Shown here in pieces: positions 1-64,000 of a stretch of DNA of 64,000 nucleotides (positions are counted from its first letter, which is position 1; the number at the start of each line of letters is the position of its first letter). The position numbers were made by a program, and so were the translations under genes. Under the pieces are notes generated by a model that worked only from the letters and a program-made list of their open reading frames with translations, was not told where the DNA came from and made no database searches. This DNA is from Siphonodentalium dalli (taxonomy: Eukaryota; Mollusca; Scaphopoda; Gadilida; Siphonodentaliidae). The stretch covers positions 85,165,980 to 85,229,979 of the forward strand of contig CP136063.1 of the NCBI GenBank assembly GCA_032622095.1, given 5' to 3'.

Positions 1-860
1 ATCAACGTTAGAATTCTAGTCAATTTTTAACAAGAAATTGAGAGAACTGTGCAAATTAAGTGAGGCATACAAATACTTATGAATATTTGAACTCAATGGA
101 ACAAAAATTGTCACTTTGTCTGAAAACTGATGGCTGTCAAAATGGCGGCCAAAACCTGAAAATTTGTAAATATTGCCCCATCATGCCATGTAATCGCTTA
201 TAAGTTGTGATTGACAAATGCAATTGGCTATGCTGTCTTATATACATTGAATATTCTCACATCTATGATGCACATTGGTTAGTTTAGTTATATAAATGTA
301 ACCATTGACATTACCAGAATTATTGGACTTTTATATCACAACTTGACATAAAAATCGGCCAAATTTATTTACTTTTCAGGTTTGGACCAATTATTCAAGT
401 ATATGGAACTATCTTTGGCATCAATGATGTTTTTGATCTGTCTTAAATTCGTCACACTAATGTGTTTTTAGACAACATTACTCAAGACGGCTTCCAAAAT
501 GGCAACCACATTTGGTAAAAAAAATTCACGTATTCCGAGCAGTATTCTCGGTTCCCAAGAGTTAGCCAATTGTAACTCACTTGGTTGTAAACCATGTTGC
601 TTACTCCACTGACGACTACATGTTTCATTCTCGTTGTTTGTGTACCTTCTGAGGCGGCATTCATTTTAAATGATGTACTGCAGTATGGAGTTTACCAAAA
701 ATGTCTTTTGGGACTCTATCTATATTTTTGATCAGAAATGGGCAGAACGTCTAAACGGAACTGAGTGAAACCATATTATGTGGCTACTCTCGACCATTAG
801 CATAAAATCAATTTAATATATGGTGTATATCAAAATGGCAGCCAGTGAGTGAATGTGTGG

Positions 861-1685
861 TCATAGATGAGGTGAATAGTTCAATGGAGTTATTGTATGG
901 TCATTATTGGTGCGAAGCAGTAGCCTATAAGCATGGTGTGTGTGTGGGGGTATATTAGCTGTATGTTCACCTGTGTGTTGTTTATGTATATATAGAGTGA
1001 CTGTATGGTTATGCGTGGGATATGCATGCGTACCTTGGATGACTATTGTCATGGATGGGTGTATATGTATACATATGTTGACTGCATGATCATGTGTGGG
1101 ACTGTGGGTGTATGAATAAATATCGAGTTGTTGTATGCTTATTATGTGCAACGAATGTAGGTGTACATGGAACGACTGTACGGTCATGATTGTTGAAGTG
1201 TATATTAATACCTGGATCATAGATGGATGGTCATTGACGGCGTGTGGGTATATATGAAGTGCCCTTGTTGTCATGGTCGTATATGTGATGTATATGCAAC
1301 TCTCCCGTGGCTGTATTATCATTGGTGGAAGTATACATAGACGTATGATCATGGATGGTGAGTATAGATGGTGAGTGATCATGGTGAGTATAGATGGTGA
1401 GTGATCATGGATGGTGAGTATAGATCGAATGGCTGAATTGTCATGGGCGAGGTGTATATATGCAAATATGGAGTGTACGAATGGTCGTGCGGTGTATTGG
1501 TATATCCATTGGTTAGGTGTATATGTATACCCGGATTGACTATGGTCATGAGTGGGGTTTATGTGTATACCTTGAGTGGGTATATGGTCATGTATGTGAA
1601 GAAAAGGTATACAGGGCGTGGTTCTGATTACCACTTCACAATCATATGAAACCCGCGTATCATGTAGAAGGGTGGGGGCTGACAC
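861..1685 (-). repeat. Degenerate minisatellite with a 274-residue His-rich open frame (unit 1)
   Basis: The plus strand is a degenerate minisatellite of motifs such as GTGTATATGTATACC and ATGGTCATG, with perfect local repeats of GATGGTGAGTGATCATGG around 1355-1420. The minus strand reads open for 274 residues, rich in His, Thr, Ile and Tyr with many HDH and THDH steps. No signal peptide, known domain or splice context is visible. The long frame is most simply explained by a repeat that lacks stop codons in that phase, so I list it as a repeat rather than a gene. Confidence 0.7.
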
Positions 1686-2029
1686 ACTCTTTACTTTTTA
1701 TCACAAACTGGCCGCGGGGATGGAAAATATGGCTATTTTTTTTATACCACACTATAGATTGAAAATCCTTTTTTTTTAAATGTTTCTCGTATGTTTTTTT
1801 TTCAAAGTTGCAATTAAAACGTGTCTTCGAATCAAAATGCTTTTCATAGAAATGTTTGTTGCTGGAAGTGTCGGAAAGAGATACAGATCATCTAGTTTTG
1901 ACCAAAGTTATAACAACCCTACTCCCTGTCATCACGTCACTGTGTATAATTAGCACCTGCTGGCACCTTGCAAGCAGTCACAGACGAGTTGCAGGCACCT
2001 GTCGGGAACGCCGCGCACCTTGCAGACAG

Positions 2030-2236
2030 TGGACAGCGGACAGTCAGTCAGTAAGTCGGGACCACTCGTCCTCCTATGGCTGCGAACCCATCCAGTGAAA
2101 GTCCCTTCAGGTGGGGAAAACCACCATCGGGGACGTATTACACCACATGGGCTCGACCAAAGCATAGCGACCCTGTTCACCGCCAGCGGGGAACAGATAC
2201 TACACTTTGATCTTAGCCAAAAGGCCGAGAAGCGAT
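2030..2236 (-). ncRNA. U2 snRNA-headed sequence, copy 1 (possible U2 variant, pseudogene or U2-derived retroposon)
   Basis: On the minus strand from 2236, the first ~47 nt match the conserved 5' end of U2 snRNA: ATCGCTTCTCGG, then GGCCTTTTGGCTAAGATC, then the branch-point pairing region GTGTAGTATCTGTTC. The spacing AAAGTGTAGTA is the form I associate with insect-type U2. After that the sequence leaves U2. It forms a GC-rich hairpin (CTGTTC...GAACAG around a CCGC/GCGG stem), and lower down GTCCC pairs with GGGAC around a GGTGG/CCACC stem. I see no Sm site (RATTTTTGR type) and no normal U2 3' half, so a working spliceosomal U2 is unlikely. GGTTCGCAGCC at 2088-2078 is close to a Pol III B box, and TGGCTAAGATC in the head is A-box-like. 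A U2-headed SINE, or a U2 gene broken by an insertion, are the alternatives. Confidence 0.75.
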
Positions 2237-2240
2237 TATT

Positions 2241-2443
2241 GCTGTATATGCCTAATTTTAAATCGCACATTTCATGGTAAGATTAATTCCGACATTTAAT
2301 AAATTATATAATCACGAAACGCTCTTTAACTTCGGAAAAAAAAACCTAAAAGAGGGGTTAAAGTGAAATTTCAGCGTGGCTCCATATCTAATATCAATTG
2401 GTATGTCAATATGTACATATGCTTTAGTGACGAAGTGAACAAT
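2241..2443. repeat. Inverted-repeat arm beside the U2-headed sequence (left arm)
   Basis: This stretch is the approximate reverse complement (about 80% by eye) of 3406-3608 in the same unit. Shared landmarks include TTTCATGGTAAGATTA, AAACGCTCTTTAA and GCGTGGCTCCATATCTAATA. It starts immediately upstream of the U2-type 5' end, so on the minus strand it occupies the place of a U2 promoter. Its twin, without U2, argues that it belongs to an inverted-repeat element instead. The same pair occurs in units 2-4. Confidence 0.85.
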
Positions 2444-3405
2444 TCTATTACTAATCTACTCCACTATATTGGTTATCGCTAACCAGCTAGATTAACGTCT
2501 TAATTCATTTAATCGTTTTATTAAAATTCAAGCCCCACAAACAAATTGAATTTTTATAAATATAATTATATTCCATTTTATTAATAGTACCCCGGTTAAG
2601 GGGAGAGAAAAATAGCCATAAGGCTCATTGTAGTGTTCCTCCGCACGGAAATCTTTAGTAAAAGGCGAAAGATTTATTCGTGTTTGAGGAGAAACCAGAG
2701 CTAAAAGATATAAAATTCAGAAACAGCCCAACCTAGCAGGCTGCTCCACCAAAGAAGGTGTGATATGAAACAAAGAGAAATTACAACAAAGACAAATTAC
2801 AACAGCGCGACACCTATTTTCAGCGATAAAGGAATCATCCGCACAAGACATTGCCTGACAATCGAAACAATATCCAATTATAACACTTCTGACATTAAAA
2901 TTTCGGTATTTATTTTGACCCTCGTATATTCTGGAAATTAGAATAGAGTTATACTTCGTTTGGTGACGAATAAGCGAGATCAAGGAAACAGGGAGCTAAA
3001 TGTGTTCTAGAGTCCGGGAGCGAGTACACCGTGGAATGCTAAAGGTGAAGGTAACTGAAGAATGACCTTCACCTGATACATGCGACACGTTATTAAAGGA
3101 TGGCATTTCGCTTATTTGATTTGTACATCATATCTAAATCATTTAAACTGGTGAATGAATGGGGGAATGGCCGGATTTGTGTGAGCCGGAAATTTATTTA
3201 ACTAGCTGCTGTAGTTCTGGGTTTTTCCAGATCAAATTTGGCTGTGGGATAGCCCTGTCGTACACTTTGGGGATTTATTTTAAAACGTAAACACATGACC
3301 TATGATTTTTCTTGCATTTTCGTGATCAACTGGTGTCAATCTAACTGGGTAAACATCACTGGTATAGCGGATTAAGGCAAATTTTCAAGACAATTGTTCA
3401 AATTG

Positions 3406-3608
3406 TGACTAAAGCATGAAACTTTGCACATATGTAGATATACATATACTTATTGGTATTAGATATGGAGCCACGCTGAAATTTCAATTTACCCCTCTTT
3501 TAAGGGGTTTTCAGAATTTAAAGAGCGTTTCATGATTATATAACTTGTTAAACGTCGCAAATAATCTTACCATGAAATATGCTATTTAAAATTAGGTATA
3601 TACAATAA
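3406..3608. repeat. Inverted-repeat arm (right arm)
   Basis: Partner of the arm at 2241-2443, separated from it by ~960 bp. Beyond 3608 it continues with a stretch around GGAGCTCCCCGTCC that the left arm lacks, because the left arm runs into the U2-headed sequence there. Copies lie near 7300-7502, 11187-11389 and 15570-15772; unit 5 lost this arm through the LINE insertion. Confidence 0.85.
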
Positions 3609-4753
3609 GCATGACTCTGAGAGATATAATGCCACATTTTTATGGTAAAATTGGAGCTCCCCGTCCAAGATGGCCATCGAAATGGCAACTGAAAGAGGAC
3701 ATTTTACGTTTTTTACTAATATCTTCTAGATCAGGTTCTGCTGTATGGAACTGGTTCGGAAATGTGACTTTATTTTGAATTTTTCGTGTTAGTGACCATT
3801 GGAGCAATGAAATATGCCATTTGAATTATCCCAGTCCCTTCTGATCACTCAATAATTAGATTATACACAACTCCGTATGAAATTTCACCAAAAATCAACG
3901 TTAGAATTCTAGTCAATTTTTAACAAGAAATTGAGAGAACTGTGCAAATTAAGTGAGGCATACAAATACTTATGAATATTTGAACTCAATGGAACAAAAA
4001 TTGTCACTTTGTCTGAAAACTGATGGCTGTCAAAATGGCGGCCAAAACCTGAAAATTTGTAAATATTGCCCCATCATGCCACGTAATCGCTTATAAGTTG
4101 TGATTGACAAATGCAATTGGCTATGCTGTCTTATATACATTGAATATTCTCACATCTATGATGCACATTGGTTAGTTTAGTTATATAAATGTAACCATTG
4201 ACATTACCAGAATTATTGGACTTTTATATCACAACTTGACATAAAAATCGGCCAAATTTATTTACTTTTCAGGTTTGGACCAATTATTCAAGTATATGGA
4301 ACTATCTTTGGCATCAATGATGTTTTTGATCTGTCTTAAATTCGTCACACTAATGTGTTTTTAGACAACATTACTCAAGACGGCTTCCAAAATGGCAACC
4401 ACATTTGGTAAAAAAAATTCACGTATTCCGAGCAGTATTCTCGGTTCCCAAGAGTTAGCCAATTGTAACTCACTTGGTTGTAAACCATGTTGCTTACTCC
4501 ACTGACGACTACATGTTTCATTCTCGTTGTTTGTGTACCTTCTGAGGCGGCATTCATTTTAAATGATGTACTGCAGTATGGAGTTTACCAAAAATGTCTT
4601 TTGGGACTCTATCTATATTTTTGATCAGAAATGGGCAGAACGTCTAAACGGAACTGAGTGAAACCATATTATGTGGCTACTCTCGACCATTAGCATAAAA
4701 TCAATTTAATATATGGTGTATATCAAAATGGCAGCCAGTGAGTGAATGTGTGG

Positions 4754-5578
4754 TCATAGATGAGGTGAATAGTTCAATGGAGTTATTGTATGGTCATTAT
4801 TGGTGCGAAGCAGTAGCCTATAAGCATGGTGTGTGTGTGGGGGTATATTAGCTGTATGTTCACCTGTGTGTTGTTTATGTATATATAGAGTGACTGTATG
4901 GTTATGCGTGGGATATGCATGCGTACCTTGGATGACTATTGTCATGGATGGGTGTATATGTATACATATGTTGACTGCATGATCATGTGTGGGACTGTGG
5001 GTGTATGAATAAATATCGAGTTGTTGTATGCTTATTATGTGCAACGAATGTAGGTGTACATGGAACGACTGTACGGTCATGATTGTTGAAGTGTATATTA
5101 ATACCTGGATCATAGATGGATGGTCATTGACGGCGTGTGGGTATATATGAAGTGCCCTTGTTGTCATGGTCGTATATGTGATGTATATGCAACTCTCCCG
5201 TGGCTGTATTATCATTGGTGGAAGTATACATAGACGTATGATCATGGATGGTGAGTATAGATGGTGAGTGATCATGGTGAGTATAGATGGTGAGTGATCA
5301 TGGATGGTGAGTATAGATCGAATGGCTGAATTGTCATGGGCGAGGTGTATATATGCAAATATGGAGTGTACGAATGGTCGTGCGGTGTATTGGTATATCC
5401 ATTGGTTAGGTGTATATGTATACCCGGATTGACTATGGTCATGAGTGGGGTTTATGTGTATACCTTGAGTGGGTATATGGTCATGTATGTGAAGAAAAGG
5501 TATACAGGGCGTGGTTCTGATTACCACTTCACAATCATATGAAACCCGCGTATCATGTAGAAGGGTGGGGGCTGACAC
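4754..5578 (-). repeat. His-rich minisatellite frame, unit 2
   Basis: Copy of the minisatellite in unit 2; the 274-residue minus-strand frame is open and its translation is the same as in unit 1. Confidence 0.7.
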
Positions 5579-5922
5579 ACTCTTTACTTTTTATCACAAA
5601 CTGGCCGCGGGGATGGAAAATATGGCTATTTTTTTTATACCACACTATAGATTGAAAATCCTTTTTTTTTAAATGTTTCTCGTATGTTTTTTTTTCAAAG
5701 TTGCAATTAAAACGTGTCTTCGAATCAAAATGCTTTTCATAGAAATGTTTGTTGCTGGAAGTGTCGGAAAGAGATACAGATCATCTAGTTTTGACCAAAG
5801 TTATAACAACCCTACTCCCTGTCATCACGTCACTGTGTATAATTAGCACCTGCTGGCACCTTGCAAGCAGTCACAGACGAGTTGCAGGCACCTGTCGGGA
5901 ACGCCGCGCACCTTGCAGACAG

Positions 5923-6129
5923 TGGACAGCGGACAGTCAGTCAGTAAGTCGGGACCACTCGTCCTCCTATGGCTGCGAACCCATCCAGTGAAAGTCCCTT
6001 CAGGTGGGGAAAACCACCATCGGGGACGTATTACACCACATGGGCTCGACCAAAGCATAGCGACCCTGTTCACCGCCAGCGGGGAACAGATACTACACTT
6101 TGATCTTAGCCAAAAGGCCGAGAAGCGAT
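5923..6129 (-). ncRNA. U2 snRNA-headed sequence, copy 2
   Basis: Second array copy. The U2 5' head starts at 6129 on the minus strand and appears unchanged from copy 1, with the same GC-rich body in place of the Sm site and U2 3' domain. Confidence 0.75.
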
Positions 6130-8640
6130 TATTGCTGTATATGCCTAATTTTAAATCGCACATTTCATGGTAAGATTAATTCCGACATTTAATAAATTAT
6201 ATAATCACGAAACGCTCTTTAACTTCGGAAAAAAAAAACCTAAAAGAGGGGTTAAAGTGAAATTTCAGCGTGGCTCCATATCTAATATCAATTGGTATGT
6301 CAATATGTACATATGCTTTAGTGACGAAGTGAACAATTCTATTACTAATCTACTCCACTATATTGGTTATCGCTAACCAGCTAGATTAACGTCTTAATTC
6401 GTTTAATCGTTTTATTAAAATTCAAGCCCCACAAACAAATTGAATTTTAATAGATATAATTATATTTTGTTGTATTAATAGTACCCCGGTTAAGGGGAGA
6501 GAAAAATAGCCATAGGGCTCATTGCAGTGTTCCTCCGCACGGAAATCTTTAGTAAAAGGCGAAAGATTTATTCGTGTTTGAGGAGAAACCAGAGCTAAAA
6601 GATATAAAATTCCGAAACAGCCCAACCTAGCAGGCTGCCCCACCAAAGAAGGTGTGATATGAAACAAAGAGAAATTACAACAAAGACAAATTACAACAGC
6701 GCGACACCTATTTTCAGCGATAAAGGAATCATCCGCACAAGACATTGCCTGACAATCGAAACAATATCCAATTATAACACTTCTGACATTAAAATTTCGG
6801 TATTTATTTTGACCCTCGTATATTCTGGAAATTAGAATAGAGTTATACTTCGTTTGGTGACGAATAAGCGAGATCAAGGAAACAGGGAGCTAAATGTGTT
6901 CTAGAGTCCGGGAGCGAGTACACCGTGGAATGCTAAAGGTGAAGGTAACTGAAGAATGACCTTCACCTGATACATGCGACACGTTATTAAAGGATGGCAT
7001 TTCGCTTATTTGATTTGTACATCATATCTAAATCATTTAAACTGGTGAATGAATGGGGGAATGGCCGGATTTGTGTGAGCCGGAAATTTATTTAACTAGC
7101 TGCTGTAGTTCTGGGTTTTTCCAGATCAAATTTGGCTGTGGGATAGCCCTGTCGTACACTTTGGGGATTTATTTTAAAACGTAAACACATGACCTATGAT
7201 TTTTCTTGCATTTTCGTGATCAACTGGTGTCAATCTAACTGGGTAAACATCACTGGTATAGCGGATTAAGGCAAATTTTCAAGACAATTGTTCAAATTGT
7301 GACTAAAGCATGAAACTTTGCACATATGTAGATATACATATACTTATTGGTATTAGATATGGAGCCACGCTGAAATTTCAATTTACCCCTCTTTTAAGGG
7401 GTTTTCAGAATTTAAAGAGCGTTTCATGATTATATAACTTGTTAAACGTCGCAAATAATCTTACCATGAAATATGCTATTTAAAATTAGGTATATACAAT
7501 AAGCATGACTCTGAGAGATATAATGCCACATTTTTATGGTAAAATTGGAGCTCCCCGTCCAAGATGGCCATCGAAATGGCAACTGAAAGAGGACATTTTA
7601 CGTTTTTCACTAATATCTTCTAGATCAGGTTCTGCTGTATGGAACTGGTTCGGAAATGTGACTTTATTTTGAATTTTTCGTGTTAGTGACCATTGGAGCA
7701 ATGAAATATGCCATTTGAATTATCCCAGTCCCTTCTGATCACTCAATAATTAGATTATACACAACTCCGTATGAAATTTCACCAAAAATCAACGTTAGAA
7801 TTCTAGTCAATTTTTAACAAGAAATTGAGAGAACTGTGCAAATTAAGTGAGGCATACAAATACTTATGAATATTTGAACTCAATGGAACAAAAATTGTCA
7901 CTTTGTCTGAAAACTGATGGCTGTCAAAATGGCGGCCAAAACCTGAAAAATATTGCCCCATCATGCCATGTAATCGCTTATAAGTTGTGATTGACAAATG
8001 CAATTGGCTATGCTGTCTTATATACATTGAATATTCTCACATCTATGATGCACATTGGTTAGTTTAGTTATATAAATGTAACCATTGACATTACCAGAAT
8101 TATTGGACTTTTATATCACAACTTGACATAAAAATCGGCCAAATTTATTTACTTTTCAGGTTTGGACCAATTATTCAAGTATATGGAACTATCTTTGGCA
8201 TCAATGATGTTTTTGATCTGTCTTAAATTCGTCACACTAATGTGTTTTTAGACAACATTACTCAAGACGGCTTCCAAAATGGCAACCACATTTGGTAAAA
8301 AAAATTCACGTATTCCGAGCAGTATTCTCGGTTCCCAAGAGTTAGCCAATTGTAACTCACTTGGTTGTAAACCATGTTGCTTACTCCACTGACGACTACA
8401 TGTTTCATTCTCGTTGTTTGTGTACCTTCTGAGGCGGCATTCATTTTAAATGATGTACTGCAGTATGGAGTTTACCAAAAATGTCTTTTGGGACTCTATC
8501 TATATTTTTGATCAGAAATGGGCAGAACGTCTAAACGGAACTGAGTGAAACCATATTATGTGGCTACTCTCGACCATTAGCATAAAATCAATTTAATATA
8601 TGGTGTATATCAAAATGGCAGCCAGTGAGTGAATGTGTGG

Positions 8641-9465
8641 TCATAGATGAGGTGAATAGTTCAATGGAGTTATTGTATGGTCATTATTGGTGCGAAGCAG
8701 TAGCCTATAAGCATGGTGTGTGTGTGGGGGTATATTAGCTGTATGTTCACCTGTGTGTTGTTTATGTATATATAGAGTGACTGTATGGTTATGCGTGGGA
8801 TATGCATGCGTACCTTGGATGACTATTGTCATGGATGGGTGTATATGTATACATATGTTGACTGCATGATCATGTGTGGGACTGTGGGTGTATGAATAAA
8901 TATCGAGTTGTTGTATGCTTATTATGTGCAACGAATGTAGGTGTACATGGAACGACTGTACGGTCATGATTGTTGAAGTGTATATTAATACCTGGATCAT
9001 AGATGGATGGTCATTGACGGCGTGTGGGTATATATGAAGTGCCCTTGTTGTCATGGTCGTATATGTGATGTATATGCAACTCTCCCGTGGCTGTATTATC
9101 ATTGGTGGAAGTATACATAGACGTATGATCATGGATGGTGAGTATAGATGGTGAGTGATCATGGTGAGTATAGATGGTGAGTGATCATGGATGGTGAGTA
9201 TAGATCGAATGGCTGAATTGTCATGGGCGAGGTGTATATATGCAAATATGGAGTGTACGAATGGTCGTGCGGTGTATTGGTATATCCATTGGTTAGGTGT
9301 ATATGTATACCCGGATTGACTATGGTCATGAGTGGGGTTTATGTGTATACCTTGAGTGGGTATATGGTCATGTATGTGAAGAAAAGGTATACAGGGCGTG
9401 GTTCTGATTACCACTTCACAATCATATGAAACCCGCGTATCATGTAGAAGGGTGGGGGCTGACAC
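8641..9465 (-). repeat. His-rich minisatellite frame, unit 3
   Basis: Copy of the minisatellite in unit 3; the frame is open and its translation is the same as in unit 1. Confidence 0.7.
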
Positions 9466-9809
9466 ACTCTTTACTTTTTATCACAAACTGGCCGCGGGGA
9501 TGGAAAATATGGCTATTTTTTTTATACCACACTATAGATTGAAAATCCTTTTTTTTTAAATGTTTCTCGTATGTTTTTTTTTCAAAGTTGCAATTAAAAC
9601 GTGTCTTCGAATCAAAATGCTTTTCATAGAAATGTTTGTTGCTGGAAGTGTCGGAAAGAGATACAGATCATCTAGTTTTGACCAAAGTTATAACAACCCT
9701 ACTCCCTGTCATCACGTCACTGTGTATAATTAGCACCTGCTGGCACCTTGCAAGCAGTCACAGACGAGTTGCAGGCACCTGTCGGGAACGCCGCGCACCT
9801 TGCAGACAG

Positions 9810-10016
9810 TGGACAGCGGACAGTCAGTCAGTAAGTCGGGACCACTCGTCCTCCTATGGCTGCGAACCCATCCAGTGAAAGTCCCTTCAGGTGGGGAAAA
9901 CCACCATCGGGGACGTATTACACCACATGGGCTCGACCAAAGCATAGCGACCCTGTTCACCGCCAGCGGGGAACAGATACTACACTTTGATCTTAGCCAA
10001 AAGGCCGAGAAGCGAT
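9810..10016 (-). ncRNA. U2 snRNA-headed sequence, copy 3
   Basis: Third array copy, with the U2-type 5' end at 10016. Head, GTAGTA branch-point pairing element and GC-rich hairpins are as in copy 1. Confidence 0.75.
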
Positions 10017-12525
10017 TATTGCTGTATATGCCTAATTTTAAATCGCACATTTCATGGTAAGATTAATTCCGACATTTAATAAATTATATAATCACGAAAC
10101 GCTCTTTAACTTCGGAAAAAAAAACCTAAAAGAGGGGTTAAAGTGAAATTTCAGCGTGGCTCCATATCTAATATCAATTGGTATGTCAATATGTACATAT
10201 GCTTTAGTGACGAAGTGAACAATTCTATTACTAATCTACTCCACTATATTGGTTATCGCTAACCAGCTAGATTAACGTCTTAATTCGTTTAATCGTTTTA
10301 TTAAAATTCAAGCCCCACAAACAAATTGAATTTTAATAGATATAATTATATTTTGTTGTATTAATAGTACCCCGGTTAAGGGGAGAGAAAAATAGCCATA
10401 AGGCTCATTGCAGTGTTCCTCCGCACGGAAATCTTTAGTAAAAGGCGAAAGATTTATTCGTGTTTGAGGAGAAACCAGAGCTAAAAGATATAAAATTCAG
10501 AAACAGCCCAACCTAGCAGGCTGCTCCACCAAAGAAGGTGTGATATGAAACAAAGAGAAATTACAACAAAGACAAATTACAACAGCGCGACACCTATTTT
10601 CAGCGATAAAGGAATCATCCGCACAAGACATTGCCTGACAATCGAAACAATATCCAATTATAACACTTCTGACATTAAAATTTCGGTATTTATTTTGACC
10701 CTCGTATATTCTGGAAATTAGAATAGAGTTATACTTCGTTTGGTGACGAATAAGCGAGATCAAGGAAACAGGGAGCTAAATGTGTTCTAGAGTCCGGGAG
10801 CGAGTACACCGTGGAATGCTAAAGGTGAAGGTAACTGAAGAATGACCTTCACCTGATACATGCGACACGTTATTAAAGGATGGCATTTCGCTTATTTGAT
10901 TTGTACATCATATCTAAATCATTTAAACTGGTGAATGAATGGGGGAATGGCCGGATTTGTGTGAGCCGGAAATTTATTTAACTAGCTGCTGTAGTTCTGG
11001 GTTTTTCCAGATCAAATTTGGCTGTGGGATAGCCCTGTCGTACACTTTGGGGATTTATTTTAAAACGTAAACACATGACCTATGATTTTTCTTGCATTTT
11101 CGTGATCAACTGGTGTCAATCTAACTGGGTAAACATCACTGGTATAGCGGATTAAGGCAAATTTTCAAGACAATTGTTCAAATTGTGACTAAAGCATGAA
11201 ACTTTGCACATATGTAGATATACATATACTTATTGGTATTAGATATGGAGCCACGCTGAAATTTCAATTTACCCCTCTTTTAAGGGGTTTTCAGAATTTA
11301 AAGAGCGTTTCATGATTATATAACTTGTTAAACGTCGCAAATAATCTTACCATGAAATATGCTATTTAAAATTAGGTATATACAATAAGCATGACTCTGA
11401 GAGATATAATGCCACATTTTTATGGTAAAATTGGAGCTCCCCGTCCAGATGGCCATCGAAATGGCAACTGAAAGAGGACATTTTACGTTTTTTACCAATA
11501 TCTTCTAGATCAGGTTCTGCTGTATGGAACTGGTTCGGAAATGTGACTTTATTTTGAATTTTTCGTGTTAGTGACCATTGGAGCAATGAAATATGCCATT
11601 TGAATTATCCCAGTCCCTTCTGATCACTCAATAATTAGATTATACACAACTCCGTATGAAATTTCACCAAAAATCAACGTTAGAATTCTAGTCAATTTTT
11701 AACAAGAAATTGAGAGAACTGTGCAAATTAAGTGAGGCATACAAATACTTATGAATATTTGAACTCAATGGAACAAAAATTGTCACTTTGTCTGAAAACT
11801 GATGGCTGTCAAAATGGCGGCCAAAACCTGAAAAATATTGCCCCATCATGCCATGTAATCGCTTATAAGTTGTGATTGACAAATGCAATTGGCTATGCTG
11901 TCTTATATACATTGAATATTCTCACATCTATGATGCACATTGGTTAGTTTAGTTATATAAATGTAACCATTGACATTACCAGAATTATTGGACTTTTATA
12001 TCACAACTTGACATAAAAATCGGCCAAATTTATTTACTTTTCAGGTTTGGACCAATTATTCAAGTATATGGAACTATCTTTGGCATCAATGATGTCTTTG
12101 ATCTGTCTTAAATTCGTCACACTAATGTGTTTTTAGACAACATTACTCAAGACGGCTTCCAAAATGGCAACCACATTTGGTAAAAAAAATTCACGTATTC
12201 CGAGCAGTATTCTCGGTTCCCAAGAGTTAGCCAATTGTAACTCACTTGGTTGTAAACCATGTTGCTTACTCCACTGACGACTACATGTTTCATTCTCGTT
12301 GTTTGTGTACCTTCTGAGGCGGCATTCATTTTAAATGATGTACTGCAGTATGGAGTTTACCAAAAATGTCTTTTGGGACTCTATCTATATTTTTGATCAG
12401 AAATGGGCAGAACGTCTAAACGGAACTGAGTGAAACCATATTATGTGGCTACTCTCGACCATTAGCATAAAATCAATTTAATATATGGTGTATATCAAAA
12501 TGGCAGCCAGTGAGTGAATGTGTGG

Positions 12526-13350
12526 TCATAGATGAGGTGAATAGTTCAATGGAGTTATTGTATGGTTATTATTGGTGCGAAGCAGTAGCCTATAAGCATG
12601 GTGTGTGTGTGGGGGTATATTAGCTGTATGTTCACCTGTGTGTTGTTTATGTATATATAGAGTGACTGTATGGTTATGCGTGGGATATGCATGCGTACCT
12701 TGGATGACTATTGTCATGGATGGGTGTATATGTATACATATGTTGACTGCATGATCATGTGTGGGACTGTGGGTGTATGAATAAATATCGAGTTGTTGTA
12801 TGCTTATTATGTGCAACGAATGTAGGTGTACATGGAACGACTGTACGGTCATGATTGTTGAAGTGTATATTAATACCTGGATCATAGATGGATGGTCATT
12901 GACGGCGTGTGGGTATATATGAAGTGCCCTTGTTGTCATGGTCGTATATGTGATGTATATGCAACTCTCCCGTGGCTGTATTATCATTGGTGGAAGTATA
13001 CATAGACGTATGATCATGGATGGTGAGTATAGATGGTGAGTGATCATGGTGCGTATAGATGGTGAGTGATCATGGATGGTGAGTATAGATCGAATGGCTG
13101 AATTGTCATGGGCGAGGTGTATATATGCAAATATGGAGTGTACGAATGGTCGTGCGGTGTATTGGTATATCCATTGGTTAGGTGTATATGTATACCCGGA
13201 TTGACTATGGTCATGAGTGGGGTTTATGTGTATACCTTGAGTGGGTATATGGTCATGTATGTGAAGAAAAGGTATACAGGGCGTGGTTCTGATTACCACT
13301 TCACAATTATATGAAACCCGCGTATCATGTAGAAGGGTGGGGGCTGACAC
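12526..13350 (-). repeat. His-rich minisatellite frame, unit 4
   Basis: Copy of the minisatellite in unit 4. The frame is open, with a few replacements relative to unit 1 (D to N near residues 15 and 262 and L to R near residue 100). All changes seen are substitutions that do not break the frame. Confidence 0.7.
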
Positions 13351-13694
13351 ACTCTTTACTTTTTATCACAAACTGGCCGCGGGGATGGAAAATATGGCTA
13401 TTTTTTTTATACCACACTATAGATTGAAAATCCTTTTTTTTTAAATGTTTCTCGTATGTTTTTTTTTCAAAGTTGCAATTAAAACGTGTCTTCGAATCAA
13501 AATGCTTTTCATAGAAATGTTTGTTGCTGGAAGTGTCGGAAAGAGATACAGATCATCTAGTTTTGACCAAAGTTATAACAACCCTACTCCCTGTCATCAC
13601 GTCACTGTGTATAATTAGCACCTGCTGGCACCTTGCAAGCAGTCACAGACGAGTTGCAGGCACCTGTCGGGAACGCCGCGCACCTTGCAGACAG

Positions 13695-13901
13695 TGGACA
13701 GCGGACAGTCAGTCAGTAAGTCGGGACCACTCGTCCTCCTATGGCTGCGAACCCATCCAGTGAAAGTCCCTTCAGGTGGGGAAAACCACCATCGGGGACG
13801 TATTACACCACATGGGCTCGACCAAAGCATAGCGACCCTGTTCACCGCCAGCGGGGAACAGATACTACACTTTGATCTTAGCCAAAAGGCCGAGAAGCGA
13901 T
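13695..13901 (-). ncRNA. U2 snRNA-headed sequence, copy 4
   Basis: Fourth array copy, with the U2-type 5' end at 13901. It is unchanged although its unit has received a transposon about 360 bp upstream (minus-strand sense). Confidence 0.75.
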
Positions 13902-14264
13902 TATTGCTGTATATGCCTAATTTTAAATCGCACATTTCATGGTAAGATTAATTCCGACATTTAATAAATTATATAATCACGAAACGCTCTTTAACTTCGG
14001 AAAAAAAAACCTAAAAGAGGGGTTAAAGTGAAATTTCAGCGTGGCTCCATATCTAATATCAATTGGTATGTCAATATGTACATATGCTTTAGTGACGAAG
14101 TGAACAATTCTATTACTAATCTACTCCACTATATTGGTTATCGCTAACCAGCTAGATTAACGTCTTAATTCGTTTAATCGTTTTATTAAAATTCAAGCCC
14201 CACAAACAAATTGAATTTTAATAGATATAATTATATTTTGTTGTATTAATAGTACCCCGGTTAA

Positions 14265-14758
14265 AGACACGGTTGGCCTTGGCGGTGGGTATCCTGTGAA
14301 AATATCTCCACCCGTCAAAAACCGCCACAAACAGAAAGAACATCAAAATGTAAATAGACTTTGTCCGTATACAAATAAGAAATATCGCATAAACAGTATG
14401 GTATGGTCATTTGTTTGACCATTGTTATGTAAACAAAAGCATAAAAAGTTACTTTTCTGGTGTTTGTTTATATTATGATGGTAAACATAAAGAGCGTTCT
14501 TTGTTGATGAATACCTGATATGGAACTAATAAAGAGCGTTTATGACATTAGTGTGTGATTAGCCAGTAGCATTGTGCTGTCTTCTGTAACACAATCAGGC
14601 TCTTGCTTAGGTAAAATATAGTAGGTCTTTATGACAACATGCTGTTTACGCGATTGTCATGGTATATATGAACGGAACTGTATGCGTTTTAATGTTTTTC
14701 TGTTTACGGTGTTTGGAACAAATATGAATATTTTCGACAATTAAGGCCGCACGTGCCT
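14265..14758. mobile_element. TTAA-flanked non-autonomous DNA element (piggyBac-like MITE), copy 1
   Basis: A 494 bp insertion bounded by TTAA at 14261-14264 and 14759-14762, at a site that is uninterrupted in the other units. The ends are imperfect inverted repeats: AGACACGGTTGGCCTTGG at the left and, on the opposite strand, AGGCACGTGCGGCCTTAA at the right. No open frame of note lies inside. TTAA target duplication with short inverted ends is the hallmark of piggyBac-type transposition, so a piggyBac transposase probably mobilised it in trans. A second copy lies at 52515-53012. Confidence 0.85.
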
Positions 14759-16916
14759 TTAAGGGGAGAGAAAAATAGCCATAAGGCTCATTGCAGTGTT
14801 CCTCCGCACGGAAATCTTTAGTAAAAGGCGAAAGATTTATTCGTGTTTGAGGAGAAACCAGAGCTAAAAGATATAAAATTCAGAAACAGCCCAACCTAGC
14901 AGGCTGCTCCACCAAAGAAGGTGTGATATGAAACAAAGAGAAATTACAACAAAGACAAATTACAACAGCGCGACACCTATTTTCAGCGATAAAGGAATCA
15001 TCCGCACAAGACATTGCCTGACAATCGAAACAATATCCAATTATAACACTTCTGACATTAAAATTTCGGTATTTATTTTGACCCTCGTATATTCTGGAAA
15101 TTAGAATAGAGTTATACTTCGTTTGGTGACGAATAAGCGAGATCAAGGAAACAGGGAGCTAAATGTGTTCTAGAGTCCGGGAGCGAGTACACCGTGGAAT
15201 GCTAAAGGTGAAGGTAACTGAAGAATGACCTTCACCTGATACATGCGACACGTTATTAAAGGATGGCATTTCGCTTATTTGATTTGTACATCATATCTAA
15301 ATCATTTAAACTGGTGAATGAATGGGGGAATGGCCGGATTTGTGTGAGCCGGAAATTTATTTAACTAGCTGCTGTAGTTCTGGGTTTTTCCAGATCAAAT
15401 TTGGCTGTGGGATAGCCCTGTCGTACACTTTGGGGATTTATTTTAAAACGTAAACACATGACCTATGATTTTTCTTGCATTTTCGTGATCAACTGGTGTC
15501 AATCTAACTGGGTAAACATCACTGGTATAGCGGATTAAGGCAAATTTTCAAGACAATTGTTCAAATTGTGACTAAAGCATGAAACTTTGCACATATGTAG
15601 ATATACATATACTTATTGGTATTAGATATGGAGCCACGCTGAAATTTCAATTTACCCCTCTTTTAAGGGGTTTTCAGAATTTAAAGAGCGCTTCATGATT
15701 ATATAACTTGTTAAACGTCGCAAATAATCTTACCATGAAATATGCTATTTAAAATTAGGTATATACAATAAGCATGACTCTGAGAGATATAATGCCACAT
15801 TTTTATGGTAAAATTGGAGCTCCCCGTCCAAGATGGCCATCGAAATGGCAACTGAAAGAGGACATTTTACGTTTTTTACCAATATCTTCTAGATCAGGTT
15901 CTGCTGTATGGAACTGGTTCGGAAATGTGACTTTATTTTGAATTTTTCGTGTTAGTGACCATTGGAGCAATGAAATATGCCATTTGAATTATCCCAGTCC
16001 CTTCTGATCACTCAATAATTAGATTATACACAACTCCGTATGAAATTTCACCAAAAATCAACGTTAGAATTCTAGTCAATTTTTAACAAGAAATTGAGAG
16101 AACTGTGCAAATTAAGTGAGGCATACAAATACTTATGAATATTTGAACTCAATGGAACAAAAATTGTCACTTTGTCTGAAAACTGATGGCTGTCAAAATG
16201 GCGGCCAAAACCTGAAAATTTGTAAATATTGCCCCATCATGCCATGTAATCGCTTATAAGTTGTGATTGACAAATGCAATTGGCTATGCTGTCTTATATA
16301 CATTGAATATTCTCACATCTATGATGCACATTGGTTAGTTTAGTTATATAAATGTAACCATTGACATTACCAGAATTATTGGACTTTTATATCACAACTT
16401 GACATAAAAATCGGCCAAATTTATTTACTTTTCAGGTTTGGACCAATTATTCAAGTATATGGAACTATCTTTGGCATCAATGATGTTTTTGATCTGTCTT
16501 AAATTCGTCACACTAATGTGTTTTTAGACAACATTACTCAAGACGGCTTCCAAAATGGCAACCACATTTGGTAAAAAAAATTCACGTATTCCGAGCAGTA
16601 TTCTCGGTTCCCAAGAGTTAGCCAATTGTAACTCACTTGGTTGTAAACCATGTTGCTTACTCCACTGACGACTACATGTTTCATTCTCGTTGTTTGTGTA
16701 CCTTCTGAGGCGGCATTCATTTTAAATGATGTACTGCAGTATGGAGTTTACCAAAAATGTCTTTTGGGACTCTATCTATATTTTTGATCAGAAATGGGCA
16801 GAACGTCTAAACGGAACTGAGTGAAACCATATTATGTGGCTACTCTCGACCATTAGCATAAAATCAATTTAATATATGGTGTATATCAAAATGGCAGCCA
16901 GTGAGTGAATGTGTGG

Positions 16917-17741
16917 TCATAGATGAGGTGAATAGTTCAATGGAGTTATTGTATGGTCATTATTGGTGCGAAGCAGTAGCCTATAAGCATGGTGTGTGTG
17001 TGGGGGTATATTAGCTGTATGTTCACCTGTGTGTTGTTTATGTATATATAGAGTGACTGTATGGTTATGCGTGGGATATGCATGCGTACCTTGGATGACT
17101 ATTGTCATGGATGGGTGTATATGTATACATATGTTGACTGCATGATCATGTGTGGGACTGTGGGTGTATGAATAAATATCGAGTTGTTGTATGCTTATTA
17201 TGTGCAACGAATGTAGGTGTACATGGAACGACTGTACGGTCATGATTGTTGAAGTGTATATTAATACCTGGATCATAGATGGATGGTCATTGACGGCGTG
17301 TGGGTATATATGAAGTGCCCTTGTTGTCATGGTCGTATATGTGATGTATATGCAACTCTCCCGTGGCTGTATTATCATTGGTGGAAGTATACATAGACGT
17401 ATGATCATGGATGGTGAGTATAGATGGTGAGTGATCATGGTGCGTATAGATGGTGAGTGATCATGGATGGTGAGTATAGATCGAATGGCTGAATTGTCAT
17501 GGGCGAGGTGTATATATGCAAATATGGAGTGTACGAATGGTCGTGCGGTGTATTGGTATATCCATTGGTTAGGTGTATATGTATACCCGGATTGACTATG
17601 GTCATGAGTGGGGTTTATGTGTATACCTTGAGTGGGTATATGGTCATGTATGTGAAGAAAAGGTATACAGGGCGTGGTTCTGATTACCACTTCACAATCA
17701 TATGAAACCCGCGTATCATGTAGAAGGGTGGGGGCTGACAC
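16917..17741 (-). repeat. His-rich minisatellite frame, unit 5
   Basis: Copy of the minisatellite in unit 5. The frame is open and shares the L to R change near residue 100 with unit 4, but not the two D to N changes. Confidence 0.7.
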
Positions 17742-18085
17742 ACTCTTTACTTTTTATCACAAACTGGCCGCGGGGATGGAAAATATGGCTATTTTTTTTA
17801 TACCACACTATAGATTGAAAATCCTTTTTTTTTAAATGTTTCTCGTATGTTTTTTTTTCAAAGTTGCAATTAAAACGTGTCTTCGAATCAAAATGCTTTT
17901 CATAGAAATGTTTGTTGCTGGAAGTGTCGGAAAGAGATACAGATCATCTAGTTTTGACCAAAGTTATAACAACCCTACTCCCTGTCATCACGTCACTGTG
18001 TATAATTAGCACCTGCTGGCACCTTGCAAGCAGTCACAGACGAGTTGCAGGCACCTGTCGGGAACGCCGCGCACCTTGCAGACAG

Positions 18086-18292
18086 TGGACAGCGGACAGT
18101 CAGTCAGTAAGTCGGGACCACTCGTCCTCCTATGGCTGCGAACCCATCCAGTGAAAGTCCCTTCAGGTGGGGAAAACCACCATCGGGGACGTATTACACC
18201 ACATGGGCTCGACCAAAGCATAGCGACCCTGTTCACCGCCAGCGGGGAACAGATACTACACTTTGATCTTAGCCAAAAGGCCGAGAAGCGAT
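18086..18292 (-). ncRNA. U2 snRNA-headed sequence, copy 5
   Basis: Fifth and last copy in the window, with the U2-type 5' end at 18292. The Tx1-type LINE is inserted about 430 bp upstream of it (minus-strand sense), so any distal promoter elements there would be displaced. Confidence 0.75.
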
Positions 18293-18718
18293 TATTGCTG
18301 TATATGCCTAATTTTAAATCGCACATTTCATGGTAAGATTAATTCCGACATTTAATAAATTATATAATCACGAAACGCTCTTTAACTTCGGAAAAAAAAA
18401 CCTAAAAGAGGGGTTAAAGTGAAATTTCAGCGTGGCTCCATATCTAATATCAATTGGTATGTCAATATGTACATATGCTTTAGTGACGAAGTGAACAATT
18501 CTATTACTAATCTACTCCACTATATTGGTTATCGCTAACCAGCTAGATTAACGTCTTAATTCATTTAATCGTTTTATTAAAATTCAAGCCCCACAAACAA
18601 ATTGAATTTTTATAAATATAATTATATTCCATTTTATTAATAGTACCCCGGTTAAGGGGAGAGAAAAATAGCCATAAGGCTCATTGCAGTGTTCCTCCGC
18701 ACGGAAATCTTTAGTAAA

Positions 18719-19057
18719 TTTTTTTTTTTCTTTCTTTTTTTTTTCTCCAAATTTTCATGTCGTCTCAGTTCTATGTTCATCAAATTTCAGTGGGTATGTC
18801 TGACCAAGTTTCACTAGGAAACTAAAGTAGCAACCGGCTTGTCAGACTCCATAGCTTCATCATCGTCGACATGGTTCTTTATTAAAAACACAATACAGTT
18901 GAAGACGAAATACGCGTACAGACACATTACAAACACAAGACGAAAACGAAACGCGAGACAACACAACAGCACAGCATCAAAAACATTTGGACATCACAAA
19001 AACAGCAATCCGAAACACACATTCATGATGCACCCTGAAATATACTAATATCTAATA
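18719..19057 (-). other. LINE 3' UTR and A-rich tail
   Basis: Region downstream of ORF2 in minus-strand sense. It holds AATAAA at 18883-18878, about 140 bp before the A-rich end, and finishes in a run of A broken by G (T-rich 18719-18745 on the plus strand). This resembles the poly(A)-type tails of L1-like elements rather than a simple microsatellite tail. Confidence 0.75.
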
Positions 19058-22000
19058 TTAAAATAAATATTCTAATATGTTTTTATCGTCAAATTTTGCA
19101 AATAATGACCAGTGATCATGGAACATTTCTAACGGGAATCTTTGACTGTCTACTAGTATTCTGTATTTGATATCGTGAATGAAGAAAAAAGCAATGTCTG
19201 TTCTAGATATGTTTTTTCGATGGCTGTATACTCTGTTTCTGCTTGACCAAATTACTTGCCTATATGTGGCTAAAATATATAAATATGTCCCAAGGTGTGC
19301 AGGCGATAAAGCATTTGTTAGCATAGCTGGACTCACCGAAAATAAAATTAATCTGGCTTCTATGCGAAGTGGTCCACCTACTAATCTGACTAAAAGTTCA
19401 TAAAGAGCGTTTCTGATGAATTTTAAGAATTTGCAATGTAGAAAGCGGTGATATACTGTCTCAGCTTCTGGGCAAAATATACAATTATATGTTCTGGAAA
19501 TATTTAAGGAGCGTAATAAACTTTGACACAATATGGTGTTGTGCGAAATGATCCATGATACACGTCTTCCTAATGGTTCCATGAAACTGTGACGCAGCAG
19601 TTCCCAGACGCGCGCAAAAGGCACGTCGGGGAACTGCAGTTTCACTTTAGGAACGACTTTATCTTTATTTATAAGTAAATTGTAGTAGTCACATGATTTC
19701 ATATTAATGTGATCAATATTTGCAGAATCTACGGAACGTAACAGTTGTAAACAGGACTTGTAAAATGGGGAGGGGTTCAAAGTATGTGGAGCGGAATTCG
19801 AAAATAAATTCGGGTTGTAATTTCTAAGTTGTAGTCCGAGCCAATATCTGGCAAAGTATAACCATTTCTTGTCTTCTGCGGAATAAATAACTTGTCGGAT
19901 ATGATTCAAACGAAAGGCTTTCATTTTCAGATTGATGTTGACTACGGCTAAGCCTCCGTCAACATAATCTTGAAAGAGAACTTTGCGTTTGACGAGTTCA
20001 ATTTTAGAGCCCCAGATAAAACGAAACATTTGTCTTTGAAATCTGTCATGATAAAAGCGAGGTAACTCTAAAATTTGTCCGACATACCATAGTTTGCTAC
20101 ATGCAAAAACTTTTGATACAGTTGTCTTTCCATGATAGGATAATCGTCGCGAAGTCCATAAATTTAATATTTTTTCATACTTTATCCATATTGAATGCCA
20201 AATATCATCTGAGGTCATGTTCTTTCCGAAATTAATGCCTAGTAATTTTTGGGGTCCATCAGGCCATGAAATTCCGAAAGCATGATCGTCAGATACTCGG
20301 AATTTACCAAATTGTAGGCCTTTTGTCTTATTGATATTAATTTTGGACCCTGAAGCTCTGCCATAGCGCTGTGCTAGTAATAAAAAGTGTTTAACTGATT
20401 TTTCATCTTTACAGAAGGCTGTTGAATCATCGGCATAGAGGGAAATTTTGACTTGTTCGGGGCATCCGGGGGCATGTAACCCTATAATTCTTTTATCAGC
20501 GCGAACTTTAATGGCGAATGGTTCAAGGCATAGAACGTAAAGTAGGGGAGATAAACTGCACCCTTGGCGGACTGAGCGTGATATGGGGAATGGTGGGGAA
20601 ATGTGTCCGTTAATATAAACGGAACTGGTTGCATCATTATACAATAATCGTACGAAAGAACAAAACATTGGACCAAAACCGAAAGATTGGAGACATTGGA
20701 ATAAATATGTGTGATCTACCCTATCAAAGGCTTTCATTTGATCTAGACAAATAAATGATATTGAAAGATCTTTTTGTTCTACATAATCTAGAATGTTGCG
20801 AAATAAATGCAGGTTGTCAGTGATTGATCGACCCGGAACAGAACAAGTCTGGTCCGGGTGGACCACTTCGCCAAGAACTTGTTTCATTCGCATAGATAAA
20901 AATTTTGAAAGAATCTTGTAATCTAGATTTAAAAGGGAAATAGGTCTCCAATATGCTAGTTCTTCCGCACGAGCTTTATCTTTGCAAATTAACGTAACGA
21001 GACCAGTTCTCTGTGAAGGCGATAATGAACCTGTTAAATATAGTTTGTTATATAAAGTGAGCAATTTTGGCCCTATGTAATCAAAAAATGTCAAATAAAA
21101 GTCTCGTGTGAGACCGTCGGAGCCAGGGGCTTTACCAGATTGCATGTTTTTTAGAGACAATTTTATTTCATCTAAGGTAACTGGTCCCTCACACGAATTT
21201 GCTGACGTGTTCGAAATTTGTGGCACATCGTTTAAAAATTCATTCCTTATCTCTGGGTCTACTTCTTCTGCTGAGTACAGCTTTTTATAAAAATCTCGAG
21301 CATGGTTAAGAATCGCGTCGTTTGTATCATACGTGTCATGTTCGTCGTGTATTTTTAGAATAATTTTTTCGGAACTATTTTTGCTTTCTTTCATTGAAAA
21401 ATATTTACCCGGTTGTTCGTTTCCATCTTGAAATTGTACTCTGGCTCTAATTTTTGATCCTTCTGAAACATTTTGATCTAATTTTTGAAGTTGTCTTTTG
21501 ACTGCTAAAATTTCTGATGTATATGTACCTGGGTCTAATGTATCTTGGCTTAAAATATATCTATAATATTTTTCGCATTCCATAACTGCTTTTCTTTTAA
21601 CTTTTGCTTTTTTCTTTGAATAAATTATACAAAAACTTTTTATTTTTTCCTTCGTTGAGTCCCACCATATGTCTATAGATTGGCTGATGGGCGGTAAATT
21701 ATTCCAAAGTTTTATAAACTCATTCAAGAACTTTTTATCTTTTAATAGAGAATCATTAAATTTCCAGTAACCTGGTCCTTGTGTAATTTTGGATTTTTGT
21801 ACCATTTTCAAGATTACATAGTCATGGTCGGAAAAAGAACATGGTTTAATGTCTATCGAAATTACATCTTCTTTATTCCGTTTATAAATATAGAATCTAT
21901 CTATGCGAGTAGCTACGCCTTTGCGTGTCCATGTTGTGTTAACTAGTGTTGGATTTAAATGTCTAAAAATATCAATCAATTTATATTCCGTGCAATAAGA

Positions 22001-22510
22001 TTCTATAGTTTTGGATCCGACTGTACCATATATGGGGTTCCCGCCACGTTTATCTAATCTGGTATTTGAAACGCAATTAAAATCTCCTCCCCAGATAAGG
22101 CATCTGTTTGTTTTAAGATGAGAATGAATATTTTCGAGGAATTCTACACGCTCGCTTTCAGCAGTTGGGGCATAACTGTTTACAATTCGATATCGAGATT
22201 CCCCAATCGAAAAATCAACAACTAAAAGTCTGCCTTCAAAATCACTAAAATTATTTTCTAAAGTAAAAGGGACCCAATTTGCAAATAAAATTCCAACACC
22301 ACGAGTTAGGTTAGTACCAAAAGACCAAAAAGATTTCCCTCCCCAATCAGAGTTAACTTGCTTTGAAAAAATTGTGTTATCTACATGCGTTTCTTGCAGG
22401 AGAATTATGTCAACTCTGTTAATCGCGCAAAAAGTAAACAGTTCAGCCCGTCTAGACATGTTACGTAAACCATTCGCATTTAGCGTTATAAATTTAAGGT
22501 CGTGATCCAT
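19058..22510 (-). CDS. LINE ORF2: APE-type endonuclease and reverse transcriptase
   Basis: A 1150-residue frame without interruption. Residues 1-235 form an apurinic-type endonuclease: LNANGLRN near 10-17, LLQETH with the catalytic Glu at 40, GGDFN at 141-145 and SDHD at 227-230. The reverse transcriptase lies at about 430-760. It shows YWRPISLL near 520, CLDQMKAFDRVDH with the first catalytic Asp near 590, VRQGCSLSP near 648 and YADD at 692-695. A C-terminal zinc-knuckle pattern (C-x2-C-x7-H-x4-C) sits at 1010-1026. The AFDRVDH and RQGC-LSP blocks and the two-ORF layout fit the Tx1 branch of the L1 group. In the family the endonuclease nicks the target and the RT copies the element RNA there. 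No stops, frameshifts or missing catalytic residues are visible. Clade assignment rests on motif recognition only. Confidence 0.93.
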   Translation of the reverse strand: MDHDLKFITLNANGLRNMSRRAELFTFCAINRVDIILLQETHVDNTIFSKQVNSDWGGKSFWSFGTNLTRGVGILFANWVPFTLENNFSDFEGRLLVVDFSIGESRYRIVNSYAPTAESERVEFLENIHSHLKTNRCLIWGGDFNCVSNTRLDKRGGNPIYGTVGSKTIESYCTEYKLIDIFRHLNPTLVNTTWTRKGVATRIDRFYIYKRNKEDVISIDIKPCSFSDHDYVILKMVQKSKITQGPGYWKFNDSLLKDKKFLNEFIKLWNNLPPISQSIDIWWDSTKEKIKSFCIIYSKKKAKVKRKAVMECEKYYRYILSQDTLDPGTYTSEILAVKRQLQKLDQNVSEGSKIRARVQFQDGNEQPGKYFSMKESKNSSEKIILKIHDEHDTYDTNDAILNHARDFYKKLYSAEEVDPEIRNEFLNDVPQISNTSANSCEGPVTLDEIKLSLKNMQSGKAPGSDGLTRDFYLTFFDYIGPKLLTLYNKLYLTGSLSPSQRTGLVTLICKDKARAEELAYWRPISLLNLDYKILSKFLSMRMKQVLGEVVHPDQTCSVPGRSITDNLHLFRNILDYVEQKDLSISFICLDQMKAFDRVDHTYLFQCLQSFGFGPMFCSFVRLLYNDATSSVYINGHISPPFPISRSVRQGCSLSPLLYVLCLEPFAIKVRADKRIIGLHAPGCPEQVKISLYADDSTAFCKDEKSVKHFLLLAQRYGRASGSKININKTKGLQFGKFRVSDDHAFGISWPDGPQKLLGINFGKNMTSDDIWHSIWIKYEKILNLWTSRRLSYHGKTTVSKVFACSKLWYVGQILELPRFYHDRFQRQMFRFIWGSKIELVKRKVLFQDYVDGGLAVVNINLKMKAFRLNHIRQVIYSAEDKKWLYFARYWLGLQLRNYNPNLFSNSAPHTLNPSPFYKSCLQLLRSVDSANIDHINMKSCDYYNLLINKDKVVPKVKLQFPDVPFARVWELLRHSFMEPLGRRVSWIISHNTILCQSLLRSLNISRTYNCIFCPEAETVYHRFLHCKFLKFIRNALYELLVRLVGGPLRIEARLILFSVSPAMLTNALSPAHLGTYLYILATYRQVIWSSRNRVYSHRKNISRTDIAFFFIHDIKYRILVDSQRFPLEMFHDHWSLFAKFDDKNILEYLF

Positions 22511-22984
22511 GACAAAGGTTAGAGGTGACGGCGGTAATTGGAAGCCATGGTTGTGTCACAAAGGTCAGGTGTAAAGTTCGCGTGAACCATGAAAGATACT
22601 CGCTGAGTAGGGACAAAGAGAAAGACTCACTGAGTAGATTAGGAAAGCGTGTACAATGCCCCGGTAGCGAGTGCCGTTTACCGCGATCCAGGTCAGCGAA
22701 TTCGGTGTACTTTAGTGTGGCAGATTCAATTAGCCAATTTGCGTTACTGGCAAAGAATAAAGCGTTGTATTGAATGTGTGTTAAAATACAGCGATACGGA
22801 CAATACATATAATGAGACGACAATAAAACACGGCAGTTCGGTACACAGAGTTCATTGAGAGTAATTAGATAGGAATTGTCAGGGGCGGTCGTGGTCAGTT
22901 GAGGGTCGCGGGAGAGTTGGGATGAAATCGTGGGGCCTGCCTGGGTCTGAAATTTGGGTTTTTGTTTATACATACAAATACATA
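22511..22984 (-). other. LINE inter-ORF region
   Basis: 474 bp between ORF1 and ORF2 of the LINE. One open stretch of 159 codons crosses it on the minus strand in a different phase from ORF2. Its composition shows no domain and I do not call it a gene. A separator this long suggests ORF2 is translated by re-initiation or internal entry rather than by frameshifting. Confidence 0.5.
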
Positions 22985-24250
22985 TTAGCCTTTTTCGTCA
23001 TCTTCATCTATCTCTAGTCTTTCGGGGTCCGCTTCAGACAGCTGTTCGTCGTTGAGAGGGGTCTGATCCTTTGAAAAGTAGGCTCCTTCATCCTCATTAA
23101 CTTTCATCTGTTTAGCATCCGATTCTCCAGACGATAATGTTCTCTTCCTTGTCGGGGTCTTCTCTTTCTTCTGTTCAACTTCAACTTCCTCCTCTGGTTT
23201 CTGTGTCTCATCATCTTCTTCTTCTTGTGTCTCTTCTACTGTTGTTGTCTCTCTCTCTTCTTCTCCTTCTTTATCTTCGTCCATGTTTTCTTCTCTTTTC
23301 TCTTCATCTTCTGTTCTCCTTCTGCTCTTCTGCTCTTCTTCTTCCCGTGAGTGTCTCCTCGCTGTCTCTACTGCTTCCATCTGCTCCTTACTTGGTGGTG
23401 CCGTTCGTACTCCTGCGTTTGGGTCGTAGCCTCCAGCTGCTGCCGCATAGGTCACGGTGCTGACCACCGATCCTCCGAAACCTCCTGCCACTTCTCCTAC
23501 TACTCTCCCTACAGTCCTACCAGGAGTCCTCCTGGCACTGCATCTCGGGTCCGACTTGATGTGTCCTTCCATACTGCATGCTAGACAAACTGGTGGTCTT
23601 CCTTTTACCGTTAGCAACATCTTCATTCCGTCCTGAAACCTGACGATGTGGGGCAACTTGAATATTAATTTTGCGTCCCCTTCAAGGGTAACTGTCCTCA
23701 TCCCTGTCTCTACCAGACGTCCGTCTGGCATCTCTTCTTTGGACATGTGCGACCCTCTGAAACGTCCAAATTCGCGGAAATAATTTCCCAGAAAGGATTC
23801 TTTGACATACGGGGGTAACCAATGTACACGGATGTCTACCAAACAGTTTGATAACATAGATGTGAAAATGGGAACGTCTCCAACGTTGGATCGGAATTCA
23901 CTAATGTTTGATAAATTTTCAGCTTCCTTAGGGTTGGTAAAAGTCACAAACCATTCACGGTCCCCATCTGTTTTCCAAATTGCCTTGATCAAAGTTGTGT
24001 CTATCTGTCTTGGTAACGAATTAACTATATCTGACCTTGTCAATCTCCTCTGTCTGGGTTTGTACATGACGTTTAGTTTAACCGTAGACTTGTATTCCTC
24101 TTCTCTGATGAATTCTGTCAAGATTCTGTACGTTTGAGTCGCCATTGTTGAAACAAAGGAAGAAATTTCCCGCCAAAGTTTCCCGCCGAAAACTTTCCCG
24201 CCGAAATCCACGAAAATACTAACCAGACCGTCCGGAACGATCTGGCACAA
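22985..24250 (-). CDS. LINE ORF1: nucleic-acid-binding gag-like protein
   Basis: A 421-residue frame upstream of ORF2. The first Met (24250) precedes a stretch rich in GGK repeats that overlaps the TTTCCCGCC promoter-like motifs. The true start is probably the Met at residue 36 (near 24145), which begins MATQTYRILTEF. Residues ~90-215 look like a compact RNA-binding module (WFVTFTNPKEAENL, RVHWLPPYV). A knuckle-like C-x2-C-x4-H-x6-C follows at 222-237, where the last spacing is longer than the retroviral x4. Residues ~300-375 are a highly acidic Glu-rich tail, followed by a basic TRKR patch. ORF1 proteins of this group coat the element RNA and form the transposition particle. Confidence 0.85.
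   Translation of the reverse strand: MCQIVPDGLVSIFVDFGGKVFGGKLWREISSFVSTMATQTYRILTEFIREEEYKSTVKLNVMYKPRQRRLTRSDIVNSLPRQIDTTLIKAIWKTDGDREWFVTFTNPKEAENLSNISEFRSNVGDVPIFTSMLSNCLVDIRVHWLPPYVKESFLGNYFREFGRFRGSHMSKEEMPDGRLVETGMRTVTLEGDAKLIFKLPHIVRFQDGMKMLLTVKGRPPVCLACSMEGHIKSDPRCSARRTPGRTVGRVVGEVAGGFGGSVVSTVTYAAAAGGYDPNAGVRTAPPSKEQMEAVETARRHSREEEEQKSRRRTEDEEKREENMDEDKEGEEERETTTVEETQEEEDDETQKPEEEVEVEQKKEKTPTRKRTLSSGESDAKQMKVNEDEGAYFSKDQTPLNDEQLSEADPERLEIDEDDEKG
24166..24202. promoter_or_regulatory. Three E2F-type motifs at the LINE 5' end
   Basis: TTTCCCGCC occurs at 24166-24174, 24179-24187 and 24194-24202, spaced 13 and 15 bp. Each matches the E2F consensus TTTSSCGC exactly. They lie within ~90 bp of the element's 5' end and just upstream of the likely ORF1 start, the expected place for a LINE internal promoter. 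The match is direct; E2F control is inference. Confidence 0.5.
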
Positions 24251-24252
24251 AG

Positions 24253-24436
24253 AAATTTTGGTAAAAGGCGATAGATTTATTCGTTTAATGAGGAGAAACT
24301 TAAGCTTCTAAATTTAGAAGATATTAGTGAAAAAAAGTAAAATTTTCCACTTACGGCTGCCATTTTGACAGTCATCTTGGACGGGGAGTTCCAATTTCGC
24401 CCTAAGTGTGTGCCATTATAACGCGCTGAGTCATAC
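24253..24436. repeat. Rearranged array fragment, partly inverted
   Basis: 24253-24300 resembles the unit near 2655-2700 (GGTAAAAGGCGATAGATTTATTCG). 24310-24436 resembles the reverse complement of the unit near 3610-3735 (GAAGATATTAGTG, CATCTTGGACGGGGAG). No U2 head is present at the position where the array units carry it. Confidence 0.75.
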
Positions 24437-25195
24437 TTGCTGTATATGCCTAATTTTAAATCGCATATTTCATGGTAAGATTAATTCCGACATTTAATAA
24501 ATTATATAATCACGAAACGCTCTTTAAATTCGGAAAACCCATTAAAAGATGGGTTAAAGTGAATTTTCAGCGTGGCTCCATATCTAATATCAATTGGTAT
24601 GTGAATATGTGCAAAATTTCATGCTTTAGTCACGAAGTGAACAATTCTGTTTCTAATCTACTCCACTATATTGGTTATCGCTAACCAGCTAGATTAACGT
24701 CTTAATTCGTTTAATCGTTTTATTAAAATTCAAGCCCCACAAACAAATTAAATTTTAATAGATATAATTATATTTTGTTGTATTAATAGTACCCCGGTTA
24801 AGGGGAGAGAAAAATAGCCATAAGGCTCATTGCAGTGTTCCTCCGCACGGAAATCTTTAGTAAAAGGCGAAAGATTTATTCGTGTTTGAGGAGAAACCAG
24901 AGCTAAATAGTAAATAATTCAGAAAGAGCCCAACCTAGCAGGCTGCTCAACCAAAGAAGGTGTGATATAAACAAAGAGGTAGTCTCAGCAAGAAATTCCA
25001 ACAGCGCGCCACCGTTTTTCAGCGATAAAGGTTAAAAATTATCCACACAAGACATGTCTGCGGGGCAATCGAAACAATATATAATTATAACACTTCTGAC
25101 ATTAAATTTGAGGTATTTATTTTGATCCGCGTATATTCTGGAAATTAGAATAGAGTTATACTTCGTTTGGTGACTTTCCGAATAAGCGAGATCAA
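24437..25195. repeat. Diverged partial copy of the array unit
   Basis: Colinear with unit positions ~2243-2985 but with many substitutions and indels. It retains landmarks such as TTTCATGGTAAGATTA, CCCCGGTTAAGGGGAG and TTCTGGAAATTAGAATAG. It includes the left arm but no U2-headed segment, so it may represent the state of the arm before the U2 sequence joined it. Confidence 0.8.
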
Positions 25196-25217
25196 TGAAT
25201 TAATCCAGTCTCCGCCC

Positions 25218-25396
25218 GCCCCGTTCCGCGGTTTTTAAGTGCTACATGTCAATGTTCTGGAGGAGCATTCCATATATGGAACTGTTGAATATTCATGATT
25301 CCATATATGGAGCTTTTGTATATTTAAGAGTTCCATATATGGAATGTACCTCCAGAACTGTGACCTGTAGCACTTAAACCGCGGAACGGGGCCGGA
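25218..25396. mobile_element. Foldback element with CArG palindromes, copy 1
   Basis: The two halves are reverse complements: CCGTTCCGCGGTTTTTAAG, TGTTCTGGAGG and TTCCATATATGGAA on the left return inverted as CCTCCAGAAC, CTTAAACCGCGGAACGG on the right. CCATATATGG occurs three times (25270, 25301, 25333). No coding capacity. Partial copies lie at 26699-26850, 27525-27565 and 27728-27795. Confidence 0.8.
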
Positions 25397-25525
25397 TGAA
25401 TCCAACATGGCCCGAGCTTATTGGTTATCGCTAACTAGCGAGATGAACGTCTTAATTCGTTTAATCGTTTTATTAAAATTCAAGCCCCACAAAGGCACAA
25501 ACAAATTGAATTTTTATAAATATAA

Positions 25526-26310
25526 TATATATATCTTTATTATCCTCCATATTTGAAGAGTTCGATACAAACTTACAATAAATTGTAAACATATATACAA
25601 ATACATAAATTGCCACAAGCAAAAACATATTTTATACAGGAATGCATGATTACATCATGGCAACTTAAATTGACTGAAAAACGTAGGAAAACCGCGATAT
25701 CAGAAAACAAAATGTAAACATAGGGGAAAAGAGACTAATGCTTTTACGCATAAGAAGAAAACAAAACTAAATTAAAGATATTGCCTTAATTCTTATTCAA
25801 CATGAAAACATCGCTTGCATACATGTATTTATTTCACATCACGTCTCTCAAGACGATCTCTGATGCACATCTGGGAGTTCCAGTTATCCAATAATGCCAT
25901 ATTTGCGTGGCCTCTAGCACGAACAAATCGACTATGGCTAGGGCATCTTCAGCTATGTCGAATAGAGCATTTGTGATGTGCCCAATAAACATGAGCATTT
26001 GATTGGAGGGAGGAATTCTATCAATACACATAAAACAGTCTATATGAAAATGGGACAAAAAACGATACCAAGCATCATTTCTTGAGTTGGTAAGAAAGTC
26101 ACAGTCGTGAAAAACATGATTGACTGTGTCATTATAAACTTGACTACACCTTGTGCATAAAACATCTTCCTTAAAATTTCAACATACACAGTAGTTGGAC
26201 AATGAAAAAATAACACTTCTTGTGTTTGGGTAAATTTGTGACATGCTTTCCATATATGGGACATTTTGAAGTTTTTCCTGGACAATGGAAAAACGATCGA
26301 AATCACTCTG
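25526..26310 (-). pseudogene. 3' fragment of a LINE (C-terminal zinc-knuckle region)
   Basis: On the minus strand a continuous frame around 26160-25834 reads through a C-x2-C...H-x4-C pattern (CTRCSQVYND, then NHVFHDC), as in the C-terminal domain of many LINE ORF2 proteins, and continues to a stop near 25834. The element ends in AATAAAGATATATATAT near 25526. No reverse transcriptase core remains, so this is a 5'-truncated dead copy. Its 3' end matches that of the fragment at 44998-46470, marking one family. Confidence 0.65.
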
Positions 26311-26696
26311 CATTGATACTAGTTATTGCCATTGGTTATTTGAATTAACTCCGATCGCCTCATTAACTATGGTTTTCCAATGGTTCTTAACAGGTATGAT
26401 TGCTTCCGATGAAAATTCCAAATAAAAGGAACCAATTCTGAGATCTTCGAGATCCGATTCAACTGTCCTTATGAAAGGGCCTCCTTGGCCGAATTGAGAT
26501 TCAGCTGTACGGTGGAGGAAGGCACAAACAAATTGAATTTTTATAAATATAATTATATTTCACTTTAATAATACCCCGGTTAAGGGGGGGGATAGCCATA
26601 AGGCCTCATTGTAGCACTTACAGACAAATCTAACCAGGACGGACCTGACTCCAAGCATACTTAGATTGGAACAAGACGGCTGTCAATCAAGACTAA
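26311..26696. other. Intervening sequence with array-type scraps
   Basis: No gene seen. 26520-26600 repeats the array-type CAAATTGAATTTTTATAAATATAATTATATTTC and CCCCGGTTAAGG motif neighbourhood, also seen at 25500 and 27400. The rest is unrecognised. Confidence 0.5.
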
Positions 26697-26698
26697 GA

Positions 26699-26850
26699 AA
26701 ATCATGAATATATATGTTGAATATTCATGATTCCATATATGGAGCTTTTGTATATTTAAGAGTTCCATATATGGAATGTACCTCCAGAACTGTGACCTGT
26801 AGCACTTAAACCGCGGAACGGAGCCGGATGAATCCAACATGGCCCGAGCT
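26699..26850. mobile_element. CArG foldback element, copy 2 (partial)
   Basis: Carries CCATATATGG at 26733 and 26764 and the right arm CCTCCAGAAC...CTTAAACCGCGGAACGG. The left arm is largely missing. It is followed by GCCCGAGCTTATTGGTTATCG, the same junction as at copy 1. Confidence 0.75.
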
Positions 26851-26894
26851 TATTGGTTATCGATAACCAGCGAGATGAACGACTTAATTCGTTT

Positions 26895-27385
26895 AAAGGT
26901 ACTCAATCCGTAAAGAGGGTCCCCATATCAAACAGATTCCAACAACAACAATCCGATCAGAGGGTCCTATATTACTATTTCTTTGGCTTTGGGGGTAAAA
27001 AATATTTGATTCGAGTCGAGGAACCCATCAAACAAAGCTCAGAGTTATTAGATATTGATTTTTGAAATTTGTTAATTGCTCGAGATGAGTACTAATAACT
27101 GCCGTCAATTTGGTAACCTGCTCGAGATTTTACGCCAAAACTCTATTCAAACAGACAAGGATGGATAACTCTATAATCAAGTGGTAATAATAACGAAATT
27201 TTGACTGTCTTCTGGGCCAGAAAGAATTCCCGATAATGAAAAATAATAGATTTCTAAAATCGATATCTAACAAATCTGAGCTTTGATGGGTGACTTCCTC
27301 GACTCGAATCAAATATTTTTGACCCCCGAAGCCATTGAAATAGTAATTGAGAGGAGTTTTATCGGATTGAGTATCGTTTTATTAA
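26895..27385. mobile_element. Foldback element with ~135 bp inverted arms
   Basis: The left arm near 26945-27070 (TTTGATTCGAGTCGAGGAA, ATTAGATATTGATTTT) returns as its reverse complement near 27235-27375 (TTCCTCGACTCGAATCAAA, AAAATCGATATCTAA), separated by ~165 bp. The borders share CTCAATCCG and CGGATTGAG. No transposase is encoded. Confidence 0.75.
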
Positions 27386-27524
27386 AATTCAAGCCCCACA
27401 ACTTAGGCACAAACAAATTAACTTTTTATAAATATAATTATATTTCATTTTAATAATACCCCGGATAAGGGGGGAGAAAAATAGCCACAATTAAGGCTCA
27501 TTGTAGCACTTACAGACAAATCAT

Positions 27525-27795
27525 GAATATATATGTTGAATATTCATGATTCCATATATGGAGCTGCCTACCACTTCAAAATCATATGAAACCCGTGTAT
27601 CATGCAGAAAGGGGGGGGGGGCTGACACCCTCTTTACTTTTTATCACAAACTGGGAAAATATTTGAAATTAAATGCCATATTTATTTTGATCCGCATGCA
27701 TTCTGGATATTACAATAGAGTTAACTTTTGAATATTCATGATTCCATATATGGAGCTTTTTCCATATATGGAATGTACCTCCAGAAATTTCTGTG
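27525..27795. repeat. Mosaic of CArG foldback scraps and array scraps
   Basis: Contains three further CCATATATGG decamers (27552, 27743, 27762). A fragment with CATATGAAACCCGTGTATCATG and a poly(G) run corresponds to unit position ~1640-1710. The pieces are out of order relative to the array. Confidence 0.7.
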
Positions 27796-27858
27796 AACGG
27801 GGGCTGATGAATCTCGCTTATTGGACATGTCAGTGAATTTTCAGAGGGTGTGAATACT

Positions 27859-28308
27859 GCCTACCACTTCAAAATCATATGAAACCCGCGTATCATGCAG
27901 AAGGGGAGGGGGCTGACACCCTCTTTACTTTTTATCACAAACTGGGATGGAAAATATCATAATATGGCAATATTTTTTATATCACACTATAGATTGAAAA
28001 TCTTATTTAAATTTTGTTTTCTCGTATGTTTTGTTTTTCAATGTTGCAATTAAAACGTGTCTTCGAATCAAAAAGCTTTTCATAATTTTTTATTTTTTTT
28101 GCTGGAAGTGTCGGAAAGAGATACAGATCATCTAGTTTTTACCAAAGTTATGACAACCCCACTCCCTGTCGTCACGTCCCTGTGTGGAATTGGTACCTGC
28201 TGGAACCGCTGCATAGCACGGTCCGTGAGATCTCACGGTCCGCACATTGCAAGCAGTCACAGACGAGTTGCAGGCACCTGTCGGGAACGCCGCGCACCTT
28301 GCAGACAG
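27859..28308. repeat. Diverged copy of array unit segment 1628-2029
   Basis: Colinear with the unit from TACCACTTC through GCGCACCTTGCAGACAG, with an extra GGTCCGTGAGATCTCACGGTCC palindromic stretch near 28220. It departs from the array exactly where the U2-headed segment begins (unit position 2030), which helps fix that segment's 3' border. Confidence 0.8.
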
Positions 28309-28334
28309 GTGTGCTTCACTGGCGACATCGATCG

Positions 28335-28342
28335 TGACGTCA
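28335..28342. promoter_or_regulatory. Consensus CRE palindrome TGACGTCA
   Basis: A perfect cAMP-response-element octamer, nine bases before an ATG in good context (28351). Only the motif match is seen; function is inferred. Confidence 0.3.
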
Positions 28343-28350
28343 CGTCGGTC

Positions 28351-28381
28351 ATGGCGAATTGTTTTCAATTTGTCAAGTCAG
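28351..28381 (+). CDS. Possible first coding exon (speculative)
   Basis: An ATG in favourable context (GGTCATGG) begins a short frame reading MANCFQFVKS and runs into CAG followed by GTAAGA, a strong splice-donor pattern at 28382. It lies just downstream of a CRE octamer. No downstream exon was identified. The frame sits beside diverged array sequence, so it may be chance. Confidence 0.2.
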
Positions 28382-28429
28382 GTAAGAAAATTCTTATTAT
28401 GAAAGTTGGAAAACTCTTTTAACGTCGAA

Positions 28430-29215
28430 TATTATATTACGCACAAGTTACGTTATGGTCTTAATATAGAGATACATTTATATAGTGAAATTAGGTATAT
28501 TTGACAGCATGTAATATTGTCATTGTCGGAGCGACAAATTTTTTTTTTGCCGGCTATCTCCATTCGATTTGTTTCCTATTGTCGAGGTAAATATTCAAGT
28601 TCACCTGAATCACAGGAGTTTGGTACTTGATAAATAAGTTACAATAACTGCCCAAAATGAAAAACAACTACCCCAAGGATATATTTTGGCTAAAACATAT
28701 GTCAATTTTATTACCAGTACGTGTTTTATTTATTAGGCTGGTCAAACAATTTTCATTGGCAGTTCATTGTGACAGTGACAGATATAATTTTTTGGCAATT
28801 ATTGATCAAGTTCCTTGAAGGTCCTGTGCATGAATACACAAACTGGCAGTTGACATGGGCTGAGATTTGGCTCCCAGCATGGTGAACAGATGGAGAATCA
28901 TTCTTTCTATTTCATTCGACCATTGGATTTTGTCAACAAATCTGTTGTCAACAAGTCTGCATGCAATCTTCGATCATCGTATGTTTTGGAACAAGTCATT
29001 TGACTTTTGGTTCTGATATAGACCATTTTACGGATAGCGAGAATGATGCATCATGGGATGGATTCTATCTAAAACAAAGCCATAATTATGGCTTGTGTCT
29101 CATGCATTTACTATGGGAGAATCAGTATGGGTCTACACAACTATTAATATCTTTGATATCTTTCATAGATTTTGCGTAAAATTTTAAAGATATATCAGCC
29201 TGACATGCATATACT
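28430..29215. other. AT-rich non-coding stretch
   Basis: No gene, tandem repeat or inverted repeat recognised. Short open stretches have no coding features. Confidence 0.4.
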
Positions 29216-29224
29216 TCTTCCAGA

Positions 29225-30408
29225 ACCGGACCGGACCACTTTTTGCCGCCGGTCCAGTACTCTCCGGTCCGGTCAATTATTTAACTTCAGTTATAATAAA
29301 CTATCGCGAATATTATTGCGTATTTGCCGTCATATCAATTAGCAACGATGTATTGACGCATTCAAGTGGTTAATATCTATTAAACGTTTGATGCCATGAA
29401 AAAAATGTATAGATGTTCAAATTTGTTAGAATAAACCATATGTTAATATGTCAATCATTCTGAAAACATTTTCAAATTTGTTACTGTAAACCAAATGTTA
29501 AGCATTCTGAAAAAACATTTTCAAAATATAAAAAATGCTTGTTTCGTTCTAAATTGTTTTAAATAAGTACTCCTACACTGGCCAACACTATGTAGCACCA
29601 TATCAATGCGACAAACATGCACCTGAATGAGTATGGAACTATTTGTCATAAACAGTGTAACATGGCATCAACTAAAGTCTAATAAATTTGGATGGAATCG
29701 ATTATTCTGATTGTTTTTCACAGTTATAATTATCGAAGAAACATGCAAACCACATTACATAGTACATACACAAGACAGTCACATTAATCCAATAGTAGTT
29801 ACACTTAGGTATATAACTGTAATTGTCAGGACTATACAATCAGACATCACAATCTCCAAGACTCCAATATTAATGTAGTACCGGTAGTCATATTAGTACA
29901 CATTTGTATAATTGTCATTGATGATCAGTATAGTTATTTCGTTTAAATTTCAATTTAATGAAAATAAGTATGATACGACTCATGCATACGATCAGTTGAG
30001 TGCCATGTTAGATTGGTTATAACACATTCTGTCTCTAGCTATATATCTGTCCAATACATTTAATTAGTGCATGTTCGCATTACTAGAAATACTATTATCG
30101 TGCATCGTTCCCAGTATATCCCACCAGAGACAGACAATGATGCATACAATCGGCCAAACAATGTAAGTTTTAACATATATGGACTCATTGCAATGCACTG
30201 AACTCAGTAACCTTATAGTTTGTACTATACAGAGTAAAAACTTTGAGAAAACAGAGAATTCATTAACATATAGCCTATTATAGGTGGACCGAACCGTTTT
30301 GGACCGGTCCAGGCATGTGTATCGGACCGGAATGGACTGGACCGGACTTGACAGCCTTGGCAGTGGACTGGACCGCCCAAGGTGGTCCGGTCCGGTCCGC
30401 ATCACTAG
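29225..30408. mobile_element. Element with CCGGACC-rich inverted ends (possible hAT-type MITE)
   Basis: The left end reads ACCGGACCGGACCACT followed by GGTCCAGT and CCGGTCCGGTC. The right end near 30290-30408 gives the inverted version, ending GGTGGTCCGGTCCGGTCC. The interior (~1 kb) is AT-rich and has no transposase. A clear target duplication is not visible, so the class is uncertain. Confidence 0.5.
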
Positions 30409-30742
30409 TACTGACCATTCCTTCATCCCTATCTTTATGACTTTAAACATCCACTGTTGAAGTTGGCCATTTTGGATTTTCAATAGTTTCTTGAAGGTCA
30501 ATCCCGTCCTATAATGATAGCTGAAAATGGCATATAAGTCAATAAAATTCTGACTGGGGGCTCAACTATGAGAAAAAAAGGGCCGAACCCAAAAATTGGG
30601 GTTCAGGCCCTTAAAAATGGAATTTGGGCCCCTTTTATAAAAAAAATCGGTTGACACCACTGAATTCCTTTCGAAAAGTACTCTAGGCTCAGTATCAAAC
30701 AGAAAGTGGTTGGATATTCCCTAAAGAGTCAGTTGTGAGATT

Positions 30743-30842
30743 NNNNNNNNNNNNNNNNNNNNNNNNNNNNNNNNNNNNNNNNNNNNNNNNNNNNNNNNNN
30801 NNNNNNNNNNNNNNNNNNNNNNNNNNNNNNNNNNNNNNNNNN
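30743..30842. other. Assembly gap (100 N)
   Basis: Exactly 100 undetermined bases, which usually marks a gap of unknown size. The downstream side begins in a 228 bp tandem repeat, so the gap probably hides more copies. Confidence 0.99.
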
Positions 30843-31310
30843 TAAATTAAATTTTCTGCCGTAAAACTATGATATTTGCCGTTATTTATCGGAGCTGGGT
30901 TTGTACAAATCAGCTGATATTTTTACATAATCGTGAAGGTCTATCTTTTGCCAACAAGTACATATACGACATGGTGGGGAATAAATAATATTTATGGGTG
31001 AAAATAATTCCTCAAAGTTAGTGCGGTTCACTACCGCTCTTCGAGTCGACGGCCGGACATAATTATTATATAAATTAAATTTTCTGCCGTAAAAACTATG
31101 ATATTTGCCGTTATTTATCGGAGCTGGTTTGTACAAATCAGCTGATATTTTTACATAATCGTGAATGTCTATCTTTTGCCAACAAGTACATACACGACAT
31201 GGTGGGGAATAAATAATATTTATGGGCGAAATCGTTCCTCAAAGTTAGTGTGGTTCACTACCGCTCTTCGATTCGGCGGACGGGCATAATTATATATAAA
31301 TAAAATTTTC
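30843..31310. repeat. 228 bp tandem repeat, just over two copies
   Basis: TAAATTAAATTTTCTGCCG starts at 30843 and 31071, and a diverged third start lies at ~31297. Each copy includes CGACATGGTGGGGAATAAAT and TCACTACCGCTCTTCGA. Confidence 0.9.
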
Positions 31311-31648
31311 GGCCGTAAAACTATGACATTCGGCTTTATTTGTCGGCGCATTAGGTCAATTGATAACAATTATTTCCTTTGATTAACTACATGATCGTAA
31401 GCTTAAATAAGCGACAACACCACTTTATAAAATCATAATTAATTGTAGTGATAGCACAAAGTAATCTTCTTGTACACGCGCCGAAATTCAGGTGCCCACT
31501 AAACTAATTACCACCTTTACTAACGTCTGTTGGCTAGAGCGGTAGTCGACCGCAGTAATGTGTACAATGGTGTGGTTATGAGTTTCCAAGGGAGGGTTGT
31601 GTAATGTTATGAACACTGATATTAATCAATATTATACATTTTTTCAGC

Positions 31649-34088
31649 ATGTCCGATGCCAAGCTTTTTTAAATATGATGAGCTTTGCGCTTCGGCATAT
31701 AAAGAACACATTATGTCATTTGAGACAAAATTTTATGACCTATGTAATCATGTCGATCACCCCTATGGCAGGGCTCTAATTGATCTGACTCTTTCACAGA
31801 AAACATGACATCATCACATATTATGATGAATTATGCCCAAAATATACTGATTCTTGCTTCAATTATGTTAACGATGTTACTCAGTCGGAACTCGACGATA
31901 ACTTTTCTGAAGTGAATGTCAGGATCTATGAATTAAACAGACTCCTTGAGGACTTTTATGACCGAACCCAGGAAATGAGAGACTTTCGAAGTGTCAGTTT
32001 GTCACAGAATCGACATACACCCCTTTCCACTTCACAGTACAGTGAATTGAATGCATTACATAAACTTTCTCAGCTCAGTAAAGATATGTTTACACCATAA
32101 TATTGGTTACCGTACAGAGCTTCGTACTTTGGACCATTATCGATTTACACTTAATAAAGAAGATATAACTGACCGTCAGAAGGTTTTTTAACTTTATACC
32201 CTGGCATTTACCTGATAACCTTATTGATACTCTGAGTAAGGGAGGTAACTTTATCCCTACTCCACTATGGGACCGCAATAAACAACCTGCAAACCTTAAA
32301 CAAATGGTTTATGATAGCCTTGAACGTATCAATAACCGTACAATTCGTCACATATCATCACAATCCTTGTGTCGTACACCTTCATCTAACGTACTGTTAT
32401 ACACACATGTTAACCATCCTGACTTACCACAAACCTTGATTAATTCTACGCTTGACAGCATCAATAGTGTAAACAATCATTGTAATTTGCACCATGCTTC
32501 GCATCGACTATATTTCAAAAATATCTCCGAGTTTGAAACCAAGACAATTGATTTCTATGCTAACCACCCTGGCATTATTATCTCACCAAGCGATAAAAAT
32601 ACCATTGCCTGGTACGCCCATGAATATCGTCGGCAACTCGATGATACTACAACCTATGAAAGGCATCCATATGATACCTTTACTGATTTAATTATCACAG
32701 GTGTCTCTAACATGCATTTAATTGCTTTTCAATATAAAGATTCTACCATAGATAAGGACTTTCTTGTGAAGCTTATTAAAGTCAAAGCTTCAGATATTAT
32801 TATGCCCTCTCTCAATATTGTACCTAAGGTACATTAACTTAAACAGTTTCCAACCCCTGACCTTGAAATGACCCTTAAGGTGCGGCCAATTTTGAACGCA
32901 CATTCTGCTATTTCGACGACAGCGTTACATATATTAGGCGATATGCTTGATGAATATCTTAAACAGTTGCATTACTACTTTGATTGTCATAATTTACAAT
33001 ATACTATATGTAAAGATTCTTTGCATGCTATTCATGAATTCCAAACCCTACATGTTGAACCTAAATTACTATCACAATATTGGTTCATTTAATTTGATTT
33101 CAGTGCATTGCATACATCTATTAGAAATACTGATCTATATCTTGCATTTGATTTTATCAAAGAAATCCTTAATATTGATCAAGACCATTATAATTTCATG
33201 GTTTCATTATTTGAGTTTATCCAGAGTACTTCATACATTCATGTTGGTTTTAAACACCTCTTCCGGCAAAAAGACGGTTTGAGCATGGGCTCTTATTTTA
33301 CCTTACAAGCCGCTAATGTCATTTTATTAAGATGTGAATACTATATGTATCAGAATATTGAGTTCAGTAAATACATACAAATATTTCTTCGATATATTGA
33401 TGACGGCATCATGTTTATTCAAATGGATTATAATAACCTTTGTGTGTTCTTGAATCAGCTCCGAACATACTACCCCTTACATATAGATTTGGAAATATCT
33501 GTCAGCAAGTTTTATGTAAATTGTCTGGATATTACATTCCGTATCAACCATATGTTATGGTTTCAAAACAGCTTGCACATTGGTTTGTACCAAAAACCAT
33601 TCAACACATATTCTTATACACATTTCACCAGTGATCATCCTATTAGTGTATTCAAAGGTATTGTGGCCACTGAATGTTTTAGATATTACCGACATGCTTC
33701 ATGTAAAGAGGACTATATATATTACACCAACCTTTTCCTTATCAGACTTTTGAAATGTGGTTACCCTGAACAGTTTTTAATGAAGCATATCTTACCTTAT
33801 GATACGGTTATGCTTAAGGATATGGCTAAATCAGTCGCTACCGATCAACAGGGTACTTCTCATGATACCTCTGAATTGCCCACTAGTACAAGTGTGGCCG
33901 ACATGCAAAGTAATAATGATCTCCCTACAGTTTATGTGCCTTTGCACTTTTCCAAGACTATACGCAATAACTTTGTTGCTAAGCAACTCATTCGTCACCA
34001 TAATAAAGTTAGATTTTGTAACACTGTAGGTACCAAGTTAAACCAGAAGTTACTCACAAAAAAAACGCCTACACAAGAAATTATTTGA
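31649..34088 (+). pseudogene. Penelope-like reverse transcriptase, broken by frameshifts and stops
   Basis: A coding region of roughly 800 codons can be followed across frames. The N-terminal part (31649-32097) changes frame at a T run near 31665-31670 and again near 31800. A frame change near 32098 and another at the T run 32183-32188 lead into one phase, which runs from ~32190 to 34088 with only two in-frame TAA codons (32835 and 33090). Recognisable blocks, in order: GGNFIPTP near 32242; PSDKNTIAW near 32590; DFSALHTSI near 33098; GLSMGS near 33280; RYIDDG near 33400 (catalytic Asp pair); LYQKPFN near 33580; and a C-terminal thumb-like CGYPEQFL near 33760. This order fits Penelope-like RTs. 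I find no GIY-YIG endonuclease at either end. Another RT lineage remains possible. Confidence 0.65.
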
Positions 34089-34290
34089 TTATATGTAACC
34101 GTACCCCCTCTGCACGAAATATAATAATACACATTATATTCTATATGAAACCCCCCCCCTATGATAAATAATTATTCACGATATTATCCACTGTGTTCAG
34201 TACAGAACCTATTTTTCAGATGCCCCCACCCCAACTCATTTTTATATATAGTATTATTGCAACCATATACTATACCTTTATCCAGATAAC

Positions 34291-34716
34291 ATGGATTGGG
34301 AAAGCGAGGTCCTCGCATACTTGACCAGCAATTGCAAAACTACAGCAGAGTATTTATCTACTGAAGAACTGTGGAACTTGAATCTACAGGATATTCTCTC
34401 CTCTAAAAGTTATATAGAGGTTTTTGACCCATTTAACAATGTTTTCAAGCTTAAGCAAATACCTTACTACAGCTCATTTATTCATATGCATACTGGTATC
34501 AGATTTAGTACCATAGACTTTCGACTCATTAGCCAGTTTCATATTTTTATCTACAAAGTCATCAGCAACATTGTCATAAAAATCACATGCCCTTATGATC
34601 GTATATGTAAACGATTCCATGTAAACATGTACCCAGAATGTAAAAAACGAATTCTATACAAATTGTACCATTACTACCTGTTCACTGACATAGATTTTTC
34701 CACTCCCATACACTAA
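34291..34716 (+). CDS. Hypothetical 141-residue frame downstream of the RT relic
   Basis: An uninterrupted frame beginning MDWESEVLAYLTSN, 200 bp after the RT frame and on the same strand. Composition is protein-like, with an acidic N-terminal third and a Tyr/Lys-rich C-terminus (PECKKRILYKLYHYY). No domain is recognised. It could be an extra frame of the same element or a host-derived piece. It is open while the RT is broken, which is odd if both belong to one dead element. Confidence 0.3.
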   Translation: MDWESEVLAYLTSNCKTTAEYLSTEELWNLNLQDILSSKSYIEVFDPFNNVFKLKQIPYYSSFIHMHTGIRFSTIDFRLISQFHIFIYKVISNIVIKITCPYDRICKRFHVNMYPECKKRILYKLYHYYLFTDIDFSTPIH

Positions 34717-35735
34717 AAATTTTTTGGCAGATCACCCATTTTAACTATCTATTTACCCCTTAAACAACATTATTATCGCCTTTAATATAAACCATATGGC
34801 CGCTTAGGTCACGTACATTAACTTCAAATACACCGCCTGTTCAAATGAAATGTAAAAACAATGTTTTTACTTTTATATTTCCTTAGGTTATGTGCATTAA
34901 CTTCAAATGCACCCCCTGTTGAAATGGAAATATAAAAACAATATTTTTATTTTTATATTTCTTTTCTTGACTAAAAAGTTTTCTAAAGAACCACGCAGTT
35001 GGCCTCCCGTTTTTATCGGCGCATGCGCGACCTCGGCCCATGCATTTAGCAGACGCTCCATTGTAACCTTCACAAAATCTCGATGATTTCTCTCCTGATT
35101 TATATAATTCTCACGTGAGTGCACTGTGTATTTACTGGTTGTTCATATGCATTTATACTTATAGCACATCTAGGCACATTAATTTCAATTTATCAGATGG
35201 TAATTTGTCTAATATTCCTCTTCTAAAATCACCCCGTTTGAAATACTTGTCTGCACAACTTTTGATGACATCATCACACTTTTACTGCCAAACTCAACTG
35301 TAAATTTCTATGTCCCCATGTGAACTTCACCTTGTATTTTACAATAATCTGTAATCATTATTAATTCTGTAATGGCATTCTCACACTTGTATCAACATGT
35401 TGTAGTGCATATATTTTTTTTTTGCACATGTAAATAATACACAATTATTCACTCATGCTAAAATATAATCATCTAAATTGCAATCTGTACTCCATTATTT
35501 CCCCCCCCCCATTTTATGAGTTCGTGGTACATAGCGGTTATTTAGCTGGATCGGCTTAACCACATGTTAAGTGACACTGCCTGGCCGTAAGCTTATTGTG
35601 TTAAAAAGTGTCGAAAAGCGGTGGTCTGTTGTTTAAACACTCCATCACCAGGTACATAACTGACGACGATTCCAGTGAAATTTAGCATTTTACTTCAGAC
35701 TTACACCTACACTTACATTCTACAACTGCTTACTC
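34717..35735. other. Non-coding stretch with an ~85 bp tandem duplication
   Basis: 34800-34975 holds two diverged copies of a block with ATTAACTTCAAATRCACC and a TAAAAACAATRTTTTTA palindrome. A poly(C) run lies near 35500. The rest is AT-rich with no gene seen; part may be the 3' region of the RT element. Confidence 0.5.
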
Positions 35736-36240
35736 ATGTACATAACTATAAATTTCAAAATTAACCCTTTCGAAAACTCGCGGCCTATGCTTACGTTCCT
35801 AATTTCTAAATTTGTAACACCTAACTATGTACCACGCTCCCATCTTTTACTGAAACTACCGGTATGGGACAATCATGAAACTAAAGAATATTTTAATACT
35901 CTACGTATAACTAGTTCATGTATGATAGTGCGTGATTCTACGATACTGGTACGCATACTCTGTCATAGGTATACCTATATTTTCCAAATTTCAAAACACC
36001 AGGCATACCTCTATTATGCTCCTGTTTTTAATTTTACTGACTATGGAATTGTCCAAGTGGCGCTTCGGAATGTGTACCTAGATAATGATCACCTTTGTCC
36101 ATGTTACCGAAGACAGGTTTACCCTTGTATTCTGTGGTGTTCCCAGCCCCCCCGGATCTCTATATTTTACAACAACGATGGTAATGATGACAATAATGCT
36201 GCTGATGATGTGGTGATGATGGCGGTGATGATGATGCTGA
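35736..36240. other. Open stretch of doubtful coding status
   Basis: A plus-strand frame of 188 codons spans 35736-36302, but its last quarter is a (GAT)n-type microsatellite (36170-36250) and the remainder shows no domain, so I do not call a gene. Confidence 0.3.
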
Positions 36241-36242
36241 TG

Positions 36243-37135
36243 GTTATATTGTGTCGCAAGGATTATAGGACTTCATTTCTATCCAATAATGCCATGTTTT
36301 AGTATATTTTTCAATATCGTTTCCATGGTAACAGGTATTTCTCACGGTATTGGGCATTTTCGGCAGTTTAATCAAAATGCATTTTAAGTAGACGTATGCA
36401 GCTGTTTCAGTACGCATAAATTATTACTGTTACCAATGTAGTACATGTACCTAATAAATGTTCCAATTACAAAATTATCGCATTTTTGGTAAAAATCACC
36501 ATTTTCACCACAAAATGGCAATAAAACCCTTATGACCTATATGTGCATCCTGTTTAATACTGGCTGGAACATAGTTATGGTCGAAAAAGGGTTTGAGACA
36601 TCTATAACGCGTTGCCATAATATGTTTTGCTTCATTACACGCTTTAAATGTCCGGTTTATGGAAAAAAAAATCATTATTTCTGATTATTTGACGAAATTT
36701 GGTCCGTTTCCATGACAACAGCTGAATAAACCTCAACAGTGACCCTATGAAAAAGTCTGAATTAAAAGTGCATGTCATAGAAAACAAATTTCAGAAAGTT
36801 ATATTGTGTTACAAAGGTTATTGGACTTTCCAATAATGCCATTTTTTGTATTTTTTCAATATCGTTTCCATGGCAACAGTTATTTCTCAGGGTATTGTGC
36901 CTTTTCGACAGTTTTATCCAAATTAGTTTGAACTACCCGTACGAAGCTATTACAATGTGCATAAATTATTACTGTAACCAATGTAGTATCTAATAAATGT
37001 TCCAATTCCAAAATTATCGCATTTTTTGCAAAAATCAACAGTTTTTAACCCAAAATGGCAATAAAACCCTCATAACCTATATGGGCATCCTATTAACTAC
37101 TGGAGTAGTTGGAAAATAGTTATCGTGGACAAATT
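36243..37135. repeat. ~545 bp tandem duplication with X-box motifs
   Basis: Two diverged copies (about 80% by eye) start near 36243 and 36795. Shared blocks include TTCAATATCGTTTCCATGG, CATAAATTATTACTGT and CAAAATGGCAATAAAACCC. GTTTCCATGGTAAC (~36317) and GTTTCCATGGCAAC (~36862) match the RFX X-box palindrome GTTNCCATGGNAAC. Confidence 0.8.
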
Positions 37136-37403
37136 ACATCAAGAAATTATCTTCAACATATGTGTTCTGTCCTGGAATGTGCTTAAATTCTTTTTTACCG
37201 TCTGCTGAAGGGTTTTATCTCAAAATCTGTCTACATTGTTTACATGCCGTTCCACGACAACGGCACCACTTACAAAGTTTACAGCAGGGCGGAACATGAA
37301 GCTGACATCTTCTACTTTCCTATGATCTATAATTTTTCCGTGTGTAAAAAAAAAAAATAAACTCGAAAAATAAGCCCCGTTGGGGCCAAGACCGCTCCTC
37401 TAT
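37136..37403. other. Spacer, no feature recognised
   Basis: AT-rich spacer with a poly(A) run near 37350. Nothing else seen. Confidence 0.4.
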
Positions 37404-38660
37404 AAGGAGTTATTAGAAGTACGAGGACATTAAGGGGATCCGGGCTGTGAGTTTGTTTATTGGGGGCACAAGTTTTTAATTCTGGCTGAATCTGACAAAT
37501 TTAGGGGTTAACATCGTCACTTCTGTTTGGCCGTGACCATCGTCCGTGTGTATGTGAGTGTTTCCATCACACCCGTGTACAGATAAGGTCACTAAAATCA
37601 CCCCTAGACGCAGCAGGGGCGGTCCGGGTTATTAGTTTCGTTATCGGTAAACATATTCGGCGGTGGCGGCATTTTGGGGGTTAATTGCCAGGCATTCTAG
37701 GCGACTCGCCCTTGTTTCTTCGTGAGTGTAGTCGAGATTAGTTCTGCAACACATATGTAAGGAGTTATTAGAAGTACGAGAACATTAAGGGGGGCCCGGG
37801 CTGTGAGTTTGTTTATTGGGGGCACAATTTTGTAATTCTAGCTGAATCTGGGACGTTTAGGGGTTAATAACGGCACTTCCGTTTAACCTTGACCACTCTC
37901 TGTGCGTATTTGGGTTTCATTAACACCCTCGCACAGATATGGATATTAAATTCAAACTTGGACGCAGCAGGGACGGTCCGGGCTGTTAGCTTCATTTCGC
38001 GGCGAACATTTTCGCCGATGCCGGCATTTTGAGGGTTAATAGCGACCCTGAGTGGGTTTCCATGACACCCCTGCACTTATATTGCCCTTAAAATAACTCA
38101 TATAGTCCATATGGGGGTTCCGGGCTGTCAGCGTCGTTATCGGTAAACATATTCGGCGATGGCGACATTTTGGGGTTAATTGTCAGGCATTCGTGGGCGA
38201 CTCGCCCTTGTATCTTCGTGAGTGTAGTCGAGGGTAGTTCCGCAACACATATGTAAGGAGTTATTAGAAGTACGAGGACATTAAGGGGGTCCGGGCTGTG
38301 AGTTTGTTTATTGGGGGCACAATTTTGTAATTCTGGCTGAATCTGGGAAGTTATGGGGTTAAAAACGGCACTTCCGTTTGACCTTAACCACTCTTCCAGC
38401 GTATTTGGGTTTCATTAACACCCTCGCACAGATATGGATACTAAAATCACACCTGGACGCAGCAGGGGCGGTCCGGGCTGTTAGCTTCATTTCGCGGTGA
38501 ACATTTTCGCCGATGCCGGCATTTTGAGGGTTAATAGCGACCCTGCGTGGGTTTCCATGACACCCCTGCACTTATATTTCCCTTAAAATCACTCATATAG
38601 TCCATATGTGGGGTCCGGGCTGGTCCGGGCTGGTCCGGGCTGGTCCGGGTGGTGTTTAGT
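37404..38660. repeat. Complex satellite with higher-order structure
   Basis: AAGGAGTTATTAGAAGTACG starts at 37404, 37759 and 38255, giving unequal spacings of 355 and 496 bp. Sub-blocks (GGGTTAATAGCGACCCTG, GCAGGGGCGGTCCGGG, TTCGCCGATGCCGGCATTTT) occur in different numbers per copy. The block ends in a run of GGTCCGGGCT decamers at ~38608-38650. Short minus-strand frames inside are products of the repeat. Confidence 0.9.
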
Positions 38661-38960
38661 CACACCGGTCAAAGGGTGTCTTGAGTTGCATGACGTCTCG
38701 TCTCGCCATATATTTTGCATGAGGTGTGTCAAATGTTACCCAATCAACATCCGTTAATTAATTGTGGTTACGTCGCGTGTACGGAAATTCGTAACTAAAT
38801 TTATGACTGCAACCATAAACTAATTTATATTAGAAATTCAATTTGATTTTTGATAGCCTGTTAACCGGAACGTTTTCAGCTGAAATCTTCGATTGAAACT
38901 AAAAATTATTTTAAAATATATTATCAATATTATATCGCTGTTCAGTTCAGTTATATTCCT
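38661..38960. mobile_element. Degenerate relative of the TTAA/GTACTGTAC element family
   Basis: Shares the interior blocks GATAGCCTGTTAACCGGAACG and a CATAAAYTAATTTATAT stretch with the elements at 43734-44482 and 50647-51169. Its ends are not recognisable. Confidence 0.55.
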
Positions 38961-39332
38961 TATAATTTAGTCTAGTCTATATGGTTTCCCCAATATGTTT
39001 CCATAACATCGGATAAGTCCTTGGCGAGAAATAATTGTGGCACACAACACAAACACCGGTCAATCATGCGTCCAGTTGAAGAGAAACATTGCATCATTTT
39101 CATGTGTCCGTCAATGGAAATCAATAACTCTGGCAACTTGCCAAACACGTGTGGGGCTGCCGTCCGGGAACAATTTGCGCAGCTGTGCTTTCTGTGAGAG
39201 CTACCCACGCCGATTAATTAATGTTATCGATCAATAACGTCAATGACTAATTAATTGACAACCAATTGTTTTATAGTAATCCTCGAATTGACAGCTTACG
39301 ATTACTGTTGCCAACACACAGCTAACATTTTG
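38961..39332. other. Spacer, no gene called
   Basis: Short open stretches occur on both strands. A minus-strand piece reads CVVCHNYF, a possible zinc-binding scrap, but no frame extends it convincingly. Confidence 0.3.
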
Positions 39333-40085
39333 TTAAAGCGATACTGCACTCAAATGTTGTTGTTGGTTTCTATAGTCTCTGAGTCGTAGAATAAGGTAAC
39401 CAGATTTTCGTTATTTGAAAGTCTGTTGAGTACGAAGTAATGTTACGGATGGCAGATTAGCCGGAATGCGAAAATACAAATTGTTGTCGAGTAATTTTTG
39501 TACAGTTTTCAAGCAATTTATGTTTCAAATAAATGTTATATTATATGTATACTAGTCCTATTTACTCATTTAAGATATTGTATCTCACGTGTTTTTGTTA
39601 TTGAAATCAAGCTTTCCGATTGGTTGGCTACTCGACTCTATTAGTCGTAGTTGTATACTACGCCTTCAAGTCTCTCCCATCGTGCAATATGCATATGTAG
39701 TTTTGACTACTAAAAATAGTAACGAACACTACATCAAACTTTGTTCTGAAACTACTTGTTATTTCGCCGCTGATCCAAATTAAAGCTTCAGTAAGGCGAA
39801 CATCAATTGTCTGAACTTAGTAAAAGTTGAAAATAGTAGTTTCCTACTGCTATATCAAAATTACAAAGGTTTTCTCTGGAGTCCCGTTGCGTTTCCTAAG
39901 TTCGCGATACCCCATTCCTATACCGGTAACACTAAAACGTGTGATCGGTTGCCGTACCCGAACAACTAATAAAATGAACCGAGAATACAATTTGCCGATT
40001 ACAACTTGTTTTAGCTGTCTCTTGTAAATAAATAATACCCCTATGCTGTATACTAAGCGTTGAATAAACACGCTACTGCAGATTA

Positions 40086-40361
40086 TCATGGCACAATAAC
40101 ACCAATCATACGTTCATGTTTCCGGAGTTGGGTACAATTTTTTTTGTAGTCGTAAATTCTTTGCTTCCGATCAGAGTCACGTGACCGCTCGGTTCGAAAA
40201 TAATCAATAATTTCGTGTACAAGAGCGACTGATACTAATAAATGACCAAATTTAATACATTCTTCGTTCGTCCGGGCACCAATTAAGAGTGGGTAAGTGG
40301 TTGAAATGTGTTGACATTGGTCTAAATGTTCTTGAGTTTGGTCACTGGTCACCACAGGCAC
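40086..40361 (-). CDS. Hypothetical 91-residue frame inside the TIR element
   Basis: A minus-strand frame beginning MPVVTSDQTQEH with reasonably protein-like composition (HEIIDYFRTERSRDSDRK). No domain recognised. It could be captured host sequence, an exon of a host gene, or chance. Confidence 0.2.
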   Translation of the reverse strand: MPVVTSDQTQEHLDQCQHISTTYPLLIGARTNEECIKFGHLLVSVALVHEIIDYFRTERSRDSDRKQRIYDYKKNCTQLRKHERMIGVIVP

Positions 40362-40639
40362 AGGTCGGGCAATTCTTGAATTGCTTCTGAGTTTCTGACC
40401 TGCGCAATTCCCTAATTAAGCTGGAAATCTGAGCATGCTGTATATAGTTTTGAAAATTAGTGATAAGCCATACTAGTAATGGCGTGATTTGAAGTAAAAC
40501 CTTCCCACATATTAATAGTAGTAGTCTGGAATCTGCAAAATTAATATGTTATATTGGAAGGTTTTATTTCAAATCATACATATATTTATCATATGATCAC
40601 TGATTTTCAAACGTAACAAAAAGGAACAGCAGAAATTAA

Positions 40640-41240
40640 TGACTGACACAGTTTTTTGCAAAAAAAACAACAAAAACAGTTTTTTTTAAAACAGGAAAAC
40701 AAACATGAAAAATAAACAAAATAGATAAAGATTTACAAAAAAACAAACAACAAAGTTCAACAGGAAAACAAACATTGAAAAAAAAACACAGGCATAATTA
40801 AAAAAAACAAACAAACAGGTGAAAAAGTTCAACAAAAACAAACAAACCTGAACAAAGGGGAATTTAAAAAAAAAAAAAATTTAAACAACAAACAGGCAGG
40901 CAAAGTTTAAAAAAAAATAAAAAAAAAAAAAAAAATTACAACAAAAAAATTAATTTTAAAAAACAAACAAACCTGAACAAAGGGGAATTAAAAAAAAATA
41001 ATATTTTTTTAAAACAGGATAACAAACATGAAAAATAAACAAACAATAAATAAACATTTACAACAAATAAAAATAATTTAAAAAAACAACAAAAAATAAT
41101 TTAAAAAAACAACAAACAGGCAGCCAAAGTTTTTTTTTAAACAGGAAAACAAACATTGAAAAAAAAAAAAAAAAAACCTGAACAAAGAGGAATTTAAATG
41201 TTTTTGTTTTTTTGTTTTTTTTACATATTATTATTATATT
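40640..41240. repeat. A-rich low-complexity tract
   Basis: Long A runs interspersed with AACAAA and GGAAAACAAACAT-type blocks that recur irregularly (for example AACCTGAACAAAGGGGAA near 40845 and 40970). It ends in a T-rich stretch. No coding potential. Confidence 0.85.
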
Positions 41241-41298
41241 TTTTTTTTTAAATGGTGTTTGCCCACTGGTTTGCCTTTAATTTCTGCATTTGTTCGAT

Positions 41299-41460
41299 AC
41301 AATATAATAATTAGAGCATGACTTGTCGTGAAATACGCCGATATAGTGCATAGTGCGGTTGTGTATTCACTCCGCTTCGCGTCGTGAACTACACAACCTC
41401 ACTATGCACTATATCGGCGTATTTCACTCCAAGCCATGCTCTATTTATTAATTATTGTAT
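41299..41460. repeat. Large near-perfect hairpin (foldback)
   Basis: Left arm from 41299 and right arm to 41460 pair over ~75 bp. The core is GAAATACGCCGATATAGTGC then ATAGTG, returned as CACTATGCACTATATCGGCG. A short CG-rich loop around TCCGCTTCGCG separates them. Confidence 0.9.
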
Positions 41461-42165
41461 AGGCCTAGTCACCAATCAGCGAGTGGCTTGAATTTACGCC
41501 CCGTATCAATATAATTGTTTACACGATCATGAGTGACACGCGTTGCCTAATCCACTATCCGTGAATTAATTTGATTACCTCTTGTACACGGAAATTCGTA
41601 ATTTATTTTATGGCTCCAGCCATAAATTAAATTTATATCAAATTATTAACTTTGATTTTATTGAAAAATGCGTACAGTACCCCTTTAACATTCTTGAAGC
41701 AGTGTTGCTCTCGATTAAATAATAGTCATTCGACCCTTTCACTATAGGTCAGATTATGTACTTTTATGGCAGTTATTCATTTCCAATTAATGTGTATACA
41801 TAAAGTACTGGCTGCACGATGACGCTGTTCCAAGAAATTCCCTTAAAGGGGTACTGTACGCCTTTTTCAATAAATTCCCAGTGATGACAACGATCTAATT
41901 TAGAAAACTAAGTAATTTGAGTCGAAGATGTATTCTGTAAACGTTCAGGTTAATATTTTATCTTAAAATCAAAGTTAATAATTTGATATAAATTGAATTT
42001 ATGGCTGGAGCCATAAATTAAATTACCAATTTCCGTGTACAAGACGTAATCAAAAATAATTCACGGATAGTGGATTGGGCAACGCGTGGCACAAATGATC
42101 GTGTAAACAATTATGTTGATACGGGGCCTAAACTCAAGCCACTCACTTATTAGTGACTATACAAT
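41446..42165. repeat. Inner inverted pair with GTACTGTAC ends facing each other
   Basis: 41446-41688 and 41843-42165 are reverse complements (ATGGCTCCAGCCATAAATTAA and its inverse region, AACGCGTTGCC-type blocks). The inner ends are CGTACAGTACCCCTTTAA and TTAAAGGGGTACTGTACG, separated by 154 bp. These are the ends of the TTAA MITE family, so two copies appear joined head to head. Confidence 0.75.
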
Positions 42166-42439
42166 GACTTAAATGAGTATACGAGACTAGTATGCATATA
42201 ATATAACATTTATTTGATACATTGGCTTGAAAACTGTACAAAAATTACTCGACAACGACAATTTGTATTTTTGCATTCCGACTAATCTGCCATCCGTAAC
42301 ATTACTTCGTACTCAACAGACTTTCAAATAATCGAAATCTGGTTATCTTATTCTACGACTCAGAGACTATAGAAACCAACAACAACATTTGAGTACAGTA
42401 TTCCTTTAAACTTTGATCAAAGACGTCTTCATTAATTTA

Positions 42440-43140
42440 CATTTATGTTGTTATCTATTATATATTTTGGAAGATATGTGTGTGTGTGGGGGGGGGGTGT
42501 GTGTTTGGGGGGGGGGGTGTCTGTCTGTCTGGTTGTCTGTGTGTTCGCGATGGACTCGAAAACGGCCCAGCCGATTTCGATGAAACTTGGTATGTGGGGG
42601 TACTTTCGGCCGGGAAGTGGCAAGGGCCTGTTAATTTGCCCGTGCGACGTGACCTTGACCTTGAAATCGGGTCATTTCAAGGTCGAACGCCCGAGTATCT
42701 CTGGATTTCGGTGAAAATTAGTGTCTGGGGATACTTTCGTATGGGGAGTGTCGTAAGCCTATTCATTTGACATGCGACGTGACTTTGATCTTGAAATCGG
42801 GTCAATTCAAGGTCAAATCGCGAATTTTGATGGGATTTCGACGAAATTTGACACGTATGGTTACTTTTGTCCACTGAGTGTTTTGGACGGGTCAAATCGT
42901 GACCCCGACCTGACCTTGACCTTCAAAATGATCAATTCGAGGTCAAATCGGGTAAAACCGGATGGATTTCGACGGGTACTTTTGTCGGGTACTATTGTCC
43001 GGGCAGTGTTTTTGACGGGTCAAATCGTGACCCCACCTGACCTTGACCTTCAAAATGGACAATTCAAGGTCAAATCGAGAAATTTGCCGAAAAGCAGAGG
43101 GGAAGCAACCCAGACGAAGTCGGGTCCACCTGCTAGTATA
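42440..43140. repeat. Microsatellite-tailed repeat, family B (inverted relative to the 56 kb copies)
   Basis: Begins in a (TG)n/(G)n tract and TCTGTCTGTCTG, then GCGATGGACTCGAAAACGGC. It continues through TGACCTTGACCTTGAA blocks to GGTCCACCTGCTAGTA at ~43120-43140. The opposite orientation of the same family is at 56391-57840. Frames of up to 144 codons exist on the plus strand but are repeats in protein guise. Confidence 0.8.
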
Positions 43141-43733
43141 ATATGTATGTGGTCTTTGGATATTATAGATTCATTCGCGTGGTATACTCGCTTAATGATC
43201 AAGTAGTTTTCTGTGATGGTCAAGGGGGGGGGTCTGAACAAAATTGTAGACACGAGGTCCGACATTTCTTTTCCGACCTCAATGTACACCACCCCCTACT
43301 TCCAAAAAAAAAATTCCTGGGCAAAATTTGGGACCCACCCCCTTATCCCATATATGACACTTTTTGAACCTTTTTTTTTAAACTAATTTTGTTATTAGGG
43401 ATACCATCCCAAATGTATTCCTTGTTCAATCTTGTTTCCAATCCTGTCCCACTATCTATTTTACGATAACACCAGATAACACGCTCAAAATTATGTTGGG
43501 GTTAGATCTGGTGTTTTAGGCAGGTTTATGCATGGTTTGTTTCACAGAATAAAGTACCTATATTAATATGATTGCAGCAGATTGGGAAAGAATTGTTTCA
43601 CGCCATTTATTTTAATCAATAGTCAATAATAATGGTGAAAACTAAATGGTAATTATCGTATATATTACATATATTTAGTGACTTGTAAAAAAGATTAAAA
43701 TATTTTCAAACGTTTGATATGGTTTTCTATCGG
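43141..43733. other. Spacer with poly(G)/poly(A) runs
   Basis: Poly(G) near 43226 and poly(A) near 43307. Otherwise AT-rich; no gene recognised. Confidence 0.4.
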
Positions 43734-44482
43734 TTAAAGGGGTACTGTACACAGGGATTGGCAATTTATTTATTTACTCCCACTGACATAACTTTCAAGT
43801 TAGATTGTGTTCGTGTTATATGAGTTTCGTATAAACCTAATTTAGCGACGAAAATATTGATCTTGGAAACTATATTACGATTTCAAATTACGCGCCATAT
43901 TTTTGACCTTCACCGGAGAAGACTCAGGTCGCAGGAAGAACCGGAAGTTCATTGTTCACAGCTTCAATTGATGCATCCAATCTCTTCCATCGAACAAACT
44001 ACGCGCCATGTTTTTTACCTTCGCCGGAGAAGACGCAGGTTGCAGGATGAATCGGAAGTTCAATTGATGCCTGCAATCTCTTCCATCGAACAATCTCACC
44101 CCCTATACAAATACTTGACGCTTTATGAATCTTGTTTCTTCTCTTTTTTTTCCAAATTGGTTATAGCGGGACTTCCTTTTGCATGTAACATGTTTTGTTC
44201 GCAACTCAGTAATGTTCGTCGTAAACGGCGGTCGATAAAAGACACCCAACATGTGAGATTTCAAGACTGGTAACTCGTAATGGCATAATTCGCCATTTTA
44301 TGACTCCAGCCATAAATTAATTTATATGAAATAATTCAATTTGACTTTTATGATAGCCTGTTAACCGGAACGTTTTCACTAGACATCGTCGACTCAAATA
44401 CGTTATTTTAAAATATAATATTGATATTAGATCGCAATTGTTACCGGGAATTTATTGAAATTGGCGTACAGTACCCCTTTAA
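43734..44482. mobile_element. TTAA MITE with GTACTGTAC ends, copy A
   Basis: TTAAAGGGGTACTGTAC at the left and GTACAGTACCCCTTTAA at the right are perfect inverted ends, with the TTAA target at both borders. The interior contains a ~105 bp imperfect tandem duplication (CGCGCCAT...CCATCGAACAA, twice) that copy B has once. An open frame of 138 codons crosses the duplication but is not kept in copy B. Confidence 0.85.
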
Positions 44483-44997
44483 AGCTAGATTGTCTTCATT
44501 GAGTCCATTTTGGAAATTCGATCTGCACACTCTTGAGCAAGATCAAAAGTCACAACTTTGGAAAATCTCATTCACACATCACCTTCAAGATTGTCTCGGA
44601 AATTTCAACTAGTACTCCCATATGGTTGAAATTCCAACAAACTGTATTTCAGTCAAAAAACTTTACCGAAAGTTGTATTTTTTAAAGATGTTTTGTCGGA
44701 AAACAAAGGTGTTATTGTTGTCCAACCCAGTGTTAAAGCCATGTGAATTTCATGTCCATTCAGTGGGTGTGAAATTATATTGTATGTGTGTATGTCTATT
44801 GCCAATCACGACCAGAAGCGCCGCCATTTTGATATGATGTATTTGTTCCCGCAAGCTTTTCCAGCGTCGCTATCTTTTTTCGATACGCGATGCCTTAGTT
44901 TCTGTTAGATCTTATATATTTGTCCCTGTGAGAACAATGGTCCCTGCATGTTGACAGTAATTTGTGGTTATTTATAAATTGCATATATAGTACATAT
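44483..44997. other. Spacer
   Basis: No gene recognised. A GCCGCCATTTTGATATG motif (YY1-like) lies near 44819. Confidence 0.4.
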
Positions 44998-46470
44998 ATA
45001 TATATCTTTATTTTCCTCCAAATAATGAAGAGATGTCAAATACAATCATGAACATTTAACATATATACAAATAACAAACATGACCACACAAAAAGTATAA
45101 ATATGTCATATTTGTACGAATAAGAAGTAGAATGGTAACACAACACACGCAGCATCTATTTACATAATTTCATTCTCATGCACACCTACGCCTACCATTG
45201 CATTAGTTAAGCATACACACCGATCCGACTCCTTCTGTCTGACGCGCGCACACAGACGACGTTCCCATACACGACACATGCATGCATACATACATACATA
45301 CTTACATACGTACATACGCACATATATACATAGATACACAATACAATACATACATAAATTCACACACGCATTAAAATACTTACAAACATATATTTGTAAT
45401 GCATATTTTAATACAAGCAACATCTCAGACACCCCTTACACACCTACACATATCACCATACACGAACAAAACAAACATAAATGTACGTACTTACATGTAC
45501 ACAGCTACCACTCACCAGACATACACAGTTACAATGGCGTCAAGGCAGGTAGATTGGACAGACAGACATAACTATATATGACATCATAGAGAATCATATA
45601 CAGTCAAGTAGACATATATTTTAGTTAAGCATCATTCATTAGGGTAGACCATTGATGTTTGTTACGATTGTACGATAGGCTTTCCATAAGCAAAATGTGC
45701 TACTTACGATGAAGTATGTGAACAGGTCTGGCTCTTCAATTTCGTCGAACAAATCCGGCGGACGTGTAGTTAAAAATACTTCCAGTTGTGTACGGGGATT
45801 GTAGCTATCCATTTTAAGTGAGCATGTAATACCGAAAAGATTCAGTATTTCATACCATATGTCATTTCTAAGTTCCAGAATCATTGGACAATGTATGATT
45901 ACATGTAAGTGCAGATCGTCAAAGTCCGCTCCACACGTGCAAGTACGATGTGTCTGTTCGGTACAGGCTATTATGCTTGCAACAGTTAGGTATGCCGCCT
46001 TGTTTGTCGGAAACTTGCGACAGGACTTCCACAGGCACGACAATGAGAGTGTATGGTGAATATTGTGGAAACGGTGGAGTGTTGGATCCACGTTTCCAGA
46101 GAGTTCCCAGTTTGAGTTAGAGGTTTCGACGATTGCATTTCGAACGATTTCGTTCCATGAAGACCTTTCCGGAAATGCACATTCTGATACATACTTTGTT
46201 AAATAATGCATAAGTCGGTGATTTGCAAGGACATCTGCGATATCGGCAATGAATGAATCGGCTGATACGCCAGAGATCAAGTATGAGTGGAGCCTAAGTA
46301 GAAATACAGATTTCGCTGCCTTGCCTGTAGATAAACGACAGAGACTACACAGAAGAAGGAGTTTTTTCTTATCCACAAAGCTTTTGGCATTGCCGATACA
46401 CAGGAGTCCTTCCACTACGTTCGTGCGCGTGTGCATATGGATACCTTGTATTTTCTTTAGACAAAAATAT
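44998..46470 (-). mobile_element. 5'-truncated LINE fragment with (TA)n 3' end
   Basis: Minus-strand element ending in GGAGGAAAATAAAGATATATATAT. It carries the C-terminal ORF2 piece (see 45639-46436) and a 3' UTR with an (ACAT)n tract near 45275-45345. It matches the 3' end of the fragment at 25526-26310. Confidence 0.75.
45639..46436 (-). pseudogene. LINE ORF2 C-terminal remnant
   Basis: A 265-residue open stretch with a zinc-binding block CTCGADFDDLHLH then VIIHC near residues 165-185, followed by ELRNDIWYEILNLFG. The same kind of block (C..C....H....C then ..RNDxWY) appears in the fragment at 25.8-26.3 kb, placing both in one LINE family. The RT and endonuclease parts are missing upstream, so it is a truncated, non-functional copy although the surviving frame is open. 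Confidence 0.7.
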
Positions 46471-47537
46471 TAGACCATGTCGTGAATTACTACTCTGGCT
46501 ATACTCATGTATATATTATATTCCACCAGTTTAAAATATGGAAACTTTTTGATGTTCTGACGGGGAACTTTATAGCATTCAACACACAAAGCAGGGAATA
46601 TATTTCTGTTTTAGTATACATGTTCCTTCATAATCTATTTTAAAATAGGGGTTCATGGTACCAACTCCTGATTGCACGTTTTTTTTGGCCACGTTTGTGA
46701 GTCGATATCTCAATAAACATTGAATTGATTACCAGGAAGAAATTCCACGATTGTAAGGGATGCAAATCAGACTTGGCTCAACAAATTGACATATTTCATG
46801 CATCCAATCTCGATCTGGGACCTATACTTACTGTGGAATATCGGTACATAATTATTACGGAGGAACAGGTATTACTCAAGAAATATATTATAGCTGCAGT
46901 GTGTTTGTCAATGTTATACACTTCCCTGTCAGGACATAAACACGTTTCCATGATTTGAAGTGGTGGATTATGATCTCTATACGGACGTAATCATAGTATA
47001 TTTAATTCTTTATTTCTCTCCTGTTCGTGACCTCATCTACAAACATATTAAACAATAACGAAGCCCATGCTTATTCTAGACAATCATCACACTCATCTCC
47101 CTATTCATTTTCCAGCTCGAGTCATATATATGTAGGTGAGGTCACAATAAGGGAGCAAAAAATCAGGGGGGGGCGGAAAAACAACTGCAGACACAGGGTG
47201 GAAAAAACTGTTTTCTTCGGTTTGGGTACCCCCCCCCCTCCCCCCAAACAGCAAAAACTGCAGTTTTTTTCCACTGACCATTTGCCCCCCCCCCCCCCCC
47301 CCCAGAAAAAAAATCAAATCTACCCCAGCCGGACAACAACTCGGTTCGGTTTGACCGGAAACCGAAAAAAACACCGGAGCATACAATTCACGAGAAGGTG
47401 CTTGGTAACTTAGTTTAGATTATTATGACTAAAATGGTCATTGTCTACCAGTGGAATGCAGATTTGTACCACGTGATGTCATGACATGTACAAACATGTA
47501 TATTGGTGATCGCAACGCTTTGTATGCACTTTAAAAA
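46471..47537. other. Spacer with poly(C) tracts
   Basis: No gene recognised. Two poly(C) runs at 47229-47245 and 47286-47303 sit in a GGAAAAAACTG/CAGTTTTTTTCC inverted context. A related poly(C) block lies at 48035-48160. Confidence 0.45.
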
Positions 47538-47969
47538 ATGACAACTAGTCATTACATCGACTTTGAAAAAGATGCAAATGAGATGAGTGAGATACCAGCA
47601 TATAACTGTTTTCTGATACCATTGGAGGAGAGATTGTTAAAAACATGGGAAAGTTCTGCAGTAAAAATTTGCCAGATAAGCGATCGCAGGGTAGAATTCT
47701 GCATTCGACTGGTAGACACTGACATAGTCGGCATTATTAAGAGGGTTAATGGGGTCAATATCACATGTAAACCAAGACAGTGGTTATCCAAAATTGTTTT
47801 AGGTGGATTGTACTACTCATCTGACATAGTCGGCATTATTAAGAGGGTTAATGGGGTCAATATCACATGTAAACCAAGACAGTGGTTATCCAAAATTGTT
47901 TTAGGTGGATTGTACTACTCATGTATATATGATTTGGATATTAAGGTTAATCCATATTCTATAAAATGA
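47538..47969 (+). CDS. Hypothetical protein with a perfect in-frame 34-residue duplication
   Basis: A 143-residue frame starting MTTSHYIDFEKDANEM. A 102 bp block (starting GACATAGTCGGCATTATT at 47721 and again at 47823) is duplicated without visible change, adding 34 residues (DIVGIIKRVNGVNITC...) in frame. No domain recognised. The frame could be an exon of a host gene or part of an element. A perfect duplication this size is recent. Confidence 0.35.
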   Translation: MTTSHYIDFEKDANEMSEIPAYNCFLIPLEERLLKTWESSAVKICQISDRRVEFCIRLVDTDIVGIIKRVNGVNITCKPRQWLSKIVLGGLYYSSDIVGIIKRVNGVNITCKPRQWLSKIVLGGLYYSCIYDLDIKVNPYSIK

Positions 47970-48034
47970 GAGAAAATTGAAGTTGTGAGTCTGAAAATAC
48001 ATATTTGGAAAAAAATTACATGCAAATTTTTTCC

Positions 48035-48165
48035 GACAACCCCCCCCCCCTAAATGAATAAGGAAAAAATTTACGTGTAAATTTGTTACGCCTATGTACC
48101 CCCCCCCCCCACCCCCGGTACGTTGTGTCCCGCAGTTTTTTTCCGGCCCCCCCCCCCCCCTGGAA
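48035..48165. repeat. Poly(C)-interrupted low-complexity block
   Basis: Three poly(C) runs of 10 or more bases in ~125 bp, separated by AATTTACGTGTAAATT-type palindromic spacer. Related to the block at 47.2-47.3 kb. Confidence 0.8.
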
Positions 48166-48387
48166 AAATAGGAAATATTTCAGAATTACCCTGTGATTTC
48201 TTCGTTATAAAAATAGATAACGACGATGTGTTGATTTGTATAAGTAAATAATTTATAGCCGACAAAGCATCAATGAGAACTAGATTTATTAGTTGAATGG
48301 TGATCGATTTTTAACTATAATAAGCTGGATGGTGGTGAATTTCTGAGAATCTATCCGCCATGTTTCTTGAGCTGTTCCCCAACATTT

Positions 48388-48686
48388 TATGATATATATC
48401 ACAAAATAGAAATATTGATATCACTAAACGCGATTTTGTGATATTCTAAAATGAATCTATGGTATCACAAAATGGAATTAGTGATATCTTAAAATAATTT
48501 TGTGATATCATCTATTTCATGTTGTGATATCATGTATTCATTTAGTGATATTATAAACTGAATTAGTGATATCACTAAATATCGGATAAATAGCAGAACG
48601 GCACTCGTGAGTCCGTGAAATAGTGATATCATAAAATCGAATATCTGATATCATAAAATAACTAGTACTTATTGATATCACAAAAT
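48388..48686. repeat. Cluster of GATATC palindromes
   Basis: Eight GATATC sites and several near misses (GTGATATT, GGTATCAC) in ~300 bp, mostly in the contexts TTAGTGATATCACTAAA and ATTTTGTGATATCATAAA. Spacing is irregular (about 20-60 bp), so it is not a simple satellite. Confidence 0.8.
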
Positions 48687-48814
48687 GGGTCATACATAGA
48701 AGAACGGCGCCCCATAAAAGAGGGCATCAGTATTAGCTATGACCTAGTGATTATGACGACTATCAACCTTTTCAGTGCCAGGTCCGATTTTTGTATCAAC
48801 CCATATACCCTGTG

Positions 48815-48881
48815 CCAATGCATTCTCTTATATATGCGAGTCGACCTTAGGTCGCCTCGCATATATAAGAGAATGCATTGG
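48815..48881. repeat. Near-perfect 67 bp hairpin
   Basis: 26-base arms (CCAATGCATTCTCTTATATA, then TGCGAG, and the exact inverse) surround CGACC-TTA-GGTCG, so 31 bp pair with one T/C mismatch and a 3-base loop. No repeat copy is seen elsewhere in the window. Confidence 0.95.
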
Positions 48882-49213
48882 CCTAACAATTTTTCATCAT
48901 TTGTTATTATTTTTTACAATTTTGATATTTGTTTCTTATATTCTTTAACAGACTTATTTTGTAGGTTTAGTGCCAGGAAATCTTACGTTTTTCATGGGCA
49001 TCAAAATTATTACTATGAATACTTGGTGATAGTTTTGAGTTATAACATTCCCCTAAGGTTTTATCCAGTTTGTTTTTAAATTCGCTATAGCATGCTTAAG
49101 CATACCCAAAAAAATTCAACCCAAAAAACTATTTTTTTAGGGCCGATTTTACAGACGGTAAATTAGGGATGAGATCGGCCCCTGGCACTGACAGGGTTAA
49201 GATGACACAAATA

Positions 49214-49290
49214 CTATGCCATCGCTGCTGTGGTACGTGTGTCCACAATCAATGGCTGCGGACACACGTACCACAGTAGCGATGGCATAG
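49214..49290. repeat. 31 bp-arm hairpin with one mismatch
   Basis: Arms 49214-49244 and 49260-49290 (CTATGCCATCGCTGCTGTGG... and its inverse) pair over 31 bp with one mismatch around a 15-base loop. The same arm sequence recurs at 49895-49925. Confidence 0.95.
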
Positions 49291-49935
49291 GAGGTGTGAC
49301 AAATTGTTATGGTGGAGTTTGGTGACAATTGGTTGTCATAATTAATATGCCACAGCTATAGCTAGCCATGTCGCCCGCTGCATATTCGCACAATGAGTCC
49401 GCCAAAGTTTGTTATAATCAGCCTTTTTCTTGTTTTGGTCCTTGTACAGTTTATTCCAGATACGTTCTCGCAGATACATTTCCTCCAACAGTTCCGACCC
49501 AGCTTCATCGGCCCACATGATAACATTAGCTGAATTATGCGTAGAAATAAACGTCCCAAAATAAAAAACGCAATTGGGGTACTGTCTTGAAATTATTACA
49601 AGTGCATGGATAAACATGAATTGTGATCATATCAACAAAACGTACTGCGTGCATGATATGTGAATGAATGAGGGATTGCCACGGTCAAACACAATTCTGG
49701 ACTAATACGTAATGAGTATTAGATATCAACCTTGGTGAAACGCAATGGGTTAATTGGTCCAGTCAACGCGTTGTGCGGAAACCAGTGATATCACTGGCGG
49801 AAACTCAGCGGGCAAGATGGTTAGCTATGGCACAGAAATATGACGACCAATTATTGTCACCAAACTGCACCATAATAAATTGTTACACCTGCTATATGCC
49901 ATCGCTACTGTGGTACGTGTGTCCGCAGCCAATGG
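49260..49935. repeat. Inverted duplication around an anonymous core
   Basis: 49260-49385 and 49800-49935 are diverged reverse complements (GACACACGTACCACAGTAGC against GCTACTGTGGTACGTGTGTC; CCGCTGCATATT against the CAGCGGGCAAGATGG side). A perfect 16 bp palindrome CCAGTGATATCACTGG lies at 49782-49797. Confidence 0.75.
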
Positions 49936-50338
49936 CACTGTTTTCTTACTATTTGGATATCAAATTTACAAAAACAAAACAATAACTTATCATAGTTTGG
50001 CACGATTCTTCAAGTTTGTTATTCCGTTCGAAATATCTCGGCGGAGTGTTTCGCGTCACTTTAAACCGTATATTTCTTCTTCAGCCGGAAGAAAGCCATG
50101 ATGTGCAGCAAATCACAAGTAGATTAGAATATCAAGTCATCTTCCTTTCGTCAAACAATTTCCTCCAGTCTATGTATAGAGGTATGCGTATAGAGTGGAA
50201 GCCGTAGAAACCACGCGTTAATCATCATCCTTTCCCGACTGGCGACGACTCAAAATACACCGAATTGCGGTCGTCTGTCAATCGGCCTGGGTTCATTTCC
50301 GGTGGAGATCCATCAACTTGTTTACGTTTGTTATAATT
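49934..50338. repeat. 405 bp direct repeat, copy 1
   Basis: Nearly identical to 51327-51743, from GGCACTGTTTTCTTAC to GTTTACGTTTGTTATAATT. It is followed by TAATGGGGCCATCGA. Confidence 0.9.
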
Positions 50339-50646
50339 TAATGGGGCCATCGATCAGAATACCACGCACTAGGCTACAATATAGTGTAAACGTTTTCCAT
50401 TGGCCTCAGAGCAAACGTTTTAAATAAACAATATAATTCCCGATACAATTTTCAATACAGGAAATGAAGGTTTATAGTCGGTGAATAGTTCACTTCCAAG
50501 TTCGATTTCGTCCTAAATTACCAAATTCGATTACTGGCATTTAATACAATGTAAAATTGTACACAGTACAGACCAATGATAAAACATATCGAGATAATCT
50601 GACCCAATCTCAGTGTACAAATTTTCTATATAATTATAGCATTACC

Positions 50647-51169
50647 TTAAATGGGTACTGTACCCCAAGTTCAATAAATTCCCGGTGACCGTAGCGATCT
50701 AATATCAATATTATATTTTAAAATAACTAATTTGAGTCGACAACGTCTACTGAAAACGTTCCGGTTAACAGGCTATCACAAAAGTAAAATTGAATTATTT
50801 AATATAAAATCATTTATGGCTGGAAGGCCAGCTATAACCGATTCGGAAAAAAGGAGAAAGAAACAAGAGTCATAAAGCGTCAATTATTTTTATAGGGAGT
50901 GAGATTGTTCGATGGAAGAGATTGGATGCATCAATTGAAGCTGTGAACAATGAACTTCCGGTTCTTCCTGCGACCTTAGTCTTCTCCGGTGAAGGTAAAA
51001 AATATGGCGCGTAATTTGAAATCGTAATATAGTTTCCAAGATCAATATTTTCTTCGCTAAATTAGGTTTATACGAAACTCATATAACACGAACACAATCT
51101 AACTTGAAAGTTATTTCAATGGGAGTAAATAAAAAAACTTGTCTATCCCTGTGTACAGTACCCCTTTAA
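50647..51169. mobile_element. TTAA MITE with GTACTGTAC ends, copy B
   Basis: TTAA at 50647-50650 and 51166-51169. Left end TTAAATGGGTACTGTAC (one change from the family), right end GTACAGTACCCCTTTAA. Interior blocks match copy A in the opposite orientation, with one instead of two of the ~105 bp sub-blocks. Confidence 0.85.
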
Positions 51170-51326
51170 GTATATATAGTCATGATTATTATTTTTTTTC
51201 GTGTTTCAGGTAGCTGACGTAGAAAAAATGGCTCACGAAAACCGTTTTCACAGGAAGTGAGCCGTAGCTTCGCCGGATCTATATTATCGAAAGCGATAAA
51301 ATTCTCGAGTCGCAGCAACAAAAACA

Positions 51327-51743
51327 GGCACTGTTTTCTTACTATTTGGATATCAAATTTACAAAAACAAAACAATAACTTATCATAGTTTGGCACGATT
51401 CTTCAAGTTAGTTATTCCGTTCGAAATATCTCGGTGGAGTGTTTCGCGTCACTTTAAATCGTATATTTCGTCTTCAGTCGGAAGAAAGCCATGATGTGCA
51501 GCAAATCACAAGTAGATTAGAATATCAAGTCATCTTCCTTTCGTCAAACAATTTCCTCCAGTCTCTGAAAAATGATATGTATAGAGGTATGCGTATAGAG
51601 TGGAAGCCGTAGAAACCACGCGTTAATCATCATCCTTTCCCGACTGTCGACGACTCAAAATACACCGAATTGCGGTCGTCTGTCAATCGGCCTGGGTTCA
51701 TTTCCGGTGGAGATCCATCAACTTGTTTACGTTTGTTATAATT
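51327..51743. repeat. 405 bp direct repeat, copy 2
   Basis: Second copy of the block at 49934-50338, with a ~12 bp insertion (near CTGAAAAATGAT) and few substitutions. After it the sequence differs, but TAATGGGGCCATCGA reappears at ~53238, as if ~1.5 kb had been inserted at the junction. Confidence 0.9.
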
Positions 51744-52288
51744 ACGTGCGCTCGCGCAACAGTATGGCGATCAGACAGATTCGTAGGTTGGTGTCACTCT
51801 ACTCCGTTTCACTCCATGACGTCACCAAAAACGACGTAAAACCTCGTGGCGTTCTGACATTTTACTGTGCCGCGTTTATGCTATGTTTATTTTATGTGTT
51901 GTTTTCGATTATTTGCCGATATCGCCATTTGTCGGGATTCCCTGTTTCTATATTTAAAACTGGCATGCTCGTAGGGAGCCTCGATTTCGATTTTTTCTAC
52001 CAGGTCAAAATACGTCAGAGTTATGACAAAAATAGATCGACCTACATTTTCTCCATCAGAACTCTACATCAAAGAGTCTATAGACTCCTTCGGGACCTAC
52101 ATAGACTCCTTCATTTGGGTATTTTTACTTATAATTGGGAAGTTTTATCATTTTTGGTTCGTGCGAAGACCTCTTTTTATCGTGCGGGAAAAGAGAGACA
52201 TTCAAAACGCGATTTCGTAATTCGACGCAATAGGCTGAATAGCCTAACCTTCAGCCGAGTTCCGGGTCAAATACGACGAATGACGTAA
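51707..52288 (+). CDS. Hypothetical 193-residue frame (low support)
   Basis: An open plus-strand frame starting in the 405 bp repeat. Around residues 50-70 it has a hydrophobic segment (FYCAAFMLCLFYVLFSII) that could span a membrane; the C-terminal part is very basic. No family recognised. Its start lies in repeat sequence shared with 50.3 kb, where the frame does not continue, so a chance frame is likely. Confidence 0.2.
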   Translation: MEIHQLVYVCYNYVRSRNSMAIRQIRRLVSLYSVSLHDVTKNDVKPRGVLTFYCAAFMLCLFYVLFSIICRYRHLSGFPVSIFKTGMLVGSLDFDFFYQVKIRQSYDKNRSTYIFSIRTLHQRVYRLLRDLHRLLHLGIFTYNWEVLSFLVRAKTSFYRAGKERHSKRDFVIRRNRLNSLTFSRVPGQIRRMT

Positions 52289-52514
52289 CACAAAACAAAA
52301 CGCATTTGTTGACACAAACACCGTTTGAAGAGTTTATTATTACATAAAATGATCGTTATTGATTAATTATTGATATTTATTGTTGCATATTGGCTGCTAT
52401 CAATATTTACACAAATGGTATTAATTATTTATTATAATTGCTCCTTTGGTCAACTTTGACTATCGGAAAATGAAAATCAAAATATGCCGCTGAAAAAAAT
52501 GTAATCGATATTAA

Positions 52515-53012
52515 AGGTACGGTTGGCCTTGGCGGTGGGTATCCTGTGAAAATATTTCCAACCGTCAAAAACCGCCACAAACAGAAAGAACATCAAAATG
52601 TAGACAGACTTTGTCCGTATACAAATAAGAAATATCGCATAAACAATATGTTATTGTCATATGGTTGACCATTGTTATGTAAACAAAGGCATAAAAAGTA
52701 ACTTTTCTGGTGTTTGTTTATATTATGATGGTAAACATAACGAGCGTTCTTTGTGGGTGAATTCCTGATATCGAAATAATAAAGAGCGTTTATGCCATTT
52801 GTGTGTGATTAGCCAGTAGCATTGTGCTGTCTTCTGTAACACAATCAGGCTCTTGCTTAATAGGTAAAATATAGTAGGTCTTTATGATAACATGCTGTTT
52901 ACGCGATGGTCATGGTATATATGAACGAAACTGTATGCGTTTTACTGTTTTTTCTGTTTACGGTGATTGGAACAAATATGACTATTTTCGACAACTAAGG
53001 CCTCACGTGCCT
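52515..53012. mobile_element. TTAA-flanked non-autonomous element, copy 2
   Basis: TTAA at 52511-52514 and 53013-53016. Ends AGGTACGGTTGGCCTTGG and, inverted, AGGCACGTGAGGCCTTAG. About 90% like the copy in array unit 4 (14265-14758). No coding content. Confidence 0.85.
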
Positions 53013-53319
53013 TTAAAGTCTCATCCTTTCGGCAACATGGAATTGGTTTTAATTACTTAAATGATTAATATAGTAATTTGCCTTTTATCTGTGATGAAAT
53101 GAGAAATGGTAATTGTCTTTTTTTGCTAACATTAAATAAAATAAAATAAATTAAGTAAAATACAGTGAAATTATTTTTAAAATTATTTTTTATTACATTT
53201 TTGCGCGCGTTGGCATCTCTCTGAGTGCATTCTAGTTTAATGGGGCCATCGAGTGAGTGAGTATACTGAATATAAATTTTGACTTAGTCGGGTTTTATTT
53301 AATTCATGCTATTATTGTA

Positions 53320-53515
53320 TATCTATGTTTTATATATATGTTATATGCTTGCAACTGCCCATTGAGGTGTTATTGCAATAAAATCTTGTATCTGGTATCT
53401 TGTACCCCTGTCTTACAGGGACGCCGCTAATTTAATTTATGTTTGTAATTCTTTTGCACCATCTGTACTACGATTGTGGTTTATGTGAATAAACAATTTG
53501 ACATGACTTGACTTG
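53320..53515. mobile_element. Two LINE-type 3' ends (solo fragments)
   Basis: GCAATAAAATCTTGTATC followed by TGGTATCTTGT near 53370-53400, and GTGAATAAACAATTTGACATG then ACTTGACTTGG near 53485-53515, printed here in parts. Both have the AATAAA-plus-short-tandem-tail form of LINE 3' termini. No coding sequence accompanies them. Confidence 0.5.
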
Positions 53516-53519
53516 GTAA

Positions 53520-54280
53520 TTGACAATTCACTATGAGTCGTGTCAGTTTAGGCCAGACAAAAAAAATAAATCAACTATCAGCAGACCAAAGCAGTTTATT
53601 CTTACACCAGTTGATAATGATTCGAAGAAAGAATGAAAGGCGCATGAGAGCAAATCACATATGAATACACAATAAACAACAGTGTACATGTACACAAATA
53701 GAAAGAGGGCTGCTTCATCTACCAGTACACAGGTTCTCGTTTACACAGTGTGAAATACATGGGTTGAAATGACAAAGAAAGATTAAGTGTGCACATTCGC
53801 GAACCCTGAGTAACAATTAATCAAATCAGATTTGCCTGTCGCAATGCCTCGGTTTTGACCGTGACTTATAACGGACACGATTTTTGCTCACACGAACGAA
53901 TACCGTTTTCTTTCTGTGTGCTTTTCAATATCAACCCGCTTACACTAGTATGCGTGTCGAACTGTATACAGATCTACAGCAATGTAACCGTACCCATAGT
54001 AGATTGATATATTCACAACAATATCCATATGTCAAATCTGTGGACAGTCTGTCAAAAATATCCTGAAGAGAAATCAACATTTGATTTGGTCGCTCAGCTG
54101 ATTTGCTCACCGTCTGATATTTAGGATGCAATTTGTTCAAAATGTCACCCTATATGTGTAGTTACACATATATTGCAGAACATGTTATTTGCGACTGCTC
54201 CGTCTTAGAGGAGTATAGAAATGAATTTGGGTTTAGTTGTTCAGATCGCATTGGCGTCAACATGCATGTTTGTGGAACTT
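53520..54280. other. Spacer, no feature recognised
   Basis: Mixed-composition sequence with short open stretches only. A small inverted match around CGTGTCAGTTT/AAACT is too short to call. Confidence 0.35.
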
Positions 54281-55303
54281 ATGGAATACTATTAGGGCCA
54301 CTTGCTAATGGCGCTTTCGGCGCGCGCCGAAAGCGACAAAAGGTGCGCCATTAGTAACGCGCCAAAGCGCCGAAAGCGACACAAAGTGCACCATTAGAGC
54401 ATGTTTCGTCGCGCACCGAAAGCGACATAAGCGATGAAATGTGCGACTAATGGCACATGTTTTGGCGCTTGGGTCACAAAAATTGGGTATCGCCAAGGGC
54501 TTGCTTCACTCATAATTGATGTGCCAGTACTTATTTACTTGAAATTGGTCCAAAAACACCTATTTTCATGTCATCAGCATCCATGTCCCATGAATGTGTG
54601 TCTCCATCCCGGATCTCTAGTATATTTGATGAACGGGACATATCCTGCACAGATATATACATATCCACGGTCATAAAAAGGGAATTAGGGGTCCCTGGGG
54701 GCTTGCTCCCCTCATATGGTTTACTTATCGACTTAAAATTTTGTAAAAAAAAACACCCCTATTTTCATGTTATCAACATCTCTGCCCCACGAATGTGTGT
54801 CTCTACCCCGAAGTTCTAGTAAATTTTAGTGAGGGACATCTCTGCACATATATATAGCATTACCATGGTCATAAAAAGGGAATTATGAGTTATTGGTGGA
54901 CTGCTTCCCTCATATGGTGGGCCTCTATACACTAGAAATTTGAATAAAAAACATATTTCCAATTGCATATCATCATCCGTGCCCCATGAATGTGTCTCCG
55001 CCCCGGAGTTCTAGTAAATTCCAGTAAAGGGACATCTCCTGCAGAGAGATATACAATTTAGATGGTCATAGAAAGGAATTAGGGGTCCCTGAGGGGCTTG
55101 CTTCCCTCATAGTGTGTACTTATTGACTTAAAATTGGTCGCACATTTCATCGCTTGTGTCGCTTTGGGTGCGCGCCGAAACATGCGCTAATATCGCACTT
55201 TATGTCGCTTTCGGCGCGTTACGAATGGCGCACTTTTTGTCGCTTTCGGCGCGCGCCGAAAGCGCCATTAGCAAGTGGCCCTAATAGTATTCCATATAGG
55301 AAC
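54281..55303. mobile_element. ~1 kb element with GC-rich ~165 bp terminal inverted repeats
   Basis: Ends TATGGAATACTATTAGGGCC and its exact inverse, continuing inward through GCTTTCGGCGCGCGCCGAAAGC, quoted in part as CTTTCGGCGCGCGCCGAAAG, a self-complementary core. Flanks GTGGAACT (left) and TAGGAACT (right) could be an imperfect 8 bp target duplication, as for hAT elements. The interior is a ~205 bp tandem repeat in three-plus copies (CATGAATGTGTGTCTC, AGTTCTAGTAAATT, GGGGTCCCTG). No transposase. Confidence 0.75.
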
Positions 55304-56214
55304 TAGAGAGCTTATCAAAAAATCACAAAATCTGCAGTTTTTAATTGGGAAAGATTTCCGGGAAAGATTCCCGACGCCATCAGAAATAAAAGATAAGAAT
55401 TGATACATCTGTTAATTAGTCATACTGGCCATCTTCGGCATATTCGGGTATCTGATAGTTTAATCTAGATAATAAGTATATAACCCTTGTGATTATAATC
55501 CAACAAATTTGTAATATTGTTGCCCCCCCCCCTCCGTGGATGATGTCTAGCATGTGCACATGTGCTAGCGTATATCTATGCATGTATGTTGCAAGTATAT
55601 AATTATGCATATATGTGCATGTTCATGCACGCGTACACGAGTATACAGATATAGTGGTTTGCAGTATGCTCGCATGTGCCATGCTATTTTTAGACACTGA
55701 CAATGGTGTGTTTATGTTTATATGTTCATGTTAGGTTCCGTGTTTCATGTTATTTGTGCTTTTCTATATTGTTTCTACTCTTCATGTAATGGAGGCAATA
55801 AAGATATTTATTACACGATCCTACCATTATTCCATTCAATACACCCATTCTATAAATTGTGATATTAAACGTTCGTTTAATAACAGGAAATATTGTCAGG
55901 TGCATGACCTTTGATTTCCGGTTTGTCGTCTGTTTACATTCCACACGCTACGTCTCAAAATACTATGGCTTCCAATAATTTTCCAACAAACCATAATGAA
56001 TGAAGCGTTTTAAAAGTTATTTCATTAAATATACGCCATTAAATACGCCAAAGAGTCTTTGTTTATCTGGGACTATTTCGTTACGCGGGCAAACAACGCA
56101 TAGTTACGTGAAAAGTCATCACATTGCTTCTGGAAGCTGATGTTAAGTTTCGCGTCCCATTTGTTGATTTAAGATGTTTTGTCGAGGTTTTGGATCATGT
56201 AATAAATAGAATAT
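55304..56214. other. Spacer with a LINE-like 3' end
   Basis: A poly(C) run lies near 55522 and a TGCATGTATGTTGC-type microsatellite region at 55560-55640. GGAGGCAATAAAGATATTTATTA near 55791 (quoted in part as GGCAATAAAGATATTTATTA) resembles a LINE 3' end. No gene seen. Confidence 0.4.
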
Positions 56215-56370
56215 ACAACTCGATCGTCCCAAGTTTACAGCTCTTATTTACAAAACTCGTCCAGTAAATTATGTCTGGACCTCGCCAAAGGCTCGGTCCA
56301 GTAAATTAGGTCTGGACCTAATTTACTGGACTCCTTTTGTAAATTCCGATTTAAACTTGGGACTCGTTGT
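56215..56370. repeat. Foldback hairpin, family F copy 1
   Basis: Left arm ACAACTCGATCGTCCCAAGT pairs with ACTTGGGACTCGTTGT. An inner stem GGTCCAGTAAATTAGG/CCTAATTTACTGGAC repeats three times. It is followed by AGATCCTCT. The same plan is seen at 63134-63279. Confidence 0.8.
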
Positions 56371-56390
56371 AGATCCTCTCTCTATATATA

Positions 56391-57840
56391 TATATACTAG
56401 CAGGTGGACCCGACTTCGTCCGGGCTGTTTTCCCTCTGCTTTTCGGCGAATTGCACGATTTGACCTTGAATTGTCCATTTTGAAGGTCAAGGTCAGGTCA
56501 CGATTTGACCCGTCCAAAACACTGCCCGGACAAAAGTACCCAACAAAAGTACCATCCATCGAAATCCATCCGGTTTTACCCGATTTGACCTTGAATTGAT
56601 CATTTTGAAGGTCAAGGTCAGGTCGGGGTCAGTGGACCCGACTTCGTCCGGGCTGTTTCCCCTCTGCTTTTCGGCGAATTGCGCGATTTGACCTTAGGTC
56701 AAGGTCAGGTGTGGTCACGATTTGACCCGCCCAAAACACTGCCCGGTCAAAAGTACCCGACAAAAGTACCCGTCGAAATCCATCCGGTTTTACCCGATTT
56801 GACCTCGAATTGATCATTTTGAAGGTCAAGGTCGGGGTCAGTGGACCCGACTTCGTCCGGGCTGTTTCCCCTCTGCTTTTCGGCGAATTGCGCGATTTTA
56901 CCTTGAATTGTCCATTTTGAAGGTCAAGGTCAGGTGGGTCACGATTTGACCCGTCCAAATCACTGCCCGGACAAAAGTACCCGACAAAAGTACCCGTCGA
57001 AATCCATCCGGTTTTACCCGATTTGACCTCGAATTGATCATTTCGGCGAATTGCGCGATTTGATCTTGAATTGTCCATTTTGAAGGTCAAGGTCAGGTGG
57101 GGTCACGATTTGACCCGTTCAAAACACTGCCAAGACAAAAGTACCCGACAAAAGTACCCGTCGAAATCCATCCGGTTTTACCCGATTTGACCTCGAATTG
57201 ATCATTTCGGCGAATTGCGCGATTTGACCTTGAATTGTTCATTTTGAAGGTCAAGGTCAGGTGGGGTCACGATTTGATCCGTCCAAAACACTGCCCGGAC
57301 AAAAGTACCCGACAAAAGTACCCGTCGAAATCCATCCGGTTTTACCCGATTTGACATCGAATTGATCATTTTGAAGGTCAAGGTCAGGTCGGGGTCACGA
57401 CTCGAACCGTCCAAAACATCCAGTGGACAACAGTAACCCTACGTATCAAATTTCGTTGAAATCCCATAAAAATTCGCGATTTGACATTGAATTGACCCGA
57501 TTTCAAGGTCAATGTCACGTCGCACGGGCAAACGAATAGGCTTACGACACTTCCCATACGAAAGTATCCATAGACACTAATTTTCATCGAAATATCGGGA
57601 TACTCGGGCGTTCGACCTTGAAATGACCCGATTTCAAGGTCAATGTCACGTCGCACGGGGAAATTAACAGGTCCATGCCAGTCCCCGGCCGAAAGAAACC
57701 CCACATACCAAGTTTCGTCGAAATCGGCTGGGCCGTTTTCGAGTCCATCGCGAACAGACAGACAGACACACACACACACACCCTCACACACACACCCTCA
57801 AACACCCTCTCACACCCACACACACACCCCTGTTTGTATT
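56391..57840. repeat. Family B repeat, expanded tandem copy with (CA)n tail
   Basis: Starts ACTAGCAGGTGGACCCGACT, runs through about five repeats of a ~160-200 bp module (CGAAATCCATCCGGTTTTAC, TTGAAGGTCAAGGTCAGG) and ends GCGAACAGACAGACAGACAC in a (CA)n tract. About a dozen exact TCAAGGTCA/TGACCTTGA sites are present. Long frames on the minus strand are a repeat artefact. Confidence 0.85.
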
Positions 57841-58128
57841 ACATACGTTGTGGGGACATTTCTTTAGAAATGCAAACAATACCGTAGTTGTGAGGACTCC
57901 CGTTATTTCGTAAAATATCCAAACTCGGAGGGCAATTTTTCATTTCCGCCTAGTGCGGACGAAAAAATTTCAAAAATTTCAAAAAATACAAATTTCCGTC
58001 GCCTTAAGGAAATTTTTTTTTAACATTGTGAGGACATTGTTTTACTATATGAAAGTCCTCACAGCGGTGGGTTTACACACGCACACGCACCCTCACACAC
58101 ACACAGATCTTCCAAAATATATAATAGA
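57841..58128. other. Spacer between family B and family A
   Basis: AT-rich with short A and T runs and a further (CA)n tract at 58076-58105. No gene. Confidence 0.5.
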
Positions 58129-61022
58129 ATAGCCGATGAGCCCGACGTTGTCCGGGCCATTCAAAAACCAAATTTCAAGTCGATAGATCCACCCATTTCA
58201 GAGATCTGGTCTGCGCATGCGCGAATCTGGCGTCGCCCGGGCTCGGCGACCCGATAAAATTCGTATCCGGGGCAAGATACATTCATATAGAAAATTTCAA
58301 GTCGATAGCTCCACCCGTTTCCGAGATCTCGTCTGCGCATGCGCGAAGCGGGCGCCGCACGGGCTCGCCAATACGACAACGTCGACCGCCTGATCAAACT
58401 ACACACACGTACCAAGTATCGTCCCGATCGGTCGAGAATCGTAGATTTGTATAAATGACAGACAGACAAACAGACAGAGGTCTTCAAAATATATATGAGA
58501 CTAGCCGATGAGCCCGACGTTGTCCGGGCTATTCAAAAACCAAATTTCAAGTCGATAGCTCCACCCGTTTCCGAGATCTGGTCTGCGCATGCGCGAAGCT
58601 GGCGTCGCACGGGCTCGGCGACCCGATAAAATTCGTATCCGGGTCAAGATACATGCACATACCAAATTTCAAGTCGATAGCTCCACCCGTTTCCGAGATC
58701 TGATCTGCGCATGCGCGAAGTTGGCGTCGCACTGGCTCGGCGACCCGATAAAATTCGTATCCGGGCAAGATACATTCACATACCAAATTTCAAGTCGATA
58801 GCTCCACCCGTTTCCGACATTTCGTCTGCGCATGCGCGAAGCGGGCGCCGCACGGGCTCGCCAATACGACAACGTCGACCGCCTGGTCAAACTACACACA
58901 CGCACCAAGTTTCGTCCCGATCGATCGAGAATCGTAGATTTGTATAAATGACAGACACACAGACAGACAAACATACAGAGGTCTTCAAAATATATATGAG
59001 ACTAGCCGATGAGCCCGACGTTGTCCGGGCTATTCAAAAACCAAATTTCAAGTCGATACCTCCACCCGTTTCCGAGATCTGGTCTGCACATGCGCGAAGC
59101 TTGCGTCGCACGGGCTCAGCGACCCGATAAAATTCGTATCCGGGGCAAGATACATTCACATAGCAAATTTCAAGTCGATAGCTCCACCCGTTTCCGAGAT
59201 CTGGTCTGCGCATGCGCGAAGCTTGCGTCGCACGGGCTCGGCGACCCGATAAAATTCGTATCCTGGGCAAGATACATTTACATAGCAAATTTCAAGTCGA
59301 TAGCTCCACCCGTTTCCGAGATCTCGTCTGCGCATGCGCGAAGCGGGCGCCGCACGGGCTCGCCAATACGACAACGTTCACCGCCTGGTCAAACTACACT
59401 CACGTACCAAGTTTCGTCCCGATCGGTCGAGAATCGTAGATTTGTATTAATGACAGACAGACAGACAGACAGACAGACATACAGACAGAGGTCTTCAAAA
59501 TATATAAGAGACTAGCCGATGAGCCCGACGTTGTCCGGGCTATTCAAAAACAAAATTTCAAGTCGATAGCTCCACCCGTTTCCGAGATCTCGTCTGCGCA
59601 TGCGCGACGCTGGCGTCGCACGGACTCGGCGACCCGATAAAATTCGTATCCGGGGCAAGATACAATCACATACCAAATTTCAAGTCGATAGCTCCACCCG
59701 TTTCCGAGATCTCGTCTGCGCATGCACGAAGCTGGCGTCGCACGGGCTCGGCGACCCGATAAAATTCGTATCCGGGGCAAGATACATTCACATAGCAAAT
59801 TTCAAGTCGATAGCTCCACCCGTTTCCGAGATCTCGTCTGCGCATGCGCGAAGCGTGCGCCACACGGGCTCGCCAATACGACAAGGTCGACCGCCTGGTC
59901 AAACTACACACACGTACCAAGTTTCGTCCCGATCGGTCGAGAATCGTAGCTTTGTATAAATGACAGACAGACAAACAGACAAACAGACAGAGGTCTTCAA
60001 AAATATATATGAGACTAGCCGATGAGCCCGACGTTGTCCGGGCTATTCGAAAACCAAATTTCAAGTCGATAGATCCACCCGTTTCCGAGATCTGGTCTGC
60101 GAATGCGCGAAGCTGGCGTCGCACGGTCTCGGCGAACCGATAAAATTCGTATCCGGGGCAAGATATATTCACATACCAAATTTCAAGTCGATAGCTCCAC
60201 CCGTTTCCGAGATCTCGTCTGCGCATGCGCGAAGCTGGCGTAGCACGGGCTCGGCGACCCGATAAAATTCGTATCCGGGGCAAGATACATTTCACATAGC
60301 AAATTTCAAGTCGATAGCTCCACCGTTTCCGAGATCTCGTCTGCTCATGCGCGAAGCGGGCGCCGCACGGACTCGACAATACGACAAGGTCGACCGCCTG
60401 GTCAAACTACACACACGTACCAAGTTTCGTCCCGATCGGTCGAGAATCGTAGCTTTGTATAAATGACAGACAGACAAACAGACAAACAGACAGAGGTCTT
60501 CAAAATATATATGAGACTAGCCGATGAGCCCGACGTTGCCCGGGCTATTCGAAAACCAAATTTCAAGTCGATAGATCCACCCGTTTCCGAGATCTGGTCT
60601 GCGCATGCGCGAAGCTGGCGTCGCACGGTCTCGGCGAACCGATAAAATTCGTATCCGGGGCAAGATACATTCACATACCAAATTTCAAGTCGATAGCTCC
60701 ACCCGTTTCCGAGATCTCGTCTGCGCATGCACGAAGCTGGCGTCGCACGGGCTCGGCGACCCGATAAAATTCGTATCCGGGGCAAGATACATTCACATAG
60801 CAAATTTCAAGTCGATAGCTCCACCCGTTTCCGAGATCTCGTCTGCGCATGCGCGAAGCGGGCGCCGCACGGGCTTACCAATACGACAACGTCGACCGCC
60901 TGGTCAAACTACACACACGTACCAAGTTTCGTCCCGATCGGTCGAGAATCGTAGATTTGTATAAATGACAGACATACAGACAAACAAACAAACAAACAGA
61001 CAGAGGTATTCAAAATATATAT
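58129..61022. repeat. Family A satellite: six ~500 bp units with inner ~122 bp modules and GACA tails
   Basis: Units begin GCCGATGAGCCCGACGTTGT at about 58131, 58505, 59005, 59515, 60018 and 60515. The first is short. Each has two or three ~122 bp modules (AAATTTCAAGTCGATAG, CCACCCGTTTCCGAGATCT, TGCGCATGCGCGAAGC) and ends GAGAATCGTAGATTTGTATA then a (GACA)n tract. Twelve intact and five mutated TGCGCATGCGCG sites were counted. Frames up to 237 codons on both strands are repeat shadows. Confidence 0.9.
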
Positions 61023-62476
61023 GAGATAATTATATTGTTCATCTTTCACCGGCCCAACAGAAATAAATCCAATCAGCGCTCGTTGGGTAATATCTTCAGA
61101 CAGGGTCACAGTGGGTACATCTCATCAACATTCAGAAACGGCATGATGTTCAGGTATTTTATTCTTCTTCAATGAACTACAGCAAGACATATATGAGTAA
61201 CATATTCAGGCGGGGTATATATTATCACATCAACATTCGGTATATAGGACGTGGCGACGTGCCTAACCTTCTAGACTTTGGTAAAGATGTTCAACAGTTG
61301 GAAATTTCATGACTGACATAACATTAGTTGGAAATATTACATCATATTTAGGTTAAAAAAATTCTCATTGTTTGATTTTCCAACCAGAAATTAGTGGTGA
61401 ATTCGTTGTTTTTAGACAAACAGAAGCATTTATTTCTACTTTTTGGTACGAAATTACCGTCAGTTGGCAATGTTCCAACCTTAAGGGGCGTTGTAACGCT
61501 TGAGGTCCCAGTTAAAGTTCCGACCGAAAGGGGGGGGGGGTAATATAATTATGTAAACGTGCATGGTGCAAGGGGTGCAGTTGGAAATTTCAAAGGGAAA
61601 TTCAAAGGGGACCCTCTATATATATATATATAGCCACGTCCCTGATGCCTCGGTAGAATGATCTTCAGACGGATAGCTTATATTACATCATCGTTCATCT
61701 GAATTTTGTTCGTTCATCTTACATGACTCCAGACAAGAAATAAACCACACCAACTCCCATAGAGTATAATCTTGGGTAGAGGGGTAATGTCGCAAGGGCT
61801 ATACTCGACCTTCACCTCAGGATTTGCAGTCACGTTATATTCAACTAATTAACGGGTCTTTTTCGGGTGGTTTCTAGAACACCAAAGTGGGTGCAACATC
61901 TTGATATATAAGTCAAATTGCACGTGCGGGTGGAATGAAGTCGATTTGAGATTATAGATGCGCAACCTACGAGTATACCATTTATCGAGGTCAAGGACGA
62001 GTATAGCTCTTGCGACATTACCTCGCTACCACAATCTTGACTCAATCTCAGACAGTGTCACGAGGATATCACATCAACATCCGACATTTTGTTCTTCTTC
62101 CAATAAACCACTCTAAGAAATATTTATATGATCAACGTTCATGTTGACAGGGAGATATCATACAACACGGTGAGAATAACAAATCACCATCAGCGTCCGT
62201 TTGGAATGATGTTCAGACACTCGCAGTGCGAAGGCACGGGCGTAGGAGCAAACTCGATAGGCGGGTTCGTTGTTAGACTCAGGTTCCATATGAGCAGCCA
62301 ATGGTGTCGGAACCTCTGCACACAGACGCCACCAGTGCATGTATCGTTGGCTCTGGAAAATTATAAAGGTAAAATAGTATAAAGGTAAAGTTGATTGACA
62401 ACCCTTATAAAACTGTCTCATGGTTTACCAGAGTAACACAAATCTTAGTTAATTTACAGCGGTCTTTTGGGTGGTA
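61023..62476. repeat. Dispersed minisatellite-like blocks and an inverted pair
   Basis: Blocks of the type CTTCAGACAGGGTCACAGTG, ATCACATCAACATTC and TTCTTCTTCAATRAAC recur at ~61090, ~61200, ~61665 and ~62045. 61768-61822 and 61987-62042 are inverted copies (GGTAATGTCGCAAG against CTTGCGACATTACC). A poly(G) run lies near 61530 and (TA)n near 61615. No gene seen. Confidence 0.6.
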
Positions 62477-62576
62477 AATATGTATAGGTTATAACCCGCT
62501 TGGGCGTCTGTACAAGAAATATAGCGCCGCGGTCTGTATTTCTTGTACAGATACCCAAGTGGGTTATGACATATTT
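62477..62576. repeat. ~45 bp-arm hairpin
   Basis: Left arm TAACCCGCTTGGGCGTCTGT then ACAAGAAATA pairs with TATTTCTTGT then ACAGATACCCAAGTGGGTTA across a ~13-base loop, with a few mismatches and a 5-base bulge. Confidence 0.85.
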
Positions 62577-63133
62577 ATAAACCGATTCACACCCCAAGGC
62601 AAACAGAATTGAGCCTCATTCTATACGACGATTACCTGTCAATTACCATTCAATCAATAGTTAATTGAATGGTTCGTGATGTTACATTTTCCTGTTCAAC
62701 AATTAGTCAAATGCTCGTTGAAAATCGGATCACTTGCGTCAGCATTATTTATCAGCGTTGATGAACCATTTTGTCTCCGAATTTGAAAACGTTTTATGCT
62801 GATGACGTGTTTCTGGATAAAACAGATTCTTCCTTGTGATAATAAACTGTTCCGGCTGTTAAGGTTATTTTTTGTCTTGTTGTCATTATGGAATTATCGT
62901 TCAGAATACAGTAGGCAATCAATGTTCCGGTAGTGTTCGGACTATAACACATTTTATCACATAATTTGGCCATAAAAGCAGTTTCATAATTATCGGTAAT
63001 AGACACGTTTAATATCAGCGCGTGCGATGACGTCACGGCGTTCTTCAGATAACTTGCGATCGCTGTAGTTTATGATTGTTGTTTTCGATGAATATTTCGC
63101 GTTGCTTCGGGTTTATTTGATCATGTGATAAAA
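62577..63133. other. Spacer, no feature recognised
   Basis: AT-rich; a GATGACGTCACGGCG stretch near 63027 contains a second CRE octamer. No gene supported. Confidence 0.35.
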
Positions 63134-63279
63134 GGTATCTCACACTCGTCCTATTTTATACGTAATTTATCAACCTCGTCCTCTAAATTCTATTTGAGCC
63201 TCGGTAAACCTCGGCTCAAATCGAATTTAGTGAACTCGGTTGATAAATTCCGTATAAAATAGGAACTCATGTGAGATCC
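63134..63279. repeat. Foldback hairpin, family F copy 2
   Basis: Left arm GTATCTCACACTCGTCCTAT and right arm ATAGGAACTCATGTGAGATC pair. The inner stem is TTGAGCC/GGCTCAA with loop around TCGGTAAACCTCGG. Followed by CCTCTATG, as copy 1 is followed by CCTCTC. Confidence 0.85.
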
Positions 63280-64000
63280 TCTATGTATGAAGTGTGTGAT
63301 GAAATATCACCGGCATTCGTGACAACAGATATAACCAAACCTGCATATATTGCCTGCATTTTCGGCGTACATGCACGCATATGCGAACAGATTGTTGAAT
63401 GTTCTCAATTGTATCATTCCAAAGATCATTACTTGATTATTGTGAATTATACATTCCAAACAGGTTTGGATTTCGTTCAGTTTACTTCCAATCACCCGTC
63501 CCACCGGACAAACCAAAAAATATTCAATCATAAGTGTTGCCCCCCCCCTTCTCCCACAGATGCAGCCCACCCCATCTATGACCCCTACTGATGATATGGT
63601 CCGTGTTTTAACTTCCTGAGTGACTGGTGCTATATAACATTATGGCGTATTGTTAGAATTTCACACCTTCTGTTCCGATCTGCTTCCAGCTTTCTATCCA
63701 ATTAATGTAAATGTCTGTGTGCTATTTAGCTCAATTCTATATATTGGCCCCGTCGAAATACAGTTTCCTACAAGAAATAATGTTCACGAATTGGAGCAAT
63801 TTAATTGGCCGAGAATGTGAACCGGTTTATAAATGGTAATTACTATGCCGGTAACAAAAATATAGTTATCGTTGCAATTTAACTACGTTTTTGTTACCAT
63901 TAATTACCATGATATACGATTACAATAGTGTTACTACCAAAACAACGCTGTAAGTTAACTATGGGTTTTAGTTTAAACATATTTTATTGTACCATTTATG
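63280..64000. other. Spacer to window end
   Basis: Poly(C) near 63541. An imperfect inverted pair AATGGTAATTACTATGC...GTTACCATTAATTACCAT lies at ~63834-63911. Short open stretches show no coding features. Confidence 0.35.

What the first reader, a model, noticed from the sequence alone, without database searches (positions are those of the whole stretch)
2030..18292. Tandemly amplified U2-headed sequence lacking the Sm site
Seen: five near-identical minus-strand copies in which ~47 nt of perfectly kept U2 5' sequence, including the GTAGTA branch-point pairing element, is fused to a GC-rich body with strong hairpins and no Sm-type site or U2 3' half. Known: real U2 genes can be tandem; U2-headed SINEs and U2-targeted LINEs (Keno, Utopia) have been described in animals. 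Inference: this is a U2-derived structured RNA family, a U2-headed retroposon caught in an array, or a U2 array broken by a targeted insertion. The kept head next to a replaced body is unusual.
Basis: partly seen in the sequence, partly recalled or inferred. Interest (0 to 1): 0.75.

Follow-up and report, generated by a model that had tools for sequence, protein, structure and literature searches.

The report
U2-headed insert in U5 gene array
A short DNA piece that begins with the first quarter of the splicing RNA U2 sits once in every repeat of a U5 splicing-RNA gene array; it is most likely an old RNA-copied insertion carried along by the array, not a working U2 gene.

Summary
Five minus-strand copies (starts 2236, 6129, 10016, 13901, 18292) carry U2 nt 1-45, with one extra A, fused to a GC-rich, strongly folding body without Sm site or U2 3' half. 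Two related U5-spacer sequences (B 3392-3731 +; A 24645-24312 -) share the 200 bp upstream of the head, then continue together into non-U2 sequence where the array copies have U2. The U2-headed piece is thus most simply a derived insertion beginning at U2 nucleotide 1. This argues against a broken U2 array; nothing in front resembles the U5 upstream region. New detail: U2 nt 25-45 pairs with the adjacent body over 21 bp. Best reading: an RNA-templated chimeric retroposon, multiplied passively with U5 units. A U2-headed SINE or an expressed RNA is not excluded: the genome search did not complete (21 tries), so dispersed copies and real U2 genes are untested. In passing: an L1-group LINE lies inside a U5 gene.

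The parts
2030..2236 (-). U2-headed sequence, copy 1 (head 2236-2191, body 2190-2030)
   Evidence: Rfam U2 52.8 bits on head; fold z -4.2
5923..6129 (-). U2-headed sequence, copy 2
9810..10016 (-). U2-headed sequence, copy 3
13695..13901 (-). U2-headed sequence, copy 4
18086..18292 (-). U2-headed sequence, copy 5
2155..2212 (-). hairpin P2: U2 nt 25-45 plus extra A (2212-2191) paired with antisense arm 2178-2155
   Evidence: duplex -25.9 kcal/mol, 0 of 5000 body shuffles; pairs listed
2084..2154 (-). hairpin P3 of the body
   Evidence: -34.6 kcal/mol, shuffles mean -21.0, 0 of 1000
2239..2440 (-). upstream flank C of the head, shared with A and B; not similar to the U5 upstream region
   Evidence: A-C 188/200, B-C 168/199; promoter comparison
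3392..3731 (+). B: inverted related site without U2
   Evidence: 83% over 343 columns with A, through the junction point
24312..24645 (-). A: related site without U2 in a diverged U5 unit
1629..2029 (-). R: sequence downstream of the insert, with a relative outside the array
   Evidence: 79% over 458 columns to 28308-27862
27862..28308 (-). R relative without the U2-headed piece beside it
2588..2703 (-). U5 snRNA gene, unit 1
   Evidence: Rfam U5 84.7 bits
6482..6597 (-). U5 snRNA gene, unit 2
   Evidence: 81.7 bits
10368..10483 (-). U5 snRNA gene, unit 3
   Evidence: 83.1 bits
14748..14866 (-). U5 gene of unit 4, 3' hairpin interrupted by a TTAA-flanked element (14261-14762)
   Evidence: 79.3 bits
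18644..18718 (-). U5 nt 42-116 of unit 5, joined to the 3' tail of a LINE
24790..24905 (-). U5 gene of the diverged unit
   Evidence: 83.1 bits

Best explanation
The U2-headed sequence is a chimeric retroposed insert. A reverse transcriptase copied another RNA, or an RNA ligated to U2, ran onto a U2 5' fragment (nt 1-45: 5' stem-loop plus branch-site-interacting segment) and stopped at the true U2 5' end, so the genomic copy starts at U2 nucleotide 1. It landed once in the spacer 3' of a U5 gene. Unequal exchange in the U5 array then multiplied and homogenised it with the 3.9-kb unit. It is not a U2 gene and probably has no snRNA promoter. Shown: content of the array, exact head, related sites without U2, no convincing U2 3' half, no Sm-like site in the 207 nt, hairpin predicted between head and body. 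Inferred: that the U2 state is the derived one (by parsimony), the RNA intermediate, template switching or ligation, passive amplification.
For: Head begins at model position 1 of U2. Related sites A and B share the upstream 200 bp with the array copy C (A-C 94.0%, A-B 88.5%, B-C 84.4%). Past the junction A and B stay alike (95 of 123; local score 69, 0 of 1000 shuffles), while C is no closer to them than shuffles (453 and 454 of 1000). A is closer to C than B is, so the state shared by A and B is most simply the older one. No resemblance between the regions upstream of the U2 head and of U5 (score 10, 2000 of 2000 shuffles at least as good). No other U2-like head in the window. L1 chimeras with U1-U6 snRNAs at the 5' end are documented in mammals (PMC13174262, passages), and an L1-group LINE with open ORFs lies in this locus.
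Against: No convincing target-site duplication: the best candidate is 11 of 12 nt in a minisatellite stretch. No poly-A lies at the presumed 3' end; A-rich runs occur inside R, near 1800 and 1775. The 3' boundary (2030/2029) rests only on where similarity of R to 28308 stops, and the GC-rich stretch runs on into R to about 1930. The old sequence downstream of the site was not found again after the insert in the same orientation. In L1 chimeras the U6 part is full-length, whereas here U2 is cut at nt 45 (U3 parts are truncated there). The body is not recognised as any known RNA. The antisense arm next to the head is not predicted by simple template switching. A string like the vertebrate promoter element PSE (TTACCATGA, recalled consensus) lies 44 nt before the head, but also in A and B. 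Gene conversion between A and B could mimic the derived state.
Confidence: 0.45

Rival explanations
1. A U2-headed SINE family (SINEU-like) of which one copy was caught in a U5 unit and amplified with it.
For: Head, structured body and an ACTG-rich stretch near the 3' end (about 2056-2030) resemble head-body-tail architecture; insert-like boundaries on both sides.
Against: No copy outside the array in 64 kb. No strict Pol III B box (pattern GWTCRANNC), and TTTT runs at nt 15 and 117. No convincing target-site duplication. No similarity of the body to the LINE in the window. Exact searches of viral contigs for head and body found nothing, which says little about an animal genome.
Confidence: 0.2
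2. DNA-level rearrangement: replication template switching or ectopic exchange joined the 5' end of a U2 gene to a U5 spacer.
For: The locus is full of inverted and shuffled U5-unit pieces, and the head-body palindrome is a typical product of fold-back replication (general knowledge).
Against: A break exactly at U2 nucleotide 1 is unlikely by chance, and no U2 promoter came along as far as can be judged.
Confidence: 0.17
3. An expressed structured RNA whose U2 branch-site-binding segment is held in a hairpin (decoy or regulator).
For: U2 nt 25-45 pairs over 21 bp with the body. Measured against a perfect antisense copy of the head, all 5 substitutions in the arm keep pairing (A to G four times, C to U once; the arm also has two inserted bases), while the 46-nt head has no substitution. 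P3 folds better than 1000 of 1000 shuffles.
Against: Nothing upstream resembles the U5 upstream region. The substitution argument assumes that the arm arose as a copy of the head. Pairings as strong occur at 29 of 6390 sampled plus-strand positions of the window (9 of 2549). After correction for GC the 207 nt rank 17 of 1064 windows in folding energy. The outer helix P1 is not significant (266 of 3000 shuffles).
Confidence: 0.1
4. A U2 gene cut at nt 45 by a U2-targeted retrotransposon (Keno/Utopia type), later decayed.
For: Utopia and Keno are followed by U2 from nt 39 (PMC4640811, section 6); a short duplication of nt 39-45 would leave a head of 45 nt.
Against: No convincing U2 3' half (best: 18 nt, AT-rich, E 0.03), no reading frame that looks like a reverse transcriptase in the unit (list, by eye), and the upstream flank precedes non-U2 sequence in A and B.
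Confidence: 0.05

Closest known systems
snRNA/LINE chimeric retroposons (U6/L1, U1-U5/L1 in mammals; PMC13174262, passages read)
   Same: snRNA with its true 5' end at the 5' end of a composite insert
   Different: U2 part is only nt 1-45; no LINE-derived 3' part, poly-A or convincing target-site duplication found; lies in a tandem snRNA array
SINEU, SINEs with snRNA-derived heads (Kojima 2015; not held, known from citations and recall)
   Same: snRNA 5' head followed by an unrelated body
   Different: no dispersed copies seen in the window; not testable genome-wide here
U2 snRNA gene (RF00004)
   Same: nt 1-45
   Different: extra A, no Sm-like site in the 207 nt, no convincing 3' half, no recognised promoter
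U2 genes carrying Utopia or Keno (PMC4640811)
   Same: U2 5' fragment next to foreign sequence
   Different: no convincing U2 from nt 39 after it, no reverse transcriptase seen between, U5 array rather than U2 array

Membership tests
U2 snRNA gene | 5' stem-loop and branch-site-interacting segment | tested here: met
   nt 1-45 present, one inserted A
U2 snRNA gene | Sm site | tested here: not met
   no strict site in 737 nt; no loose site in the 207 nt (loose ones at nt 399, 471, 509)
U2 snRNA gene | 3' half (stems III, IV) | tested here: not met
   model positions skipped; best 18-nt match E 0.03
U2 snRNA gene | snRNA promoter at the right distance | tested here: inconclusive
   no similarity to the U5 upstream region of the same array; a PSE-like string at -44 also stands in A and B; no real U2 gene of this genome at hand
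SINE with snRNA head (SINEU) | snRNA-derived 5' head | tested here: met
SINE with snRNA head (SINEU) | dispersed copies at independent sites | not testable with these tools
   The genome search did not complete (21 tries); none in 64 kb outside the array
SINE with snRNA head (SINEU) | target-site duplication | tested here: not met
   best 11 of 12 nt in a minisatellite stretch, taken as chance
SINE with snRNA head (SINEU) | 3' tail shared with a partner LINE | tested here: inconclusive
   none shared with the LINE in the window; other LINEs untested
snRNA chimeric retroposon | snRNA with exact 5' end at the 5' end of the insert | tested here: met
snRNA chimeric retroposon | site empty in a relative | tested here: inconclusive
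   A and B lack U2, but they are paralogous sites, not the same locus in a relative
snRNA chimeric retroposon | poly-A or LINE-type 3' end and target-site duplication | tested here: not met
   duplication search; sequence read
Utopia/Keno-interrupted U2 gene | U2 from nt 39 onward after the insert | tested here: not met
   definition

The most novel reading that the evidence does not exclude
The array co-amplifies a functional U5 gene with a U2-derived RNA that keeps U2's 5' stem-loop and folds its branch-site-binding segment into a 21-bp hairpin with its own body, under selection for that pairing: a natural, Sm-free U2 mimic made next to U5.
Probability: 0.08. Interest if true: 0.85.

Novelty: new variant of a known kind. 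Interest (0 to 1): 0.45.

Why it matters
The snRNA-headed insertions in the papers I saw are mostly from vertebrates. This one is in a U5 array, its junction at U2 nucleotide 1 is shown against two related sites without U2, and the retained U2 part ends with the branch-site-interacting segment (nt 25-45, named from recall). If transcribed it would be a ready-made test of whether a U2 5' fragment outside an Sm particle can act on splicing. The same locus also holds a candidate U5-targeting LINE; the 2015 Utopia paper names only U1, U2 and U6 as snRNA targets of mobile elements reported until then.

Tried and rejected
U2 3' half elsewhere in the unit: only an 18-nt AT-rich match at 821-804 (E 0.03, in 5 of 5 units), taken as chance. 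Target-site duplication: 11 of 12 nt at 5190 in a minisatellite stretch, taken as chance. Outer helix P1 between U2 nt 4-22 and body: not significant, 266 of 3000 shuffles. The shuffle control was unsuitable, I think because the aligner left few columns (shuffled maximum 0.794 against 0.772 observed for A-B); I replaced it by local alignment scores. The variable-site list beyond unit-1 coordinate 2660 is an artefact of unit 5 ending in a LINE; I counted only gap-free columns in 1-2660. A 45-codon plus-strand reading frame through the body (2077-2211) has no Pfam match and is taken as chance. R plus body as one 5'-truncated retroelement: possible, but R lies among U5-unit fragments in both places, so it may simply be old spacer. 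Pol III transcription: A-box-like pattern at nt 78 and 92, no B box by strict pattern, TTTT inside. Viral-contig scans gave 0 matches. Folding energy of 207-nt minus-strand windows: the element ranks 5 of 1064 raw and 17 of 1064 after correction for GC, z -2.4, so strong folding alone is not exceptional here. The 608-nt stretch including R folds only at z -1.5 (1 of 20 shuffles as good).
Full report
What is there. The first 18.7 kb of the window is the end of a tandem array with a 3.9-kb unit (copies spaced 3893, 3887, 3885 and 4391), 99.3-99.9% alike in long alignments. On the minus strand each unit carries a U5 snRNA gene and, about 350 nt 3' of it, the U2-headed sequence (in unit 4 the gap is longer by the inserted element). 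Of the U5 genes of the five units, three are complete (84.7, 81.7 and 83.1 bits), one has its 3' hairpin interrupted by a small TTAA-flanked element (79.3 bits) and one is cut at nt 42; a sixth, complete U5 (83.1 bits) lies in a diverged unit at 24905-24790. U5 is a conserved part: in 25-base steps it differs by 0 to 1 base between the diverged unit and unit 1 (0 against unit 3), while other parts of the 768 columns differ by up to 11; some spacer steps are as conserved as U5, among them the last 100 bp before the U2 head.

The head. Rfam U2 matches 5 of 5 copies at 52.8 bits with model position 1 at the first base and nothing recognisable after about position 46 (same hits with permissive filters at E up to 1 over 1-32000). 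The head is U2 nt 1-45 plus one A. No other head-like sequence occurs in the window. There is no Sm-like site, strict or loose, in the 207 nt, three loose ones further downstream (nt 399, 471, 509), and no convincing U2 3' half.

Derived state. The 200 bp before the head occur twice more: as an inverted copy B (3392-3608, +) in the same unit and as A (24645-24437, -) in the diverged unit. A-C is 188 of 200, A-B 184 of 208, B-C 168 of 199. At the place where C starts U2, A and B go on together (95 of 123; local score 69 against a maximum of 15 in 1000 shuffles), while C is at chance level to both. Because A is closer to C than B is, the common state of A and B is most simply the older one and the U2-headed piece came in later, beginning at U2 nucleotide 1 (two bases, TA, lie between the shared flank and U2). 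On the other side similarity of the downstream sequence R to 28308-27862 begins at 2029, so the insert is plausibly 2238-2030; this second boundary is weaker, since the GC-rich stretch runs on to about 1930. That the shared 200 bp stand before non-U2 sequence in A and B tells against a U2 promoter, as does the lack of similarity to the U5 upstream region; a PSE-like string at -44 (recalled consensus) is present in A, B and C alike.

Structure. The 207 nt fold at -89.1 kcal/mol (z -4.2, 0 of 200 shuffles). The striking part is P2: U2 nt 25-45 with the extra A pairs with the body over 21 bp (-25.9 kcal/mol against a shuffle mean of -11.8, sd 2.1, 0 of 5000); without the extra A the duplex is weaker (-21.2). 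Measured against a perfect antisense of the head, the arm has five substitutions, all keeping a pair, and two inserted bases. If the arm arose as a copy of the head, the chance that none of five changes falls in the 46-nt head is 0.0035 under equal rates, or 0.03 for the 22 homologous positions alone. That is suggestive of constraint, but rests on that assumption, and pairings of such strength occur at 29 of 6390 sampled plus-strand places in the window. P3 is significant on its own (0 of 1000 shuffles), P1 is not (266 of 3000). The five copies are identical here (no variable gap-free column in 2030-2238), so there is no covariation evidence.

Mechanism. The best fit is an RNA-templated chimera: the exact snRNA 5' end is what reverse-transcriptase template switching or RNA ligation gives, as reported for U1-U6 with L1 in mammals (PMC13174262, passages). 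Later amplification with the U5 unit needs no function. Missing for a full case are a target-site duplication, a LINE-type 3' end and dispersed or orthologous comparison. A SINEU-type family, a DNA-level rearrangement and an expressed RNA remain possible in that order; a Utopia/Keno-cut U2 gene is unlikely.

Limits. The window's genome could not be searched: the tool did not answer any of 21 identical requests. The organism is not known to me; its being an animal is inferred from the snRNA genes, the LINE and general sequence character.

Literature. Seen: PMC4640811 (abstract, section 6 whole, passages), PMC13174262 (passages), PMC8869645, PMC5753468, PMC8010984 and PMC7245038 (passages). In the listings (20 of 118 papers shown), 16, 36, 37, 45, 51 and 74 no title or abstract start describes a U2-headed element in a U5 array. 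For U5-targeted retrotransposons, no title or abstract start (20 of 32 shown; 1 paper, not read) describes one. These searches cover open-licence papers only.

Noticed in passing
18719-24251 (-): An L1-group LINE with open ORF1 (22985-24250 as listed, ATG at 24145) and ORF2 (22510-19058: Pfam endonuclease and reverse transcriptase, zf-RVT just below its cut-off; best solved relative LINE-1 ORF2 protein, E 6e-73). Its A-rich 3' tail joins U5 nt 42, in the conserved loop 1 (recalled), of array unit 5; on its 5' side stands a diverged U5 nt 9-56 (24299-24252, 88%). Candidate U5-targeting retrotransposon, one insertion only, and its two U5 flanks are not identical.
   Followed up: partly
14261-14762: A TTAA-flanked element of about 500 bp with 20-nt terminal inverted repeats (80% complementary; piggyBac-like MITE, class named from recall) sits in the 3' hairpin of the unit-4 U5 gene; a second TTAA-flanked copy is at 52511-53016.
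   Followed up: partly
24252-28308: A cluster of broken U5-unit pieces in shuffled order beside the array: parts of the U5 3' flank four times, R twice.
   Followed up: partly
58095-61026: A tandem array with units of about 122 and 500 bp.
   Followed up: no
32304-34088 (+): Frames that read like a Penelope-type reverse transcriptase by eye; no Pfam match at E 0.001.
   Followed up: no
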